Translations under genes and position numbers: made by a program | Source of the DNA: an uncultured Erysipelotrichaceae bacterium | GTDB taxonomy: Bacteria > Bacillota_I > Bacilli_A > RFN20 > CAG-826 | Length of the DNA: 49,383 bases | NCBI GenBank assembly: GCA_902796125.1 | Contig: CADBNT010000017.1 | Span: forward strand, 1 to 49,383 | Direction of reading: 5' to 3' | In this document: piece by piece, positions 1 through 49,383 of the stretch | Position numbering within the stretch: position 1 is the stretch's first letter | How the letters are laid out: the number at the start of each line of letters is the position of its first letter | The notes under the pieces: model-generated | Databases searched by the model: none | The model's input: only the letters and a program-made list of their open reading frames with translations | What the model was told of the DNA's origin: nothing

Positions 1-1
1 T

Positions 2-370
2 CGTGCTGCTGGTACAAGCGCACAAGTCCTTGGCCAAGAAGGAAAGCACGTCATCTTACGTCTCGCCTCAGGTGAAGTTAGAAAAGTCTTAAATACTTGC
101 CGTGCCACAATCGGTGTCGTCGGCAATGAAGACTACATCCTTGTTAACAAGGGTAAAGCTGGTAAGACACGTTGGTTAGGCGTACGCCCAACTGTTCGTG
201 GATCAGTTATGAACCCGAACGATCACCCACACGGTGGTGGTGAAGGTAAGTGTCCAGTCGGACGTGATGCACCAAGAACCCCATGGGGTAAACGTGCTCT
301 CGGTGTTAAGACTAGACGCATCAAAAAGGCTTCTTCTAAATTAATTATTAGAAGAATCAATGACAAATAA
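2..370 (+). CDS. rplB: 50S ribosomal protein L2, C-terminal part
   Basis: The reading frame is open from base 2 and ends at TAA 368-370, giving the last 122 residues of L2; the 5' part lies outside the window. The end shows the conserved L2 signature [19 protein letters not shown], which includes the histidine region of domain II associated with the peptidyl transferase centre, followed by the basic tail ending RRINDK. L2 binds 23S rRNA and helps join the subunits. It is followed at once by rpsS, as in the S10 operon of nearly all bacteria, so rpsJ-rplC-rplD-rplW probably lie upstream of the window. Confidence 0.97.
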
Positions 371-389
371 TGAAAGGAGAAAATGAATT

Positions 390-683
390 ATGTCACGTAG
401 TATCAAAAAAGGTCCATTCTGTGATGCATACCTTCTTAAGAAGGTCGACGCTTTAAACGCCGCTAACAAAAAAGAAGTCATCAAGACCTGGTCACGTCGT
501 TCAACCATTTTCCCTTCATTTGTTGAACACACATTTGCTGTCTATAACGGACGCGAACACATTACTGTGTATGTCACTGAAGATATGGTTGGCCATAAGT
601 TAGGCGAATTCGCCCCAACTAGAACCTTCAAAGGTCACCACGGTAACAATGCTGAAGATAAGGCAGCAGCCGCTAATAAGTAG
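390..683 (+). CDS. rpsS: 30S ribosomal protein S19
   Basis: This 97-residue protein starts [19 protein letters not shown] and contains the core [16 protein letters not shown], typical of S19, which sits in the 30S head with S13. The family is usually about 92 residues, so the length is normal with a slightly Ala-rich end. An AAAGGAGA ribosome binding site lies about 10 bases before the ATG. It lies between rplB and rplV in the standard S10 order. Confidence 0.98.
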
Positions 684-694
684 GAGGTCTAGAT

Positions 695-1234
695 ATGGCA
701 GAAGAAAAGAAAACCGCCACTAAGGCTCCAGCTAAGAAAGCAGCTCCTAAGAAAGCACCTGCTAAAGCACCTGCAAAGAAGGAAGCTCCAAAAGCTGAAG
801 AAGTAAAAGTGGAAGAAGTTAAACCAGTCGAAGAAAAACCTGCTAAGGCCAAAAAGGAAAAGAAACCTGCAAAGGTTGAAGAACCAAAGAAGCCAGCAGT
901 CACCTCCGCTCGTGCTATCGCTTATGACGTTCGCGTCACTCCACGTAAGGCACGCCTCGTAATTGATTTAATTAGAGGATTAGGCGTTAACGAAGCACTT
1001 GGCTTACTCTCAAACGTAAACAAAGCTGCTTCACCAATTGTTGCAAAGGTTATCAAATCCGCAGCAAGCAACGCCATCAATAACTTCGGTATGAATGAAG
1101 AAAATCTCTACATTGCCGAAGCATACGCAAATGATGGTCTTAAAATGAAACGTTTCCTTCCAAGAGCGAAGGGTAGCGCTTCAGGACTCGTCAAACGCAC
1201 AAGCCACATCACAGTTGTGGTTAAAGAAAGATAA
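695..1234 (+). CDS. rplV: 50S ribosomal protein L22 with long Ala/Lys/Glu N-terminal tail
   Basis: Residues from about 70 to 179 are an ordinary L22 core (RAIAYDVRVTPRKARLVIDL near the start, and a C-terminal KRTSHITVVVKER strand), so the core has the usual length of about 110. Residues 1-69 are an added low-complexity tail built from KKAP, AKK and EEVKVEEVK units. The ATG at 695 follows a GGAGG site and there is no better start at the core, so the tail is probably translated. L22 lines the peptide exit tunnel and its globular part faces the ribosome surface, so a surface extension is tolerable. Similar tails occur on S17, L5 and S5 in this operon. The tail function is unknown. Confidence 0.96.
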   Translation: MAEEKKTATKAPAKKAAPKKAPAKAPAKKEAPKAEEVKVEEVKPVEEKPAKAKKEKKPAKVEEPKKPAVTSARAIAYDVRVTPRKARLVIDLIRGLGVNEALGLLSNVNKAASPIVAKVIKSAASNAINNFGMNEENLYIAEAYANDGLKMKRFLPRAKGSASGLVKRTSHITVVVKER

Positions 1235-1248
1235 GGAGGAATTAGTCA

Positions 1249-1929
1249 ATGGGTCAAAAAGTTAGTCCAGTTGGTATGCGTGTTGGCATCAACCGCGATT
1301 GGCATTCTCGCTGGTTCGCAAGTGATAAAGATTACGCAAAATTCCTTCACGAAGATATTAAAGTTCGTAAATATCTCACCAAAAACTTAAAAGACGCTCT
1401 TCTTTCCCACGTTGAGATTGAAAGAAGCGCTAGAACCGACAAAGGACCAGATGTAACAGTTCAAATCTTCGTTGCTCGTCCAGGTGTCGTTATCGGACAA
1501 GACGGTGCCAACATCAATCGTCTTAAAAAAGAAGTTGGCAAAATGCTCAAGGGTTCCAATGTGAGGCTTGATGTCGTCGAAGTCAAACAACCTGACTTAG
1601 ATGCTCAACTCGTCGCTCAATGGATCGCTACCGAGCTTGAAAATCGTGCGTCATTTAGAACCGCACAAAAGAAAGCTATTCAACGTGTTCGTAAAGCCGG
1701 TGCTAAAGGCTGCCGTACCTTAATCTCTGGTAGATTAGGCGGTGCTGATATCGCTAGAAGCGAAGGTTATAAGGAAGGTATCGTCCCACTTACAACTCTC
1801 CGCAGCAACATCGACTTTGCTATCGCAGAAGCAGTCACTCCTTATGGCCGTTTAGGTGTTAAGGTTTGGATCTGTAAAGGCGACGTTGACGTCGAAGAAA
1901 AAGACGAAGCTCCAAAAGGAGGAAGATAA
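1249..1929 (+). CDS. rpsC: 30S ribosomal protein S3
   Basis: The 226-residue protein begins [18 protein letters not shown] and has the KH domain with the [18 protein letters not shown] stretch at about residues 80-97. The C-terminal S3 domain follows ([19 protein letters not shown]). The length matches the family (about 220). It forms the mRNA entry side of the 30S head. AAGGAGG precedes the ATG, and rplP begins one base after the stop codon. Confidence 0.98.
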
Positions 1930-1930
1930 T

Positions 1931-2347
1931 ATGCTTCAACCAAAAAGAGTTAAATATCGTCGTCCACACGGTATCAAATACGAAGGCCTTTCTAAAGGTG
2001 GAAACGAAGTTTCCTTCGGTGAATTCGGTCTTCAAGCTGTGACAGGCGCATGGATCACTGATCGTCAAATCGAAAGTGCTCGTATCGTCTTATCACGTTA
2101 TACCAAGAAAGAAGGTAAGGTTTATATCCGTATCTTCCCACATCTTGCCAAAACCAAAAAACCTGCTGAGGTTCGTATGGGTTCTGGTAAAGGTAATCCA
2201 GAAAACTGGGTTGCAGTTGTTAAAACAAACCGCGTCATGTTTGAAATGGGTGGTGTCCCAGAGGATGTTGCTCGTGAAGCACTCCGCTTAGCTGCCTATA
2301 AGCTTCCATGCCGCTGCAGAGTAATCGCCAAAAAGGAGGGTAAGTAA
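1931..2347 (+). CDS. rplP: 50S ribosomal protein L16
   Basis: The start was set at ATG 1931 ([14 protein letters not shown]), which is the universal L16 N-terminus and has AAAAGGAGG just upstream inside the end of rpsC. The frame is open further upstream, but that extension would lie within rpsC and lacks L16 similarity. The protein is 138 residues, as expected, and contains [15 protein letters not shown] and [14 protein letters not shown]. It binds near the A site of the large subunit. Its stop codon touches the GTG start of rpmC. Confidence 0.97.
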
Positions 2348-2545
2348 GTGAAAGTTAAAGAATTTCGTGAATTAAGTAACGAAGAATTAAACGCAAAAGT
2401 TTACTCCCTCAAAGAGGAATTATTCAATCTCCGCCGTAAAAAAGCCGTTGGCCAATTAGAACACGGTGAAGAAGTTAGAAGAGTTCGTAAAGATATCGCT
2501 CGCGCATACTTAGTATTACGTGAACGTGAACTCGGCATTAAATAA
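2348..2545 (+). CDS. rpmC: 50S ribosomal protein L29
   Basis: This 65-residue helical protein ([20 protein letters not shown], with the [14 protein letters not shown] helix turn) is L29, next to the tunnel exit. It starts with GTG directly after the rplP stop codon. The AAGGAGGG site lies within the end of rplP, so the two genes are probably translationally coupled. It is the only gene in this ribosomal run that I start with GTG. Confidence 0.96.
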
Positions 2546-2559
2546 GGAGGATTAGATCA

Positions 2560-3084
2560 ATGGAAAGAAATCGTAGAACATCTCTTCAAGGTGTTGTCGT
2601 CTCTAACAAGATGGATAAAACCATCGTCGTTGAAGTCGAAACTCACAAAAGACATGCTAAATATCAAAAGCGCGTGAAATATTCTAATAAATATTACGCG
2701 CACGATGAGAAAAACGAGGCCAAGGTTGGCGATACCGTCACCATTATGGCTTGTCGTCCACTCTCAGCATTAAAAAGATTTAGACTCGTCTCCGTCGATA
2801 AGAAAGCCTTAGTCGCTCTTAAAGTCGCTGAAGCAGAAGCTGCCTTAGAACTTAAAGAAGAAAGAGAAGCTGAAGAAGCAAAGGCTAAAGTCGAAGAAGT
2901 AAAAGTCGAACCAAAGGTTGAAGAAGTCAAAGTAGAAGAAGTAAAGGAAGCTCCAAAAGCCGAAAAGAAACCAGCTGCTAAGAAAGCTCCAGCCAAGAAA
3001 CCTGCCGCTTCTAAAGAAGATGCAGAAAAGAAACCAGCTGCTAAGAAGCCAGCCGCTAAGAAAGCTGCAAAGAAGGAGGAATAA
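2560..3084 (+). CDS. rpsQ: 30S ribosomal protein S17 with long charged C-terminal tail
   Basis: Residues 1-85 are a normal S17 ([20 protein letters not shown], then the OB-fold with [19 protein letters not shown]). The remaining 90 residues are an extra tail. It begins as a Glu/Ala-rich helical stretch, passes through [20 protein letters not shown] and ends in repeated KKPAAKK units. S17 usually ends near residue 85, so the protein is doubled in length. No internal stop or frameshift separates tail and core, and rplN begins 3 bases after the stop. The tail resembles those on L22 and L5. Its function is unknown. Confidence 0.95.
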
Positions 3085-3087
3085 GCA

Positions 3088-3462
3088 ATGATCCAAACTG
3101 AAACCAATTTAGTTGTTGCCGATAACTCCGGTGCACGTTCTGTGCGTGTCTTCCGTCTTAAAGGTGGTTCAACTCGTAAATCCGTCAGCATTGGTGACAT
3201 CGTTACCTGTGCTGTCAAAGAAGCCATTCCAAATGGCCGTGTTAAAAAGAGCGATATCGTCAAAGGTATCATCGTTCGTACCAAACATGCGATCAATAGA
3301 CCAGATGGTTCTACCATCGCCTTCGATGATAACGCAGTTGTCTTAATCGACAATGAAGGCGCTCCAATCGGAACACGTGTCTTTGGTCCAGTGGCCCGTG
3401 AACTTCGTGATAAGGGTGAAGGTTATATGAAGATCGTCTCCCTTGCCGTCGAAGTCTTATAA
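3088..3462 (+). CDS. rplN: 50S ribosomal protein L14
   Basis: The 124-residue protein starts [20 protein letters not shown] and contains the L14 signature [15 protein letters not shown] and the end [13 protein letters not shown]. The length is normal (about 122). L14 lies on the interface side of the 50S subunit. The start has an AAGGAGG site located inside the end of rpsQ, as expected for tight coupling. No tail is present. Confidence 0.98.
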
Positions 3463-3474
3463 GGAGGAACAGAC

Positions 3475-3783
3475 ATGAAAATTGTTAAAGGTGATAAAGT
3501 CGTTGTCATCGCCGGCGCCGACAAAGGTAAAACTGGTATTGTCCAAGCTGTTTACCCAAAAGTAAATAAAGTCGTTGTCGAAGGTGTTAACGTCCATAAA
3601 AGACATCGTAAACCAACTCAATCATCCCCAGAAGGATCGATTCAAGAAATGTATGTTCCAATCGATGCCAGCAACGTCGCTGTCGTTGATCCAAAAACTA
3701 AAAAAGCAACCCGCGTTGGCTATAAAGTAGAAAAAGGACAAAAAGTCCGCGTTAGCAAAGCCAGCGGTAGCAAACTTAACTAG
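3475..3783 (+). CDS. rplX: 50S ribosomal protein L24
   Basis: This protein of 102 residues has the KOW motif at its N-terminus ([20 protein letters not shown]) followed by [17 protein letters not shown], diagnostic of L24. L24 is an early assembly protein near the tunnel exit. AAGGAGG precedes the ATG. Length and order (rplN-rplX-rplE) are normal. Confidence 0.98.
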
Positions 3784-3794
3784 GAGGAAGCAAA

Positions 3795-4538
3795 ATGGCA
3801 GAAACAAAGAAACCTGCAGCAAAGTCTGCAGCAGTCAAGAAAGCTCCAGCTGCTTCAAAACCTGTAGCGAAGAAGGCTCCAGCAAAAGCTGCACCAGCTA
3901 AAGAAGCTCCTAAAGCCGAAGCGAAAGCAGAAGTTAAAGAAGCTCCAAAAGCTGCTCCAGTAAAGAAAGTTTCTAAAGGAAACAAGAAACGCGCTGAGTC
4001 TACACGCTTACTTGATAAATACGAATCTTCTATCAAGAAAAACCTCATGGACAAATATCATTATTCATCCATCATGGAGGTTCCACATCTTGAAAAGATC
4101 GTCTTAAACATTGGTGTTGGTGAAGCAATCACAAACGCAAAACTTCTCGAAGATGCGGCCGCTGAACTTGCTCTCATCACTGGTCAACATCCAGTCATCA
4201 CCAAAGCTAAGAAGTCAATTGCTAACTACAAACTCCGTGAAGGACAAGCTATTGGCTGTAAAGTCACTTTGCGTGGTGTAAGAATGTATGAATTCTTAGA
4301 CAAACTCGTTTCTATCGCACTCCCACGCGTTAGAGACTTCCGTGGTGTAAGTAAGAACTCCTTTGATGGTCATGGTAACTACACTCTTGGCGTCAAAGAA
4401 CAACTTATCTTCCCAGAAATTGACTATGATAAGGTCAACAAGATTAGAGGTATGGATATCGTCATTGTTACCACAGCGAGAACTGACGATGAAGCTTATA
4501 GCTTATTAGCTGAGCTTGGCATGCCTTTCCATAAATAA
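3795..4538 (+). CDS. rplE: 50S ribosomal protein L5 with Ala/Lys-rich N-terminal tail
   Basis: The L5 core runs from about residue 71 ([18 protein letters not shown], then [16 protein letters not shown] and [16 protein letters not shown]) to the end at 247, which is a normal core of about 177 residues. Residues 1-70 are an added tail of KKPAAK, KKAPAK and EAPKAE units. The AGGAGG site before ATG 3795 is strong, and no similar site precedes the core, so the tail is probably made. L5 contacts 5S rRNA in the central protuberance; a tail there would face solvent. Confidence 0.96.
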
Positions 4539-4550
4539 GGAGGACAAACA

Positions 4551-4736
4551 ATGGCTAAAACTAGTATGAAGGTCAAATGTGCAAGACCTAAAAAGTTCAA
4601 AGTTCGTGAATATACTCGTTGTGAACGTTGTGGACGTCCTCACGCTGTTTATTCAAAATTCCATCTTTGCCGTGTCTGTATCCGTGAACTCGCATATAAA
4701 GGCGAGATCCCAGGCATGAAGAAAGCAAGCTGGTAA
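4551..4736 (+). CDS. rpsZ: 30S ribosomal protein S14, zinc-binding type
   Basis: The 61-residue length and the four cysteines at C24, C27, C40 and C43 (CERCG, then CRVC) identify the short zinc-binding S14 type. This is the main S14 form in Gram-positive bacteria, in contrast to the longer zinc-free paralogue induced under zinc limitation. It has AAGGAGG upstream and sits between rplE and rpsH as usual. Confidence 0.97.
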
Positions 4737-4756
4737 TAAAAGGAGGAAAAGTAATT

Positions 4757-5149
4757 ATGATGACAGATCCAATTGCCGATATGCTCACCAGGATTCGTAA
4801 TGCGAACCAACTTCGCTATGCCTCCGTCAGCATGCCATCGAGCAAAATGAAAGTCGAAATCGCTAAGATTCTTCTCGAAGAAGGATTCATTAATGATTTC
4901 AAAGTTGAAGGCGATGTTAAAAAAGAACTTACCATCTCCCTCAAATATGGTCCAAATGGTCAAAGAGTCATTTCCGGACTTAAGAAAATTTCCAAACCAG
5001 GTCTCCGTGTCAACGCGAAAGCTGACAAGCTTCCACGTGTCTTAAGAGGCTTAGGTATTGCAATTATCTCAACTAGCAAAGGAGTCGTAAGTGACAAAAC
5101 TGCTCGCACCTTAGGTGTCGGTGGTGAAGTACTCGCTTACGTGTGGTAA
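4757..5149 (+). CDS. rpsH: 30S ribosomal protein S8
   Basis: The 130-residue protein starts [18 protein letters not shown] and ends in the conserved [26 protein letters not shown] part (end residues ~105-130). S8 binds the central domain of 16S rRNA and in E. coli represses the spc operon. Two ATG codons stand in tandem at 4757 and 4760; either could start, and AAAGGAGG lies 12-15 bases upstream. The first was kept because other S8 proteins also have an extra residue before the MTDPIADML block. Confidence 0.97.
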
Positions 5150-5154
5150 TTATT

Positions 5155-5703
5155 ATGTCTAGAATAGGTTTAAAAGTTATCAAAATCCCAGCTGGTGTCA
5201 CAGTCGACGTTAATAACGGCGTCGCACTCGTCAAAGGACCAAAAGGTTCTTTAGAAGTCAAAGTTCCAAGCGTCATTTCCGTTAAGATTGAAGGCGATGA
5301 AATCCGTTGCTCAAGAGCAAATGAAGAAAAGCACACCAAACAACTTCACGGCACAACACGCGCTAACCTCAATGATGCCATCGTTGGTGTCACTTCTGGT
5401 TTCAAAAAGGAACTCGTTATCGTCGGTATCGGTTATCGTGCTCAAATGAGAGGGGACGCCATCGTCATGAACGTTGGCTACAGCCACGAAATCGTTATCA
5501 AACCAGAACCAACTGTTAAGATTTCTTGCCCATCTGCTACAGAAGTAGTGGTTGAAGGCTTATCTAAACAAGCGGTTGGTCAAACTGCTGCCTTAATTCG
5601 TGGAACACGTGAACCAGAACCATATAATGGCAAAGGTGTCATGTACAAAGGCGAACACATCATCCGTAAAGAAGGCAAACGTGCTGCTTCTGGTGGTAAG
5701 TAA
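5155..5703 (+). CDS. rplF: 50S ribosomal protein L6
   Basis: ATG 5155 gives MSRIGLKVIKIPAGV, the usual L6 start, and a 182-residue protein with the two L6 repeats and the C-terminal GKGVMYKGEHIIRKEGKR. The frame opens earlier at GTG 5143 inside rpsH, but that adds only VII residues not seen in the family. No good Shine-Dalgarno sequence lies before ATG 5155, which begins only 5 bases after the rpsH stop. Translation is therefore probably coupled to rpsH; this is the weakest ribosome binding site in the operon. Confidence 0.95.
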   Translation: MSRIGLKVIKIPAGVTVDVNNGVALVKGPKGSLEVKVPSVISVKIEGDEIRCSRANEEKHTKQLHGTTRANLNDAIVGVTSGFKKELVIVGIGYRAQMRGDAIVMNVGYSHEIVIKPEPTVKISCPSATEVVVEGLSKQAVGQTAALIRGTREPEPYNGKGVMYKGEHIIRKEGKRAASGGK

Positions 5704-5720
5704 TTTAAGGAGATTTATTT

Positions 5721-6077
5721 ATGATTAAAAAAGAATCCAAAAATGTCGCTCGTGAAAGAAAACACGCTCGTGTAAGAGCCAAAGTTCACGGCACCAAAGA
5801 ATGCCCACGTTTATGTGTCTATCGTTCCAATAAGCACATTGAAGCTCAAATCATTGATGATGCAAAAGGCGTGACACTTGCTCACGCATCAAGCGTTGCC
5901 CTCAAGCTTGAAAATGGTAGCAACATTGCTGCCGCTAGCAAAGTTGGCGAAGAAATCGCTAAGATTGCTGCAACAAAGAAGATTAAAAATGTCGTCTTCG
6001 ATCGTGGTGGATATCTCTATCACGGCCGTGTCGCTGCATTAGCAGATGCTGCCCGTAAAGGCGGACTTAAGTTCTAA
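5721..6077 (+). CDS. rplR: 50S ribosomal protein L18
   Basis: The 118-residue protein contains the L18 hallmarks [20 protein letters not shown] and [20 protein letters not shown] and ends GGLKF. It binds 5S rRNA together with L5. Length is normal. TAAGGAGA precedes the ATG. It is followed by rpsE with 13 bases between. Confidence 0.97.
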
Positions 6078-6090
6078 GGAGGAAATAACA

Positions 6091-6732
6091 ATGGAAGAAG
6101 AAAATAAAGTTGTTGCTGAAGCACCAGTTGCAGAAGCAAAAGAAGCTGCTCCTGAAGTTGCTCCTAAAGAAGATCGTCCAAATCGTCCAGCAGGTAATAG
6201 ACCTCATGGTAAAGATGGTCGCCCACATGGTGATCGTCATGATCGTAGACGTCCAAGAGAAGAAGTTAAAGAATACGAAGAAGTCGTCGTCGACATCAAC
6301 CGTATTTCCAAAACTGTTAAAGGCGGACGTAGAATGCGTTTCTCAGCCTTAGTTGTCATCGGAAATAAGAAAGGCAAATTCGGTTTTGGTACCGGAAAAG
6401 CTGCTGAAGTCCCAGATGCAATTAAGAAAGCTCTTGAAGCTGCTAAACGTAATACCTACAACCTCAATATCGTTAAAGGCGGAACTATCGCCCACGAAAT
6501 CATCGGTAAGTTCGGTGCTTGTGAAGTATTCCTTAAACCAGCACCTGAAGGTACTGGTATTATTGCTGGTGGTCCAGTTCGTGCTATTCTTGAATTAGCA
6601 GGTATTCGTAACGTTACATCTAAAGTTTATGGTTCACGCGCTCCAATCAACATTATCCGCGCAACCACAAACGGTATTACTAACTTAAAATCATATTCAC
6701 AAGTCCAAGCACTTCGTGCCAAGGCTGAATAA
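6091..6732 (+). CDS. rpsE: 30S ribosomal protein S5 with acidic then His/Arg/Pro-rich N-terminal tail
   Basis: The start is placed at ATG 6091 after TAAGGAGG, giving 213 residues. A longer open frame upstream lies inside rplR and is not credible. The S5 core starts at about residue 62 ([20 protein letters not shown]) and shows [20 protein letters not shown] and the C-terminal [19 protein letters not shown]. Residues 1-60 are extra: first Glu/Ala-rich, then a polar stretch with repeated [21 protein letters not shown]5 acts in decoding accuracy and lies at the mRNA entry site. The tail differs in composition from those of L22, S17 and L5 but shares the EAK/EAP beginning. Confidence 0.95.
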
Positions 6733-6746
6733 TAGGAGGTATTAAG

Positions 6747-7187
6747 ATGAAACTTAATGAACTAAAGAATGCTGAAGGCGCAAAGACCAAAGCCTACCGT
6801 AAGGGTAGAGGTATGGGTTCTGGTAACGGTAAGAATGCCGGTACTGGTAACAAAGGCCAAAAATCCCGTTCAGGCGGTCTTAAAGCTCCTGGATTTGAAG
6901 GTGGTCAAACTCCTTTATATCGTCGTTTACCAAAATTTGGTTTTACAAACGGCTCCCGTAAGGAATACGCAATTGTTAACATTTCTAGCTTAAACGGCTT
7001 CAAAGAAGGAACAGTTGTTAACCCAGCTTTATTAAAAGAATGTGGTTTAGTAAAGAAAGAATTTGATGGTGTTAAAGTTTTAGGTAACGGTGAACTTAAG
7101 GTTAAATTAACCGTTCAAGCTCACAAGTTCTCTAAGAAAGCTAAAGAAGCCATTGAAGCTCTCGGCGGTAAAGCTGAGGAGATCTAA
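6747..7187 (+). CDS. rplO: 50S ribosomal protein L15
   Basis: This 146-residue protein starts [20 protein letters not shown], has the glycine-rich [20 protein letters not shown] stretch and the [18 protein letters not shown] block, all typical of L15. It follows rpsE after 14 bases. In most bacteria rpmD (L30) would lie between the two, and here there is no room for it. AGGAGG precedes the start codon. Confidence 0.97.
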
Positions 7188-7189
7188 TT

Positions 7190-8545
7190 ATGAAGAAAAT
7201 CGCCTCTATCTTCAAAAATAAGGAAATCGTTGGTCGTATCTTCTTTACGATCATGATTCTCTTTGTCATCCGCATTGGTGCGGCGATCACCGTTCCAGGA
7301 GTTACTCCATCCGGACAACTCTCAGAAGCTTTAAATTCAGCTAATGCGGTCGCACTCATGGACCTCTTAGGTGGTGGAGCATTATCTAATTTCTCCATCT
7401 TCGCCTTAGGTGTCTCGCCATATATTACAGCCCAAATTATCATCCAACTTTTACAAAAGGATGTTCTTCCAGCTTTGACCGAACTTTCTAAGCAAGGTCA
7501 ATATGGTCGTAAGAAAACTGAGATGGCTACTCGTTATCTCACCCTCTTACTTGGTGCTGTTCAAGCATATGGTATTATCAAAACAATGGAAAATAGTGAT
7601 TATATCACTATCAACATGGAACTCAATTTCTGGAGCTACGCATATATTGTCACCATCCTCTTAGCAGGTGCTATGACAGTTATGTGGCTCGGTGACCAAA
7701 TCACTGAAAAAGGTCTCGGAAATGGTATTTCCATGGTCATCTTTGCTGGTATTGTTAGAAGTCTTCCACTTCAAATTAGTGGTGCCTTCAACATGTGGAT
7801 TGGTACAACATATAAAGAATCGACTGAACTTATTAAAGGTTCATTCCAATTCGCTTTATATATCCTTGCCTTCGTCCTCATCCTTGCCTTCGTTGTCTTC
7901 ATCGAACTAGCGAAGCGAAAAATACCAGTTCAACACTCCGGAAAAAGTGGTGGTCAAACCTCCTCGATGTCCAAAGCAAGTTTCCTTCCTATTAAGGTAA
8001 ACTCTGCTGGAGTTATTCCAGTCATCTTTGCTTCATCGATCATGGCCGCTCCTACAGTCATTGCCTCATTTATTTCTACAGGTGATGGCACACCTCCGTG
8101 GTTAAAGATCTTCTCATACAGTGAAATGTATGAAATGCCAGGTGGCTGGAAGATGCCTTGGGGATTACTTATCTATGTAACTCTCATTATCTTATTCACA
8201 TTCTTCTATGCTTCACTTCAAATTTCTCCAGAAACCCTCGCGGAAAACTTCCGCAAGAACGGTTCATATATTCCAGGCATTAGACCAGGTAATGAAACTG
8301 AACGTTACGTGAAAAAAGTGGTTAACCGTGTTACCTGTATTGGTGCAGCAGCCTTAACATTTATTGCTGCATTACCAGTCGTCTTAACCTTAAGTGGCAT
8401 CTTTGGAAGCAATTCCTCTCTTGCCATTGGTGGTACAGGCTTAATCATCGCCGTCGGTGTTTCTATCGAAGTTTCTAATCAAATTGATGGCTTATTAGCT
8501 GGTAAATCATTCGATGAAGTCCAAGCTACAGCCGGAAGGGAATAA
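7190..8545 (+). CDS. secY: Preprotein translocase subunit SecY
   Basis: The 451-residue membrane protein has the ten-helix SecY pattern, beginning with a first hydrophobic segment at about residues 17-35 (IFFTIMILFVIRIGAAITVP). The SecY block ALGVSPYITAQIIIQLL and the loop GIRPGNETERYVKKVVNRVT are present. It forms the protein-conducting channel of the cytoplasmic membrane with SecE and SecG, driven by SecA or ribosomes. A GGAG site lies in the end of rplO and only 2 bases separate the genes. Length is normal. Confidence 0.97.
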   Translation: MKKIASIFKNKEIVGRIFFTIMILFVIRIGAAITVPGVTPSGQLSEALNSANAVALMDLLGGGALSNFSIFALGVSPYITAQIIIQLLQKDVLPALTELSKQGQYGRKKTEMATRYLTLLLGAVQAYGIIKTMENSDYITINMELNFWSYAYIVTILLAGAMTVMWLGDQITEKGLGNGISMVIFAGIVRSLPLQISGAFNMWIGTTYKESTELIKGSFQFALYILAFVLILAFVVFIELAKRKIPVQHSGKSGGQTSSMSKASFLPIKVNSAGVIPVIFASSIMAAPTVIASFISTGDGTPPWLKIFSYSEMYEMPGGWKMPWGLLIYVTLIILFTFFYASLQISPETLAENFRKNGSYIPGIRPGNETERYVKKVVNRVTCIGAAALTFIAALPVVLTLSGIFGSNSSLAIGGTGLIIAVGVSIEVSNQIDGLLAGKSFDEVQATAGRE

Positions 8546-8551
8546 TTAACA

Positions 8552-9202
8552 ATGCTAAACATTATTCTAATGGGCCCACCTGGAGCGGGTAAAGGCACCC
8601 AAGCAAAACGCATTATCGCGAAATTCGATATACCACATATTTCTACCGGAGATATGTTTCGCGAAGCAATCAAAGAAGGAACTCCTTTAGGAAAGATTGC
8701 TCAAAGTTATATCAACGATGGTCATTTAGTGCCAGATGATGTCACCATTGGCTTAGTCAAAGAGAGACTTTCTCGCGATGACTGTAAAAAAGGCTATTTG
8801 TTAGATGGTTTTCCAAGAACTATTCCTCAAGCAGAAGCTTTAGAAAAGCTCACCAAGGAAATTGATCGACCAATTAGCTATGCTATCGACATCGAAACTC
8901 CTAAGGCTGAGCTTATTCGTAGAATATGCGGTCGCCGCGTCTGTAAAGTCTGTGGCGCTCCATATCACATCGAAACAGCTAAACCAAAGGTAGATGGCAT
9001 TTGTGATATCTGTGGTGGCGAACTTGTTCAACGCCCAGATGATAATGAAGAAGCACTTACTACTCGCTTATCTCATTACGAAGAATCCACTAAACCTCTT
9101 CTTGTTTTCTATAAGAATAAAGGTTTACTTAAGACATTCGACGGAATGGTCGGAAGCGATAATCTCTTCGTAGAGTTATGTGCTCTTCTTGAGGGGAAAT
9201 AA
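8552..9202 (+). CDS. adk: Adenylate kinase, zinc-binding lid form
   Basis: The 216-residue enzyme catalyses AMP + ATP = 2 ADP. It starts MLNIILMGPPGAGKGTQAKR with the P-loop at residues 8-16, has the AMP-binding DGFPRTIPQAEAL block near residue 85, and a long lid with two CxxC pairs (CKVC and CDIC, about residues 130-155). Four-cysteine zinc lids are typical of Gram-positive adenylate kinases. It lies between secY and map, as in Bacillus. Confidence 0.98.
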   Translation: MLNIILMGPPGAGKGTQAKRIIAKFDIPHISTGDMFREAIKEGTPLGKIAQSYINDGHLVPDDVTIGLVKERLSRDDCKKGYLLDGFPRTIPQAEALEKLTKEIDRPISYAIDIETPKAELIRRICGRRVCKVCGAPYHIETAKPKVDGICDICGGELVQRPDDNEEALTTRLSHYEESTKPLLVFYKNKGLLKTFDGMVGSDNLFVELCALLEGK

Positions 9203-9205
9203 TTG

Positions 9206-9955
9206 ATGATTATCATCAAATCTCCTCGCGAAGTTGAGTTGATGAAAAAGGCCGGGCGTGTTGTCGCCCTCGTCTTCGAAGGCATTAAAGACAAAATCAA
9301 ACCTGGCCTCTCTACTCAAGACGTTGCGGATATGTGCGAAAAAATCATCCGCGATAATGGAGCCACTCCAACCTTCTTAAATTATTATGGATATCCTGGC
9401 GCAGTATGCGTCAGCGTAAACGATGAACTTGTTCATGGTATCCCTTCTAAAAAAAGAATCCTTAGAGATGGCGATATTGTCTCAGTTGATGTAGGCGCTA
9501 CCCTAAATGGTTATGTCGGTGATGCTTGTAGAACCTATCTTGTAGGTATCTGCATGGAAAACGCAAAGCGTTTAGTCAAAGTAACTGAAGAATGTTTCTT
9601 TGAAGGAATGAAATTTGCAAAACCAGGCAATCACTTAGGCGATATCTCGCATGCAATTCAAGTGCACGCTGAGAGTAACGGTTATTCTCTCCCTCGAGAA
9701 TATACTGGTCATGGAGTTGGTTCTTCTCTTCATGAAGATCCTTACATTCCAAATTATGGACCAGCAGGAACTGGACCAGTTCTTAAAGAGGGGATGTGTC
9801 TTGCTGTTGAACCCATGGTGGCAGAAGGACATTTCGCAGTTCGCGTCTTAAAAGATGGTTGGACTGCCAAAATGAAAGATGGCAAATTATCGAGCCATTA
9901 TGAAAATTCCATCGTTATCACTAAAGATGGATACGAAATTCTAACGAAAATCTAG
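9206..9955 (+). CDS. map: Methionine aminopeptidase, type I
   Basis: The enzyme removes the N-terminal Met from new proteins using two metal ions. The metal ligands are visible in [20 protein letters not shown] (two Asp), in [14 protein letters not shown] (His), in [10 protein letters not shown] (Glu) and in the final [11 protein letters not shown] (Glu). I place the start at ATG 9206, 9 bases after GAGGGG; the TTG three bases earlier also reads in frame but is a poorer start. The protein is 249 residues, the usual size. The adk stop lies 3 bases before. Confidence 0.96.
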
Positions 9956-9966
9956 GAGGAAACTTA

Positions 9967-10188
9967 ATGGCAAAAGATGGAGTCATCGAGGTAGAAGCGA
10001 CAGTCGTTGAAGCCTTACCAAACACTATGTTTAAGGTAAAGCTTGAAAACGGCATCATAATTCTAGCCCACGTTTCTGGTAAAATCCGTATGCATTACAT
10101 TCGCATCTTACCAGGCGATAGAGTTATGGTCGAAATTTCACCTTATGATTTAACACGTGGGCGTATCACATTTAGATACAAAAACTAA
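9967..10188 (+). CDS. infA: Translation initiation factor IF-1
   Basis: The 73-residue OB-fold protein starts [20 protein letters not shown] and ends with [20 protein letters not shown], the IF-1 signature. It blocks the A site during initiation. AGGAGG lies 6 bases before the ATG. Position between map and rpmJ is standard for Bacillota. Confidence 0.98.
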
Positions 10189-10220
10189 AACGTAGCAAAT
10201 AGGCTACAGGAGGAAAAATT

Positions 10221-10334
10221 ATGAAAGTCAGACCTTCAGTCAAACCTATGTGCGAAAAATGCAGGGTTATTAGAAGACATGGCAAAGTCATGGTCATCTG
10301 CGAAAACCCAAAGCATAAACAACGCCAAGGCTAA
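10221..10334 (+). CDS. rpmJ: 50S ribosomal protein L36, zinc-binding type
   Basis: A small frame of 37 residues ([20 protein letters not shown], ending KHKQRQG) starts at ATG 10221 after CAGGAGG. It has the zinc ligands C11, C14, C27 and H32 of the L36 zinc form, matching the zinc form of S14 in this operon. L36 is the last small protein of the 50S subunit. A short inverted repeat (GTAGC at 10192-10196, GCTAC at 10203-10207) lies just before the ribosome binding site and may form a weak hairpin. Confidence 0.96.
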
Positions 10335-10351
10335 GAAAGGAAATTAATTCT

Positions 10352-10729
10352 ATGGCACGTATTGTCGGGGTTGATATCCCTAATGAAAAGCGCGTAGTTG
10401 TCTCAATTACCTATATTTATGGTATTGGTCATTCTACTGCTCGTAAAATCTGTAAAGCAGCAAAAGTCGACGAAAATATCCGTGTTAAAAACCTCACAGA
10501 GGAACAACTCGGTGCTATTCGTAACGAAATTGCTAAATTAAAAGTCGAAGGTGACTTACGTCGTGAAGTCGCTTTAAACATCAAACGTTTAACCGAAATC
10601 GGTTGCTATCGTGGTATTAGACACAGAAAAGGTCTTCCAGTCCGCGGTCAACGCACTCGTACGAACGCTCGTACCCGTAAAGGTAAACGTAAAACCATTG
10701 CCAACAAGAAAGTGGCAACCCAAGGTTAA
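10352..10729 (+). CDS. rpsM: 30S ribosomal protein S13
   Basis: The 125-residue protein begins [20 protein letters not shown] and contains [20 protein letters not shown] and the basic tail [16 protein letters not shown] typical of S13. It contacts the P-site tRNA and the 50S central protuberance. GAAAGGA lies upstream. Order infA-rpmJ-rpsM-rpsK-rpoA-rplQ is standard. Confidence 0.98.
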
Positions 10730-10747
10730 TGAAAGGAGTGTAACGAT

Positions 10748-11137
10748 ATGGCAACTAAAACAACTGCTCGTAAGAAAAAAATCAAAAGAGCGTTTACTAA
10801 AGGTACTGCTCACGTACACAGCACCTTCAATAACACCATCGTCACCATTTCTGATGATCAAGGCAACGTCATTTCCTGGTCAAGCGCTGGTGCGTTAGGC
10901 TTCAAAGGAGCAAAGAAATCTACTCCATTTGCTGCTCAACTCGCTGGTGAAGCTGCCGCGAAAGTCGCCTATGATCAAGGTCTCAGAACTGTTGATGTAA
11001 ACGTCAAAGGACCAGGCCCAGGTCGTGAAGGCGCCATCCGCGCTCTCGCTAATGCTGGACTTCAAGTATTATCAATTACTGATACTACTCCAGTTCCACA
11101 TAACGGCTGCCGTCCACCAAAGAGACCACGTGGTTAA
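10748..11137 (+). CDS. rpsK: 30S ribosomal protein S11
   Basis: The 129-residue protein has a basic start ([20 protein letters not shown]), then [20 protein letters not shown] and the conserved end [14 protein letters not shown]11 forms part of the 30S platform at the mRNA exit. GAAAGGAG is found upstream. Normal length. Confidence 0.98.
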
Positions 11138-11156
11138 TTGAAAGGAGATTACATAT

Positions 11157-12149
11157 ATGTCAAAACTTGCTAAACCATTTGAACAAACTTCATTCAAAGT
11201 CGCTCAAATTGATGAAGCTTCCAACTATGGAAAATTCGTTATCGAACCACTTGAAAGAGGATATGGCTTAACTTTAGGTAACTCCTTACGCCGCGTTCTT
11301 CTCGCAAGCCTTCCAGGCGCCAGCGTGTTCGCTGTTGAAGTAGAAGGCGCACGTCATGAATTCTCTGCTTTAAAAGGCATTGAAGAAGACGTTACTGCAA
11401 TCATCCTCAACTTAAAGGATTTAGTCCTTAAAATTGATGAAGAAGGCAGTGAAACCAAAGTATTAAAAGTTTCTGTTAAAGGACCAAAGGTCGTCAAAGC
11501 AAGTGATATTGAACTTCCAGCCTTAGTCAGCGTCATCAATCCTGATTTAGAGATTGCTCACGTTGTTGAAGGTGGCGAACTCAATATGACCATCTATGCC
11601 CGTAATGGCCGTGGTTATGTTACCAGTGATGGTAATAAGCTCGATAGAAATAAAGCTAAAGAATTTGGTACATCCTCACTTGGCTTTATTGCTACTGACT
11701 CAAACTACTCTCCAATCACCAGAGCAAGCTATGTTGTCGAACCAACCCGTGTTTTACACGATTCTAAGTTCGATAAGCTCACTCTTGAAGTTTGGACTGA
11801 TGGTTCAATCAAACCTCAATCAGCGGTCGCTTTAGCAGCTCAAATGCTCATTGTTAATCTTCAACCATTCGCTGATTTAGAGAAAACTGTTGAAGAAATC
11901 AACATGATCAGAGAAGAAGTTCCACAACAAGAAAACAAATTTGAGAATATGCCAATTGAAGAACTTGATTTATCAGTTCGTAGCAATAACTGCTTAAAAC
12001 GTGCAAACATCTCAACCGTTGCCGAACTTACTCAAAAGACCGAAGAAGAAATGATGAAAGTCAGAAACCTCGGTAAGAAATCACTCAAGGAAGTTAAAGA
12101 GAAACTTGCCGAAAATGGCTTATCCTTCCGTGAATATATCCCAGATTAA
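11157..12149 (+). CDS. rpoA: RNA polymerase subunit alpha
   Basis: The 330-residue subunit has the N-terminal dimerisation domain (KFVIEPLERGYGLTLGNSLR near residue 27) and the C-terminal domain with ELDLSVRSNNCLKRANISTV and VRNLGKKSLKEVKEKLAENG, which binds UP elements and regulators. Length is normal (about 315-330). AAAGGAG precedes the start. It lies in the alpha operon between rpsK and rplQ. Confidence 0.98.
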   Translation: MSKLAKPFEQTSFKVAQIDEASNYGKFVIEPLERGYGLTLGNSLRRVLLASLPGASVFAVEVEGARHEFSALKGIEEDVTAIILNLKDLVLKIDEEGSETKVLKVSVKGPKVVKASDIELPALVSVINPDLEIAHVVEGGELNMTIYARNGRGYVTSDGNKLDRNKAKEFGTSSLGFIATDSNYSPITRASYVVEPTRVLHDSKFDKLTLEVWTDGSIKPQSAVALAAQMLIVNLQPFADLEKTVEEINMIREEVPQQENKFENMPIEELDLSVRSNNCLKRANISTVAELTQKTEEEMMKVRNLGKKSLKEVKEKLAENGLSFREYIPD

Positions 12150-12163
12150 GGAGGAATTAGATT

Positions 12164-12544
12164 ATGGCAGCACAAGGACGTAAAAATGTTCATGGTAAAG
12201 CCGGCGTTCGCTTCAAAGCTGGATATACCAAATCAAAACACGAAAATAAGTTAAGAACTTTAGTTACTGACTTAATTGTCCACGAAAGACTTACAGTCAC
12301 ATCTGGTATGGTTAAAGAACTCAAGTCTTTAGCAGACCACATGGTTACCTTAGGTAAACGTGGTGACTTACACGCTCGTAGACAAGCAGCATCAGTTCTT
12401 AAAAATGATGAAGCACTCAATAAATTATTTTCCGAATTAGCAGCTAGATATGCTTCCCGTAATGGTGGCTATACTAGAGCAATCAAAGCCGGTGTCCGTT
12501 TAGGCGATAATGCCCAAAAGGTCATGGTTGAATTCGTTAGATAA
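12164..12544 (+). CDS. rplQ: 50S ribosomal protein L17
   Basis: The 126-residue protein contains LRTLVTDLIVHERLTVTSGM and the C-terminal GGYTRAIKAGVRLGDNAQKV, both typical of L17 near the tunnel exit. AAGGAGG precedes the ATG. It is the last gene of the ribosomal run and is followed by an intrinsic terminator 18 bases after its stop codon. Confidence 0.98.
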   Translation: MAAQGRKNVHGKAGVRFKAGYTKSKHENKLRTLVTDLIVHERLTVTSGMVKELKSLADHMVTLGKRGDLHARRQAASVLKNDEALNKLFSELAARYASRNGGYTRAIKAGVRLGDNAQKVMVEFVR

Positions 12545-12562
12545 TTAATTAAACCGAAATAA

Positions 12563-12590
12563 GGTCCTGATTCGTCAGGATCTTTTTCTT
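12563..12590 (+). terminator. Intrinsic terminator of the ribosomal operon
   Basis: GGTCCTGA and TCAGGATC pair (8 bp with one G-U) around a TTCG loop, then TTTTTCTT follows. The stable UUCG-type tetraloop and position after rplQ support termination of the whole operon. Confidence 0.9.
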
Positions 12591-12595
12591 ATCTC

Positions 12596-12623
12596 TTGAT
12601 AATAAAAAAATATGATATATAAT
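12596..12623 (+). promoter_or_regulatory. Sigma-A-type promoter of the AbrB/PIN module
   Basis: TTGATA (12596-12601) and TATAAT (12618-12623) are separated by 16 bases. The expected transcription start is near 12630, right at the edge of a perfect palindrome and about 30 bases before the antitoxin ATG. Confidence 0.7.
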
Positions 12624-12630
12624 GAAGTTG

Positions 12631-12645
12631 GTAAGAAATTCTTAC
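12631..12645. promoter_or_regulatory. Palindromic operator candidate for the AbrB-like antitoxin
   Basis: GTAAGAA-A-TTCTTAC is a perfect 7+7 bp inverted repeat at the expected transcription start between the -10 box and the GGGAG ribosome binding site. AbrB/MazE-fold antitoxins usually bind such sites to repress their own operon. Direct binding is inferred, not seen. Confidence 0.6.
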
Positions 12646-12660
12646 TTTGGGAGATAAGTT

Positions 12661-12927
12661 ATGGGTATGGAGATTATTAAGGTTTCTACAAAAGGACAAA
12701 TTGCTATTCCAATTTCAATGAGAAAGAAATTATCAATTGAAACTGGAGATTCGCTAGTTGCATTTACTTATGGAGATACAATAATGCTTAAAGTTATTAA
12801 ATTACCTAGTTCCGAAGAATTCAAAAAGACATTGGATGAAGCTCAACAATGGGCCAAAGATAATGGCTTAAAAGAATCTGACGTTAATGATTTCGTTAAG
12901 AATTCTCGCAAAAATTACTCCCAATGA
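12661..12927 (+). CDS. AbrB/SpoVT-fold antitoxin
   Basis: The 88-residue protein has the swapped-hairpin DNA-binding fold at residues 4-48: VSTKGQIAIPISMRKKLSIE followed by GDSLVAFTYGDTIMLK. The rest (from about residue 50) is an acidic helix with LDEAQQWAKDNGLKESDV, as in antitoxins that wrap around a toxin. The gene overlaps the PIN toxin gene by 4 bases (ATGA at 12924). It probably neutralises the toxin and represses the operon through the palindrome upstream. The ATG codons for M1 and M3 are both possible starts. Confidence 0.85.
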   Translation: MGMEIIKVSTKGQIAIPISMRKKLSIETGDSLVAFTYGDTIMLKVIKLPSSEEFKKTLDEAQQWAKDNGLKESDVNDFVKNSRKNYSQ

Positions 12928-13328
12928 ATATAGTTATTGACACAAATATTATTCTTTCAGGATTATTCTTTGGTGGTTATCCACGTAAAGTTTTAGAAGC
13001 AGTGTTAGATGATGAGTGCACTGTTTTTGCTTCAAGCGAGATTATTGATGAATATACTCGCATTGTTGACGAATATTTAAAAAAACACGGAAATTACTCG
13101 AGCGTGTTTTTGCTACTTCCTCTAATTGCGAAAATGAAAATTATTGAACCTAAATCGACAACTAATATATGTCGAGATAAGGATGATAATAAGTTTCTTA
13201 ATTGCGCAATAGATGCTAATGCTATTTATATTGTTACAGGTGATCAAGATTTACTTGTTTTAGCTAAGTTTTCTGATACACAGATTATTACTGCCAAAGA
13301 ATTTGTAACAAAGGCATTGATGAACTAA
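12924..13328 (+). CDS. PIN-domain toxin (putative ribonuclease)
   Basis: The 134-residue protein starts MNIVIDTNIILSGLFFGGYP, with the first PIN aspartate at D6. The acidic stretch CRDKDDNKFLNCAID and the motif YIVTGDQDLL supply the other metal-binding acids. PIN toxins of VapC-like type cut RNA, often tRNA or rRNA; the target here cannot be told. It is of the COG1569-type 'toxin-antitoxin system toxin component, PIN family'. It is translated from an ATGA overlap with the antitoxin. No clear terminator follows; bases 13329-13405 are A/T-rich and carry only the preT ribosome binding site. Confidence 0.85.
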   Translation: MNIVIDTNIILSGLFFGGYPRKVLEAVLDDECTVFASSEIIDEYTRIVDEYLKKHGNYSSVFLLLPLIAKMKIIEPKSTTNICRDKDDNKFLNCAIDANAIYIVTGDQDLLVLAKFSDTQIITAKEFVTKALMN

Positions 13329-13405
13329 AAACGAAGCAAGAAAACAAATCTACTTTTCATTTAGCTTTATTTTTTCTAAACTAAAAATAAGAAAGGTGTT
13401 TTCAA

Positions 13406-14638
13406 ATGGACTCAAAATACTTAAAAAGTCTTGAACCTGGTTTTGATCCTTTAACCGTCTGTGAAGAAGCTTCACGTTGTCTTCTTTGTTTAGACGCGCC
13501 ATGTTCAAAGGCCTGTCCAGCTGGAACAAACCCAGATAAATTTATTCGCTCGGTTAGATTCCGCAATTTTAAAGGTGCGGCAGAAATCGTTAGAGAGAAT
13601 AATGCCTTAGGTGCTATCTGTGCTCGCGTTTGTCCAACTGAGAAATACTGTCAAAAAGGATGCTCAAGAAGTGGTATCGATCGCCCAATTGACATTGGTC
13701 GTATTCAAAGATATATCACCGATTATGAAGAAGCCGTTAAGATGGAGATTTTAAAAGCTCCAAAAGATAATGGTAAATCCGTTGGTATTGTTGGTAGTGG
13801 ACCAGCCGCTTTACAAGCTGCCGTTTCGCTTCGTTTACTTGGTTACAAAGTCGAAGTATACGAAAAAGAAAATGTTTTAGGTGGAATGCTCCGTCTAATT
13901 CCAGAATATCGTTTACCAGACAGAGTCGTTGACCATGAAATTAAACGCATCGAAGATTTAGGTGTTAAATTCCACAAAGGCGTCTTTGTTGGAAAAGATA
14001 AATCACTTGATGACCTTAAGAAAGCTCACGATGCAGTATTACTTGCTCCAGGTTATTCTTATGGAAAGATGCTTCAATTATTTGAAGGACATAAGAACGT
14101 TGTTCTTGCTGTTGATTTCCTTAGAGAAGTTAAAGCTAAGAAGGGCGGAGTTAAAGTTCCAAATAATGTCTTAGTCGTTGGTGGTGGTGATGTCGCAATG
14201 GACGTTAACGCTACTATGAAACTCTTAGGCGTTGAACACGTCACTGATGTCGTTTACGAACAATTCGTTGAATTTAAAGCTAGTAAGAAAGAACTCGAAG
14301 GCGCTCAAAGACTTGGTGTTACCATCATTGATGGTTATGTCCCAGTTTCCTTTGATGGAAAGAAAGCCAAATTCGCTCATAGAGTTATTAAGTCTGAACT
14401 TGAAATTGAAGCAGACTTAGTCGTCTTAGCAGTTGGACAATATCCAGATGTTTCTGGTTTAGGTGTTGAACTAGTTAAGGGTGAAGTTAATGAAGGTGCC
14501 GATTATCACACCAAAGATCCAAAAGTCTTCGTTTGTGGCGATATCGCTCACTCTCGCTTTGATAAGACTGTCGTCGGTGGGGTTAGAACTGGTAAAGAAG
14601 TCGCCCTTTATATCGATGCAAGTTTAGGAGGTAAATAG
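13406..14638 (+). CDS. preT: NAD-dependent dihydropyrimidine dehydrogenase, PreT-like subunit
   Basis: The 410-residue protein has the GltD-like layout. N-terminal cysteines for iron-sulfur clusters come first ([20 protein letters not shown] from residue 19, then [15 protein letters not shown]). An FAD-binding Rossmann motif follows ([20 protein letters not shown] near residue 131), then an NAD-binding motif ([20 protein letters not shown] near residue 255). The length equals E. coli PreT (412), and it lies 2 bases before a PreA homologue, which separates it from glutamate synthase small subunits. It would pass electrons from NADH to PreA for uracil/thymine reduction. It could also serve the PreA-like protein encoded at 40216. 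AGAAAGG precedes the start. Confidence 0.87.
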
Positions 14639-14640
14639 AA

Positions 14641-15888
14641 ATGATTAAGAAAGATTTATCTATTGAATTCCTTGGAGTTCACTTCGAAAACCCATTCTGT
14701 TTATCCTCTTCACCTGTCGGTAACTGCTATGACATGTGTAAGAAAGCATATGAAGTTGGTTGGGGTGGTGTTGTCTTTAAGACAATCGGCCCTAAATCAT
14801 ACGTCATTGATGAAGTCTCTCCACGTTTCGATAAGCTAAACAAAGAAAACACTCCATTCGTTGGCTTTAAAAACATGGAACAAATCGCTGAACACTCTTT
14901 AGAAGAAAACCTCCGCGATTTAAGAAGACTTAAAAAAGAATTCCCAAATAAAGTTCTTATCGCATCCATCATGGGTAACGATGAACAAACTTGGGAAGAT
15001 CTCGCTCGCATGGTTGATGAAGCCGGCGCAGACATGATCGAACTTAACTTCTCATGTCCACAAATGACTTCTCATGCTATGGGTAGTGATGTTGGTACAA
15101 ATCCAGAACTTTGTAAGAAGTACTGCCAAGCTGTTAAAAGAGGTTCCAAGCTTCCAATGATGGCAAAGATGACACCAAACATCACTGATATGGTTCCATG
15201 CGCAGTCGCCTGTTTAGAAGGTGGTGCAGATGGTATTGCTGCTATTAACACCATTAAATCAATCTGTAATATCGATTTAGATAAGAAGATTGGTTTACCA
15301 ATCGTTGATGGTAAGTCCGCCATCTCCGGTTATTCTGGGAAAGCAGTTAAACCAGTCGCCTTACGTTTCATCCAACAAATGAGACAAGATCCACGTCTTA
15401 AAGATCTTCAAGTCTCTGGTATTGGTGGTATTGAAACTTGGGAAGATGCTGCTGAATTCATTCTTGTTGGTGCATCAACTCTTCAAGTTACTACCGGTAT
15501 CATGCAATATGGCTATCGTATCGTTGAAGATATGAAAAATGGCTTAATGCATTATATGGAAGAACAAGGTGTTGATCATCTTAGTGAACTCGTTGGCTTA
15601 GCTAATAAGAACATTATCCCAGCTGAAAATCTCAACCGTGATTACATTGTTAGACCAGATATTGATCTTAATAAATGTGTCAAATGTGGTCGTTGTTACA
15701 TCTCCTGTTATGATGGTGGTCACCAAGCCATTGAATGGGACGCTGAAAAACGCGAACCAAGTTGTAACACTGATAAATGCGTAGGCTGCTTATTATGCGG
15801 TCACGTGTGTCCAGTTGGCGCAATTAAACCAGGCAAGATTTCCATCAAGCCAGGACGCAAAACAAAAGCTGAAGACGTTAGATTATAA
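14641..15888 (+). CDS. preA: NAD-dependent dihydropyrimidine dehydrogenase, PreA-like subunit
   Basis: This 415-residue protein begins with a dihydroorotate dehydrogenase-like TIM barrel. It shows the FMN/substrate motif ELNFSCPQM with the catalytic cysteine near residue 140 and the phosphate-binding [20 protein letters not shown]. The C-terminal ferredoxin domain has two 4Fe-4S motifs ([11 protein letters not shown] and [12 protein letters not shown]). E. coli PreA is 411 residues with the same layout. It reduces uracil and thymine to dihydropyrimidines, or the reverse. It forms one operon with preT and ends at a strong terminator. Confidence 0.9.
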
Positions 15889-15898
15889 AAAACTACAT

Positions 15899-15925
15899 AG
15901 CAGAGACTTTAGTCTCTGCTTTTTT
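15899..15925 (+). terminator. Intrinsic terminator after preTA
   Basis: AGCAGAGAC and GTCTCTGCT form a perfect 9-bp stem with TTTA loop, followed by six T. It ends only 11 bases before the ATG of the next gene and directly abuts that gene's AAGGAG site. Confidence 0.92.
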
Positions 15926-15936
15926 AAGGAGAAATT

Positions 15937-17325
15937 ATGAAAAAAAGTTTAATCTTGTTGTTAGCTGCCCCGTTACTTTTAGCAAGTTGTGGGGAAAATA
16001 ATGCCGTTAATGTTGCCTTTAATAGTGAACTCAAATACACCGAAAAACTATCAAATGACGAGGTCACTAAGCTTAATAAGTCGATAGATGAAGGCTTTGA
16101 TTCACTTAGTAAAATTCATATTGATACGCAACAATCAGAAACTTCTGAACTCGCCAATGAAACATCTAGTGGTACTGGCGATATCACTTTCTATTCCAAT
16201 AGCATTTCATTTGTTCAAAATTCCAAAACACATCGATATGCTTATGGTGTTACCGAAGATCTTGTTTCACCAACTACAGGCGATAATTTTTGGATGATAT
16301 CGACTCAAGACGGTGATTCTAGTCCAGTTTATTCACTATTTTCTTATCACCAAGAAACTCCAAATGGTGGAGGAATAATTAAATATTCTAATCCTCATAT
16401 CTCCATTCCAATGTCTTATGGGAATAATCCACAATTTACCAATAATATTTCAAGAATATCTCAGGTTCGTGGCCTTATTTATCAGATCCTTGGATTAGGT
16501 AATTATAGCTATAATTATTACAAAGTCGGAAACGGTAAGTATGACATTGTTTATTCAAGTCAAACTAAATCTGTTACCGAGGTTCAAGGTGGAAGTGGCT
16601 ATCGTGAACTTATTAACGAGTCCGATACACAAATGATAATTAAAGTTGAGAATTATAAAGTCGTCTCATTCACTTCCTATTATTCAGAACGTTCCAATCG
16701 CGATGCTGCAACCGGAACTTGGTATGACAATGTGACCGAAAATGATCTCATGAAAGTTAGTGCAACATTTGAATACACTAATAAACTTAATGAGCGTCCA
16801 TTAAAAGAAATGGCTAGAGTTCTTAGCTATGTTGATGATAACAACAAGTCATATCATGTAATGACTTTGGCGTCTATTAACTTTAGACTTGCTGTTTATT
16901 CAACCCCAGGTTCGATGATTGAAGGAGACTTTATTACTAGAGATGTCGCTTTCCCAAGTACAGAGTCTGAAGATGGCGTCTTATATCAAGACATCCATCA
17001 TGCTTCTTTTGAAACAGGCATTGGTCTAAGCACGAATGGAACAACTTGTATTCTTGAGAAAGTAACAATTGATGTTTATGTCCTTGAAAGCGATAGTAAC
17101 GGAGATGTTTCAGTTGATAAGATTTCCAAAGAAACAACTTTCGATTTATACTCTGGAAGTTTAGAAAAACAATATTGCCAGAACGATCCAACTAAACCAG
17201 CTTTCTATCATTATCTTGGTGGTTCTGATTTATTCACACTCACATTTAATTATTCAGTTTCATTAAACTCAACCTTATCTGGAGATAGTGTGTCTATTTC
17301 TAATCTAATGGTTAGTTGCCAATAA
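15937..17325 (+). CDS. Lipoprotein of unknown function
   Basis: A type II signal peptide is clear (MKKSLILLLAAPLLLASCGE, lipobox LASC with C18), so the 462-residue protein should be anchored on the outer face of the membrane. The mature part is Ser/Thr/Asn-rich with alternating hydrophobic residues, which suggests mainly beta structure, and I recognise no enzyme motif. AAGGAG stands 6 bases before the ATG. The gene begins right after the preA terminator and has no room for its own promoter there. It may be read by read-through or from a promoter inside preA. Confidence 0.8.
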   Translation: MKKSLILLLAAPLLLASCGENNAVNVAFNSELKYTEKLSNDEVTKLNKSIDEGFDSLSKIHIDTQQSETSELANETSSGTGDITFYSNSISFVQNSKTHRYAYGVTEDLVSPTTGDNFWMISTQDGDSSPVYSLFSYHQETPNGGGIIKYSNPHISIPMSYGNNPQFTNNISRISQVRGLIYQILGLGNYSYNYYKVGNGKYDIVYSSQTKSVTEVQGGSGYRELINESDTQMIIKVENYKVVSFTSYYSERSNRDAATGTWYDNVTENDLMKVSATFEYTNKLNERPLKEMARVLSYVDDNNKSYHVMTLASINFRLAVYSTPGSMIEGDFITRDVAFPSTESEDGVLYQDIHHASFETGIGLSTNGTTCILEKVTIDVYVLESDSNGDVSVDKISKETTFDLYSGSLEKQYCQNDPTKPAFYHYLGGSDLFTLTFNYSVSLNSTLSGDSVSISNLMVSCQ

Positions 17326-17341
17326 ACTAGGTTAAAAGATT

Positions 17342-17368
17342 AGGTGGCTCGTCCACCTTTTCTTTTTG
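17342..17368 (+). terminator. Intrinsic terminator after the lipoprotein gene
   Basis: AGGTGG (17342-17347) and CCACCT (17353-17358) pair around CTCGT and are followed by a T-rich tract (TTTCTTTTTG). Confidence 0.82.
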
Positions 17369-17386
17369 TTTAAAATGAAATATCAA

Positions 17387-17415
17387 TTGTCCGTTCATCT
17401 TTACTTTGTTAAGAT
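17387..17415 (+). promoter_or_regulatory. Promoter of the metallo-beta-lactamase gene
   Basis: TTGTCC (17387-17392) and TAAGAT (17410-17415) are separated by 17 bases. The start of transcription would lie near 17422, leaving a very short leader before ATG 17437. Confidence 0.5.
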
Positions 17416-17436
17416 GATATATGGAGATATTTAAAT

Positions 17437-18798
17437 ATGGCTAAAAAGAAATCTACTGCTAAAAAAGTGACTAAAATGGCAAAGAAAAACCCAAAAGCTT
17501 TTGTCGTTTTAGTACTTGTTGTTTTTCTTCTTGTTGGACTTGGAATTGGAGGATATTTTGTATACACCAATTTCATTAATCCTGCTCGCGAATTTTCACT
17601 CGTCGGAGGAAACGTTGAATCAATTGGACTTAATACTGAATATAAAGAAAAAGGCGTTAAAGCTACTTATAAAGGACAAGACGTTTCTAACGAAGTTAAG
17701 ATCTCCTATTTTGAAGGAACTGGAGATAAAAAAGTTCCTGTTGATGCAATTACAACAGACGTTGAAAAATCATTTACAGTTGATTACTCCATTAGCCATG
17801 AAAAATTAGAAGAAAGTCTTTCTAGAACCGTTAACGTTGTTAATGTTGCTCCAATGAGCATCAATTTCCTTGAACTTGGAAACTATAACACTGGCGATTG
17901 TACATACATTAAAGCAGGCGATGTCGATATTCTCATCGATGCAGGTAGTAAGCGAAACAGTGCCACAACAATCAACAATTATCTTAAGGCCGCTGGCCAC
18001 GTTGAGGATGGCAAAATCGAATATCTCATCGTTACTCATAACCACGAAGACCACGTTGCTGGTTTAGCTGGTGATAGCTCTCATCCAGGTGTCTTAGATG
18101 AGTTTAGTGTTGGCACATTTATTCAATTTGCTTTATCAACAAACTGGGAAAAAGGTTACACCAAAGATTACATTACAAAACGCGATGCTCAAGTAGCCGC
18201 TGGCGCAACTTTAAAACTTGCTAATGAAGTAGCAGGCAATGTTTATGACATTGCTCCTGGCATTACCATGAAAGTTTTAGATCAAAAATTCTATCGCGAA
18301 ACATCAACTGACGAAAACAATTATTCCGTTTGTACTTTATTCACTCAAGGATCAAATAATTACCTCTTTACCGGTGACCTTGAAAAAGAAGGAGAAGAAT
18401 CTCTTGTTGAGTTAAACACTCTTCCACATGTCCAACTTATGAAAGGTGGTCATCACGGTAGTAAAACAAGTAACAACGATTGTTTGTTATCCGTTATTCA
18501 ACCTGAAGTAGTGTGCATTTGCTGTTGCGCAGGTAACGATGAATATAAAGCTGCTCCAGAAAATACATTCCCAACCCAAGCTGCAATTAATAGAATTGCT
18601 GTTTACACAAAACGCATTTATGTTACTACTGTAACAACTGACGGGCATCAAGGTTTTGAATCTATGAACGGGATTATCACCTTCAGTTCTGTAGCTGGAA
18701 GTGAATACGAAGTCCATGGATCAAATAACGATACCATATTGAAGGATACTGAGTGGTTCGCTGCGAATCGAACTTGGCCGAAAGAAGGAATTGAATAA
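17437..18798 (+). CDS. Membrane-anchored ComEC-like metallo-beta-lactamase-fold hydrolase
   Basis: The 453-residue protein has a basic N-terminus and one membrane helix (residues about 26-48), then a stalk of beta-rich sequence to about residue 145. The metallo-beta-lactamase domain shows INFLELGNYNTGDCTYIKAG, the metal motif THNHEDHVAG (about 199-208), FTGDLEKEGEESL (about 312) and LMKGGHHGSKTSNND (about 335). This resembles the C-terminal domain of ComEC/Rec2 and related 'MBL fold metallo-hydrolase' proteins. The ComEC channel itself is absent. The active domain is predicted to lie outside the cell, perhaps acting on nucleic acid; the substrate is unknown. Confidence 0.82.
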   Translation: MAKKKSTAKKVTKMAKKNPKAFVVLVLVVFLLVGLGIGGYFVYTNFINPAREFSLVGGNVESIGLNTEYKEKGVKATYKGQDVSNEVKISYFEGTGDKKVPVDAITTDVEKSFTVDYSISHEKLEESLSRTVNVVNVAPMSINFLELGNYNTGDCTYIKAGDVDILIDAGSKRNSATTINNYLKAAGHVEDGKIEYLIVTHNHEDHVAGLAGDSSHPGVLDEFSVGTFIQFALSTNWEKGYTKDYITKRDAQVAAGATLKLANEVAGNVYDIAPGITMKVLDQKFYRETSTDENNYSVCTLFTQGSNNYLFTGDLEKEGEESLVELNTLPHVQLMKGGHHGSKTSNNDCLLSVIQPEVVCICCCAGNDEYKAAPENTFPTQAAINRIAVYTKRIYVTTVTTDGHQGFESMNGIITFSSVAGSEYEVHGSNNDTILKDTEWFAANRTWPKEGIE

Positions 18799-18805
18799 AT
18801 TAAGA

Positions 18806-18830
18806 GGCTAGGAGAAATCCTAGTCTTTTT
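18806..18830 (+). terminator. Intrinsic terminator after the MBL gene
   Basis: GGCTAGGA and TCCTAGTC form 8 bp with one G-U around a GAAA loop, followed by TTTTT. Confidence 0.92.
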
Positions 18831-18863
18831 ATTTGCTTGTTTGGTAGCGCTTTCTTAATTTAG

Positions 18864-18891
18864 TTGATAAACATTTTCTAAATGTTAAAAT
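18864..18891 (+). promoter_or_regulatory. gdhA promoter with a palindrome filling the spacer
   Basis: TTGATA (18864-18869) and TAAAAT (18886-18891) are 16 bases apart. Between them lies a perfect inverted repeat, AACATTT-TCT-AAATGTT (18870-18886), which would put a dimeric regulator between the -35 and -10 boxes. The regulator is unknown. Confidence 0.55.
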
Positions 18892-18938
18892 GTATTTACG
18901 ATGTCTATAAAAAGTTACATTGTCAAACTCCAATAAAT

Positions 18939-18965
18939 AAATACCTCGTTTTAGGGGTATTTTTT
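18939..18965 (+). terminator. Terminator-like hairpin in the gdhA leader (attenuator candidate)
   Basis: AAATACCTC pairs with GGGGTATTT (9 bp with one T-G pair) around a 6-base loop, and a T run follows. It lies 24 bases before the gdhA start and about 40 bases after the predicted start of transcription. An upstream hairpin is possible (ACGATGT near 18899 with ACATTGT near 18919). If the promoter assignment is right, the mRNA must pass a terminator before gdhA, which suggests conditional read-through. Confidence 0.6.
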
Positions 18966-18988
18966 ATTCTTGGAGGGAAAGGAAAGAA

Positions 18989-20335
18989 ATGTATAAAAGT
19001 AGGTATTTGAACGAAGTCCTTGAAAATGTAAAAGCAAAGAACGAAGGACAAAAAGAATTCATCTCAGCAGTTGAAGAATTCTTTGATTCCATGGATTTTC
19101 TCGTAGAGAAGGATCCAAATATTGAAAAGAACGCAATCTTAGAAAGACTTGTTGTTCCAGAGAAGGTTATTACCTTTAGAGTCCCATGGGTTGATGATGC
19201 AGGTAAGATTAGAGTTAACACTGGTTACCGCGTCCAATTCAACTCTGCGATTGGACCATATAAAGGTGGTATGAGATTTGATAAATCAGTCAATCTTTCC
19301 ATCTTAAAATTCTTAGGATTTGAACAAACATTTAAAAACTCCTTAACCGGTCTTCCAATGGGTGGCGGTAAAGGCGGAGCAGATTTTGATCCACGCGGTA
19401 AATCTGACGCTGAAGTTATGAGATTCTGCCAATCATTTATGGCGGAATTCTATCGTCACATCGGTCCAAACACTGACGTCCCAGCTGGTGACTTAGGTTT
19501 TGGTGCCCGTGAAATCGGCTATATGTTTGGCTACTATAAGAAACTTAGAAACGAATTTACTGGTGTCTTTACTGGTAAAGGTATTTCTTATGGTGGTTCT
19601 CTTGGCCGTCCAGAAGCAACTGGTTATGGTTTACTTTACTTTGTTGCTGAAATGTTAAAAACATTTAAGAATGATGATATTAAAGGAAAGAAAGTCATCA
19701 TTTCCGGTTCTGGTAAAGTCGGTGGAATGGCTGCTCAAAAGGCTAATGAGATGGGTGCTAACCTCGTCGCTATGTCCGACATTGATGGCTATGTCTATGA
19801 TCCAAATGGTTTAGATGTTCCATATATTTGTGAAAAAGCCAAACAAAAAGGCATGTTCTCTAAAGACTATGCTAAAGATCATAAAGGTGTTGAATGGCAT
19901 GAAGGTCCACATGGCATGTGGTCTGTTCCATGCGATATCGCTCTTCCATGCGCTACACAAGGTGAAATTCATGAAGATGATGCCAAACTTCTTAAGAAGA
20001 ATGGCTGCTACATGCTAGTAGAAGGCGCGAATATGCCATGCGATGTTGAAGCAATTAGATATTTCAATAACAATGGTGTCTTATTTGCTCCAGGTAAAGC
20101 TTCTAACGCTGGTGGTGTCGCCGTTTCTGGTTTAGAAATGACTCAAAACGCTATTCACTTACCTTGGACATTTGAAGAAGTTGACGAAAGACTTAAACAA
20201 ATCATGAAGGACATCTTCAAGAAATGCTATGAAACAGCTGTTAAGTTTGGTCAACCAACTAATATTGCTTTAGGCGCTAATATTGCTGGCTTCTTAAAAG
20301 TTTATGATGCCATGCTTGCTGAGGGAGTTTGCTAA
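18989..20335 (+). CDS. gdhA: Glutamate dehydrogenase
   Basis: The 448-residue length and sequence fit the hexameric, usually NADP-dependent GDH family. The substrate site is seen in GPYKGGMRFDKSVNLSILKF and the catalytic lysine region in SLTGLPMGGGKGGADFDPRG. DVPAGDLGFGAREIGYMFGY follows, and the coenzyme Rossmann motif VIISGSGKVGGMAAQKA stands near residue 235. It makes glutamate from 2-oxoglutarate and ammonium, or the reverse. GGAGGGAAAGG lies before the ATG. The downstream gene begins within the stop codon, so gdhA, the DUF1015 gene, serC and serA form one operon in which GDH can renew the glutamate used by SerC. Confidence 0.95.
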   Translation: MYKSRYLNEVLENVKAKNEGQKEFISAVEEFFDSMDFLVEKDPNIEKNAILERLVVPEKVITFRVPWVDDAGKIRVNTGYRVQFNSAIGPYKGGMRFDKSVNLSILKFLGFEQTFKNSLTGLPMGGGKGGADFDPRGKSDAEVMRFCQSFMAEFYRHIGPNTDVPAGDLGFGAREIGYMFGYYKKLRNEFTGVFTGKGISYGGSLGRPEATGYGLLYFVAEMLKTFKNDDIKGKKVIISGSGKVGGMAAQKANEMGANLVAMSDIDGYVYDPNGLDVPYICEKAKQKGMFSKDYAKDHKGVEWHEGPHGMWSVPCDIALPCATQGEIHEDDAKLLKKNGCYMLVEGANMPCDVEAIRYFNNNGVLFAPGKASNAGGVAVSGLEMTQNAIHLPWTFEEVDERLKQIMKDIFKKCYETAVKFGQPTNIALGANIAGFLKVYDAMLAEGVC

Positions 20336-21552
20336 TGGCGTTTAAAACCATTAAAGCTCCTCATATCCTTCTTCCAAGAAAAGGCATAGACATGACTGCC
20401 TGGGCAGTTATTGCTTGTGACCAATTCACATCTCAACTCGATTATTGGGAAGATGTTGAAAAGCTCGTTGGAGATAAGCCATCCACTTTAAGGATGATGT
20501 TTCCAGAAGCTTACCTTGGTAAGGTTGATGAAGAAGCTTATATTAAAAAGACAAACGAAACCATTAAAAAATATCTTTCTGATGGCACTCTTGTTGATGA
20601 AGGCGAATGTTTCATTCTTGTCGATAGAAAGACAAATGTAGTGGAACGTCGACTTGGTTTAATGATCGCTATCGATTTAGAAGACTACACTTATGAAAAA
20701 GGAGTGAAGTCTTTAATTCGTGCATCTGAGGCTACTATCGTAGAAAGAATTCCTCCACGTCTAAAAATTAGAAAAGACGCGGATGTTGAACTTCCACATA
20801 TTCTCTTCCTTTATGATGATAAGGATAGAGCGATCAACGAAGAACTCTATAAACGCAGAAGCGAATTTGAAAAAGTCTATGACTTTGACCTCAACAAAGA
20901 TGGCGGCCATATCGCCGGTTATAAGATTAAAGATACTAAACCAATTATTGAGAAGTTTGAAAACCTTCTTAAGAAGAACAATAACGGTTTACTCTTTATC
21001 GTCGGTGATGGAAACCATTCTCTTGCGACCGCGAAAGCACATTGGGATAAAGTCAAAGTTAATCTTTCCGAAAAAGAAAGAGAATCTCATCCAGGACGTT
21101 ATGCTTTAGTAGAAGCACTTAACATCTATGATGAAGGTTTGATTTTCGAACCAATTCATCGCGTTATCTTTAACGCAGGTGATGATTTCTTAGTCGGTTT
21201 AAGAAAAGTACTTAATGGCGAGAATGAATCTTATAGTTATTCCTTAGAAAAAGGAAAAGAAAAGCTTATGATGCCTAAGAAAGGCCCACAAGCATATAAG
21301 ATTGTTCAAAGCTACGTTGATAACTACTTAAAAGAACATAAAGAAGCATCTGTGGATTATATCCACGATGAAGATCAAACAATTGCTGTTGCAAAGGCTA
21401 ATAAAGGCTCAGTTGCCTTAATTATGCCAGCCCTCACCAAAGGTGATATCTTCGAATATATTGCCTTAGACGAAGTCCTTCCGAGAAAAGCATTCTCGAT
21501 GGGGCACGCCGTTGAAAAACGCTATTATCTCGAATCAAAGAGAATTAAATAG
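20335..21552 (+). CDS. DUF1015 family protein
   Basis: The 405-residue protein contains the DUF1015 blocks: KAPHILLPRKGIDMTAWAVI at the start, the central FIVGDGNHSLATAKAHWD and the last AFSMGHAVEKRYYLESKRIK. The start is taken as ATG 20335, sharing its A with the gdhA stop (TAATG), 8 bases after GAGGGA; a TTG 6 bases before is less likely. DUF1015 genes often neighbour serA/serC in Bacillota, so a role in serine or phosphorylated-amino-acid metabolism is likely. The reaction is not known to me. Confidence 0.85.
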   Translation: MAFKTIKAPHILLPRKGIDMTAWAVIACDQFTSQLDYWEDVEKLVGDKPSTLRMMFPEAYLGKVDEEAYIKKTNETIKKYLSDGTLVDEGECFILVDRKTNVVERRLGLMIAIDLEDYTYEKGVKSLIRASEATIVERIPPRLKIRKDADVELPHILFLYDDKDRAINEELYKRRSEFEKVYDFDLNKDGGHIAGYKIKDTKPIIEKFENLLKKNNNGLLFIVGDGNHSLATAKAHWDKVKVNLSEKERESHPGRYALVEALNIYDEGLIFEPIHRVIFNAGDDFLVGLRKVLNGENESYSYSLEKGKEKLMMPKKGPQAYKIVQSYVDNYLKEHKEASVDYIHDEDQTIAVAKANKGSVALIMPALTKGDIFEYIALDEVLPRKAFSMGHAVEKRYYLESKRIK

Positions 21553-21566
21553 AAAAGGAGATACTT

Positions 21567-22649
21567 ATGTCACGTATTTACAATTTCTCCGCAGGACCAG
21601 CGATGCTTCCTGAGGAAGTCCTCAAGACTGCCGCTGCGGAAATGCTTGATTATCATGGTTCAGGCATGTCGGTCATGGAAATGTCTCATCGTAGCAAAGT
21701 CTACCAAGGCATTATTGATGAAGCTGAAGCTGATTTAAGAAAGCTTATTGGCATTCCAGAGAATTATAAAGTCCTCTTCCTTCAAGGTGGTGCGACTCTT
21801 CAATTCGCTCTTATTCCAATGAACTTCATGGTAAACGGCAAAGCCGATTACATCAATACTGGTGTTTGGACTAAGAAAGCTATTAAAGACGCTAAATTAT
21901 TTGGTGAAGTTAATGTTATCGCCTCTGGTGAAGCAAATAACTTCAAATCTATTCCAGATGTTAAATCACTTAAGTTTGATAAAGACGCTGATTACGTCTA
22001 TATGTGTGATAACAACACCATCTTTGGTTCTAAATTCAAAGAATATCCAGATACAGGCGATATCCCATTAGTATGTGATATGTCTAGCTGCTTCTTATCA
22101 GAACCAATCGATGTTAAGAAATTCGGACTTATCTATGCTGGTGCTCAAAAGAACGTTGGTCCAGCTGGTGTTACCATTTTAATCATTAGAGATGATCTTC
22201 TTGCCAGAACTCCAAGAAATCCTCTTCCAGCTTATTTAGACTATAGACTCCATGCTGAAAATGGTTCTATGTATAACACTCCTCCAACATATGGTATTTA
22301 CATTTGTGGCCTTGTCTTCAAATGGTTACTCGCTAATGGTGGACTTGAAGCTAGAAAGAAAGCAAATGAAGAAAAAGCCGCAATTCTCTACGATTATTTA
22401 GATCACAGCAAGCTTTTCACTCCATATGTTGATAAGAAAGATCGTTCCTTAATGAACGTTACATTCCGCACTCCAAGTGATGAACTTGATGCTGAATTCC
22501 TCGAAGGCGCTAAGAAATATAAATTCACTAACCTCAAAGGTCACCGTTTAACTGGAGGCCTTCGTGCTTCTATTTATAACGCTATGCCAATTGATGGTGT
22601 TAAAGCTCTTGTCGCTTACATGAAAGAATTTGAAGAGGCTCATAAATAA
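21567..22649 (+). CDS. serC: Phosphoserine aminotransferase
   Basis: The 360-residue enzyme starts MSRIYNFSAGPAMLPEEVLK, as in the SerC family. It has GSGMSVMEMSHRS and FLQGGATLQFALIPMNF, and its PLP lysine is in YAGAQKNVGPAGVT (about residue 196). It moves the amino group of glutamate to 3-phosphohydroxypyruvate. AAAGGAG precedes the ATG. Its stop overlaps the start of serA by one base. Confidence 0.96.
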   Translation: MSRIYNFSAGPAMLPEEVLKTAAAEMLDYHGSGMSVMEMSHRSKVYQGIIDEAEADLRKLIGIPENYKVLFLQGGATLQFALIPMNFMVNGKADYINTGVWTKKAIKDAKLFGEVNVIASGEANNFKSIPDVKSLKFDKDADYVYMCDNNTIFGSKFKEYPDTGDIPLVCDMSSCFLSEPIDVKKFGLIYAGAQKNVGPAGVTILIIRDDLLARTPRNPLPAYLDYRLHAENGSMYNTPPTYGIYICGLVFKWLLANGGLEARKKANEEKAAILYDYLDHSKLFTPYVDKKDRSLMNVTFRTPSDELDAEFLEGAKKYKFTNLKGHRLTGGLRASIYNAMPIDGVKALVAYMKEFEEAHK

Positions 22650-23785
22650 TGGAAATCCTTTGTTTAAATAAGATTTCTCCAGTTGGACTTAAAGTCCTTC
22701 CAGAATCTTATAAAATCACTGAAGACGTTAATAAAGCTGATGCAATCTTAGTTAGATCTGCCAATATGCTTGAAACCGTTCTTCCTAAAAATGTTTTAGC
22801 AGTTGCTCGTGCTGGCGCGGGTGTTAATAATATTCCACTTGAACCATATGCTAAAGCTGGTGTTGTTGTTTTTAACACTCCAGGTGCTAATGCTAACGCA
22901 GTTAAAGAATTAACAATTGCTGCCATGCTTCTTGCTGCTAGAGATATTCGTGGATCCATGGAATGGGTCAAAGCTAATAAAGGCGATGAAGCTATCAATA
23001 AATCTATGGAAAAGGCCAAAGGTGCTTTCGCTGGTACTGAAATCTTAGGCAAAACCCTAGGTGTTATCGGTTGTGGTGCTATTGGCGCACTCGTCGCTCA
23101 AGCAGCAGGTGCTCTTGGTATGCACGTTATTGGTGTTGAACCAAGCGAAGCAACAATCAAAAACAACAAGCATCTTTTCCCAGCTGATATGGAAATCGTC
23201 TCTTATGATGAACTCTATAAACGCGCTGATTATATCTCGGTTCACGTCCCACTTTTAGACGCGACTAGAGGAATGCTTAATAAAGATGCGTTCGCCAAGA
23301 TGAAAGATGGCGTTATTATCGTTAACTGTGCACGTGACGCGATTGTTAATGATGATGACCTTAAAGTAGCGATTGAAGCAGGCAAAGTTAGACGTTATGT
23401 CACTGACTTCCCTAACTACAAGACCGCTAATATGGATGGCGTAGTTGCTATTTCTCACTTAGGCGCTTCTACAGAAGAAGCTGAAGATAACTGTGCTGCT
23501 ATGGCTGCTAAACAAGTTGTCGATTATATCGAAAATGGCAATGTAATTAACTCTGTTAACTATCCAAGATTAGATCTCGGTAAGAAAGAAGGAAAACGTG
23601 TCCTTGTCTTATTCGAAGGCGATCATCTTAAAGAAGTATCTGATTTAGTTAATAAAGCAGGCGTTAAGAAACTCGCTAGTGGAGATAAGAAAGGCTTTGG
23701 AGCACTTCTCGCTGAAGTAAGTGGTGAAGTTGACGCTAAAGCACTTGAAGCTCTTCCAGGAGTCTTAAGAGTTAGAGTTATCTAA
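22649..23785 (+). CDS. serA: D-3-phosphoglycerate dehydrogenase
   Basis: This 378-residue member of the D-2-hydroxyacid dehydrogenase family has VLAVARAGAGVNNIPLEPYA and the NAD-binding LGVIGCGAIGALVAQAAGAL (about residue 135). The later parts are VNCARDAIVNDDDL and AISHLGASTEEAEDNCA with the catalytic His. The last 70 residues look like a short ACT-type regulatory domain (RVLVLFEGDHLKEVSDLV). It catalyses the first step of serine synthesis. The operon ends at a terminator 25 bases later. No serB is seen in the window. Confidence 0.92.
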   Translation: MEILCLNKISPVGLKVLPESYKITEDVNKADAILVRSANMLETVLPKNVLAVARAGAGVNNIPLEPYAKAGVVVFNTPGANANAVKELTIAAMLLAARDIRGSMEWVKANKGDEAINKSMEKAKGAFAGTEILGKTLGVIGCGAIGALVAQAAGALGMHVIGVEPSEATIKNNKHLFPADMEIVSYDELYKRADYISVHVPLLDATRGMLNKDAFAKMKDGVIIVNCARDAIVNDDDLKVAIEAGKVRRYVTDFPNYKTANMDGVVAISHLGASTEEAEDNCAAMAAKQVVDYIENGNVINSVNYPRLDLGKKEGKRVLVLFEGDHLKEVSDLVNKAGVKKLASGDKKGFGALLAEVSGEVDAKALEALPGVLRVRVI

Positions 23786-23809
23786 AAGATAAATAAGATA
23801 TAATTCATT

Positions 23810-23840
23810 AAAACCTCTATGATTTGCTCTAGAGGTTTTT
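23810..23840 (+). terminator. Intrinsic terminator after serA
   Basis: AAAACCTCTA and TAGAGGTTTTT form a 7-10 bp stem around TGATTTGCTC, with the T tract directly after. Confidence 0.9.
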
Positions 23841-23851
23841 ATTGTTATAAT
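23824..23851 (+). promoter_or_regulatory. Promoter placing transcription start at the lipoprotein ATG
   Basis: TATAAT (23846-23851) is a consensus -10 box 7 bases before ATG 23859. TTGCTC, 16 bases before it, is a weak -35 inside the serA terminator loop. There is no ribosome binding site, so a leaderless mRNA is predicted. Confidence 0.5.
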
Positions 23852-23858
23852 AAAATTG

Positions 23859-24563
23859 ATGATAAATAATAAAAAAATTTTATTAACACTATTAACAGCC
23901 ATTTTCATTTGCGGTTGTCACAGAAATGGTTATGACCCAAATATGTATAAAAATGAAATTGAGTTTAGCACATATGAAGAATTGATGGCCGATATAAAGA
24001 TAGAAGACGAATTTGTCACGGCAAACCCTCCTAAAATGTTCGATACATTTCTGCCACGTTCTCCATCTTTTGATGCTTCATTGCCAATATCAACAAAAAC
24101 TCAGTATTTTAAGTGTGGAATTGATATAACAAAAACATCATTAGTCGATAAAGCAAAATTGAGAGAATTAGACTATGATTTGCACATTTTGAGCAGTCGT
24201 TGGATATATATTAAAAATACCCTAAGCAACTATCTTGTATTTTTCTCTTTTTATAACGTAGGTTATGGTTTTCAAGATTGTGACTTTCCTCCGTATGATC
24301 CTGACTCTTTTAAGTGGGAGAAAGTTGATACCGTAAACGGAAAGGAACATATTGATAATTATCCTTTCGATTTATATGATCAAGTCAACAATTTGGTTAA
24401 AGAACATACAGATTTATATGGTGGGACGACTTCTTATCGTGTAGTTGATTCGAACAACAATAGAATTATTGACATGCATATTTTAGGAAAAGAAAACACT
24501 GTATCAGTTTTTGATGAATATAACGAATACATAATGAACAAATGTTTGGAGATGTTTTTATGA
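23859..24563 (+). CDS. Small lipoprotein of unknown function, partner of an exported protease
   Basis: The protein of 234 residues has a short basic start, a hydrophobic stretch and a Cys in FICGC near residue 20, a plausible lipobox. The mature part is Tyr/Phe/Asp-rich and I recognise no family. ATG 23859 was chosen over TTG 23856. The stop codon overlaps the start of the following protease gene (ATGA), so both are co-translated. It may hold, inhibit or help fold the protease. The base composition is more A/T-rich than the serine operon before it. Confidence 0.72.
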   Translation: MINNKKILLTLLTAIFICGCHRNGYDPNMYKNEIEFSTYEELMADIKIEDEFVTANPPKMFDTFLPRSPSFDASLPISTKTQYFKCGIDITKTSLVDKAKLRELDYDLHILSSRWIYIKNTLSNYLVFFSFYNVGYGFQDCDFPPYDPDSFKWEKVDTVNGKEHIDNYPFDLYDQVNNLVKEHTDLYGGTTSYRVVDSNNNRIIDMHILGKENTVSVFDEYNEYIMNKCLEMFL

Positions 24564-26182
24564 ATCAGCTATTAACAACAGCACTTTTAACCTTATCAGC
24601 CCTCCATGGTGGAACCTCGCCAGTTATTTGTCAACCAATTTCAAATTATGAAGCGATTTACCAATATTCTGATGAAAACAATTTGTACTTTAATGACAAT
24701 CTTTTTATGCAAAAAGATGTTTATGATTTAAGCGGTTCTTGCAAATATTCCTTATTTACATTTCAAAATAAAAATTATTTAGTAGATAGAATCGAATGTA
24801 GAGTAGTGGATTACTCTGACGATTTTACTTATAATCCTCAAACAGATAGCTCTATTTTGTTCTATGAAGACAATCAGCTTTTTCAATATGATCCAAGTAA
24901 TTCTGAAGTTAGATTTTTAGAAGATGGTGAAGCATTTGAATTAAATTTATCCAACAGGGATAGACCTGTGTTTGGCAATTATTTTGTTGAAAACGATCTT
25001 CCAATCGGAAATATTGATGAAGTTTTGATACCCGATGCTTTTTATTTTGAAAAACTAAAAAGATACTATGGCTGGAATTATGAATCAGAATGCGGCATAG
25101 TTGCTTCTCAAATGCTTCTTGGTTATTATGACATTTTTCAAAACGATTTAATAATCGATGAAATATATGAAACCGGAGAAGCGCACTATATTGATAATAG
25201 TACCGATATTACAGACTGGGCAGTTTCTCCGGGTACAGATGATAGAGATTTTCGTGTTAACGATTTTAAAAACAAACTGATTGAGCATTTTCCTGGGAAC
25301 ATTGAAAATGGTGCGACTGTAAGTGAGGTTTCCTCAACAATACATAATTATTTGGAAACAAAGAATGTCACATATTCCATAACTTCGCATCAAACATTTT
25401 TTGTCCCTGATAACGCAATGACAATCATTGATTCTGGGCACCCTGTGATTCTTGGTGGTGTTAAACATTTTTGCGTGGCATTTGGCTATAATTCTGATTC
25501 ATTTTTCGTTTGCGATGGGAACGGTAGAGTGGGCTCAATTCCAATGGCTGCATATACTGGCAGCGAAGCAATTTATTGGTCTACAGGATGCATCAGTTTG
25601 ACTATAAGTCAACATGTCCACTCTGATAACTATTACTCATCATACAATAACGAGTATTATTGTCCTTGTGGTGAGAGGATTCGTAAAACACAAATATCCC
25701 CGTCATCTTGGGATTTTGAATCTCAATATTATTTCTATGACAAATATAAACAGCACACTGTTGGGAATCTTTCATTCGAAACTAATAGGCTAAGAACAGG
25801 TTTTATTGAAAACGAAGTTGTTAATTTATCCCCTCGAAGACAAAATGCTGGCAATTCATACCTTCGAATCGTTTTCCAAAACATAATTACAAAAGTTGAC
25901 ATAAACATGGGTTGGTGGAGCAACAACGAACATCAAAATGATGGAACGGCTATGCTTTATTACAAAGACACTGTTGGAGTCAATGCTTGGTATACTCTTA
26001 ACAACATTTTAAATAATTCCAACATGTCTCAAAGTCATTCAAATCTTAGTCATTATTCATTTGTGATGCCTGAAGAAGCGGAAGGTATTATGTTTAATGT
26101 GACCAATCAAGCTGTTGGAGACACAAACAAAGGACGCCTAAGCATCGGAACGATGACCATATCGTATATCTATACTGATTAA
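24560..26182 (+). CDS. Exported papain-like (C39-like) cysteine protease candidate
   Basis: ATG 24560 (MNQLLTTALLTLSALHGG) begins a signal-peptide-like stretch, 8 bases after GGAG, giving 540 residues. The presumed catalytic Cys lies in ESECGIVASQMLLGYYDIF (about residue 178), the His in GVKHFCVAFGYNSDSFFVCD (about 302) and an Asp/Asn in CDGNGRVG (about 320), the order seen in papain-like C39_2/C10-type folds. A CxC-containing HVHSDNYY...CPCG segment follows, then a beta-rich C-terminal domain (about 390-540) with tryptophans, as in binding modules. Residues 20-165 may be a propeptide. The substrate is unknown. Confidence 0.72.
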   Translation: MNQLLTTALLTLSALHGGTSPVICQPISNYEAIYQYSDENNLYFNDNLFMQKDVYDLSGSCKYSLFTFQNKNYLVDRIECRVVDYSDDFTYNPQTDSSILFYEDNQLFQYDPSNSEVRFLEDGEAFELNLSNRDRPVFGNYFVENDLPIGNIDEVLIPDAFYFEKLKRYYGWNYESECGIVASQMLLGYYDIFQNDLIIDEIYETGEAHYIDNSTDITDWAVSPGTDDRDFRVNDFKNKLIEHFPGNIENGATVSEVSSTIHNYLETKNVTYSITSHQTFFVPDNAMTIIDSGHPVILGGVKHFCVAFGYNSDSFFVCDGNGRVGSIPMAAYTGSEAIYWSTGCISLTISQHVHSDNYYSSYNNEYYCPCGERIRKTQISPSSWDFESQYYFYDKYKQHTVGNLSFETNRLRTGFIENEVVNLSPRRQNAGNSYLRIVFQNIITKVDINMGWWSNNEHQNDGTAMLYYKDTVGVNAWYTLNNILNNSNMSQSHSNLSHYSFVMPEEAEGIMFNVTNQAVGDTNKGRLSIGTMTISYIYTD

Positions 26183-26209
26183 TCCTAACCTCTATCAATA
26201 AATAAAAAA

Positions 26210-26236
26210 GCCAGGAACTTGTTGTTTCTGGCTTTT
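26210..26236. terminator. Bidirectional terminator between the protease and XRE genes
   Basis: GCCAGGAAC and GTTTCTGGC pair (9 bp with one G-U) around TTGTT, with six A before and four T after. It sits between convergent genes and can serve both strands. Confidence 0.88.
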
Positions 26237-26242
26237 CGTAAC

Positions 26243-26839
26243 TTATCTACGTTTCTTTGAAATATACCAAAGAGCGAGTGATACTTGCATTGGTATTCCT
26301 ATAAGGAATAAAGGCCAAATGATTTGAGTCAATGCATATAAGACTGTAACGAATACCGAAGCGATTAATCCCCAAGTAAGAACACTGAGTGATACAAACT
26401 TGAATGTTCTATTTCGATAGACAAGTCTATTGTTGAATAATAGAACAATCGCAGTTAATGGGACACCCCAGACAAATACTGGATAGTAAATGATTGAATT
26501 GATGACAAGCAAATAAACAAAGATAATTGTCGCGATCATCCAAGGGACAGAACCTGCTAAACAAGTGATAGCAATGTTGTTTACATCAGGAGTGTCTTCT
26601 TTGACAAATTGTTTTTTGTCCTCTTTACTTCCTTCATGGGTCAAATAGTCTAATGTGACACCATAAAATTCACATAATTGATATATAACTTCGAGCTCTG
26701 GAAGAGTCTCTCCGGTTTCCCATTTTGAGACTGCTTTATCGCTGTAATTGAACATTTCAGCAAGCTCAAGTTGGGTTAATTTCTTCTCTTTTCTAAGGTT
26801 GGCGAGGTTCTCACCGACGGTCTTTTTTAATGTTTCCAT
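26243..26839 (-). CDS. Membrane-anchored XRE-family transcription regulator
   Basis: The N-terminal part is a Cro/XRE helix-turn-helix (VGENLANLRKEKKLTQLELA, then SDKAVSKWETGETLPELEVI). After a charged linker of about 30 residues, four hydrophobic segments follow, ending in the basic ISKKRR, so the protein is probably in the membrane with its DNA-binding domain inside. The start at METLKK (26839) gives 198 residues and the usual XRE beginning; an upstream ATG at 26875 would add 12 hydrophobic residues. It is divergent from the envelope genes at 27032 and 27955, which makes it their likely regulator. Confidence 0.85.
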   Translation of the reverse strand: METLKKTVGENLANLRKEKKLTQLELAEMFNYSDKAVSKWETGETLPELEVIYQLCEFYGVTLDYLTHEGSKEDKKQFVKEDTPDVNNIAITCLAGSVPWMIATIIFVYLLVINSIIYYPVFVWGVPLTAIVLLFNNRLVYRNRTFKFVSLSVLTWGLIASVFVTVLYALTQIIWPLFLIGIPMQVSLALWYISKKRR

Positions 26840-26892
26840 ACTTAAGACAATAGAACTCTTAAAGAAAAAACGCAAGAAAGAATTTATAAAAT

Positions 26893-27000
26893 TCTATTTT
26901 CACGAGAGTTATTTTTGACGTCTATTTTTATGAGAATCATATCTCTTTTAAATATCTTCTATAAGAGGGTTATTTTGTTTTTCTATTTAATTAGAATTAA
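26893..27000. repeat. Four degenerate copies of a TCTATTTT/GAGAnTTAT motif in a divergent promoter region
   Basis: The motif TCTATTTTnAnGAGAnTnAT appears at 26893 (TCTATTTTCACGAGAGTTAT) and 26921 (TCTATTTTTATGAGAATCAT). It recurs in reduced form at 26958 (TCTATAAGAGGGTTAT) and 26982 (TCTATTTAATTAGAATTAA). Several contain small palindromes, such as ATGAGAATCAT. They lie between the XRE regulator and the genes it diverges from. Confidence 0.55.
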
Positions 27001-27031
27001 ACTCGGTCGCTTTTAGAAAGGAGAAGGCCAG

Positions 27032-27940
27032 ATGAACAAAAAAACTAGTGTCATTATCTCAACCGTAGTTGGCGCTGTCTTAATTGGCGGCGGAATCCCA
27101 CTAGGCATTTTCTTGTCCGACTTATTCTCCTTTAATGGTGTCGACTACTCGAATTTAGATGCAAGTGCTAACGAAGATAACGCTACTGCCTTAATCCGTA
27201 GATATGAAGCTGACAAATCTAAATCAGCCACTGAACTATCTGCAACTTATAGCGGTGCTGAACTCGTTATGATTGCTGAAAACAATGTAGGCGAGCATGA
27301 AAACACACAGACAGTTGGCATCGGACTTGTCAATGCAGCGATGGGAGTTAAGCAATCAATTTACTCCTCAACTGTTAAGAAAGGTGATACCTACTTCATG
27401 GAAAACCTTTCTAAGTCCAGCTTTGTTGCTTGTGCGAAACGTTTCTACCAAGCGGAAGATGAAGTTAAAACTTATACCGGAACCATCATCGATGAAAAGT
27501 CCGCAACATGGAATGACTCACCAGACACTGAACTCTCTACAAAAGATCACGATGAAAAGTGGGGCAAGGATTTATCAAGAAGCTCCATCTACATCGTCTC
27601 AAGTAAGACAGTTCTCTCTGAAGAAGTCACTCAAGATGGAGATAACCTTAAGATTCATCTCTCCCTTGATCCACTTAACTCTGTTATTCGATATGTAAAA
27701 CAGATGGTGAACGTTTCTGATCTTGCTCAACCTCCAGCATTCCATTCAGTAGATATCACTTACACCATCGACCAAAGAATGAATTTGTTAGAAAGAGATA
27801 TCAACGAAGTATATGACGTTACTTCCTTCGGTGTTGTCTCTAAAAATACCACAGGTCATTTAGTGGAAACTCTCTACTATGATGGCGATTATCAATTCCC
27901 ATCACTAAGTGAGCACTTCGACTATAGTGACTATGAATGA
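27032..27940 (+). CDS. Membrane-anchored extracellular protein, unknown function
   Basis: The 302-residue protein begins with a basic MNKK and one hydrophobic helix (residues about 6-30, IISTVVGAVLIGGGIPLGIF), so most of it is expected outside the cell. The outer part is beta-rich and contains TVKKGDTYFMENLSKSSFVA, similar in pattern to the repeated DTLY/DTIY blocks in the next gene. No enzyme motif is seen. GAAAGGAG lies 11 bases before the ATG. Its stop is 14 bases before the next start, so both form an operon. Confidence 0.75.
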   Translation: MNKKTSVIISTVVGAVLIGGGIPLGIFLSDLFSFNGVDYSNLDASANEDNATALIRRYEADKSKSATELSATYSGAELVMIAENNVGEHENTQTVGIGLVNAAMGVKQSIYSSTVKKGDTYFMENLSKSSFVACAKRFYQAEDEVKTYTGTIIDEKSATWNDSPDTELSTKDHDEKWGKDLSRSSIYIVSSKTVLSEEVTQDGDNLKIHLSLDPLNSVIRYVKQMVNVSDLAQPPAFHSVDITYTIDQRMNLLERDINEVYDVTSFGVVSKNTTGHLVETLYYDGDYQFPSLSEHFDYSDYE

Positions 27941-27954
27941 AAGGAGAAATTACT

Positions 27955-30927
27955 ATGAAATTTCTTATTAAAGCAGGAATATATGCCGGATTATTCGCTT
28001 GTTCAACAGGCGCGACATTTTTAATTGCATCCAATAGAGGTAGCTCTACCGCAACATCAAGAGATACTGCTGGCAATCCAACTGAGCTTGGTGGAACCTA
28101 TGCACCTCTTCCAGAAACTGCTGGTCAAAGATTACTTTCTTCAGTCATGGGTTACGAAGGAATTGAAATTGATGGTGGTCTTGGCATTGAACTTGGTGCA
28201 GGAGTCTCCATTGACTTAGATTTAAATGGTAAAGGCTCTATCCAAGATATCGAAGATATTAAGCTTCTTGTTGATTATAATGCGAAAGTTTCTGGAATCG
28301 ATATGGCGGGTCAAATTGGCTATTTTGCTGATACTCTTACTTTTTCAGTTAAAGATAAAGTTTATTTCTATTTAGAAAAAGCTGATTTAATGGATTTTGT
28401 CGAGATGATTCCAAATTACGGATTCTCGATTGAACTTCCTGATGCTTTTAAAAATATTGATGCGGCAAGTTTACTTGAAAAGATCAATAAAATTGATGTT
28501 GAAGATAGAAAAACAATCGATGATGGAAATAGTTACTTTTATACCTTCACATTAGGAGAAGGAGAAGGCGCTCTTCCTTTATATATTGTTACCGACTTAC
28601 AAGATAACTTCTTAGGCATTAGAACTGATACATTTACTTTTAATGGTACAACATTCTCTTTAAATGTTTCCTTAAAGGAAATTATTGGTGATTTAGGGAT
28701 TTCTAATCCACGCAATGATGAAGTTCTTGGTCCAAAGTTTATTAACTTCAAACCTGCATTTGGCTTATTTGATGCAGTTATGAACTTAACCAAGAGACAA
28801 ACTATTGGTGCAAATTTAAGTTTAGATATTAAGAAAGATGTTGAAGGAGTAAAAGAAGACTTCTTAGCAGGTAATCTTGATCTCAACATGGATCTTAACA
28901 ATAAAAAATACGGCATTAGAGCCAAAGTTGATGAACATAATAGAAGTCACGTTTTAAACTTTAACTATGTTAACGATACAATTTACGCTTCATTCCATAA
29001 AGTTAAAGTTTCTTTAGAAAAATCAACAGTTTCCGATTTAATTAATTACGCTTTAACTCAAATTGGCGAAGATACAATTAACGAACTCATGAATAAACTC
29101 ACCTCTATGGCGGGTTCAATTGATTTAGAATCAATCACTTCTAATTTATATTCTTCTTTTGCGTCTATTAGTCTCAATGATGAAGAACTTGCTTTAGGAG
29201 TGGATTTAAATCCATTCAATGTCGATTCTAAGTTTAATGTTGTGCTTAACTTTGCTAATAAGCAAATCAATTCAATTTCAATTACTAATTTAGCAATCAA
29301 AGAATATGTTGCGAATGTTGCTATTAACTTCGCTGACTATGTTGATTTTGATGTGAATCCAGAAGAATACACAGCTTTAGAACCAGCTTCAACACTTGTT
29401 CAAGCAATCATGAATATGATTCCTCAAAAACAATTTAGATTTGAACTTAATGGTTCAGTTGATGATGGTGACGATTCCACTAAACCAGTTAACTTTGATG
29501 GTGGATTCCAATTCGACTTAAACGATAAACTTGGCTATGGTGAAATCGACATTGTCGATAAGAAGAACTATAACCACAATATTAAAGTTGAAGAAGTAGA
29601 AGCTACTGACTTCAAGTTTGCTTACAATGACACCTTATATGGCAAATTCGATTCTAACACTGTCAGTGAGCTCATCGATTTAGTCAAAGGCATCATCACC
29701 GATCCTGATGATCACTTCATCGAACTCTTTGGAGATCTTCTTGAAAAGATTCAAAATTCTCCACTTATGCAAGGCATCAATGGTGATTATGGTTTACTTC
29801 TTGAATACGAATACATCTCTAATCTAAAGATTACTGATTCTAAATTAAGCATGGATTTCTCCCTTGCTTTAGTCGGATTTGACGATACATTCCATATCGA
29901 AATTAACTATTCTGGCGATCCAGAAAAAGGCGCGGAAGACGCAAAGATTAACTCTTTAAGTATTTCTGACCTTGAACTTCTTGGCATGTCAGTGAACTTA
30001 GATGTTGATGTTAAGAACTTTGATGATTCTTTAGAATCTTCAAGATTAAGCGTTGCTCATAGTGAAGCTAGATATGAATATATGGATTTCTCTAATATCA
30101 AAACATTACTTGCTTTAGGTATTAAGACTTCTAAATATAACTACTATCACTTCTCCGCGGATCTTGATTTACAAATCAAAACCAAGCTCCTTGGTATTGG
30201 TGGTTCACTTGCAACCATTCCAGTTGATATCAAAGTATTAACTGTCCACGGTGACGTTAAGGTTGCAGCAGAGTTTAACTCACTTCCAATTATGGCTGTT
30301 CTCACTCCAAGTGATTATGCGAGTGCGAAAGATAGAAAAGCTTCCATTTATTGGCACGATAATACCTTCTATGTCTATAGAACTGAACAAGGTAAGAAAA
30401 AAGGATTCTTAGGAATCGGTACTGGTGATTACCATGCTTATGAAGTTTATGGTAAATACGATAATGAATACTTCCTTGATAATGTCTTAGACATTCTCCT
30501 TAAAGATGTTTTATCTGTTGGAGATACAATCTCTGGACTTATTGATAACTCTGCTAACAACTCTTCAGATAATTATCAAATGAGATATGAAAAGCTTCTT
30601 AAGAGCTTCCATTATTCCAAGACTGACGGAGTCTTCACAATTGGACTTGATTTAAATGAAATGACAGGTAAATCAATGTTTGATTCTACAACACTTAAAG
30701 TGTTCGAAGATAAGTCTAATGGCATCTTAAAAGGCATCGATGCGACAGTTGTTATGTCCTTCGGACTTAACATCATCGCAGATGTCTCTATCGATTTACT
30801 TGATGACTATGTCATTGATGTTGATAATGGCAAAGTTAAATTAGATAAGATGGATGCCTACATGCTCGCTCACGAAAGCGATACATTAAATGTTCGCTGT
30901 GCGAAGTATAATGGTTCAAGTTTATAA
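27955..30927 (+). CDS. Large modular envelope protein with four repeated beta-rich units
   Basis: ATG 27955 follows AAAGGAG and gives 990 residues; an in-frame ATG at 27937 overlaps the previous gene and lacks a site. The N-terminus is a signal or anchor (KFLIKAGIYAGLFACSTGAT, a Cys at about residue 17 could be lipidated). The body has four units of about 210-240 residues. Each holds a short strand motif (KVYFYLEKADL near 133, NDTIYASFHKV near 341, NDTLYGKFDSN near 561, DNTFYVYRTEQ near 801) followed by a helix, then strands ending in acidic DVDV or DFDV stretches. The pattern recalls LolA/LppX-like lipid-binding folds, but that is inference. No catalytic motif is seen. Confidence 0.75.
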   Translation: MKFLIKAGIYAGLFACSTGATFLIASNRGSSTATSRDTAGNPTELGGTYAPLPETAGQRLLSSVMGYEGIEIDGGLGIELGAGVSIDLDLNGKGSIQDIEDIKLLVDYNAKVSGIDMAGQIGYFADTLTFSVKDKVYFYLEKADLMDFVEMIPNYGFSIELPDAFKNIDAASLLEKINKIDVEDRKTIDDGNSYFYTFTLGEGEGALPLYIVTDLQDNFLGIRTDTFTFNGTTFSLNVSLKEIIGDLGISNPRNDEVLGPKFINFKPAFGLFDAVMNLTKRQTIGANLSLDIKKDVEGVKEDFLAGNLDLNMDLNNKKYGIRAKVDEHNRSHVLNFNYVNDTIYASFHKVKVSLEKSTVSDLINYALTQIGEDTINELMNKLTSMAGSIDLESITSNLYSSFASISLNDEELALGVDLNPFNVDSKFNVVLNFANKQINSISITNLAIKEYVANVAINFADYVDFDVNPEEYTALEPASTLVQAIMNMIPQKQFRFELNGSVDDGDDSTKPVNFDGGFQFDLNDKLGYGEIDIVDKKNYNHNIKVEEVEATDFKFAYNDTLYGKFDSNTVSELIDLVKGIITDPDDHFIELFGDLLEKIQNSPLMQGINGDYGLLLEYEYISNLKITDSKLSMDFSLALVGFDDTFHIEINYSGDPEKGAEDAKINSLSISDLELLGMSVNLDVDVKNFDDSLESSRLSVAHSEARYEYMDFSNIKTLLALGIKTSKYNYYHFSADLDLQIKTKLLGIGGSLATIPVDIKVLTVHGDVKVAAEFNSLPIMAVLTPSDYASAKDRKASIYWHDNTFYVYRTEQGKKKGFLGIGTGDYHAYEVYGKYDNEYFLDNVLDILLKDVLSVGDTISGLIDNSANNSSDNYQMRYEKLLKSFHYSKTDGVFTIGLDLNEMTGKSMFDSTTLKVFEDKSNGILKGIDATVVMSFGLNIIADVSIDLLDDYVIDVDNGKVKLDKMDAYMLAHESDTLNVRCAKYNGSSL

Positions 30928-30939
30928 TTCATAAACAAT

Positions 30940-30968
30940 AAAGAGTGGCTAAATGGCTGCTCTTTTTT
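30940..30968 (+). terminator. Intrinsic terminator after the modular protein gene
   Basis: AAAGAGTGGC pairs with GGCTGCTCTTT (10 bp with two wobble pairs) around TAAATG, followed by a T run. Confidence 0.8.
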
Positions 30969-30981
30969 ATTGCTAATAAAA

Positions 30982-31010
30982 TTGACTTAGTAATGACAAT
31001 GTCATACAAT
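30982..31010 (+). promoter_or_regulatory. Promoter and palindromic operator of the RelB/PIN module
   Basis: TTGACT (30982-30987) and TACAAT (31005-31010) are 17 bases apart. A perfect palindrome ATGACA-A-TGTCAT (30993-31005) lies in the spacer and touches the -10 box. This is where a ribbon-helix-helix antitoxin would bind to shut its own promoter. Confidence 0.75.
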
Positions 31011-31037
31011 TGAATTAATGAAAGGTTGGTATCATTT

Positions 31038-31334
31038 ATGGCATTAGTTCAATTTAGAGTTGATGATAACCTTAAAAAAGAAGCTTCGGATTTATTCGAA
31101 AATTTGGGATTGGATTTATCGACTGCACTTAGGATGTTTCTTAAAAGAAGCGTGGATCAACGAGGGATTCCTTTTCCTATGCAGCTAAGTGATGTACCGC
31201 AAGCAACAAAAGCTTTGGAGGTTATGAGACGAGCTCAAGAAATCTCAAAAGAGAACGGTAATGACCAAATGACACTTGATGAAATTAATGAAGTGATACG
31301 CCTTACTAGAGAGGAGAGAAAAAAGAAAAAATAA
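31038..31334 (+). CDS. RelB/DinJ-family antitoxin
   Basis: ATG 31038 gives 98 residues beginning MALVQFRVDDNLKKEASDLF, with the ribbon-helix-helix segment LGLDLSTALRMFLKRSVDQR and GIPF, which is the RelB/DinJ signature. The frame also opens at TTG 31026, but the family starts at the strand ALVQFRVD. It should bind the palindrome in its own promoter. The C-terminal helix (about 58-98) is charged and would wrap the toxin. The toxin gene starts directly after the stop codon, and it is a PIN protein rather than RelE/YafQ. Confidence 0.88.
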   Translation: MALVQFRVDDNLKKEASDLFENLGLDLSTALRMFLKRSVDQRGIPFPMQLSDVPQATKALEVMRRAQEISKENGNDQMTLDEINEVIRLTREERKKKK

Positions 31335-31760
31335 ATGAAGATTATATACGCTGTCATTGACACAAATGTTGTGGTATCTTCTTTCTTAAAGAAAGGTTCA
31401 ATACCCAATGAGGTTGTCGAGCTAGCGTTAAACGGGCAGATTGTTCCTGTTTTAAGTGATGAAATACTGATTGAGTACAGGGAAGTTCTTTCTAGAAACG
31501 AATTTGAATTAACAGAAGAAATGGTTAATAGCTTCATTGATGACATTTCTCAAAGAGCAATATTCTTGGATAGGACTCCTACAAATGAACACTTTATTGA
31601 TCTTGATGATGCGGTGTTCTATGAAGTAGTCATGACTGCAAGAGAAAAAGACAATGCATACTTAATAACCGGAAATCTAAAGCATTACCCTCGTAAACCA
31701 TTTGTAGTTACACCCCGTGAAATGCTTGAAATAATCAAAACATTACTCGCCGATGCATAA
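31335..31760 (+). CDS. PIN-domain toxin (putative ribonuclease)
   Basis: The 141-residue protein starts MKIIYAVIDTNVVVSSFLKK with the first catalytic Asp at D9. Further PIN motifs are LSDEILIEYREVL, IDLDDAVFYEVVMTARE and AYLITGNLKHYP. It fits the 'toxin-antitoxin system toxin component, PIN family' (COG1569), as does the PIN protein at 12924, but is only distantly similar to it. It probably cuts RNA; target unknown. A hairpin terminator follows its stop codon. Confidence 0.87.
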   Translation: MKIIYAVIDTNVVVSSFLKKGSIPNEVVELALNGQIVPVLSDEILIEYREVLSRNEFELTEEMVNSFIDDISQRAIFLDRTPTNEHFIDLDDAVFYEVVMTAREKDNAYLITGNLKHYPRKPFVVTPREMLEIIKTLLADA

Positions 31761-31763
31761 AAC

Positions 31764-31797
31764 AAAAACCGTCGATCAATTGATTGGCGGTTTTGTT
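31764..31797. terminator. Bidirectional terminator between the PIN toxin and carbamate kinase genes
   Basis: AAAACCG and CGGTTTT enclose an inner stem TCGATCA/TGATTGG with two wobble pairs, making about 14 bp with a 2-base loop. T-rich ends lie on both strands and the flanking genes converge. Confidence 0.88.
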
Positions 31798-31808
31798 TAT
31801 TTAAATAC

Positions 31809-32726
31809 CTATTTAATAATTGTTCCGGCTTTGCCTTCAAAGGCAAGTGGAGCTTTTTCTAGTGAGGAGATAATAGCAGTTTTTCCAGGAGCTTCATTAA
31901 GGAACTTAACACAAGCATTTACTTTTGGATACATTGATCCTTTTGCAAAGTAATCTGTCTTGAGATAATCTTCCATTTCTTTCTTGGAGACTGATTCTAA
32001 TTTCTTTTCATCTGGTTTACGGTAGTTGATATAAACGTTATCAACAGCAGTGAGGATGACAAGATAATCAGCATCTACAAGTGACGCAACTTTAGCGGAG
32101 GCATAGTCTTTATCAATGACTGCTGCGATTCCTTCAAGCTTTCCATCCTTTTCGATGACTGGGATTCCACCTCCACCAGCACAGATGACGATATCACCTT
32201 TCTTCACGAGTGAAGAAATACTTTCTTTTTCAATGACATCAACTGGAAGTGGGGAAGCAACGACTCTTCTATAACCACGACCAGCATCTTCTTTCATGGT
32301 ATAGCCTTTTTCTTTAGCAATCTTTTCAGCAGTTTCTTTATCGTAGAAACTTCCTACTGGTTTAGATGGACTTAAGAAGAGTGGATCATCTTTATCAACG
32401 AGAACTTGTGTCACAACAGTGGCGACATTTCTCTTTAATCCTGCTTCCTTAAGAGCGTTATAGATTGCATTTTGAATATGGAAACCAATGTAGCCTTGTG
32501 ACATTGCTCCACATTCTGGGAATGGCATATCTGGTGCGGAAGTTGATTCGGTGAAGGCGAGGTTAATCATACCTACTTGTGGACCGTTTCCGTGTACGAT
32601 AATGACTTCATTACCGAGTTTGATTAAATGAACAATAGATTTAGCAACACCTTTAAGTAATTCCTTTTGTTCTTCAGCATTATTACCTAAGGCATTACCA
32701 CCTAATGAGACGACGTATCTAGACAT
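31809..32726 (-). CDS. arcC: Carbamate kinase
   Basis: The start is set at ATG 32726 after AAGGAGA, giving 305 residues from MSRYVVSLGGNALG; the frame runs 11 codons further upstream without a site. Family motifs are VIIVHGNGPQVGMINLAF, CGAMSQGYIGFHIQNA, VVASPLPVDV and VICAGGGGIPVI. It converts carbamoyl phosphate and ADP to carbamate and ATP. In E. coli the related yqeA lies near ygeW-ygeX-ygeY. Here it diverges from the catabolic cluster that ends with ygeW, so it could harvest ATP from carbamoyl phosphate made by that pathway. No arginine deiminase gene is nearby. Confidence 0.94.
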   Translation of the reverse strand: MSRYVVSLGGNALGNNAEEQKELLKGVAKSIVHLIKLGNEVIIVHGNGPQVGMINLAFTESTSAPDMPFPECGAMSQGYIGFHIQNAIYNALKEAGLKRNVATVVTQVLVDKDDPLFLSPSKPVGSFYDKETAEKIAKEKGYTMKEDAGRGYRRVVASPLPVDVIEKESISSLVKKGDIVICAGGGGIPVIEKDGKLEGIAAVIDKDYASAKVASLVDADYLVILTAVDNVYINYRKPDEKKLESVSKKEMEDYLKTDYFAKGSMYPKVNACVKFLNEAPGKTAIISSLEKAPLAFEGKAGTIIK

Positions 32727-32750
32727 ATTTATCTCCTTAACTACGAAGAT

Positions 32751-32779
32751 ATTATACAACTTAAATATAAAATGACTAA
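32751..32779 (-). promoter_or_regulatory. Promoter of the carbamate kinase gene
   Basis: On the minus strand TATAAT (32756-32751) is preceded by a weak TTAGTC 17 bases before. The leader would be about 20 bases with the AAGGAG site. It overlaps the -35 box of the promoter on the other strand. Confidence 0.5.
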
Positions 32780-32800
32780 AAACCTTATTATTGCTAAAAT
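32772..32800 (+). promoter_or_regulatory. Promoter of the small lipoprotein gene, leaderless type
   Basis: ATGACT (32772-32777) and TAAAAT (32795-32800) are 17 bases apart, and the ATG follows at 32808. No ribosome binding site is present between, so transcription would begin at or next to the start codon. Confidence 0.45.
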
Positions 32801-32807
32801 AAAATAG

Positions 32808-33395
32808 ATGAATAACTTTTTAAAAAGTTTAGCAATTATTCCCTTCTCTTTATCTTTGTTTTCTTGTAGTGCTAATGAGGTTACTCCAGAAGAATTTCTT
32901 CGCGCAATCGAGACGATAGAAAACCATGGATATGTAAGTGCGACTGAAACATATCAATATAAGAGTGTTTGTAATATTGGATTTGGAATGAACTTCGAAC
33001 ATGAAGACTTTGACACTATAGATTATTATTCTGATTCAGGGAGATGGAAACGGAAAGGACAATATAAGAGAACCCCTTTCTTCGATGATGAATTCGATGG
33101 GCCAACACGCACGGGGAGACTACATCTTGGTGTTTATAAGATTTCCAAGGACTTTATTAGTTATATCTATCTTTATGAAAACAATTGTACAAGGCACTAT
33201 TTTGTTAATCCGCTAAGAATTGAAGTAGAAGCTGATTATGTAAAAAAGGATATTAATTACAAAGGGAATGACAAATATGTTTTTAATGAATTTGGGTATC
33301 TAATCAAATTCGAATCCAAAGTCGTGGAAGATGATTACAATTCAATTTCAGGAACAACGACAGAAGAATTTTTGTCGACCATTGTTTTTAATTAG
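32808..33395 (+). CDS. Small lipoprotein of unknown function
   Basis: The 195-residue protein has a signal peptide with lipobox (MNNFLKSLAIIPFSLSLFSC, C20). The mature part is charged and Tyr-rich, with no motif I recognise. It lies between the divergent carbamate kinase gene and the mocA-xdh operon. An operator-like repeat and promoter separate it from mocA, so it may be an unrelated single gene. It starts without a visible ribosome binding site, like the lipoprotein gene at 23859. Confidence 0.72.
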   Translation: MNNFLKSLAIIPFSLSLFSCSANEVTPEEFLRAIETIENHGYVSATETYQYKSVCNIGFGMNFEHEDFDTIDYYSDSGRWKRKGQYKRTPFFDDEFDGPTRTGRLHLGVYKISKDFISYIYLYENNCTRHYFVNPLRIEVEADYVKKDINYKGNDKYVFNEFGYLIKFESKVVEDDYNSISGTTTEEFLSTIVFN

Positions 33396-33415
33396 TTCAT
33401 TTTCAAGGTTAAAAT

Positions 33416-33454
33416 GCACACGCGCTTGAAAGGTGTGCGCCTACATAATAAAAT
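33416..33454 (+). promoter_or_regulatory. Promoter of the mocA-xdh cluster with an inverted repeat over the -35 box
   Basis: TTGAAA (33426-33431) and TAAAAT (33449-33454) are 17 bases apart. GCACAC (33416-33421) and GTGTGC (33433-33438) are perfect inverted half sites with 11 bases between, so a dimeric regulator would cover the -35 box. The region is also G/C-rich compared with its surroundings. The repeat lacks a T run and is therefore not a good terminator. Confidence 0.6.
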
Positions 33455-33479
33455 ATAAGTACAATTTGTCGGAGTCAGA

Positions 33480-34028
33480 ATGATTACGGGGATTATTCTC
33501 GCGGGAGGTCTATCAACCCGCCTCAATACCAACAAACTTGTTCTTACTGTAAAAGGTAAGCCTCTTATTCGCTATGCGATTGAAGGGATGAAACCCTACG
33601 TTGATAAAATCATCGTAGTAACAGGAAAATATCACGATGAACTCCTTCCTTGGACAAAGGATGTTGTTGTAGTTAGAAACGATCACTATGAAGACGGAAT
33701 GTTCTCTTCAGTGCTTACTGGAGTAGAACACGTTGATGGTGATTTTTTCATTCTTCCAGGCGATATTTCATTTGTGTCTAAGAAAACTTATGAAGCTTTG
33801 CTTCATGGTTCTTTTTCTATACGCGTGCCTGCTCATGAAGGAAAAAACGGTCATCCTGTATTCTTCTTAAAAGAAAATAAAGAAAAAATACTTGCTATGT
33901 CTAAGGAATCCAATCTGAAGGAATATCTACTTGAAAAAGGTTTTGAAAAGATTGAAGTAAACGATCCAAATATCCTTAAAGATGTTGATACTCCAAAAGA
34001 TTACGAAGAATTATTATTGATTATGTAG
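33480..34028 (+). CDS. mocA: MocA-like molybdenum cofactor cytidylyltransferase
   Basis: The 182-residue protein is a GT-A nucleotidyltransferase with ITGIILAGGLSTRLNTNKLV, where family members have AGGxSxRMGxxK. The later motifs are NDHYEDGMFSSVLTGVE, FILPGDISFVS and GKNGHPVFF, which match MocA (E. coli ygfJ relative) better than MobA. It would attach CMP to molybdopterin to give the cytosine dinucleotide form used by many molybdenum hydroxylases. It is the first gene of the cluster and lies 14 bases before the first hydroxylase genes. GGAG precedes the ATG. Confidence 0.85.
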   Translation: MITGIILAGGLSTRLNTNKLVLTVKGKPLIRYAIEGMKPYVDKIIVVTGKYHDELLPWTKDVVVVRNDHYEDGMFSSVLTGVEHVDGDFFILPGDISFVSKKTYEALLHGSFSIRVPAHEGKNGHPVFFLKENKEKILAMSKESNLKEYLLEKGFEKIEVNDPNILKDVDTPKDYEELLLIM

Positions 34029-34042
34029 AAAGGAAACTAGAT

Positions 34043-34825
34043 ATGAAAGCTAACTCATTTATCAAAGTTAAGTCACTTGAAGAAGCTTACAACCTTGTTA
34101 AAGAATCTCCAAAAAACAAGATTGTAGGTGGTGGACTTTGGCTTAAGAAAGGAAATGCAGCATGTGATAAGCTCATCGATTTATCTTTGCTTAGTTTAGA
34201 CAAGATTGAAGACAAAGGCGAATTTATTTCAGTAGGCGCGATGGTGTCTCAAAGAGAACTTGAAAAGAGTCCACTTATTAAAGACATCGGTCATGGCGTC
34301 ATTTCCAAAGCCGTTTCAGAAATCATGGGACCAGCCTTCCGTGAACTTGCGACTGTTGGAGGTTCAGTTTATGGAAAATATGGCTTCTCTGATTTAATCA
34401 CTGCCTTATTAGTAGTGAAGACCAAACTTGTCTTTTATCCAGACGCTGAACTTTCCCTTGAAGAATATCTTGCTAAGCCAGGATTCTATGATGGAATTCT
34501 CACTCATATTCTAATTAAGAAATGTCACTGCAAGACCTTCTTTAAGAAAGTTAAAATCACTGCTTTAGATTATCCAATCGTCAATATTGGTGTGCATAAA
34601 TGTGAAAAGCATACCTTCGTTGTAGTTGGCTCTCGTCCAGGTGTTGCCGCTATTTCTAAAGAAGCCCAAAAATATCTAGAAGAAGGCGGTAAAGATTTTG
34701 AAAAAGCCGCAGAACTCGCCGTAAATGAACTTAAATTCGGTGATTCTATTTCTACAAAAGCCGATTATCGTAAACATTTAGCGAAAGTCTATATTGCTCG
34801 TGGACTTGAGGAGGTAAGTAAATAA
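34043..34825 (+). CDS. ygfM: Molybdenum hydroxylase FAD subunit, YgfM-like
   Basis: The 260-residue protein has the CO dehydrogenase flavoprotein fold. A first FAD loop KIVGGGLWLKKGN (usually AGGTDLL) and a second RELATVGGSVYGKYGFSDLI (usually ATxGGNxxxxxPxxD) are visible but both differ from consensus. The stretch LSLEEYLAKPGFYDGILTHI and the overall length resemble E. coli YgfM (259). It would carry electrons from the iron-sulfur subunit to an acceptor. Its stop overlaps the next start codon by one base. Confidence 0.82.
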   Translation: MKANSFIKVKSLEEAYNLVKESPKNKIVGGGLWLKKGNAACDKLIDLSLLSLDKIEDKGEFISVGAMVSQRELEKSPLIKDIGHGVISKAVSEIMGPAFRELATVGGSVYGKYGFSDLITALLVVKTKLVFYPDAELSLEEYLAKPGFYDGILTHILIKKCHCKTFFKKVKITALDYPIVNIGVHKCEKHTFVVVGSRPGVAAISKEAQKYLEEGGKDFEKAAELAVNELKFGDSISTKADYRKHLAKVYIARGLEEVSK

Positions 34826-35274
34826 TGTTAGTCAAATTTAAACTAAATGGTGTTGATGTTGAACTTAACGTTAAACCAGGAGAATATCTCCTCGATTCAC
34901 TCCGTAATTATGGTGTGAAATCAGTTAAAAAAGGTTGCGATGCTTCCTCTTGTGGAGCGTGCACCGTTTTAGTCGACAACCATCCAGTTCTTTCTTGCTC
35001 ATATTTAACAGCGAGAGTTGAAGGAAAAGAAGTCACTACTGTAGAAGCCATTCAAGAAGAAGCCGCGAAACTTTCTGAATATTTCTCAAAAGAAGGCGCG
35101 GATCAATGTGGATTCTGCAATTCTGCTTTTGCCCTTTTAATCCATGCTTTAAAACATGAAAATCCTCATCCAAGCGATGAAGAAATTAAGGATTATATCG
35201 TTGGTAACCTTTGTAGATGCACTGGATACCAATCTCAATTCAAAGCCATTAAGGCTTATTTAGGAGGTAAGTAA
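34825..35274 (+). CDS. Molybdenum hydroxylase 2Fe-2S subunit (first set)
   Basis: The 149-residue protein has the plant-type ferredoxin cluster with C38, C43, C46 and C58 (GCDASSCGACTVLVD...SC) and the second cluster with C95, C98, C130 and C132 (QCGFCN...NLCRCTGYQ). It passes electrons from the molybdenum centre to FAD. GAGG precedes the ATG inside the end of the FAD gene. The next gene starts 2 bases after its stop codon. Confidence 0.95.
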   Translation: MLVKFKLNGVDVELNVKPGEYLLDSLRNYGVKSVKKGCDASSCGACTVLVDNHPVLSCSYLTARVEGKEVTTVEAIQEEAAKLSEYFSKEGADQCGFCNSAFALLIHALKHENPHPSDEEIKDYIVGNLCRCTGYQSQFKAIKAYLGGK

Positions 35275-35276
35275 AA

Positions 35277-37589
35277 ATGAAGAAATTCAAAGTAGTCTCC
35301 AACGTTACTCCTTCTGTAGACGGCAAAGGTATTATGATGGGTCGTTATGCCTATACTGATGACCTTGCACCTCAAAATGCTTTAGTTATTAAAATTCTCC
35401 GTTCTCCACATGCGTTCGCTCGTATTAAAAGCATCGATGTAAGCGAAGCGGAAAAATATCCAGGTGTCGCCTGCATCTTAACTCATAAAAACGTTCCTCA
35501 CGTTTCATTTACGAGAGCTGGACAAGGCTATCCTGAACCATCTCCACATGATAAGTTCATCTTAGATGAATATGTTCGTTATGTTGGTGATGAAGTCGCT
35601 GCAGTCGCAGCAGTTAATGAAGAAGTTGCTTTAGAAGCAATGAAACTTATCAAAGTCGAATATGAAGTTCTTGAACCAGTTTTAGATTTTGAAAAAGCAG
35701 TGGACAATAAATCCGTTCTTCACCCAGAAGATGGAATTCATGAAATGTTCCCAATTGGCTTTGAACCAAAACGTAATATTGCTGCAGCCTATGAAATGGA
35801 AGTTGGCAATGTTGAAGAAGAACTTAAAAAATGTGACTTTGTCGTTGAAGATACTTTCTACTCCCAAGCCCAAAATCACGCGATGCTTGAACCACATGCT
35901 TCTAACGCTCGTTTAGACGAACATAACCGTTTGGTGATTTATTCTACAACCCAAACTCCTTTCCACATGCGTCGTATCCTTTCTAAGACAATTGGTTTAC
36001 CAGTTGATCGTATTAGATTTATCAAACCTCGCGTTGGTGGTGGCTTTGGTGGAAAGCAAGCATTCCATGGTGAAATGTTTTGTGCATTAGTTACTCTTAG
36101 AACAAATAAACCTTCCAAGTGCGTCTTCACTCGCGAAGAAGTATTTGCATCTACATATACACGTCACCCAATGCGTATCAAAATGCGCGTTGGTGCGACT
36201 AAAGATGGTAAGATTCAAGCTATCGATTGTAGAGCCTTATCTGATACAGGCGCCTATGGCGAGCACGCTTTAACCGTCTTTATGATCGTTGGTAGTAAAG
36301 TCTTACCACTTTATAACAAAGTTAAAGCTGTTAGATTTGGTGGCCAAGTTGTTTACACAAACCACGAACCTGCCGGTGCATTCCGTGGATATGGCGCTAT
36401 CCAAGGTAACTACGCGGTTGAATCAATTATCGATGAACTCGCGGAGAAGATGGGTGTTGACCCAATTAAACTCCGTGAAGATAACTCCATGAAAGAAAAA
36501 GAAACTTCTCCAATCTTCAAGATTATGGGTGAAGGTACCGAAGGTACTGCTATGATCATGGAATCTTGTAAGCTCCCATACTGCATTAAACGCGGTAAAG
36601 AACTCATTGAATGGGATAAGAAATATCCAGTTAAGAAAGTTGGCCCACACACTATTAGATCAGTTGGTTGTGCGATTGCCATGCAAGGCAGTGGTATTCC
36701 ATTCCTTGATATGGGTAGCTGCTCCATTAGATTAAATGATGGTGGCTCATACATGGTCACTGTTGGTGCGACTGATATCGGTCAAGGTTCCGATACTGTT
36801 ATTTCTCAAATCGTAGCAGAAGAACTTGGTACAACAATGGATAAAGTCATTATCTATTCTTCAGATACTGACCTTGCTCCATTTGATTGTGGTGCGTACG
36901 CATCATCCACAACATACGTAAGTGGTAATGCGGCGTGGAACGCAGCTAAGAAGATGAGAGAAAGACTCATCAAAGAAGCTGCTGATTACCTTAAGGTAAA
37001 AGTTGATAGCGTTGAATTTGATGGCTCTAAATTCACTTCTGGAAATAAAGAAGTCACTTTAGATGAACTTTCAGTGAAGAGATTTTATAACGAAGACACT
37101 CATCAAATCGCAGTTACTGAATCCTTCCATGGACATGTTTCGCCTCCTCCATTTATGGCAGCGTATGGTGAATTCGAATTTGATACTGAAACATTCGAAT
37201 ATAAGATGATTAACTATGTTACCGTTACAGACTGCGGTACAACTATTAACCCAATGCTTGCTAAAGGACAAGTTGAAGGTGGAGTTATCCAGGGTTATGG
37301 AATGGCTTCTAGTGAAGAAGTTGTTTATAGTCCAAAGGGTAAATTACTAACTAATAGTTATGATACATATCACATTCCAACCACAAAAGAAGTTGGAAAC
37401 TTAATATCTGAATTCGCTGATTCATATGAACCAACCGGTCCGTTTGGTGCGAAGTCTGTCGGTGAAATTGGTATTGATACACCTCCAGCTGTTCTTTGTA
37501 ACGCTGTTTATAATGCGTTTGGAGTGAGAATCCATTCTCTTCCAATTACTCCTCAAAAGATTTTTGAAGCAGTTAAGGCTAAAAAATAA
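35277..37589 (+). CDS. Molybdenum-binding subunit of xanthine dehydrogenase-family hydroxylase (first set)
   Basis: The 770-residue subunit has the hammerhead domain (RSPHAFARIKSIDVSEAEKY), then RVGGGFGGKQAFHG (about 252) for the cofactor. The substrate-side Arg is in PAGAFRGYGAIQGN (about 367) and VTVGATDIGQGSD is next. The catalytic Glu lies in AKSVGEIGIDTP (about 730). The length is like E. coli XdhA (752) and unlike the fused XdhD. It should hydroxylate a purine or related ring; the precise substrate cannot be read from these motifs. Together with the two genes before it, it forms a complete heterotrimer. Confidence 0.9.
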   Translation: MKKFKVVSNVTPSVDGKGIMMGRYAYTDDLAPQNALVIKILRSPHAFARIKSIDVSEAEKYPGVACILTHKNVPHVSFTRAGQGYPEPSPHDKFILDEYVRYVGDEVAAVAAVNEEVALEAMKLIKVEYEVLEPVLDFEKAVDNKSVLHPEDGIHEMFPIGFEPKRNIAAAYEMEVGNVEEELKKCDFVVEDTFYSQAQNHAMLEPHASNARLDEHNRLVIYSTTQTPFHMRRILSKTIGLPVDRIRFIKPRVGGGFGGKQAFHGEMFCALVTLRTNKPSKCVFTREEVFASTYTRHPMRIKMRVGATKDGKIQAIDCRALSDTGAYGEHALTVFMIVGSKVLPLYNKVKAVRFGGQVVYTNHEPAGAFRGYGAIQGNYAVESIIDELAEKMGVDPIKLREDNSMKEKETSPIFKIMGEGTEGTAMIMESCKLPYCIKRGKELIEWDKKYPVKKVGPHTIRSVGCAIAMQGSGIPFLDMGSCSIRLNDGGSYMVTVGATDIGQGSDTVISQIVAEELGTTMDKVIIYSSDTDLAPFDCGAYASSTTYVSGNAAWNAAKKMRERLIKEAADYLKVKVDSVEFDGSKFTSGNKEVTLDELSVKRFYNEDTHQIAVTESFHGHVSPPPFMAAYGEFEFDTETFEYKMINYVTVTDCGTTINPMLAKGQVEGGVIQGYGMASSEEVVYSPKGKLLTNSYDTYHIPTTKEVGNLISEFADSYEPTGPFGAKSVGEIGIDTPPAVLCNAVYNAFGVRIHSLPITPQKIFEAVKAKK

Positions 37590-38891
37590 ATGAACGATCT
37601 TTTAATCAAAAACGGACTCGTTTATCTAGATGGCAAATGGAAAAAGACCAATATTGCCATCAAAGATGAAAAGATATCTCAAATTGGAGATGAAGTTTTT
37701 GATGCAAAAGAAACACTTGATGCAAGTGGAAGGAAAGTCCTTCCTGGATTAATTGATCCGCATGTTCATTTCGAACTTGGCGTTGGTAAAAATAAATCCG
37801 TTGATGATTTCTATTATGGCTCAATATGTGCAGCCTATGGTGGAGTTACAACCATCATCGATTTCCTTGATCCAACATCAAATGCGAAAGATTTAGAAAA
37901 GTCTTTCTATGAAAGAGCTGAACAAGCTAAGAAATCAATTGTCGATTATCATTTCCATGCTTGCATTAAAAATCCAGATGGTGATTTAGAAGAATTTGTT
38001 AAGACAGTTGTTCGTTTAGGAATGAAAACTATTAAGTTATTCACCACCTATAGTGACACCGGAAGAAGAACATATGATAAAGATATCATTGAACTTCTTA
38101 AATTATCGAAGAAATACGATGTCTTAATATGCGCGCATATTGAAAATGACGACATGATTGATATTCGTGAAGATTATACTTTTGAAGATTTACCTCGTTC
38201 TCGTCCATCTTTATCGGAGACTAGTGAGGCTTTGAAACTTGCAAGTTATGTTCGTAAATATGGCGGTAATTTTTATATGGTTCATTGCTCAAGTGGTGAA
38301 ACTCTTAAAGCTCTTAAAGAACAATTTAGCGATATTCTAGGCAAAAATTTCTTTGTCGAATCTTGTCCTCAATACTTTGTATTTAATAATGAAGTACTTC
38401 ATGAAGAAAATGGAAAACTCTTTACATTTGCTCCACCTCTAAGAAGTGAAAGAGAAAGACAACTTATGGTCGCAAACTTCGAAGAAGTTAACACTATTGG
38501 AACCGACCACTGTGCCTACTTTAAAAAGCAAAAAGATCATCCAACTCTAATTGGTTTTCCTTTAGGAGTTGGAGGAGTGGAACATTCTTTCTCTATTATG
38601 TATCGTCGCTTCAAAGATGAATGCATCGATAAGATGTCTAAAAATCTTTCTAAAATAGAAAATTTCCCTAATAAAGGTGAAATTAAAGTTGGAAATGATG
38701 CGGATATTGCTATCTTTAAAGAAGTTGAGGATTTCTTCATTCATGAGAATCATGGTAGATGTGATTATTCCATCTATGATGGAGTAATTGCTTCTGGTGA
38801 ATTTAGTGATGTTATTAGAAGAGGTAAATTCATTTTAAAAGATAGAAAGATTATTGAATCAAAAGGAAAACTAATTAACTGTGGAGAATAA
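37590..38891 (+). CDS. hyuA: Dihydropyrimidinase/hydantoinase-like cyclic amidohydrolase
   Basis: The 433-residue protein has all residues of the binuclear metal site: H58 and H60 (DPHVH), the Lys expected to be carbamylated K149 (MKTIKLFTTY), H183 (CAHIEND), H232 (MVHCSSGE) and D306 (GTDHCAYF). It opens cyclic amides such as dihydropyrimidines or hydantoins. It starts right after the preceding stop codon. In the E. coli cluster the hydantoinase gene has the same neighbours. With an upstream reducing enzyme it would open the reduced ring. Confidence 0.92.
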   Translation: MNDLLIKNGLVYLDGKWKKTNIAIKDEKISQIGDEVFDAKETLDASGRKVLPGLIDPHVHFELGVGKNKSVDDFYYGSICAAYGGVTTIIDFLDPTSNAKDLEKSFYERAEQAKKSIVDYHFHACIKNPDGDLEEFVKTVVRLGMKTIKLFTTYSDTGRRTYDKDIIELLKLSKKYDVLICAHIENDDMIDIREDYTFEDLPRSRPSLSETSEALKLASYVRKYGGNFYMVHCSSGETLKALKEQFSDILGKNFFVESCPQYFVFNNEVLHEENGKLFTFAPPLRSERERQLMVANFEEVNTIGTDHCAYFKKQKDHPTLIGFPLGVGGVEHSFSIMYRRFKDECIDKMSKNLSKIENFPNKGEIKVGNDADIAIFKEVEDFFIHENHGRCDYSIYDGVIASGEFSDVIRRGKFILKDRKIIESKGKLINCGE

Positions 38892-38893
38892 AT

Positions 38894-40192
38894 ATGAAAG
38901 CTCTTATTAACGTTAGAATCTACGACTATTACAAATATATCGAAAATGGTTTTATTATCTTTGATAACGAAATTAGAGAAGTCGGTGAAATGAAAGACTT
39001 TTCGCCTCGATATGATTTGGAAGTCATTGATGGAAAAGGCGATATGGTGCTTCCATCCTTTGTATGCGCTCACGCACATATTTACTCAATATTTGCAAGA
39101 GGTTTAGCTCTTCCATTTGATCCAAAGAATTTCCAAGATATTCTCGATCAGCTTTGGTGGAAAATCGACGCTCAAATCGATAACGAGATTACCTACTATA
39201 GCGGAATTGCGGCAGCGTCTGAATTCCTCCTTAACGGAGTCACTTCTGTTATTGACCATCATGCCTCTGGAGAGATTCTTGGTTCGCTTACATCCTTAAA
39301 GAAAGCTGTTAGTGATGTAGCTGGCATGAGAGGCATTTATTGTTTTGAAACTAGCGATAGATATAACGTTAGTGAATGCGTTAAAGAAAATAGAGATTTC
39401 TTACTAAATAATCATGATGAACATTCTGCAGGTTTATTTGGTATGCATGCTTCTATGTCACTTTCAAATGAATCTCTTGAACTTATTAGAGATAACCTTG
39501 CTGGTGGACAAATCCATTGTCACGTCGCGGAATCAAAAATGGATGAACAAGATTCACTCCATAAATATGGATTAAGAATTATTGAAAGACTCGATAAATA
39601 CAATTTATTATCACCAAAATCACTCATTGTTCACGGCGTTGATTTAAATGATGCTGAACTAGATATTATCGCTAAATCAGGCGCATGGATGGTTGTCAAT
39701 ACAACCAGCAATATGAATAACGCAGTTGGACTCCCAAATGTTAAAGCTTATTTAGACCATAATATTCCAGTTATGGTTGGTAATGATGGACTAAATTCTA
39801 ATATGGCGTCAGAACTCATGAATGTATTTTATACATCTCATCTTAAAAACGAGACTCCTAAAGAGCTCAATCTTGGAGACGTTCTTAAGATGATACATAA
39901 CTCATATGAATATGTTTCTAGCCGTTTAAATATTAAACTTGGTAGATTTGAAAAAGGATATAAGGCTGACTTATTAAGAGTCAAATATTCACCGTTTACA
40001 TTAATGAATAAGAATAACGCTTTTGGTCATGTTTTCTATGGCTTATATCCAAACTTCAAACCAAGTCACGTATATATCGATGGTAATGAAGTAGTGAAAG
40101 ATTATAAACTTTGCTCCAAAAAACTCTTGGAAGAGCTTGAAATTGCAAAAGATTATTCTGAGAAACTTTGGGTTAAAGTCGTTAATAAATAA
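38894..40192 (+). CDS. ssnA: SsnA-like amidohydrolase
   Basis: The 432-residue protein belongs to the TrzN/ATZ amidohydrolase group. The metal ligands are H60 and H62 (CAHAHIYSIFARG), a His with catalytic Glu in HCHVAESKMDEQDSLHKYG, a His in IVHGVDLND and an Asp in VGNDGLNSNMASEL. Length and motifs match SsnA (442 in E. coli). It probably deaminates a purine-derived intermediate. GGAG lies 10 bases before the ATG, and only 2 bases separate it from the hydantoinase gene. Confidence 0.9.
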   Translation: MKALINVRIYDYYKYIENGFIIFDNEIREVGEMKDFSPRYDLEVIDGKGDMVLPSFVCAHAHIYSIFARGLALPFDPKNFQDILDQLWWKIDAQIDNEITYYSGIAAASEFLLNGVTSVIDHHASGEILGSLTSLKKAVSDVAGMRGIYCFETSDRYNVSECVKENRDFLLNNHDEHSAGLFGMHASMSLSNESLELIRDNLAGGQIHCHVAESKMDEQDSLHKYGLRIIERLDKYNLLSPKSLIVHGVDLNDAELDIIAKSGAWMVVNTTSNMNNAVGLPNVKAYLDHNIPVMVGNDGLNSNMASELMNVFYTSHLKNETPKELNLGDVLKMIHNSYEYVSSRLNIKLGRFEKGYKADLLRVKYSPFTLMNKNNAFGHVFYGLYPNFKPSHVYIDGNEVVKDYKLCSKKLLEELEIAKDYSEKLWVKVVNK

Positions 40193-40215
40193 GTTCTACT
40201 AAAAGGAGAAAAGAT

Positions 40216-41313
40216 ATGGACTTAGTAACAAAATTTGATGGATTAGTACTTGAAAATCCACTTATGCCTGCAGCAGGACCGCTCGTTGGTGATGCTGAAA
40301 AAATGTTATGGCTTGAAAAAGTCGCTGGTTTAGGAGCAATTGTTTCTAAAACAATTTCTACCAAAGATGCGCACATTCCTCACCCATGTATTTATGGTGA
40401 AGGAAACTACATTCTTAACTGTGAACTTTGGACTGAATACACCAAAGAAAAATGGTTAGATGAATTCTTGCCTTACTATAAGAAAAATTCTTTAGGAAAA
40501 CCTTTAATTATCTCGGTTGGTTATACCAAAGATGATATGAAGGTCTTAATTCCTTTATTAGATAAATTCGCGGATGCTTTTGAGGTTTCTACTCACTATG
40601 TTGGTAATGACTTAAATAGCTTAGGCGAAACAGTTAGAACAATTCGCTCATTAACTAAAAAACCAATTTATATGAAGATATCTGCTCATATGCCAGATCC
40701 AAAAGGATTTGCTCGTACTATCAAAGAAAATGGAGCGAATGGTGTAGTAGCAGTTAACTCCCTTGGTCCAAGTATGAAGATTGATATTGCTAGTAGAAAT
40801 ATTATCTACGGTAACGCTAAAGGCTTTGCCTGGACAAGTGGACCATATATTAAAAATATCGCTCTAGCGACTGTTTATACCATTAAACAAGCTGAACCAT
40901 CATTAACCGTTATCGGTGTTGGTGGTATCGCTAGTGCTTCTGATGTCATTGAATTCCTTCTTGCTGGCGCTGATGCAGTTCAAATGCTTTCAGCAGCGAT
41001 GCTTAAAGGAAAAGATTTATATGCCAAAATCATTGCTGATCTCCCAGCAACACTTGAAAAATATGGATTTAAATCAATTGAGGAAGTTAAGAAAACTCAA
41101 CTCATCAATGATGTTAAATATGAAAAAGGCGATGTCCCATCTTGTGATGAAAAGAAATGTATCAAATGTGGAACTTGTTCCAAGATTTGTCCATATTTCG
41201 CTATCGAGATGGATGGACTTCCAAAATTTAATTCCGAGAAGTGCTTCCGTTGTGGACTTTGTGTAAGTAAATGTCCAACCAAAGCTCTTCTATATAGAAA
41301 GGCGGCGAAATAA
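40216..41313 (+). CDS. PreA-like flavo-iron-sulfur oxidoreductase with altered active site
   Basis: The 365-residue protein is a dihydroorotate dehydrogenase-type barrel. It shows GLVLENPLMPAAGPLVGDAE, KPIYMKISAHMPDPKGFA, VNSLGPSMKID and VIGVGGIASASDVIEFLLAG. Two 4Fe-4S motifs end the protein (CIKCGTCSKICP and CFRCGLCVSKCP). The family motif with the catalytic Cys (NFSCP in the PreA at 14641) is replaced by EVSTHYVGND. No PreT partner is encoded beside it, so it may use the PreT at 13406 or a different donor. It sits where YgfK would be expected and may do the reductive step of the pathway. AAAGGAG precedes the ATG. Confidence 0.85.
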   Translation: MDLVTKFDGLVLENPLMPAAGPLVGDAEKMLWLEKVAGLGAIVSKTISTKDAHIPHPCIYGEGNYILNCELWTEYTKEKWLDEFLPYYKKNSLGKPLIISVGYTKDDMKVLIPLLDKFADAFEVSTHYVGNDLNSLGETVRTIRSLTKKPIYMKISAHMPDPKGFARTIKENGANGVVAVNSLGPSMKIDIASRNIIYGNAKGFAWTSGPYIKNIALATVYTIKQAEPSLTVIGVGGIASASDVIEFLLAGADAVQMLSAAMLKGKDLYAKIIADLPATLEKYGFKSIEEVKKTQLINDVKYEKGDVPSCDEKKCIKCGTCSKICPYFAIEMDGLPKFNSEKCFRCGLCVSKCPTKALLYRKAAK

Positions 41314-43412
41314 TGTCCAAATACCCAACCTCCGTAAAGAAGGTTGATTTCCCAGAGAAGATATCAGGTAAAGCTAAATACGCTGATGACTTTGTCTTCC
41401 CTGATATGCAATATGCGAAGACAGTTCGCTCAACCATTCCGTGCGGAAAAATTAAAAAGATTACTGTTCCAAAATTACCTGATGGTTATTATTGGATCAG
41501 TGCCAAAGATATTGTTAAGGAAAATGTTGTAAACATTATCTTCTCTGATTGGCCAGTTTTTGCTGATGGTAGAGTTAACTACTGCGGTGAAGCGATTGGT
41601 ATCTTTGTTGGTGAAGATAAAGCAATCCTTGATAAACTTTGCGAAGAAATCAAAGTTGAATATGAGCCTGAAACTCCTATTTATGATTTTTCGGAAGCTT
41701 ATATTTCAAAAGGTTATAAAAAAGGCGACTACGAGGCTGCTAAGAAAAAAGCTAAACAAGTCGTACGTAGAACCTATCAAACTGGTTACCAAGAACAAGC
41801 CTATATTGAACCTCAAGGTTTAGTTCTTTATTACGATGAATCTGGCAAGATGACAATTACCGGTTCAATGCAATGTCCTTTCTATGTTAAAAGGGCAGTT
41901 ATGCGCACATTAGGTTTAAAAGATGATGAGGTCCGCGTTATTCAACCTGCAGTTGGTGGAGCTTTTGGTGGAAAAGAACATTATCCATCTTTAATCGGTG
42001 CCCAACTTGCTACCGCTTCATATAAAATTCATAAGCCAATCAAGATGGTCTTTGAACGTTATGAAGATATTGCTTATTCCACGAAGCGTCACCCATCTAA
42101 AACTGAGATGGAAGCTCTTATCGATGAGAATAAAAATATCATCGGTATTAAATCAAAAGTCTCCCTTAATGGTGGAGCATATAAAGGCTGCAGTGGTGTA
42201 GTTCTTTCTAGAGCGCTTATTGCCGCTACAAATGCTTATGTTATTCCAAATTTAGACATCTCTGGTGATGTTTATAGAACCAATACAGTTCCTACTGCTG
42301 CGTTTAGAGGATTTGGTTCTCCTCAAACGATTTTTGCTATGGAAATGTTCATTCATCACATTGCTAAAGAGATTGGTGTTGATCCACTTGAACTTAGAAT
42401 GAAATACCTTGCAAAACAAGGCGATATCACTGCAAATTCCGGTAAATTCCATGATCCAATCGTCTTAGATAAGCTCTTTGAAAAGGCAATGGAGATGTCT
42501 GATTATAAACGCAAAATTGCCGAATATTCTAAACCTGGTTCCTTACGTGGAATTGGCATGTCTTGCTTCCTCCACGGCTGTGGTTTTACCGGTTCAGGTG
42601 AATCCGATATCATCCATGCGAAAGTGAAGGTTTCTAAAGACGAAAATGACCACGTCACATGTTACGCTTCAAGCGTCGATATGGGACAAGGCTGTAGAAC
42701 CACTTTAAAACATATTGTCGCGAAGAATCTTGGCCTTCCAGATGATGAAGTTGAAATGGATTATCCAGATACTGATAAAACCCCAGATTCTGGTCCAACT
42801 GCTGCTAGTAGAACCATCATCATCGTTGGTTTCTTAATGGAAAAAGCGGCTAAGAATTTGAAGAAGATATGGAAAAAAGGTGTCGCTCAAGAAATTATCG
42901 AACCTTATGTCGGTCCAAGTTATATTCACTGGGACGAAGAAACAATGCAAGGCGATGCTTATCCATCCTATTCATGGGGTGTTAATGTCGTCGAAGTTGA
43001 ATTCTCCCCAGTCACATTCGAGATTACTCTTAAAGGGGTTTGGTCTGTTTATGATGTTGGCCGCGTTGTCGACGAAAGAATCGCGGTTGGTCAAGCTGAT
43101 GGTGGAGTTCTCCAAGGCATTGGCTATGGTTTCATGGAAAACGAAACTTGTGTTGATGGTAAGTTTAAACAAAGAAGCTTATCTGATTACATCATTCCAA
43201 CCACCATGGATGTTCCTCATATGGAAACAGCCTTTATTGATAATCCGTTTATTTATGGTGCGGATGGTGCAAAAGGAATGGGCGAACTTACTTTAGTCGG
43301 TGGAGCTCCAGCGGTTGCTTTAGCAATTGAAAACGCAATTGGTAAAGAAATCCACAAGATTCCGGCAACACCAGAATACATTATGGAGGTTTTAAAAGAT
43401 GGCAAAAATTAA
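41313..43412 (+). CDS. Molybdenum-binding subunit of xanthine dehydrogenase-family hydroxylase (second set)
   Basis: The 699-residue protein has a shortened hammerhead domain, then AVGGAFGGKEHYPSLIG (about 213), TAAFRGFGSPQTIFAMEM with the active-site Arg (about 329) and CYASSVDMGQGCRTTL. Its catalytic Glu is in AKGMGELTLVGGAPA (about 655). AFRGFGxPQ is closer to classical xanthine dehydrogenase than the first set. It starts in the stop codon of the PreA-like gene and overlaps the next gene by 14 bases. Identity to the first Mo subunit looks low over most of its length, so the two probably have different substrates. Confidence 0.9.
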   Translation: MSKYPTSVKKVDFPEKISGKAKYADDFVFPDMQYAKTVRSTIPCGKIKKITVPKLPDGYYWISAKDIVKENVVNIIFSDWPVFADGRVNYCGEAIGIFVGEDKAILDKLCEEIKVEYEPETPIYDFSEAYISKGYKKGDYEAAKKKAKQVVRRTYQTGYQEQAYIEPQGLVLYYDESGKMTITGSMQCPFYVKRAVMRTLGLKDDEVRVIQPAVGGAFGGKEHYPSLIGAQLATASYKIHKPIKMVFERYEDIAYSTKRHPSKTEMEALIDENKNIIGIKSKVSLNGGAYKGCSGVVLSRALIAATNAYVIPNLDISGDVYRTNTVPTAAFRGFGSPQTIFAMEMFIHHIAKEIGVDPLELRMKYLAKQGDITANSGKFHDPIVLDKLFEKAMEMSDYKRKIAEYSKPGSLRGIGMSCFLHGCGFTGSGESDIIHAKVKVSKDENDHVTCYASSVDMGQGCRTTLKHIVAKNLGLPDDEVEMDYPDTDKTPDSGPTAASRTIIIVGFLMEKAAKNLKKIWKKGVAQEIIEPYVGPSYIHWDEETMQGDAYPSYSWGVNVVEVEFSPVTFEITLKGVWSVYDVGRVVDERIAVGQADGGVLQGIGYGFMENETCVDGKFKQRSLSDYIIPTTMDVPHMETAFIDNPFIYGADGAKGMGELTLVGGAPAVALAIENAIGKEIHKIPATPEYIMEVLKDGKN

Positions 43413-43872
43413 ATTTAACCTCAATCATAAAGACGTTGAAGTCGAACTTGATCCATCCACAAGACTTATCGATGTTCTTCGTGAGCACTTTGGTTTAAAA
43501 GGTGTTAAAGAAGGATGCGGTGAAGGCTCATGTGGAGCGTGCGTTGTTCTTTTAGATGGCTATAGTGTGAACTCTTGTTTACTTCCACTCGCTAATGTTG
43601 AAGGACACGAAGTTATTACTATCGAAGAATTCTCAAAAACAAAACGTTTTGAAGTTCTTAAAGAAGCATTCGCGGATGAAGGTGCTACTCAATGTGGTTT
43701 CTGTTCTCCAGGAATGATTATTGCTGGAGAAAGTTTACTTTCTCATAATCCACATCCAACTGAAGAAGAAGCTCGTGAAGCTCTTTCTGGTAACCTTTGT
43801 AGATGCACCGGTTATCAATCGATTGTTCACGCTGTTTTAGAAGCTTCTAAGAAAGGAGAAGGCTTATGGTAA
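43399..43872 (+). CDS. Molybdenum hydroxylase 2Fe-2S subunit (second set)
   Basis: This 157-residue protein has C40, C45, C48 and C60 (GCGEGSCGACVVLLD...SC) and C99, C102, C134 and C136 (QCGFCSPGM...NLCRCTGYQ), the two 2Fe-2S clusters of the family. The CGFCSPGM form is canonical, unlike CGFCNSAF in the first set. It overlaps both neighbours (14 and 7 bases), so the three genes are translationally coupled. GGAGG lies before the ATG, within the Mo-subunit gene. Confidence 0.95.
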   Translation: MAKIKFNLNHKDVEVELDPSTRLIDVLREHFGLKGVKEGCGEGSCGACVVLLDGYSVNSCLLPLANVEGHEVITIEEFSKTKRFEVLKEAFADEGATQCGFCSPGMIIAGESLLSHNPHPTEEEAREALSGNLCRCTGYQSIVHAVLEASKKGEGLW

Positions 43873-44720
43873 AAAAATATATTGCTTATTCCTTAGATGA
43901 AGCTTTAGACATTTTAGCTAGCAAGGATGTTTATATCGTTGCTGGTGGTTCAGATATGATGGTGCAAAAGAAGAACACAGCTGGACTTCTTCCAAAGTTT
44001 GACAAAGATGTTCTTTATGTCTCACATATTGATGAACTTAAAAAAGTCTATGAAGATAAAGATGGTATCCACATTGGTGCGGGTGCTCATTTATCTGATT
44101 TAGAAAATAATAAGTTAGTTCCTGAATTACTTCGAAAATGCATTAGCGAAGTTGCTTCAGTTAATATTCGCCATTTTGCAACTTTAGCAGGCAATATTGC
44201 GAATGCATCTCCTGCTGGTGACACGATCGTTATCGATGTTTTATTAGACGCAGAAGTTGTGCTTGTAAGTAAAAAAGGAATTAGAAAAGTTAAAGCAGAA
44301 GACTTTGTCTTAGGTGTTAGAAAAATAGATAGACACCAAGACGAGTTAATTAAAGAACTCATCTTCCCAGTTCATAAATTTGATAAAGAATTATGGCATA
44401 AAGTTGGCTCTAGAAAAGCTGACTCAATTTCTAAACTTTCTTTCGCTGGAGTGTATTCTCTTTTAGGCGATAAAGTTAAGGAATTTAGATGCGCCTTTGG
44501 CTCAGTAGCAATTAAAGTCATGAGAAGCCATGAACTTGAGAAGGAAATTGAAGGTATGTCTTTAAGTGAGCTTAATGCTCAAAAAGACGAATTAATTGAA
44601 AAATATAGTCATGTCATCGCGCCTATTGATGATCAACGTTCCAACAAGGAATATCGTCAAAAGGTTGCTATGAATATCTTGGCTAAGTTTTTAGATGAAA
44701 TTATTAAAGGAGGTAAGTGA
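43866..44720 (+). CDS. Molybdenum hydroxylase FAD subunit (second set)
   Basis: The 284-residue protein has near-consensus FAD loops: VYIVAGGSDMMVQKKN and IRHFATLAGNIANASPAGDT. It is thus a typical flavoprotein subunit of the family, unlike the divergent YgfM-like one. The C-terminal part contains DSISKLSFAGVYSLL and the CO dehydrogenase flavoprotein C-terminal domain. AAAGGAG is found in the end of the previous gene. The stop codon overlaps the next start (TGATG). Confidence 0.92.
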   Translation: MVKKYIAYSLDEALDILASKDVYIVAGGSDMMVQKKNTAGLLPKFDKDVLYVSHIDELKKVYEDKDGIHIGAGAHLSDLENNKLVPELLRKCISEVASVNIRHFATLAGNIANASPAGDTIVIDVLLDAEVVLVSKKGIRKVKAEDFVLGVRKIDRHQDELIKELIFPVHKFDKELWHKVGSRKADSISKLSFAGVYSLLGDKVKEFRCAFGSVAIKVMRSHELEKEIEGMSLSELNAQKDELIEKYSHVIAPIDDQRSNKEYRQKVAMNILAKFLDEIIKGGK

Positions 44721-45964
44721 TGAATTATATTAAGGGATATCGTTGTACGATATGCCAAAAAGAATTTAAACCTGGTGAAGTCGGTTTAACCTGCCCTCAT
44801 TGTGGTGAAAAAGGAATTCTCGATGTCATTTATGATTATGACAAATTAAAAGAAGTGCTCACCAAAGAATACTTTGCTAATAATCGTAATTATTCCATGT
44901 GGCGTTATTGGCCAATGATGGGTATCGAGGAAACTCACATCGATGAAATGCTTCGTATTGGTTGGACTCCACTTTATCACGCGAGAAGATTAGGTGAATA
45001 TCTTGGCGTTAAAAAGTTATACGTTAAAGACGATGGACTTAATCCAAGCGGATCAAGTAAAGACCGCGCTAGTGGTGTTGCAGTCTTAAAAGCTATTGAA
45101 GCTGGAGCGAGAACAATCGCGTGTTCTTCGACAGGTAATGCTGCAAGTAGCTGTGCATGTCAAGCAGCTCACATGGGTTTAAAAGCAGTTATCTTTGTTC
45201 CAAAAAGAGCGCCTATTGGCAAGGTAACTCAAATTTCACTTTATGGTGCAACCTTAATTAGCGTAGATGGTGATTATAAAGCGGCATTTAAATTATCAAA
45301 GGCTGCCATCGATAAATATGGATGGTATAACCGTAACGCTGCCATTAACCCATTTATGGTTGAAGGCAAGAAAACTGTCTCGCTAGAAATCGCAGAACAA
45401 CTTGGTTGGGAAGTAACTGACTGGGTTGCAATTAGCGTTGGTGATGGTTGTACTGTTGGCGGAGTTTATAAAGGATTTGCGGAGTTATTCAAACTCGGTT
45501 TAATTAAAAAGATTCCAAAAATCCTCGGTGTTCAGTCAACTGGCTGTTGTCCATTTGTCATTGCCTCTAAAAATAACGAACCACTTAAAGAGGCTGACGA
45601 AAACACGATTGCAGACTCAATTGCAGTCGGTATTCCACGCAACCCTATTAAAGCAATTAATGCAATTAAGAACTCTAATGGTGCTTGGATTGCAGTCCCT
45701 GACAGTGATATCATTAACTCTATGGCGATACTAGGTCGCCTAGAAGGCGTATTCGGTGAACCTGCCGGTGTAGCAGCGATCGCCGGAATTAAAAAAGCAG
45801 TGGAACAAGGAATCATCAAAAAAGATGAAACTGTTACCACAATTGTGACTGGAAACGGACTTAAAGATCCAGCCAATGCCCAAAAGGCAATTAATGCACC
45901 AGTCCTCATGAAACCAAATCTAGAAGAATTGGATAAATTTTTGAAAGAAAAAGGAGTAATTTAG
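44720..45964 (+). CDS. Threonine synthase-like PLP-dependent enzyme with zinc ribbon
   Basis: ATG 44720 was chosen because AAAGGAGG lies 6 bases before; GTG 44717 also reads in frame. The 414-residue protein begins with a zinc ribbon (C9, C12, C25, C28) and continues as a fold-type-II PLP enzyme. It has GWTPLYHARRLGEYLGV, the PLP lysine K114 in NPSGSSKDRASG, the SSTGNAASSCACQAAHMG loop and SVGDGCTVGG. It resembles zinc-ribbon threonine synthases, but no threonine pathway gene is near. Its position between the hydroxylase and ygeY suggests an ammonia-lyase or synthase step on an amino-acid product, as YgeX does elsewhere. Confidence 0.82.
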   Translation: MNYIKGYRCTICQKEFKPGEVGLTCPHCGEKGILDVIYDYDKLKEVLTKEYFANNRNYSMWRYWPMMGIEETHIDEMLRIGWTPLYHARRLGEYLGVKKLYVKDDGLNPSGSSKDRASGVAVLKAIEAGARTIACSSTGNAASSCACQAAHMGLKAVIFVPKRAPIGKVTQISLYGATLISVDGDYKAAFKLSKAAIDKYGWYNRNAAINPFMVEGKKTVSLEIAEQLGWEVTDWVAISVGDGCTVGGVYKGFAELFKLGLIKKIPKILGVQSTGCCPFVIASKNNEPLKEADENTIADSIAVGIPRNPIKAINAIKNSNGAWIAVPDSDIINSMAILGRLEGVFGEPAGVAAIAGIKKAVEQGIIKKDETVTTIVTGNGLKDPANAQKAINAPVLMKPNLEELDKFLKEKGVI

Positions 45965-45966
45965 AT

Positions 45967-47337
45967 ATGTCAAAAATTCCATTTGGCCCAACATATGATG
46001 AAATGCTCAATCCATCACATGCTGATCCAGCAACTAGAGCAGCTGCTCTTAAAGCTCTAAAAGAAAACGAGCTTGATCCAATTAACTTATTCAATATCAC
46101 ATGGAAAAATGAGAAGGATGAAGTTAATAAAATTGTTCTTCCAAAAGCATTAACCGGTGTCGACGCAAACATCGTTGTTTTGTATGGTAAGAACTTCCCA
46201 TCTGGTTCCCACAAAGTTGGTCCAGCTTATGCAACCCTTATGGAAGGTTGTGTTGATGGTGAAATTATTCCAGGAAAACACACTATTCTTGGTCCATCCA
46301 CAGGTAACTTTGGTATCGGTGTTTCTTACATCACCAATTTAATGAAGTATAAAGCCATTGTTATCATGCCTGACAACATGTCAAAGGAAAGATATCAAAG
46401 AATTCGCAAATATGGTGCTGAATTAGACCTCACTCCAGGTAGCGAATCCGACGTTATTCTTACCCTTGAAAGAACTTATGAACTTAAGAAAAATCCTCTT
46501 AATAGAACATTAGCTCAATTTGAATTACTTCCAAACTATCGTTTCCATAGACACGTTACCGGTAATTCTGCTGTTGAAGCTGTTAAAGGCATCGGTAATG
46601 GCCGTGTCGCATGCTTCTGTTCTGCTCCAGGTAGTGCAGGTACATTAGCGGCTGGTGATGCAATTAAAAAAGTATTCCCAGAATGTAAGATTGTTGCTCT
46701 TGAACCACATGAATGTTCAACACTTACAAATGGTGGCTTAGGTCAACACCGTATTGAAGGTATTGGCGATAAGATGATCACTCTTATTCATAACGTTTTA
46801 ACTACCGACTTCATAACTCAAATTATTGACGAAGATTGCGTCCGTGGTTTAGCAGTTATTCATGAAGGTAGCGATATCTTAGTTAAGCATGGTGTTTCTA
46901 AGAAAGAAGCCGAAGCAATGGTTAACCTCTTCGGTGTTTCTGGAATTTGTAACATCTTAGGTGCCATTAAAATGGCAAAATATCTCAAACTTGGCCCAGA
47001 TGATAACGTCGTTACAATCGCAACCGATAGTTTTGATAGATATCCATCAGTTATCGAAGACTTACATAGACGTGAACTCGAAGTTACTCCAAACGTCCTT
47101 GAAAGATGGTTTGAAGATGTCTTTATGGGTGCAGATACTTCCTATGTTTTAGATACACGTGGTAAAGAAGCTAAGGAAAAACTCTTCACACAAAAAGAGA
47201 AAGATTGGCTTAAATTTGGTTATTCACAAGAATATTTGGATTCAATGAGAAAGCCAGAATTCTGGGAAAACGAATATAACAAAATTTACGATTACGATAA
47301 GAAAATTAAAGAACTTCGTGGAAAGGAAATTAAATAA
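45967..47337 (+). CDS. PLP-dependent enzyme of the cysteine synthase-like superfamily
   Basis: The 456-residue protein has the PLP lysine K83 in [14 protein letters not shown], the phosphate/carboxylate loop [17 protein letters not shown] (110-126) and a later glycine-rich [16 protein letters not shown], so it is fold type II. It is longer than cysteine synthase by about 140 residues and has an unusual charged C-terminus ([19 protein letters not shown]). It does not match diaminopropionate ammonia-lyase (YgeX), which has FKMLGG around the lysine. It lies 2 bases after the threonine synthase-like gene and overlaps the ygeY start by one base. Confidence 0.82.
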
Positions 47338-48551
47338 TGAAAGTAAGTTACGAGGAAATCCTTAAAAAAGCTGAGTCATATAAGAAAGATATGACCAAGT
47401 TCCTCCGCGACATGGTTGCTATTCCAAGTGAATCATGTGGCGAAAAAGAAGTCGTTCTTCGCATCAAAGAAGAAATGCTTAAAGTTGGTTTCGACAAAGT
47501 CGAGATTGACCCAATGGGCAACATTCTTGGCTATTTAGGTCATGGTAAACACCTCATCGCGATGGACGCTCACATCGATACAGTTGGTATCGGTGAAATC
47601 AAAAACTGGAAGTTTGATCCATACAAAGGTTATGAAGATGATGTCCATATTGGTGGACGTGGTACTTCTGACCAAGAAGGTGGTATGGCTTCCATGGTCT
47701 ATGCTGCCAAAATTATCAAAGATCTTCACTTAGAAGACGACTACACCTTACTTGTTACAGGTACAGTCCAAGAAGAAGACTGTGATGGTCTTTGCTGGAA
47801 GTACATCATTGAACAAGACAAGATTAAACCTGAATTCGTTGTTTCTACCGAACCAACAAGCTGCCGTATCTACCGTGGACACCGCGGCCGTATGGAAATT
47901 AAGGTTAATGTACGTGGTATCTCTTGCCATGGTTCTGCTCCAGAACGTGGCGATAACGCTATTTACAAAATGGCTGATATCATTAAACAAATCCAAGAAC
48001 TTAACGAACATGGTTTAGCCTATGATCCATTCCTTGGAAAAGGTACAGTCACCATTTCTCAAATCTTCCATAAATCACCATCCCGTTGCGCAGTCGCAGA
48101 TGGTTGTTGGATTAGTCTTGATAGAAGACTTACTGTCGGTGAAAACGACAAAACATCTATCGCTGAAATTGAAAACTTACCAGCAGTTAAGGCTGCTAAA
48201 GCAGAAGTTACAATGTATGATTATGAACGCCCAGCATATACTGGTCTTGTTTATAAACAAGAATGTTACTTCCCAACCTGGGTTATTCCAGAGGATTCAA
48301 TTTTCGTTCAATCAATGAGACAAGGTTATCTTGGTTTATTTAAGAAAGAACCAGTTATTGATAAATGGACCTTCTCAACCAATGGCGTCTCCATCATGGG
48401 TCGCTTTGGTATTCCATGTATCGGCTTTGGCCCAGGCGATGAAAAAGAAGCTCACGCACCAAATGAAAAGACTCGTAAAGATGATCTCGTCATCTGTGCA
48501 GCTATGTATGCCGCCTTACCAGGCTTATACCTTGAAAATTTAAAGAAATAG
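47337..48551 (+). CDS. ygeY: YgeY-like M20-family metallohydrolase
   Basis: The 404-residue enzyme has the M20 metal and catalytic motifs: MDAHIDTVG (H79, D81), [13 protein letters not shown] (D112 bridging), TVQEEDCDG (catalytic Glu about 146 and metal Glu about 147), a metal acid in STEPTS and a late His in KEAHAPNE. The dimerisation domain starts near [15 protein letters not shown]. Length matches YgeY (403) of the selenium/purine-linked cluster. It probably hydrolyses an amide or carbamoyl bond of a ring-opened intermediate. It is directly upstream of ygeW. Confidence 0.92.
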
Positions 48552-48562
48552 GAGAGATTAAA

Positions 48563-49383
48563 ATGGAAAAAATCGCACCAAAATTCGCTGGAAGACACTT
48601 AATTACTCTTGAAGATTTCAGCAAAGAAGAAATCGACTACATCTTAAAAGTTTCTCACGAAATGAAAGATGCTTTCTATCGCAACGAAGAAACTCAATGG
48701 TTAGTTGGTAAAACTGGTTTCTTGATGTTCTTTGAACAATCAACACGTACCAGAAACTCATTTGAAAGTGGTATGGCTCAACTCGGTGGCCACGCTACAT
48801 TCCTTGATACATCAATGATGCAAATTGCTCATGGTGAATCAGCCAAAGATACAGCAGTTATCTTATCCTCTTTTGGACATATGATTGCTTGCCGTTATTG
48901 TAACTGGGGTCTTGGTAACAAATATATCCGTGAAATGGCTAAATGGTCCACAGTCCCAATTATCAACTTACAATGTGACTTATATCACCCAATGCAAGCT
49001 CTTGCAGACTTAATGACCATTGAAGATGAATTTGGCAAAACAAAGAACTTAAAGGTTTCCGTTATTTGGGCAATGGCCACAACACACAAGAAACCAATTT
49101 CAGTTCCAGTTTCACAAGTTTTACTCTTCCCAAGATATGGAATTGATGTCACATTAGCATACCCAGAAGGATACGATTTACCAGACTGGGTTATCGAAAA
49201 AGCACGCAAAAATGCTGCAGAAAACGGGGGTTCTTTAACAATTACCCACGACATGGATGCTGCTTACAAAGATGCTGATGTAGTCTTCCCAAAGAACTGG
49301 GGTTCATGGGTTACTAACCAATCTACCACAGTTGTCGATGATGCATTACTTGCCCTTAAGGCTTGGAAATGTACACCAGATAA
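48563..49383 (+). CDS. ygeW: Knotted carbamoyltransferase YgeW, cut by the window end
   Basis: The frame starts at ATG 48563 after AGGAGAG and runs open to the last base (273 full codons); the family has about 396 residues, so about 120 are missing. The carbamoyl phosphate motif STRTRNSF (residues 60-67), HGESAKDTA and the YHPMQALADLMT motif (141-152) place it in the aspartate/ornithine carbamoyltransferase superfamily, and context identifies YgeW. It would exchange a carbamoyl group between phosphate and an amino acid such as a ureido acid. Carbamate kinase at 31809 could use the carbamoyl phosphate. Confidence 0.93.
   Translation, partial: MEKIAPKFAGRHLITLEDFSKEEIDYILKVSHEMKDAFYRNEETQWLVGKTGFLMFFEQSTRTRNSFESGMAQLGGHATFLDTSMMQIAHGESAKDTAVILSSFGHMIACRYCNWGLGNKYIREMAKWSTVPIINLQCDLYHPMQALADLMTIEDEFGKTKNLKVSVIWAMATTHKKPISVPVSQVLLFPRYGIDVTLAYPEGYDLPDWVIEKARKNAAENGGSLTITHDMDAAYKDADVVFPKNWGSWVTNQSTTVVDDALLALKAWKCTPD

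Follow-up and report, generated by a model that had tools for sequence, protein, structure and literature searches.

The stretch in front of mocA reads as the regulatory region of a single sigma-A-type promoter that drives an operon of anaerobic uric-acid degradation, and its best-supported control element is a palindrome with a fixed core (H1) together with the adjoining alternating purine-pyrimidine tract, through which a predicted dimeric regulator may act. To this reading as a whole, which includes the view that the perfect inverted repeat GCACAC-N11-GTGTGC over the -35 box results mostly from the tract, we give about an even chance. The promoter was found in all genus relatives with sequence at this place, and H1 and the tract were found in some of these and also in a second genus. 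As far as sequence can tell, H1 and the tract probably help to control the genes for uric-acid breakdown. An uncultured gut lineage, Candidatus Fiminaster (GTDB genus UBA3207, order RFN20, family CAG-826, according to the available part of PMC8957277), gains a defined, testable control region, and a false lead is weakened; the available parts of the literature on regulation name no regulator for this lineage. The features are collected in Table 1 with their positions in the window, by which we mean the whole analyzed stretch of 49,383 nucleotides.

Table 1. Features of the mocA control region and of the neighboring genes in the window
Feature	Position	Strand	Remark
Carbamate kinase, divergent	31809..32759	-	arcC model above its cut-off
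H1, CATTTT-CAAGGTT-AAAATG, conserved 7-base core, co-varying arms	33398..33416	+	Proposed site of a dimeric regulator
Alternating purine-pyrimidine tract ATGCACACGCGC, abuts the -35 box	33414..33425	+	CACGC inside, at 33419-33423
Inverted repeat GCACAC-N11-GTGTGC	33416..33438	.	No counterpart seen in relatives
-35 box TTGAAA	33426..33431	+	Counterpart in relatives
-10 box TAAAAT	33449..33454	+	Counterpart in relatives
Ribosome binding site GGAG	33471..33474	+	By eye
mocA/ygfJ-like NTP transferase, first operon gene	33480..34028	+	NTP_transf_3; MocA_YgfJ model below cut-off
Rest of operon	34043..48551	+	Profile matches; most NCBIfam models below cut-off, YgeY above
Carbamoyltransferase, cut by the window end	48563..49383	+	Above cut-off with Pfam; below it with the models for ornithine carbamoyltransferase and YgeW

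The catabolic cluster proposed by the first-pass annotation of this DNA was recovered, with the promoter at the head of a purine-type gene set, the anaerobic uric-acid cluster of Candidatus Fiminaster. Downstream of mocA, the operon contains two xanthine-dehydrogenase-like sets, hyuA-like and ssnA-like genes, genes for two PLP enzymes, ygeY, and a gene for a dihydroorotate-dehydrogenase-fold enzyme with 4Fe-4S domains, which may fill the UacX/PydA role; the carbamoyltransferase and the carbamate kinase would fill those of YgeW and yqeA, respectively. By their profiles, the XDH-like, SsnA, HyuA, YgfK/UacX-like, YgeY, YgeW, YgeX-like, and carbamate kinase genes occur together in the cluster, which fits the genes assigned to reductive uric-acid degradation in the available text of section 5 of PMC12507026. 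Since many NCBIfam models matched below their cut-offs, the roles of single genes are putative. The cluster holds no regulator gene, as had been claimed, among the 10 proteins scanned with Pfam, the FeS protein (34825-35274), the YgeW-like protein, and the carbamate kinase; two small subunits (43399-43872 and 43866-44720) were recognized by position and similarity only. Some 6.5 kb before the operon lies a gene for an XRE-type helix-turn-helix protein (26243-26875, minus strand), a candidate regulator, and at L109 an XRE-like gene (by eye) adjoins the carbamate kinase. The carbamate kinase adjoins the cluster in some relatives, not always, and in several it is directly divergent from mocA; in the window, a 195-amino-acid open reading frame (32808-33395), lipoprotein-like by eye and with no family match, separates the two genes. 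Elsewhere in the window, adjacent genes for a RelB antitoxin and a PIN-domain protein (31026-31760) are a likely toxin-antitoxin pair, and two adjacent genes at 13406-15888 have Pfam domains like those of both subunits of NAD-dependent dihydropyrimidine dehydrogenase, so that the window may also encode pyrimidine reduction.

A mocA homologue was present in 15 of the 24 genus genomes, and the second gene of the operon was found in 45 of 279 genomes of the order. A scan of named genomes gave 41 loci, of which 39 encode the Mo subunit of the cluster (at 69-88% identity), the other two being remote (28-29%). Within the limits of the contigs, mocA was followed by the same genes in an unchanged order, with the exception of L053, which lacks hyuA at its place; for L177 to L182 the gene check covered mocA and the FAD gene only. 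Four of the 46 upstream regions (L016, L064, L087, and L143), taken from contig-end copies of one genome, were false starts, which left 42 non-redundant ones. At six loci (L085, L095, L099, L105, L107, and L157) no mocA start was obtained, and the upstream sequence was short at L116 (41 bases), L182 (134 bases), and L003 (148 bases). Tests on 15 promoters left out L009 to L011, near-copies of L007, and the comparison with other genera used 16 promoters with a -35/-10 call. A tree of the FAD subunit, in which L002, L003, and L004 grouped together (90/90), served only for judging lineages.

The proposed promoter proved plausible: a -35/-10 pair recurred in all 14 genus promoters with sequence. 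In the window the -10 box ends 25 bases before the mocA start codon, ATG at 33480, and its spacing would place the start of transcription near position 33461. A plasmid search with the promoter gave no match. At five loci of other genera (L093, L094, L097, L108, and L109), AT-rich palindromes upstream of mocA cover the -35 box or lie close to it (by eye), among them TGTTGAT-N2-ATCAACA in L094 and L097; the -10 boxes of these loci stand only 6-7 bases before the start codon, which suggests leaderless mRNA.

H1 carries most of the argument. Its core, [N]AAGGTT on either strand, was found in 10 of the 42 non-redundant mocA upstream regions, and in six of these 10 (L002, L006, L014, L015, L103, and L106) it was framed by perfect arms of at least 5 bp; CAAGGTT itself occurred in 8 of 15 promoters, with 0.1 expected. 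The same core stood between other arms in L006, L014, L015, L103, L106 (where it reads AAAGGTT), and L156 (with one mismatch, adjoining the core), was inverted with a 9-base loop in L003, and lacked arms in L012 and L091. Among 16 of the 17 TCAAGGTTA places in the genome (L135 being left out), H1 alone had arms longer than 4 bp, those of the other 15 measuring 1-4 bp. Neither this form nor its inverse was seen in 9 of the 14 genus promoters (L004, L005, L007, L009 to L011, L008, L012, and L013), and L104, of the second genus, also lacked it. Since H1 was found in L103, L106, and L156, which belong to that other genus (g37), and in several branches of Candidatus Fiminaster, it is probably ancestral to both genera and was lost or changed in others.

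The arms of H1 co-varied. Across seven promoters of the two genera, 34 of 35 cells were paired and 12 cells were double-changed, and the covariation score was 1.03, versus at most 0.15 when the pairing was slid by one to three bases. None of 500 shuffles reached three of the five measures (paired cells, double changes, and score), while the other two, which were counting measures, were ordinary and were reached by 119 and 108 of the 500 shuffles; the seven rows were picked out of 10 for a core in this orientation, with L003, L012, and L091 left out. Co-varying arms around a fixed core are, to our knowledge, unusual for a double-stranded operator. The distances from the H1 center to the -10 box were 42, 43, 53, 53, 54 (L003, inverted core), 56 (L106), 64, and 64 bases, in steps of about 10.7 bp or roughly one helical turn, the spacing to be expected if a bound protein has to face RNA polymerase. 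The phasing was modest, with Rayleigh p values of 0.033, 0.014, and 0.009 for periods of 10, 10.5, and 11 bp in six lineages, in which L014 and L015 were merged, as were L103 and L156, and L106 was entered as 56 after its boxes had been re-read by hand as TTGCGC-17-TAAAAT (the other pair, called by the script, gave 61); an eight-value set that added L004 and the palindrome of L008, L012, and L013 was post hoc. That palindrome, a perfect ATTTTGAATATATATTCAAAAT, lies upstream of mocA in L008, L012, and L013, each time 74.5 bases from the -10 box. No regulon supports H1, because no second copy was recognized in this genome and the look-alikes that were read lie inside open reading frames: one of the 11 with 2-3 mismatches in this genome, and four of the six with 3 mismatches in G173, G175, and G176.

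The tract lies upstream of the -35 box. Its longest alternating run averaged 10.4 in the 15 promoters, versus 5.3 farther upstream, 4.3 in the 16 promoters of other genera, and a genomic background of 4.7-4.9, and none of 20,000 resamplings was as high as 10.4; the longest runs were 12 in the window, 16, 17, 13, and 15 in others, and shorter elsewhere. When promoters were taken singly and compared with dinucleotide shuffles, 5 of the 15 had a run that is rarely matched (p ≤ 0.01), and in 9 the run was unremarkable (p > 0.1). CACGC or GCGTG was present in 11 of the 15, with 0.8 expected. A concentration of alternating runs in the coding part of the operon was considered and rejected, with 7 runs in 15 kb in the window and 0.2-0.33 per kb in seven relatives versus 0.17 per kb at 52 other own-genome loci. 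In the proposed mechanism, a dimeric regulator encoded elsewhere would bind H1 and would sit on a helix face allowing contact with RNA polymerase, most likely as an activator that answers to a purine or an intermediate, and the tract may bend, melt, or mark the DNA beside the -35 box.

The inverted repeat that had drawn attention to this promoter is real. Its arms (33416-33421 and 33433-33438) match without a mismatch and the -35 box lies inside it with a spacer of 17 bases to the -10 box, both as described in the first-pass annotation; the arms are 4/6 G+C in an 84-bp intergenic region of 37% G+C. With 6-bp arms of at least 4/6 G+C and a loop of 3-20 bases as the definition of a comparable repeat, at least one arose in 1.3% of 1,000 dinucleotide shuffles of the intergenic region, and the whole window contained 27 matches, one per 1.8 kb. 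Both arms lie in alternating purine-pyrimidine DNA, the reverse complement of which also alternates, and shuffles that preserved the purine/pyrimidine pattern of 33414-33442 yielded such a repeat in 12% of 5,000 cases. By eye, the window, TTGAAAG-GTGTG-CGCCTACAT, resembles L014, TTGAAAGCGCCTACAT, with five bases inserted, and this apparent GTGTG insertion accounts for most of the right arm.

The operator claimed for the repeat fared less well. In the genome (1.0 Mb, 91.5% complete) the search for further copies recovered a single one at ≤1 mismatch; at ≤3 mismatches there were 70 matches per strand versus 59 for the pattern read backwards, and no regulon of the repeat was recognized in this genome. 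The outcome named beforehand as speaking against an operator, that relatives with this cluster would lack the repeat before mocA, was what we found: with the 11-base gap and ≤3 mismatches, it occurred in none of the 13 genus relatives for which upstream sequence was at hand and, overall, in none of the 41 other non-redundant regions. It is weak as an operator because of this absence and its one genomic copy, and most likely it does not act as the operator but results incidentally from two stretches of alternating sequence, one within the spacer. That the repeat is a genuine repressor operator over the -35 box, with half-sites that drift fast between species along with their repressor, is nevertheless the strongest of the alternatives, although we think it unlikely. 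The perfection of the arms, matched locally by so few dinucleotide shuffles, leaves room for a species-specific operator, and other G/C-rich repeats overlap the -35 box in L003, L007, and L103, which makes 4 of 15 promoters including the window versus 1.1 expected (a number reached in 1% of 200 shuffles). However, these repeats differ in arms, gaps, and positions, and the frequency with which pattern-preserving shuffles recreate the repeat also counts against an operator. The first-pass annotation rightly saw a promoter worth testing, but the repeat is its least conserved feature.

The paired arms of H1 could also be read as those of a hairpin. One form of this idea, in which H1 is extruded as a cruciform or single strand with a fixed CAAGGTT loop and any complementary stem, and forms with the possibly Z-DNA-prone tract a supercoiling-driven switch of the operon, strikes us as a long shot. 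The other, in which H1 and the G/C-rich repeat are not sites in DNA but form hairpins in RNA, either a transcribed leader or a small RNA, that starts farther upstream, we judge quite improbable. Arms that co-vary around a fixed loop are what RNA hairpins show, and the H1 strand folded better than its shuffles with DNA parameters (z = -4.3, with 5 of 200 folding as well), but the stem of 5-6 bp is weak (-2.4 kcal/mol, DNA parameters), H1 lies upstream of the -35/-10 pair, and its helical-turn steps suggest DNA. The repeat as a DNA hairpin was ordinary (z = -0.8, 45 of 200 shuffles folding equally well), and Rfam gave no family at gathering score in the window, with two chance-level matches at 33300-33600.

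Carbon catabolite repression, with the operon as a target of the LacI-family protein CcpA and a cre site over the -35 box that the GTGTG insertion has broken in the window, we hold for a similarly poor prospect. It draws on cre-like sequences starting inside the -35 box in L004 (TGTAAACGCTTCCA, 13/14), L014 (TGAAAGCGCCTACA, 13/14), and L013 (12/14), equaled in 0-0.8% of shuffles, on the alignment with L014 given above, and on the one LacI-family protein in the genome, for which ccpA was the best model. Yet this protein scored 177 of 442 bits with the ccpA model, far below the cut-off, and the best match to TGWAARCGYTTWCA with its central CG in the 130 bp before mocA was 10/14, equaled by 55.6% of shuffles, so that no cre was accepted in the window; most relatives were likewise ordinary, and loose matches across the genome numbered 78 per strand versus 68 for the reversed control. 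HPr kinase was found in 0 of the 24 genus genomes by a search that picked it up in just 3 of the 14 control genomes and missed that of B. subtilis.

Three known systems come closest, the PucR box and regulon of B. subtilis being one of them. H1, written TTTTCAAGGTTAA, resembles the PucR box, WWWCNTTGGTTAA, and purine-catabolism genes are under control in both cases; unlike that box, H1 is a palindrome with varying arms. PucR itself was rejected as the regulator, the HTH_30 domain (PF13556) being found in none of the 24 genus genomes (20 were listed as lacking a match, and the other 4 belong to the unlisted genomes that lack one) and in 120 of the 279 genomes of the order. In B. subtilis, PucR governs purine catabolism, with a box upstream of -35 that activates and a box over -35 that represses, as stated in the available part of PMC10242094, citing Beier et al. 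2002. With the CcpA/cre system, L004, L013, and L014 share a cre-like sequence that starts inside the same -35 box, whereas the window is without one. The uricolytic cluster of E. coli shares the pathway genes largely, and its promoter is under global control, with a Crp site between ygeV and ygeW, in the accessible portion of PMC12507026. The gene order differs from that of E. coli, and a putative UacX/PydA-like enzyme stands at the place of E. coli YgfK; C. difficile has a UacX/PydA-like enzyme instead of YgfK, according to the same portion of PMC12507026.
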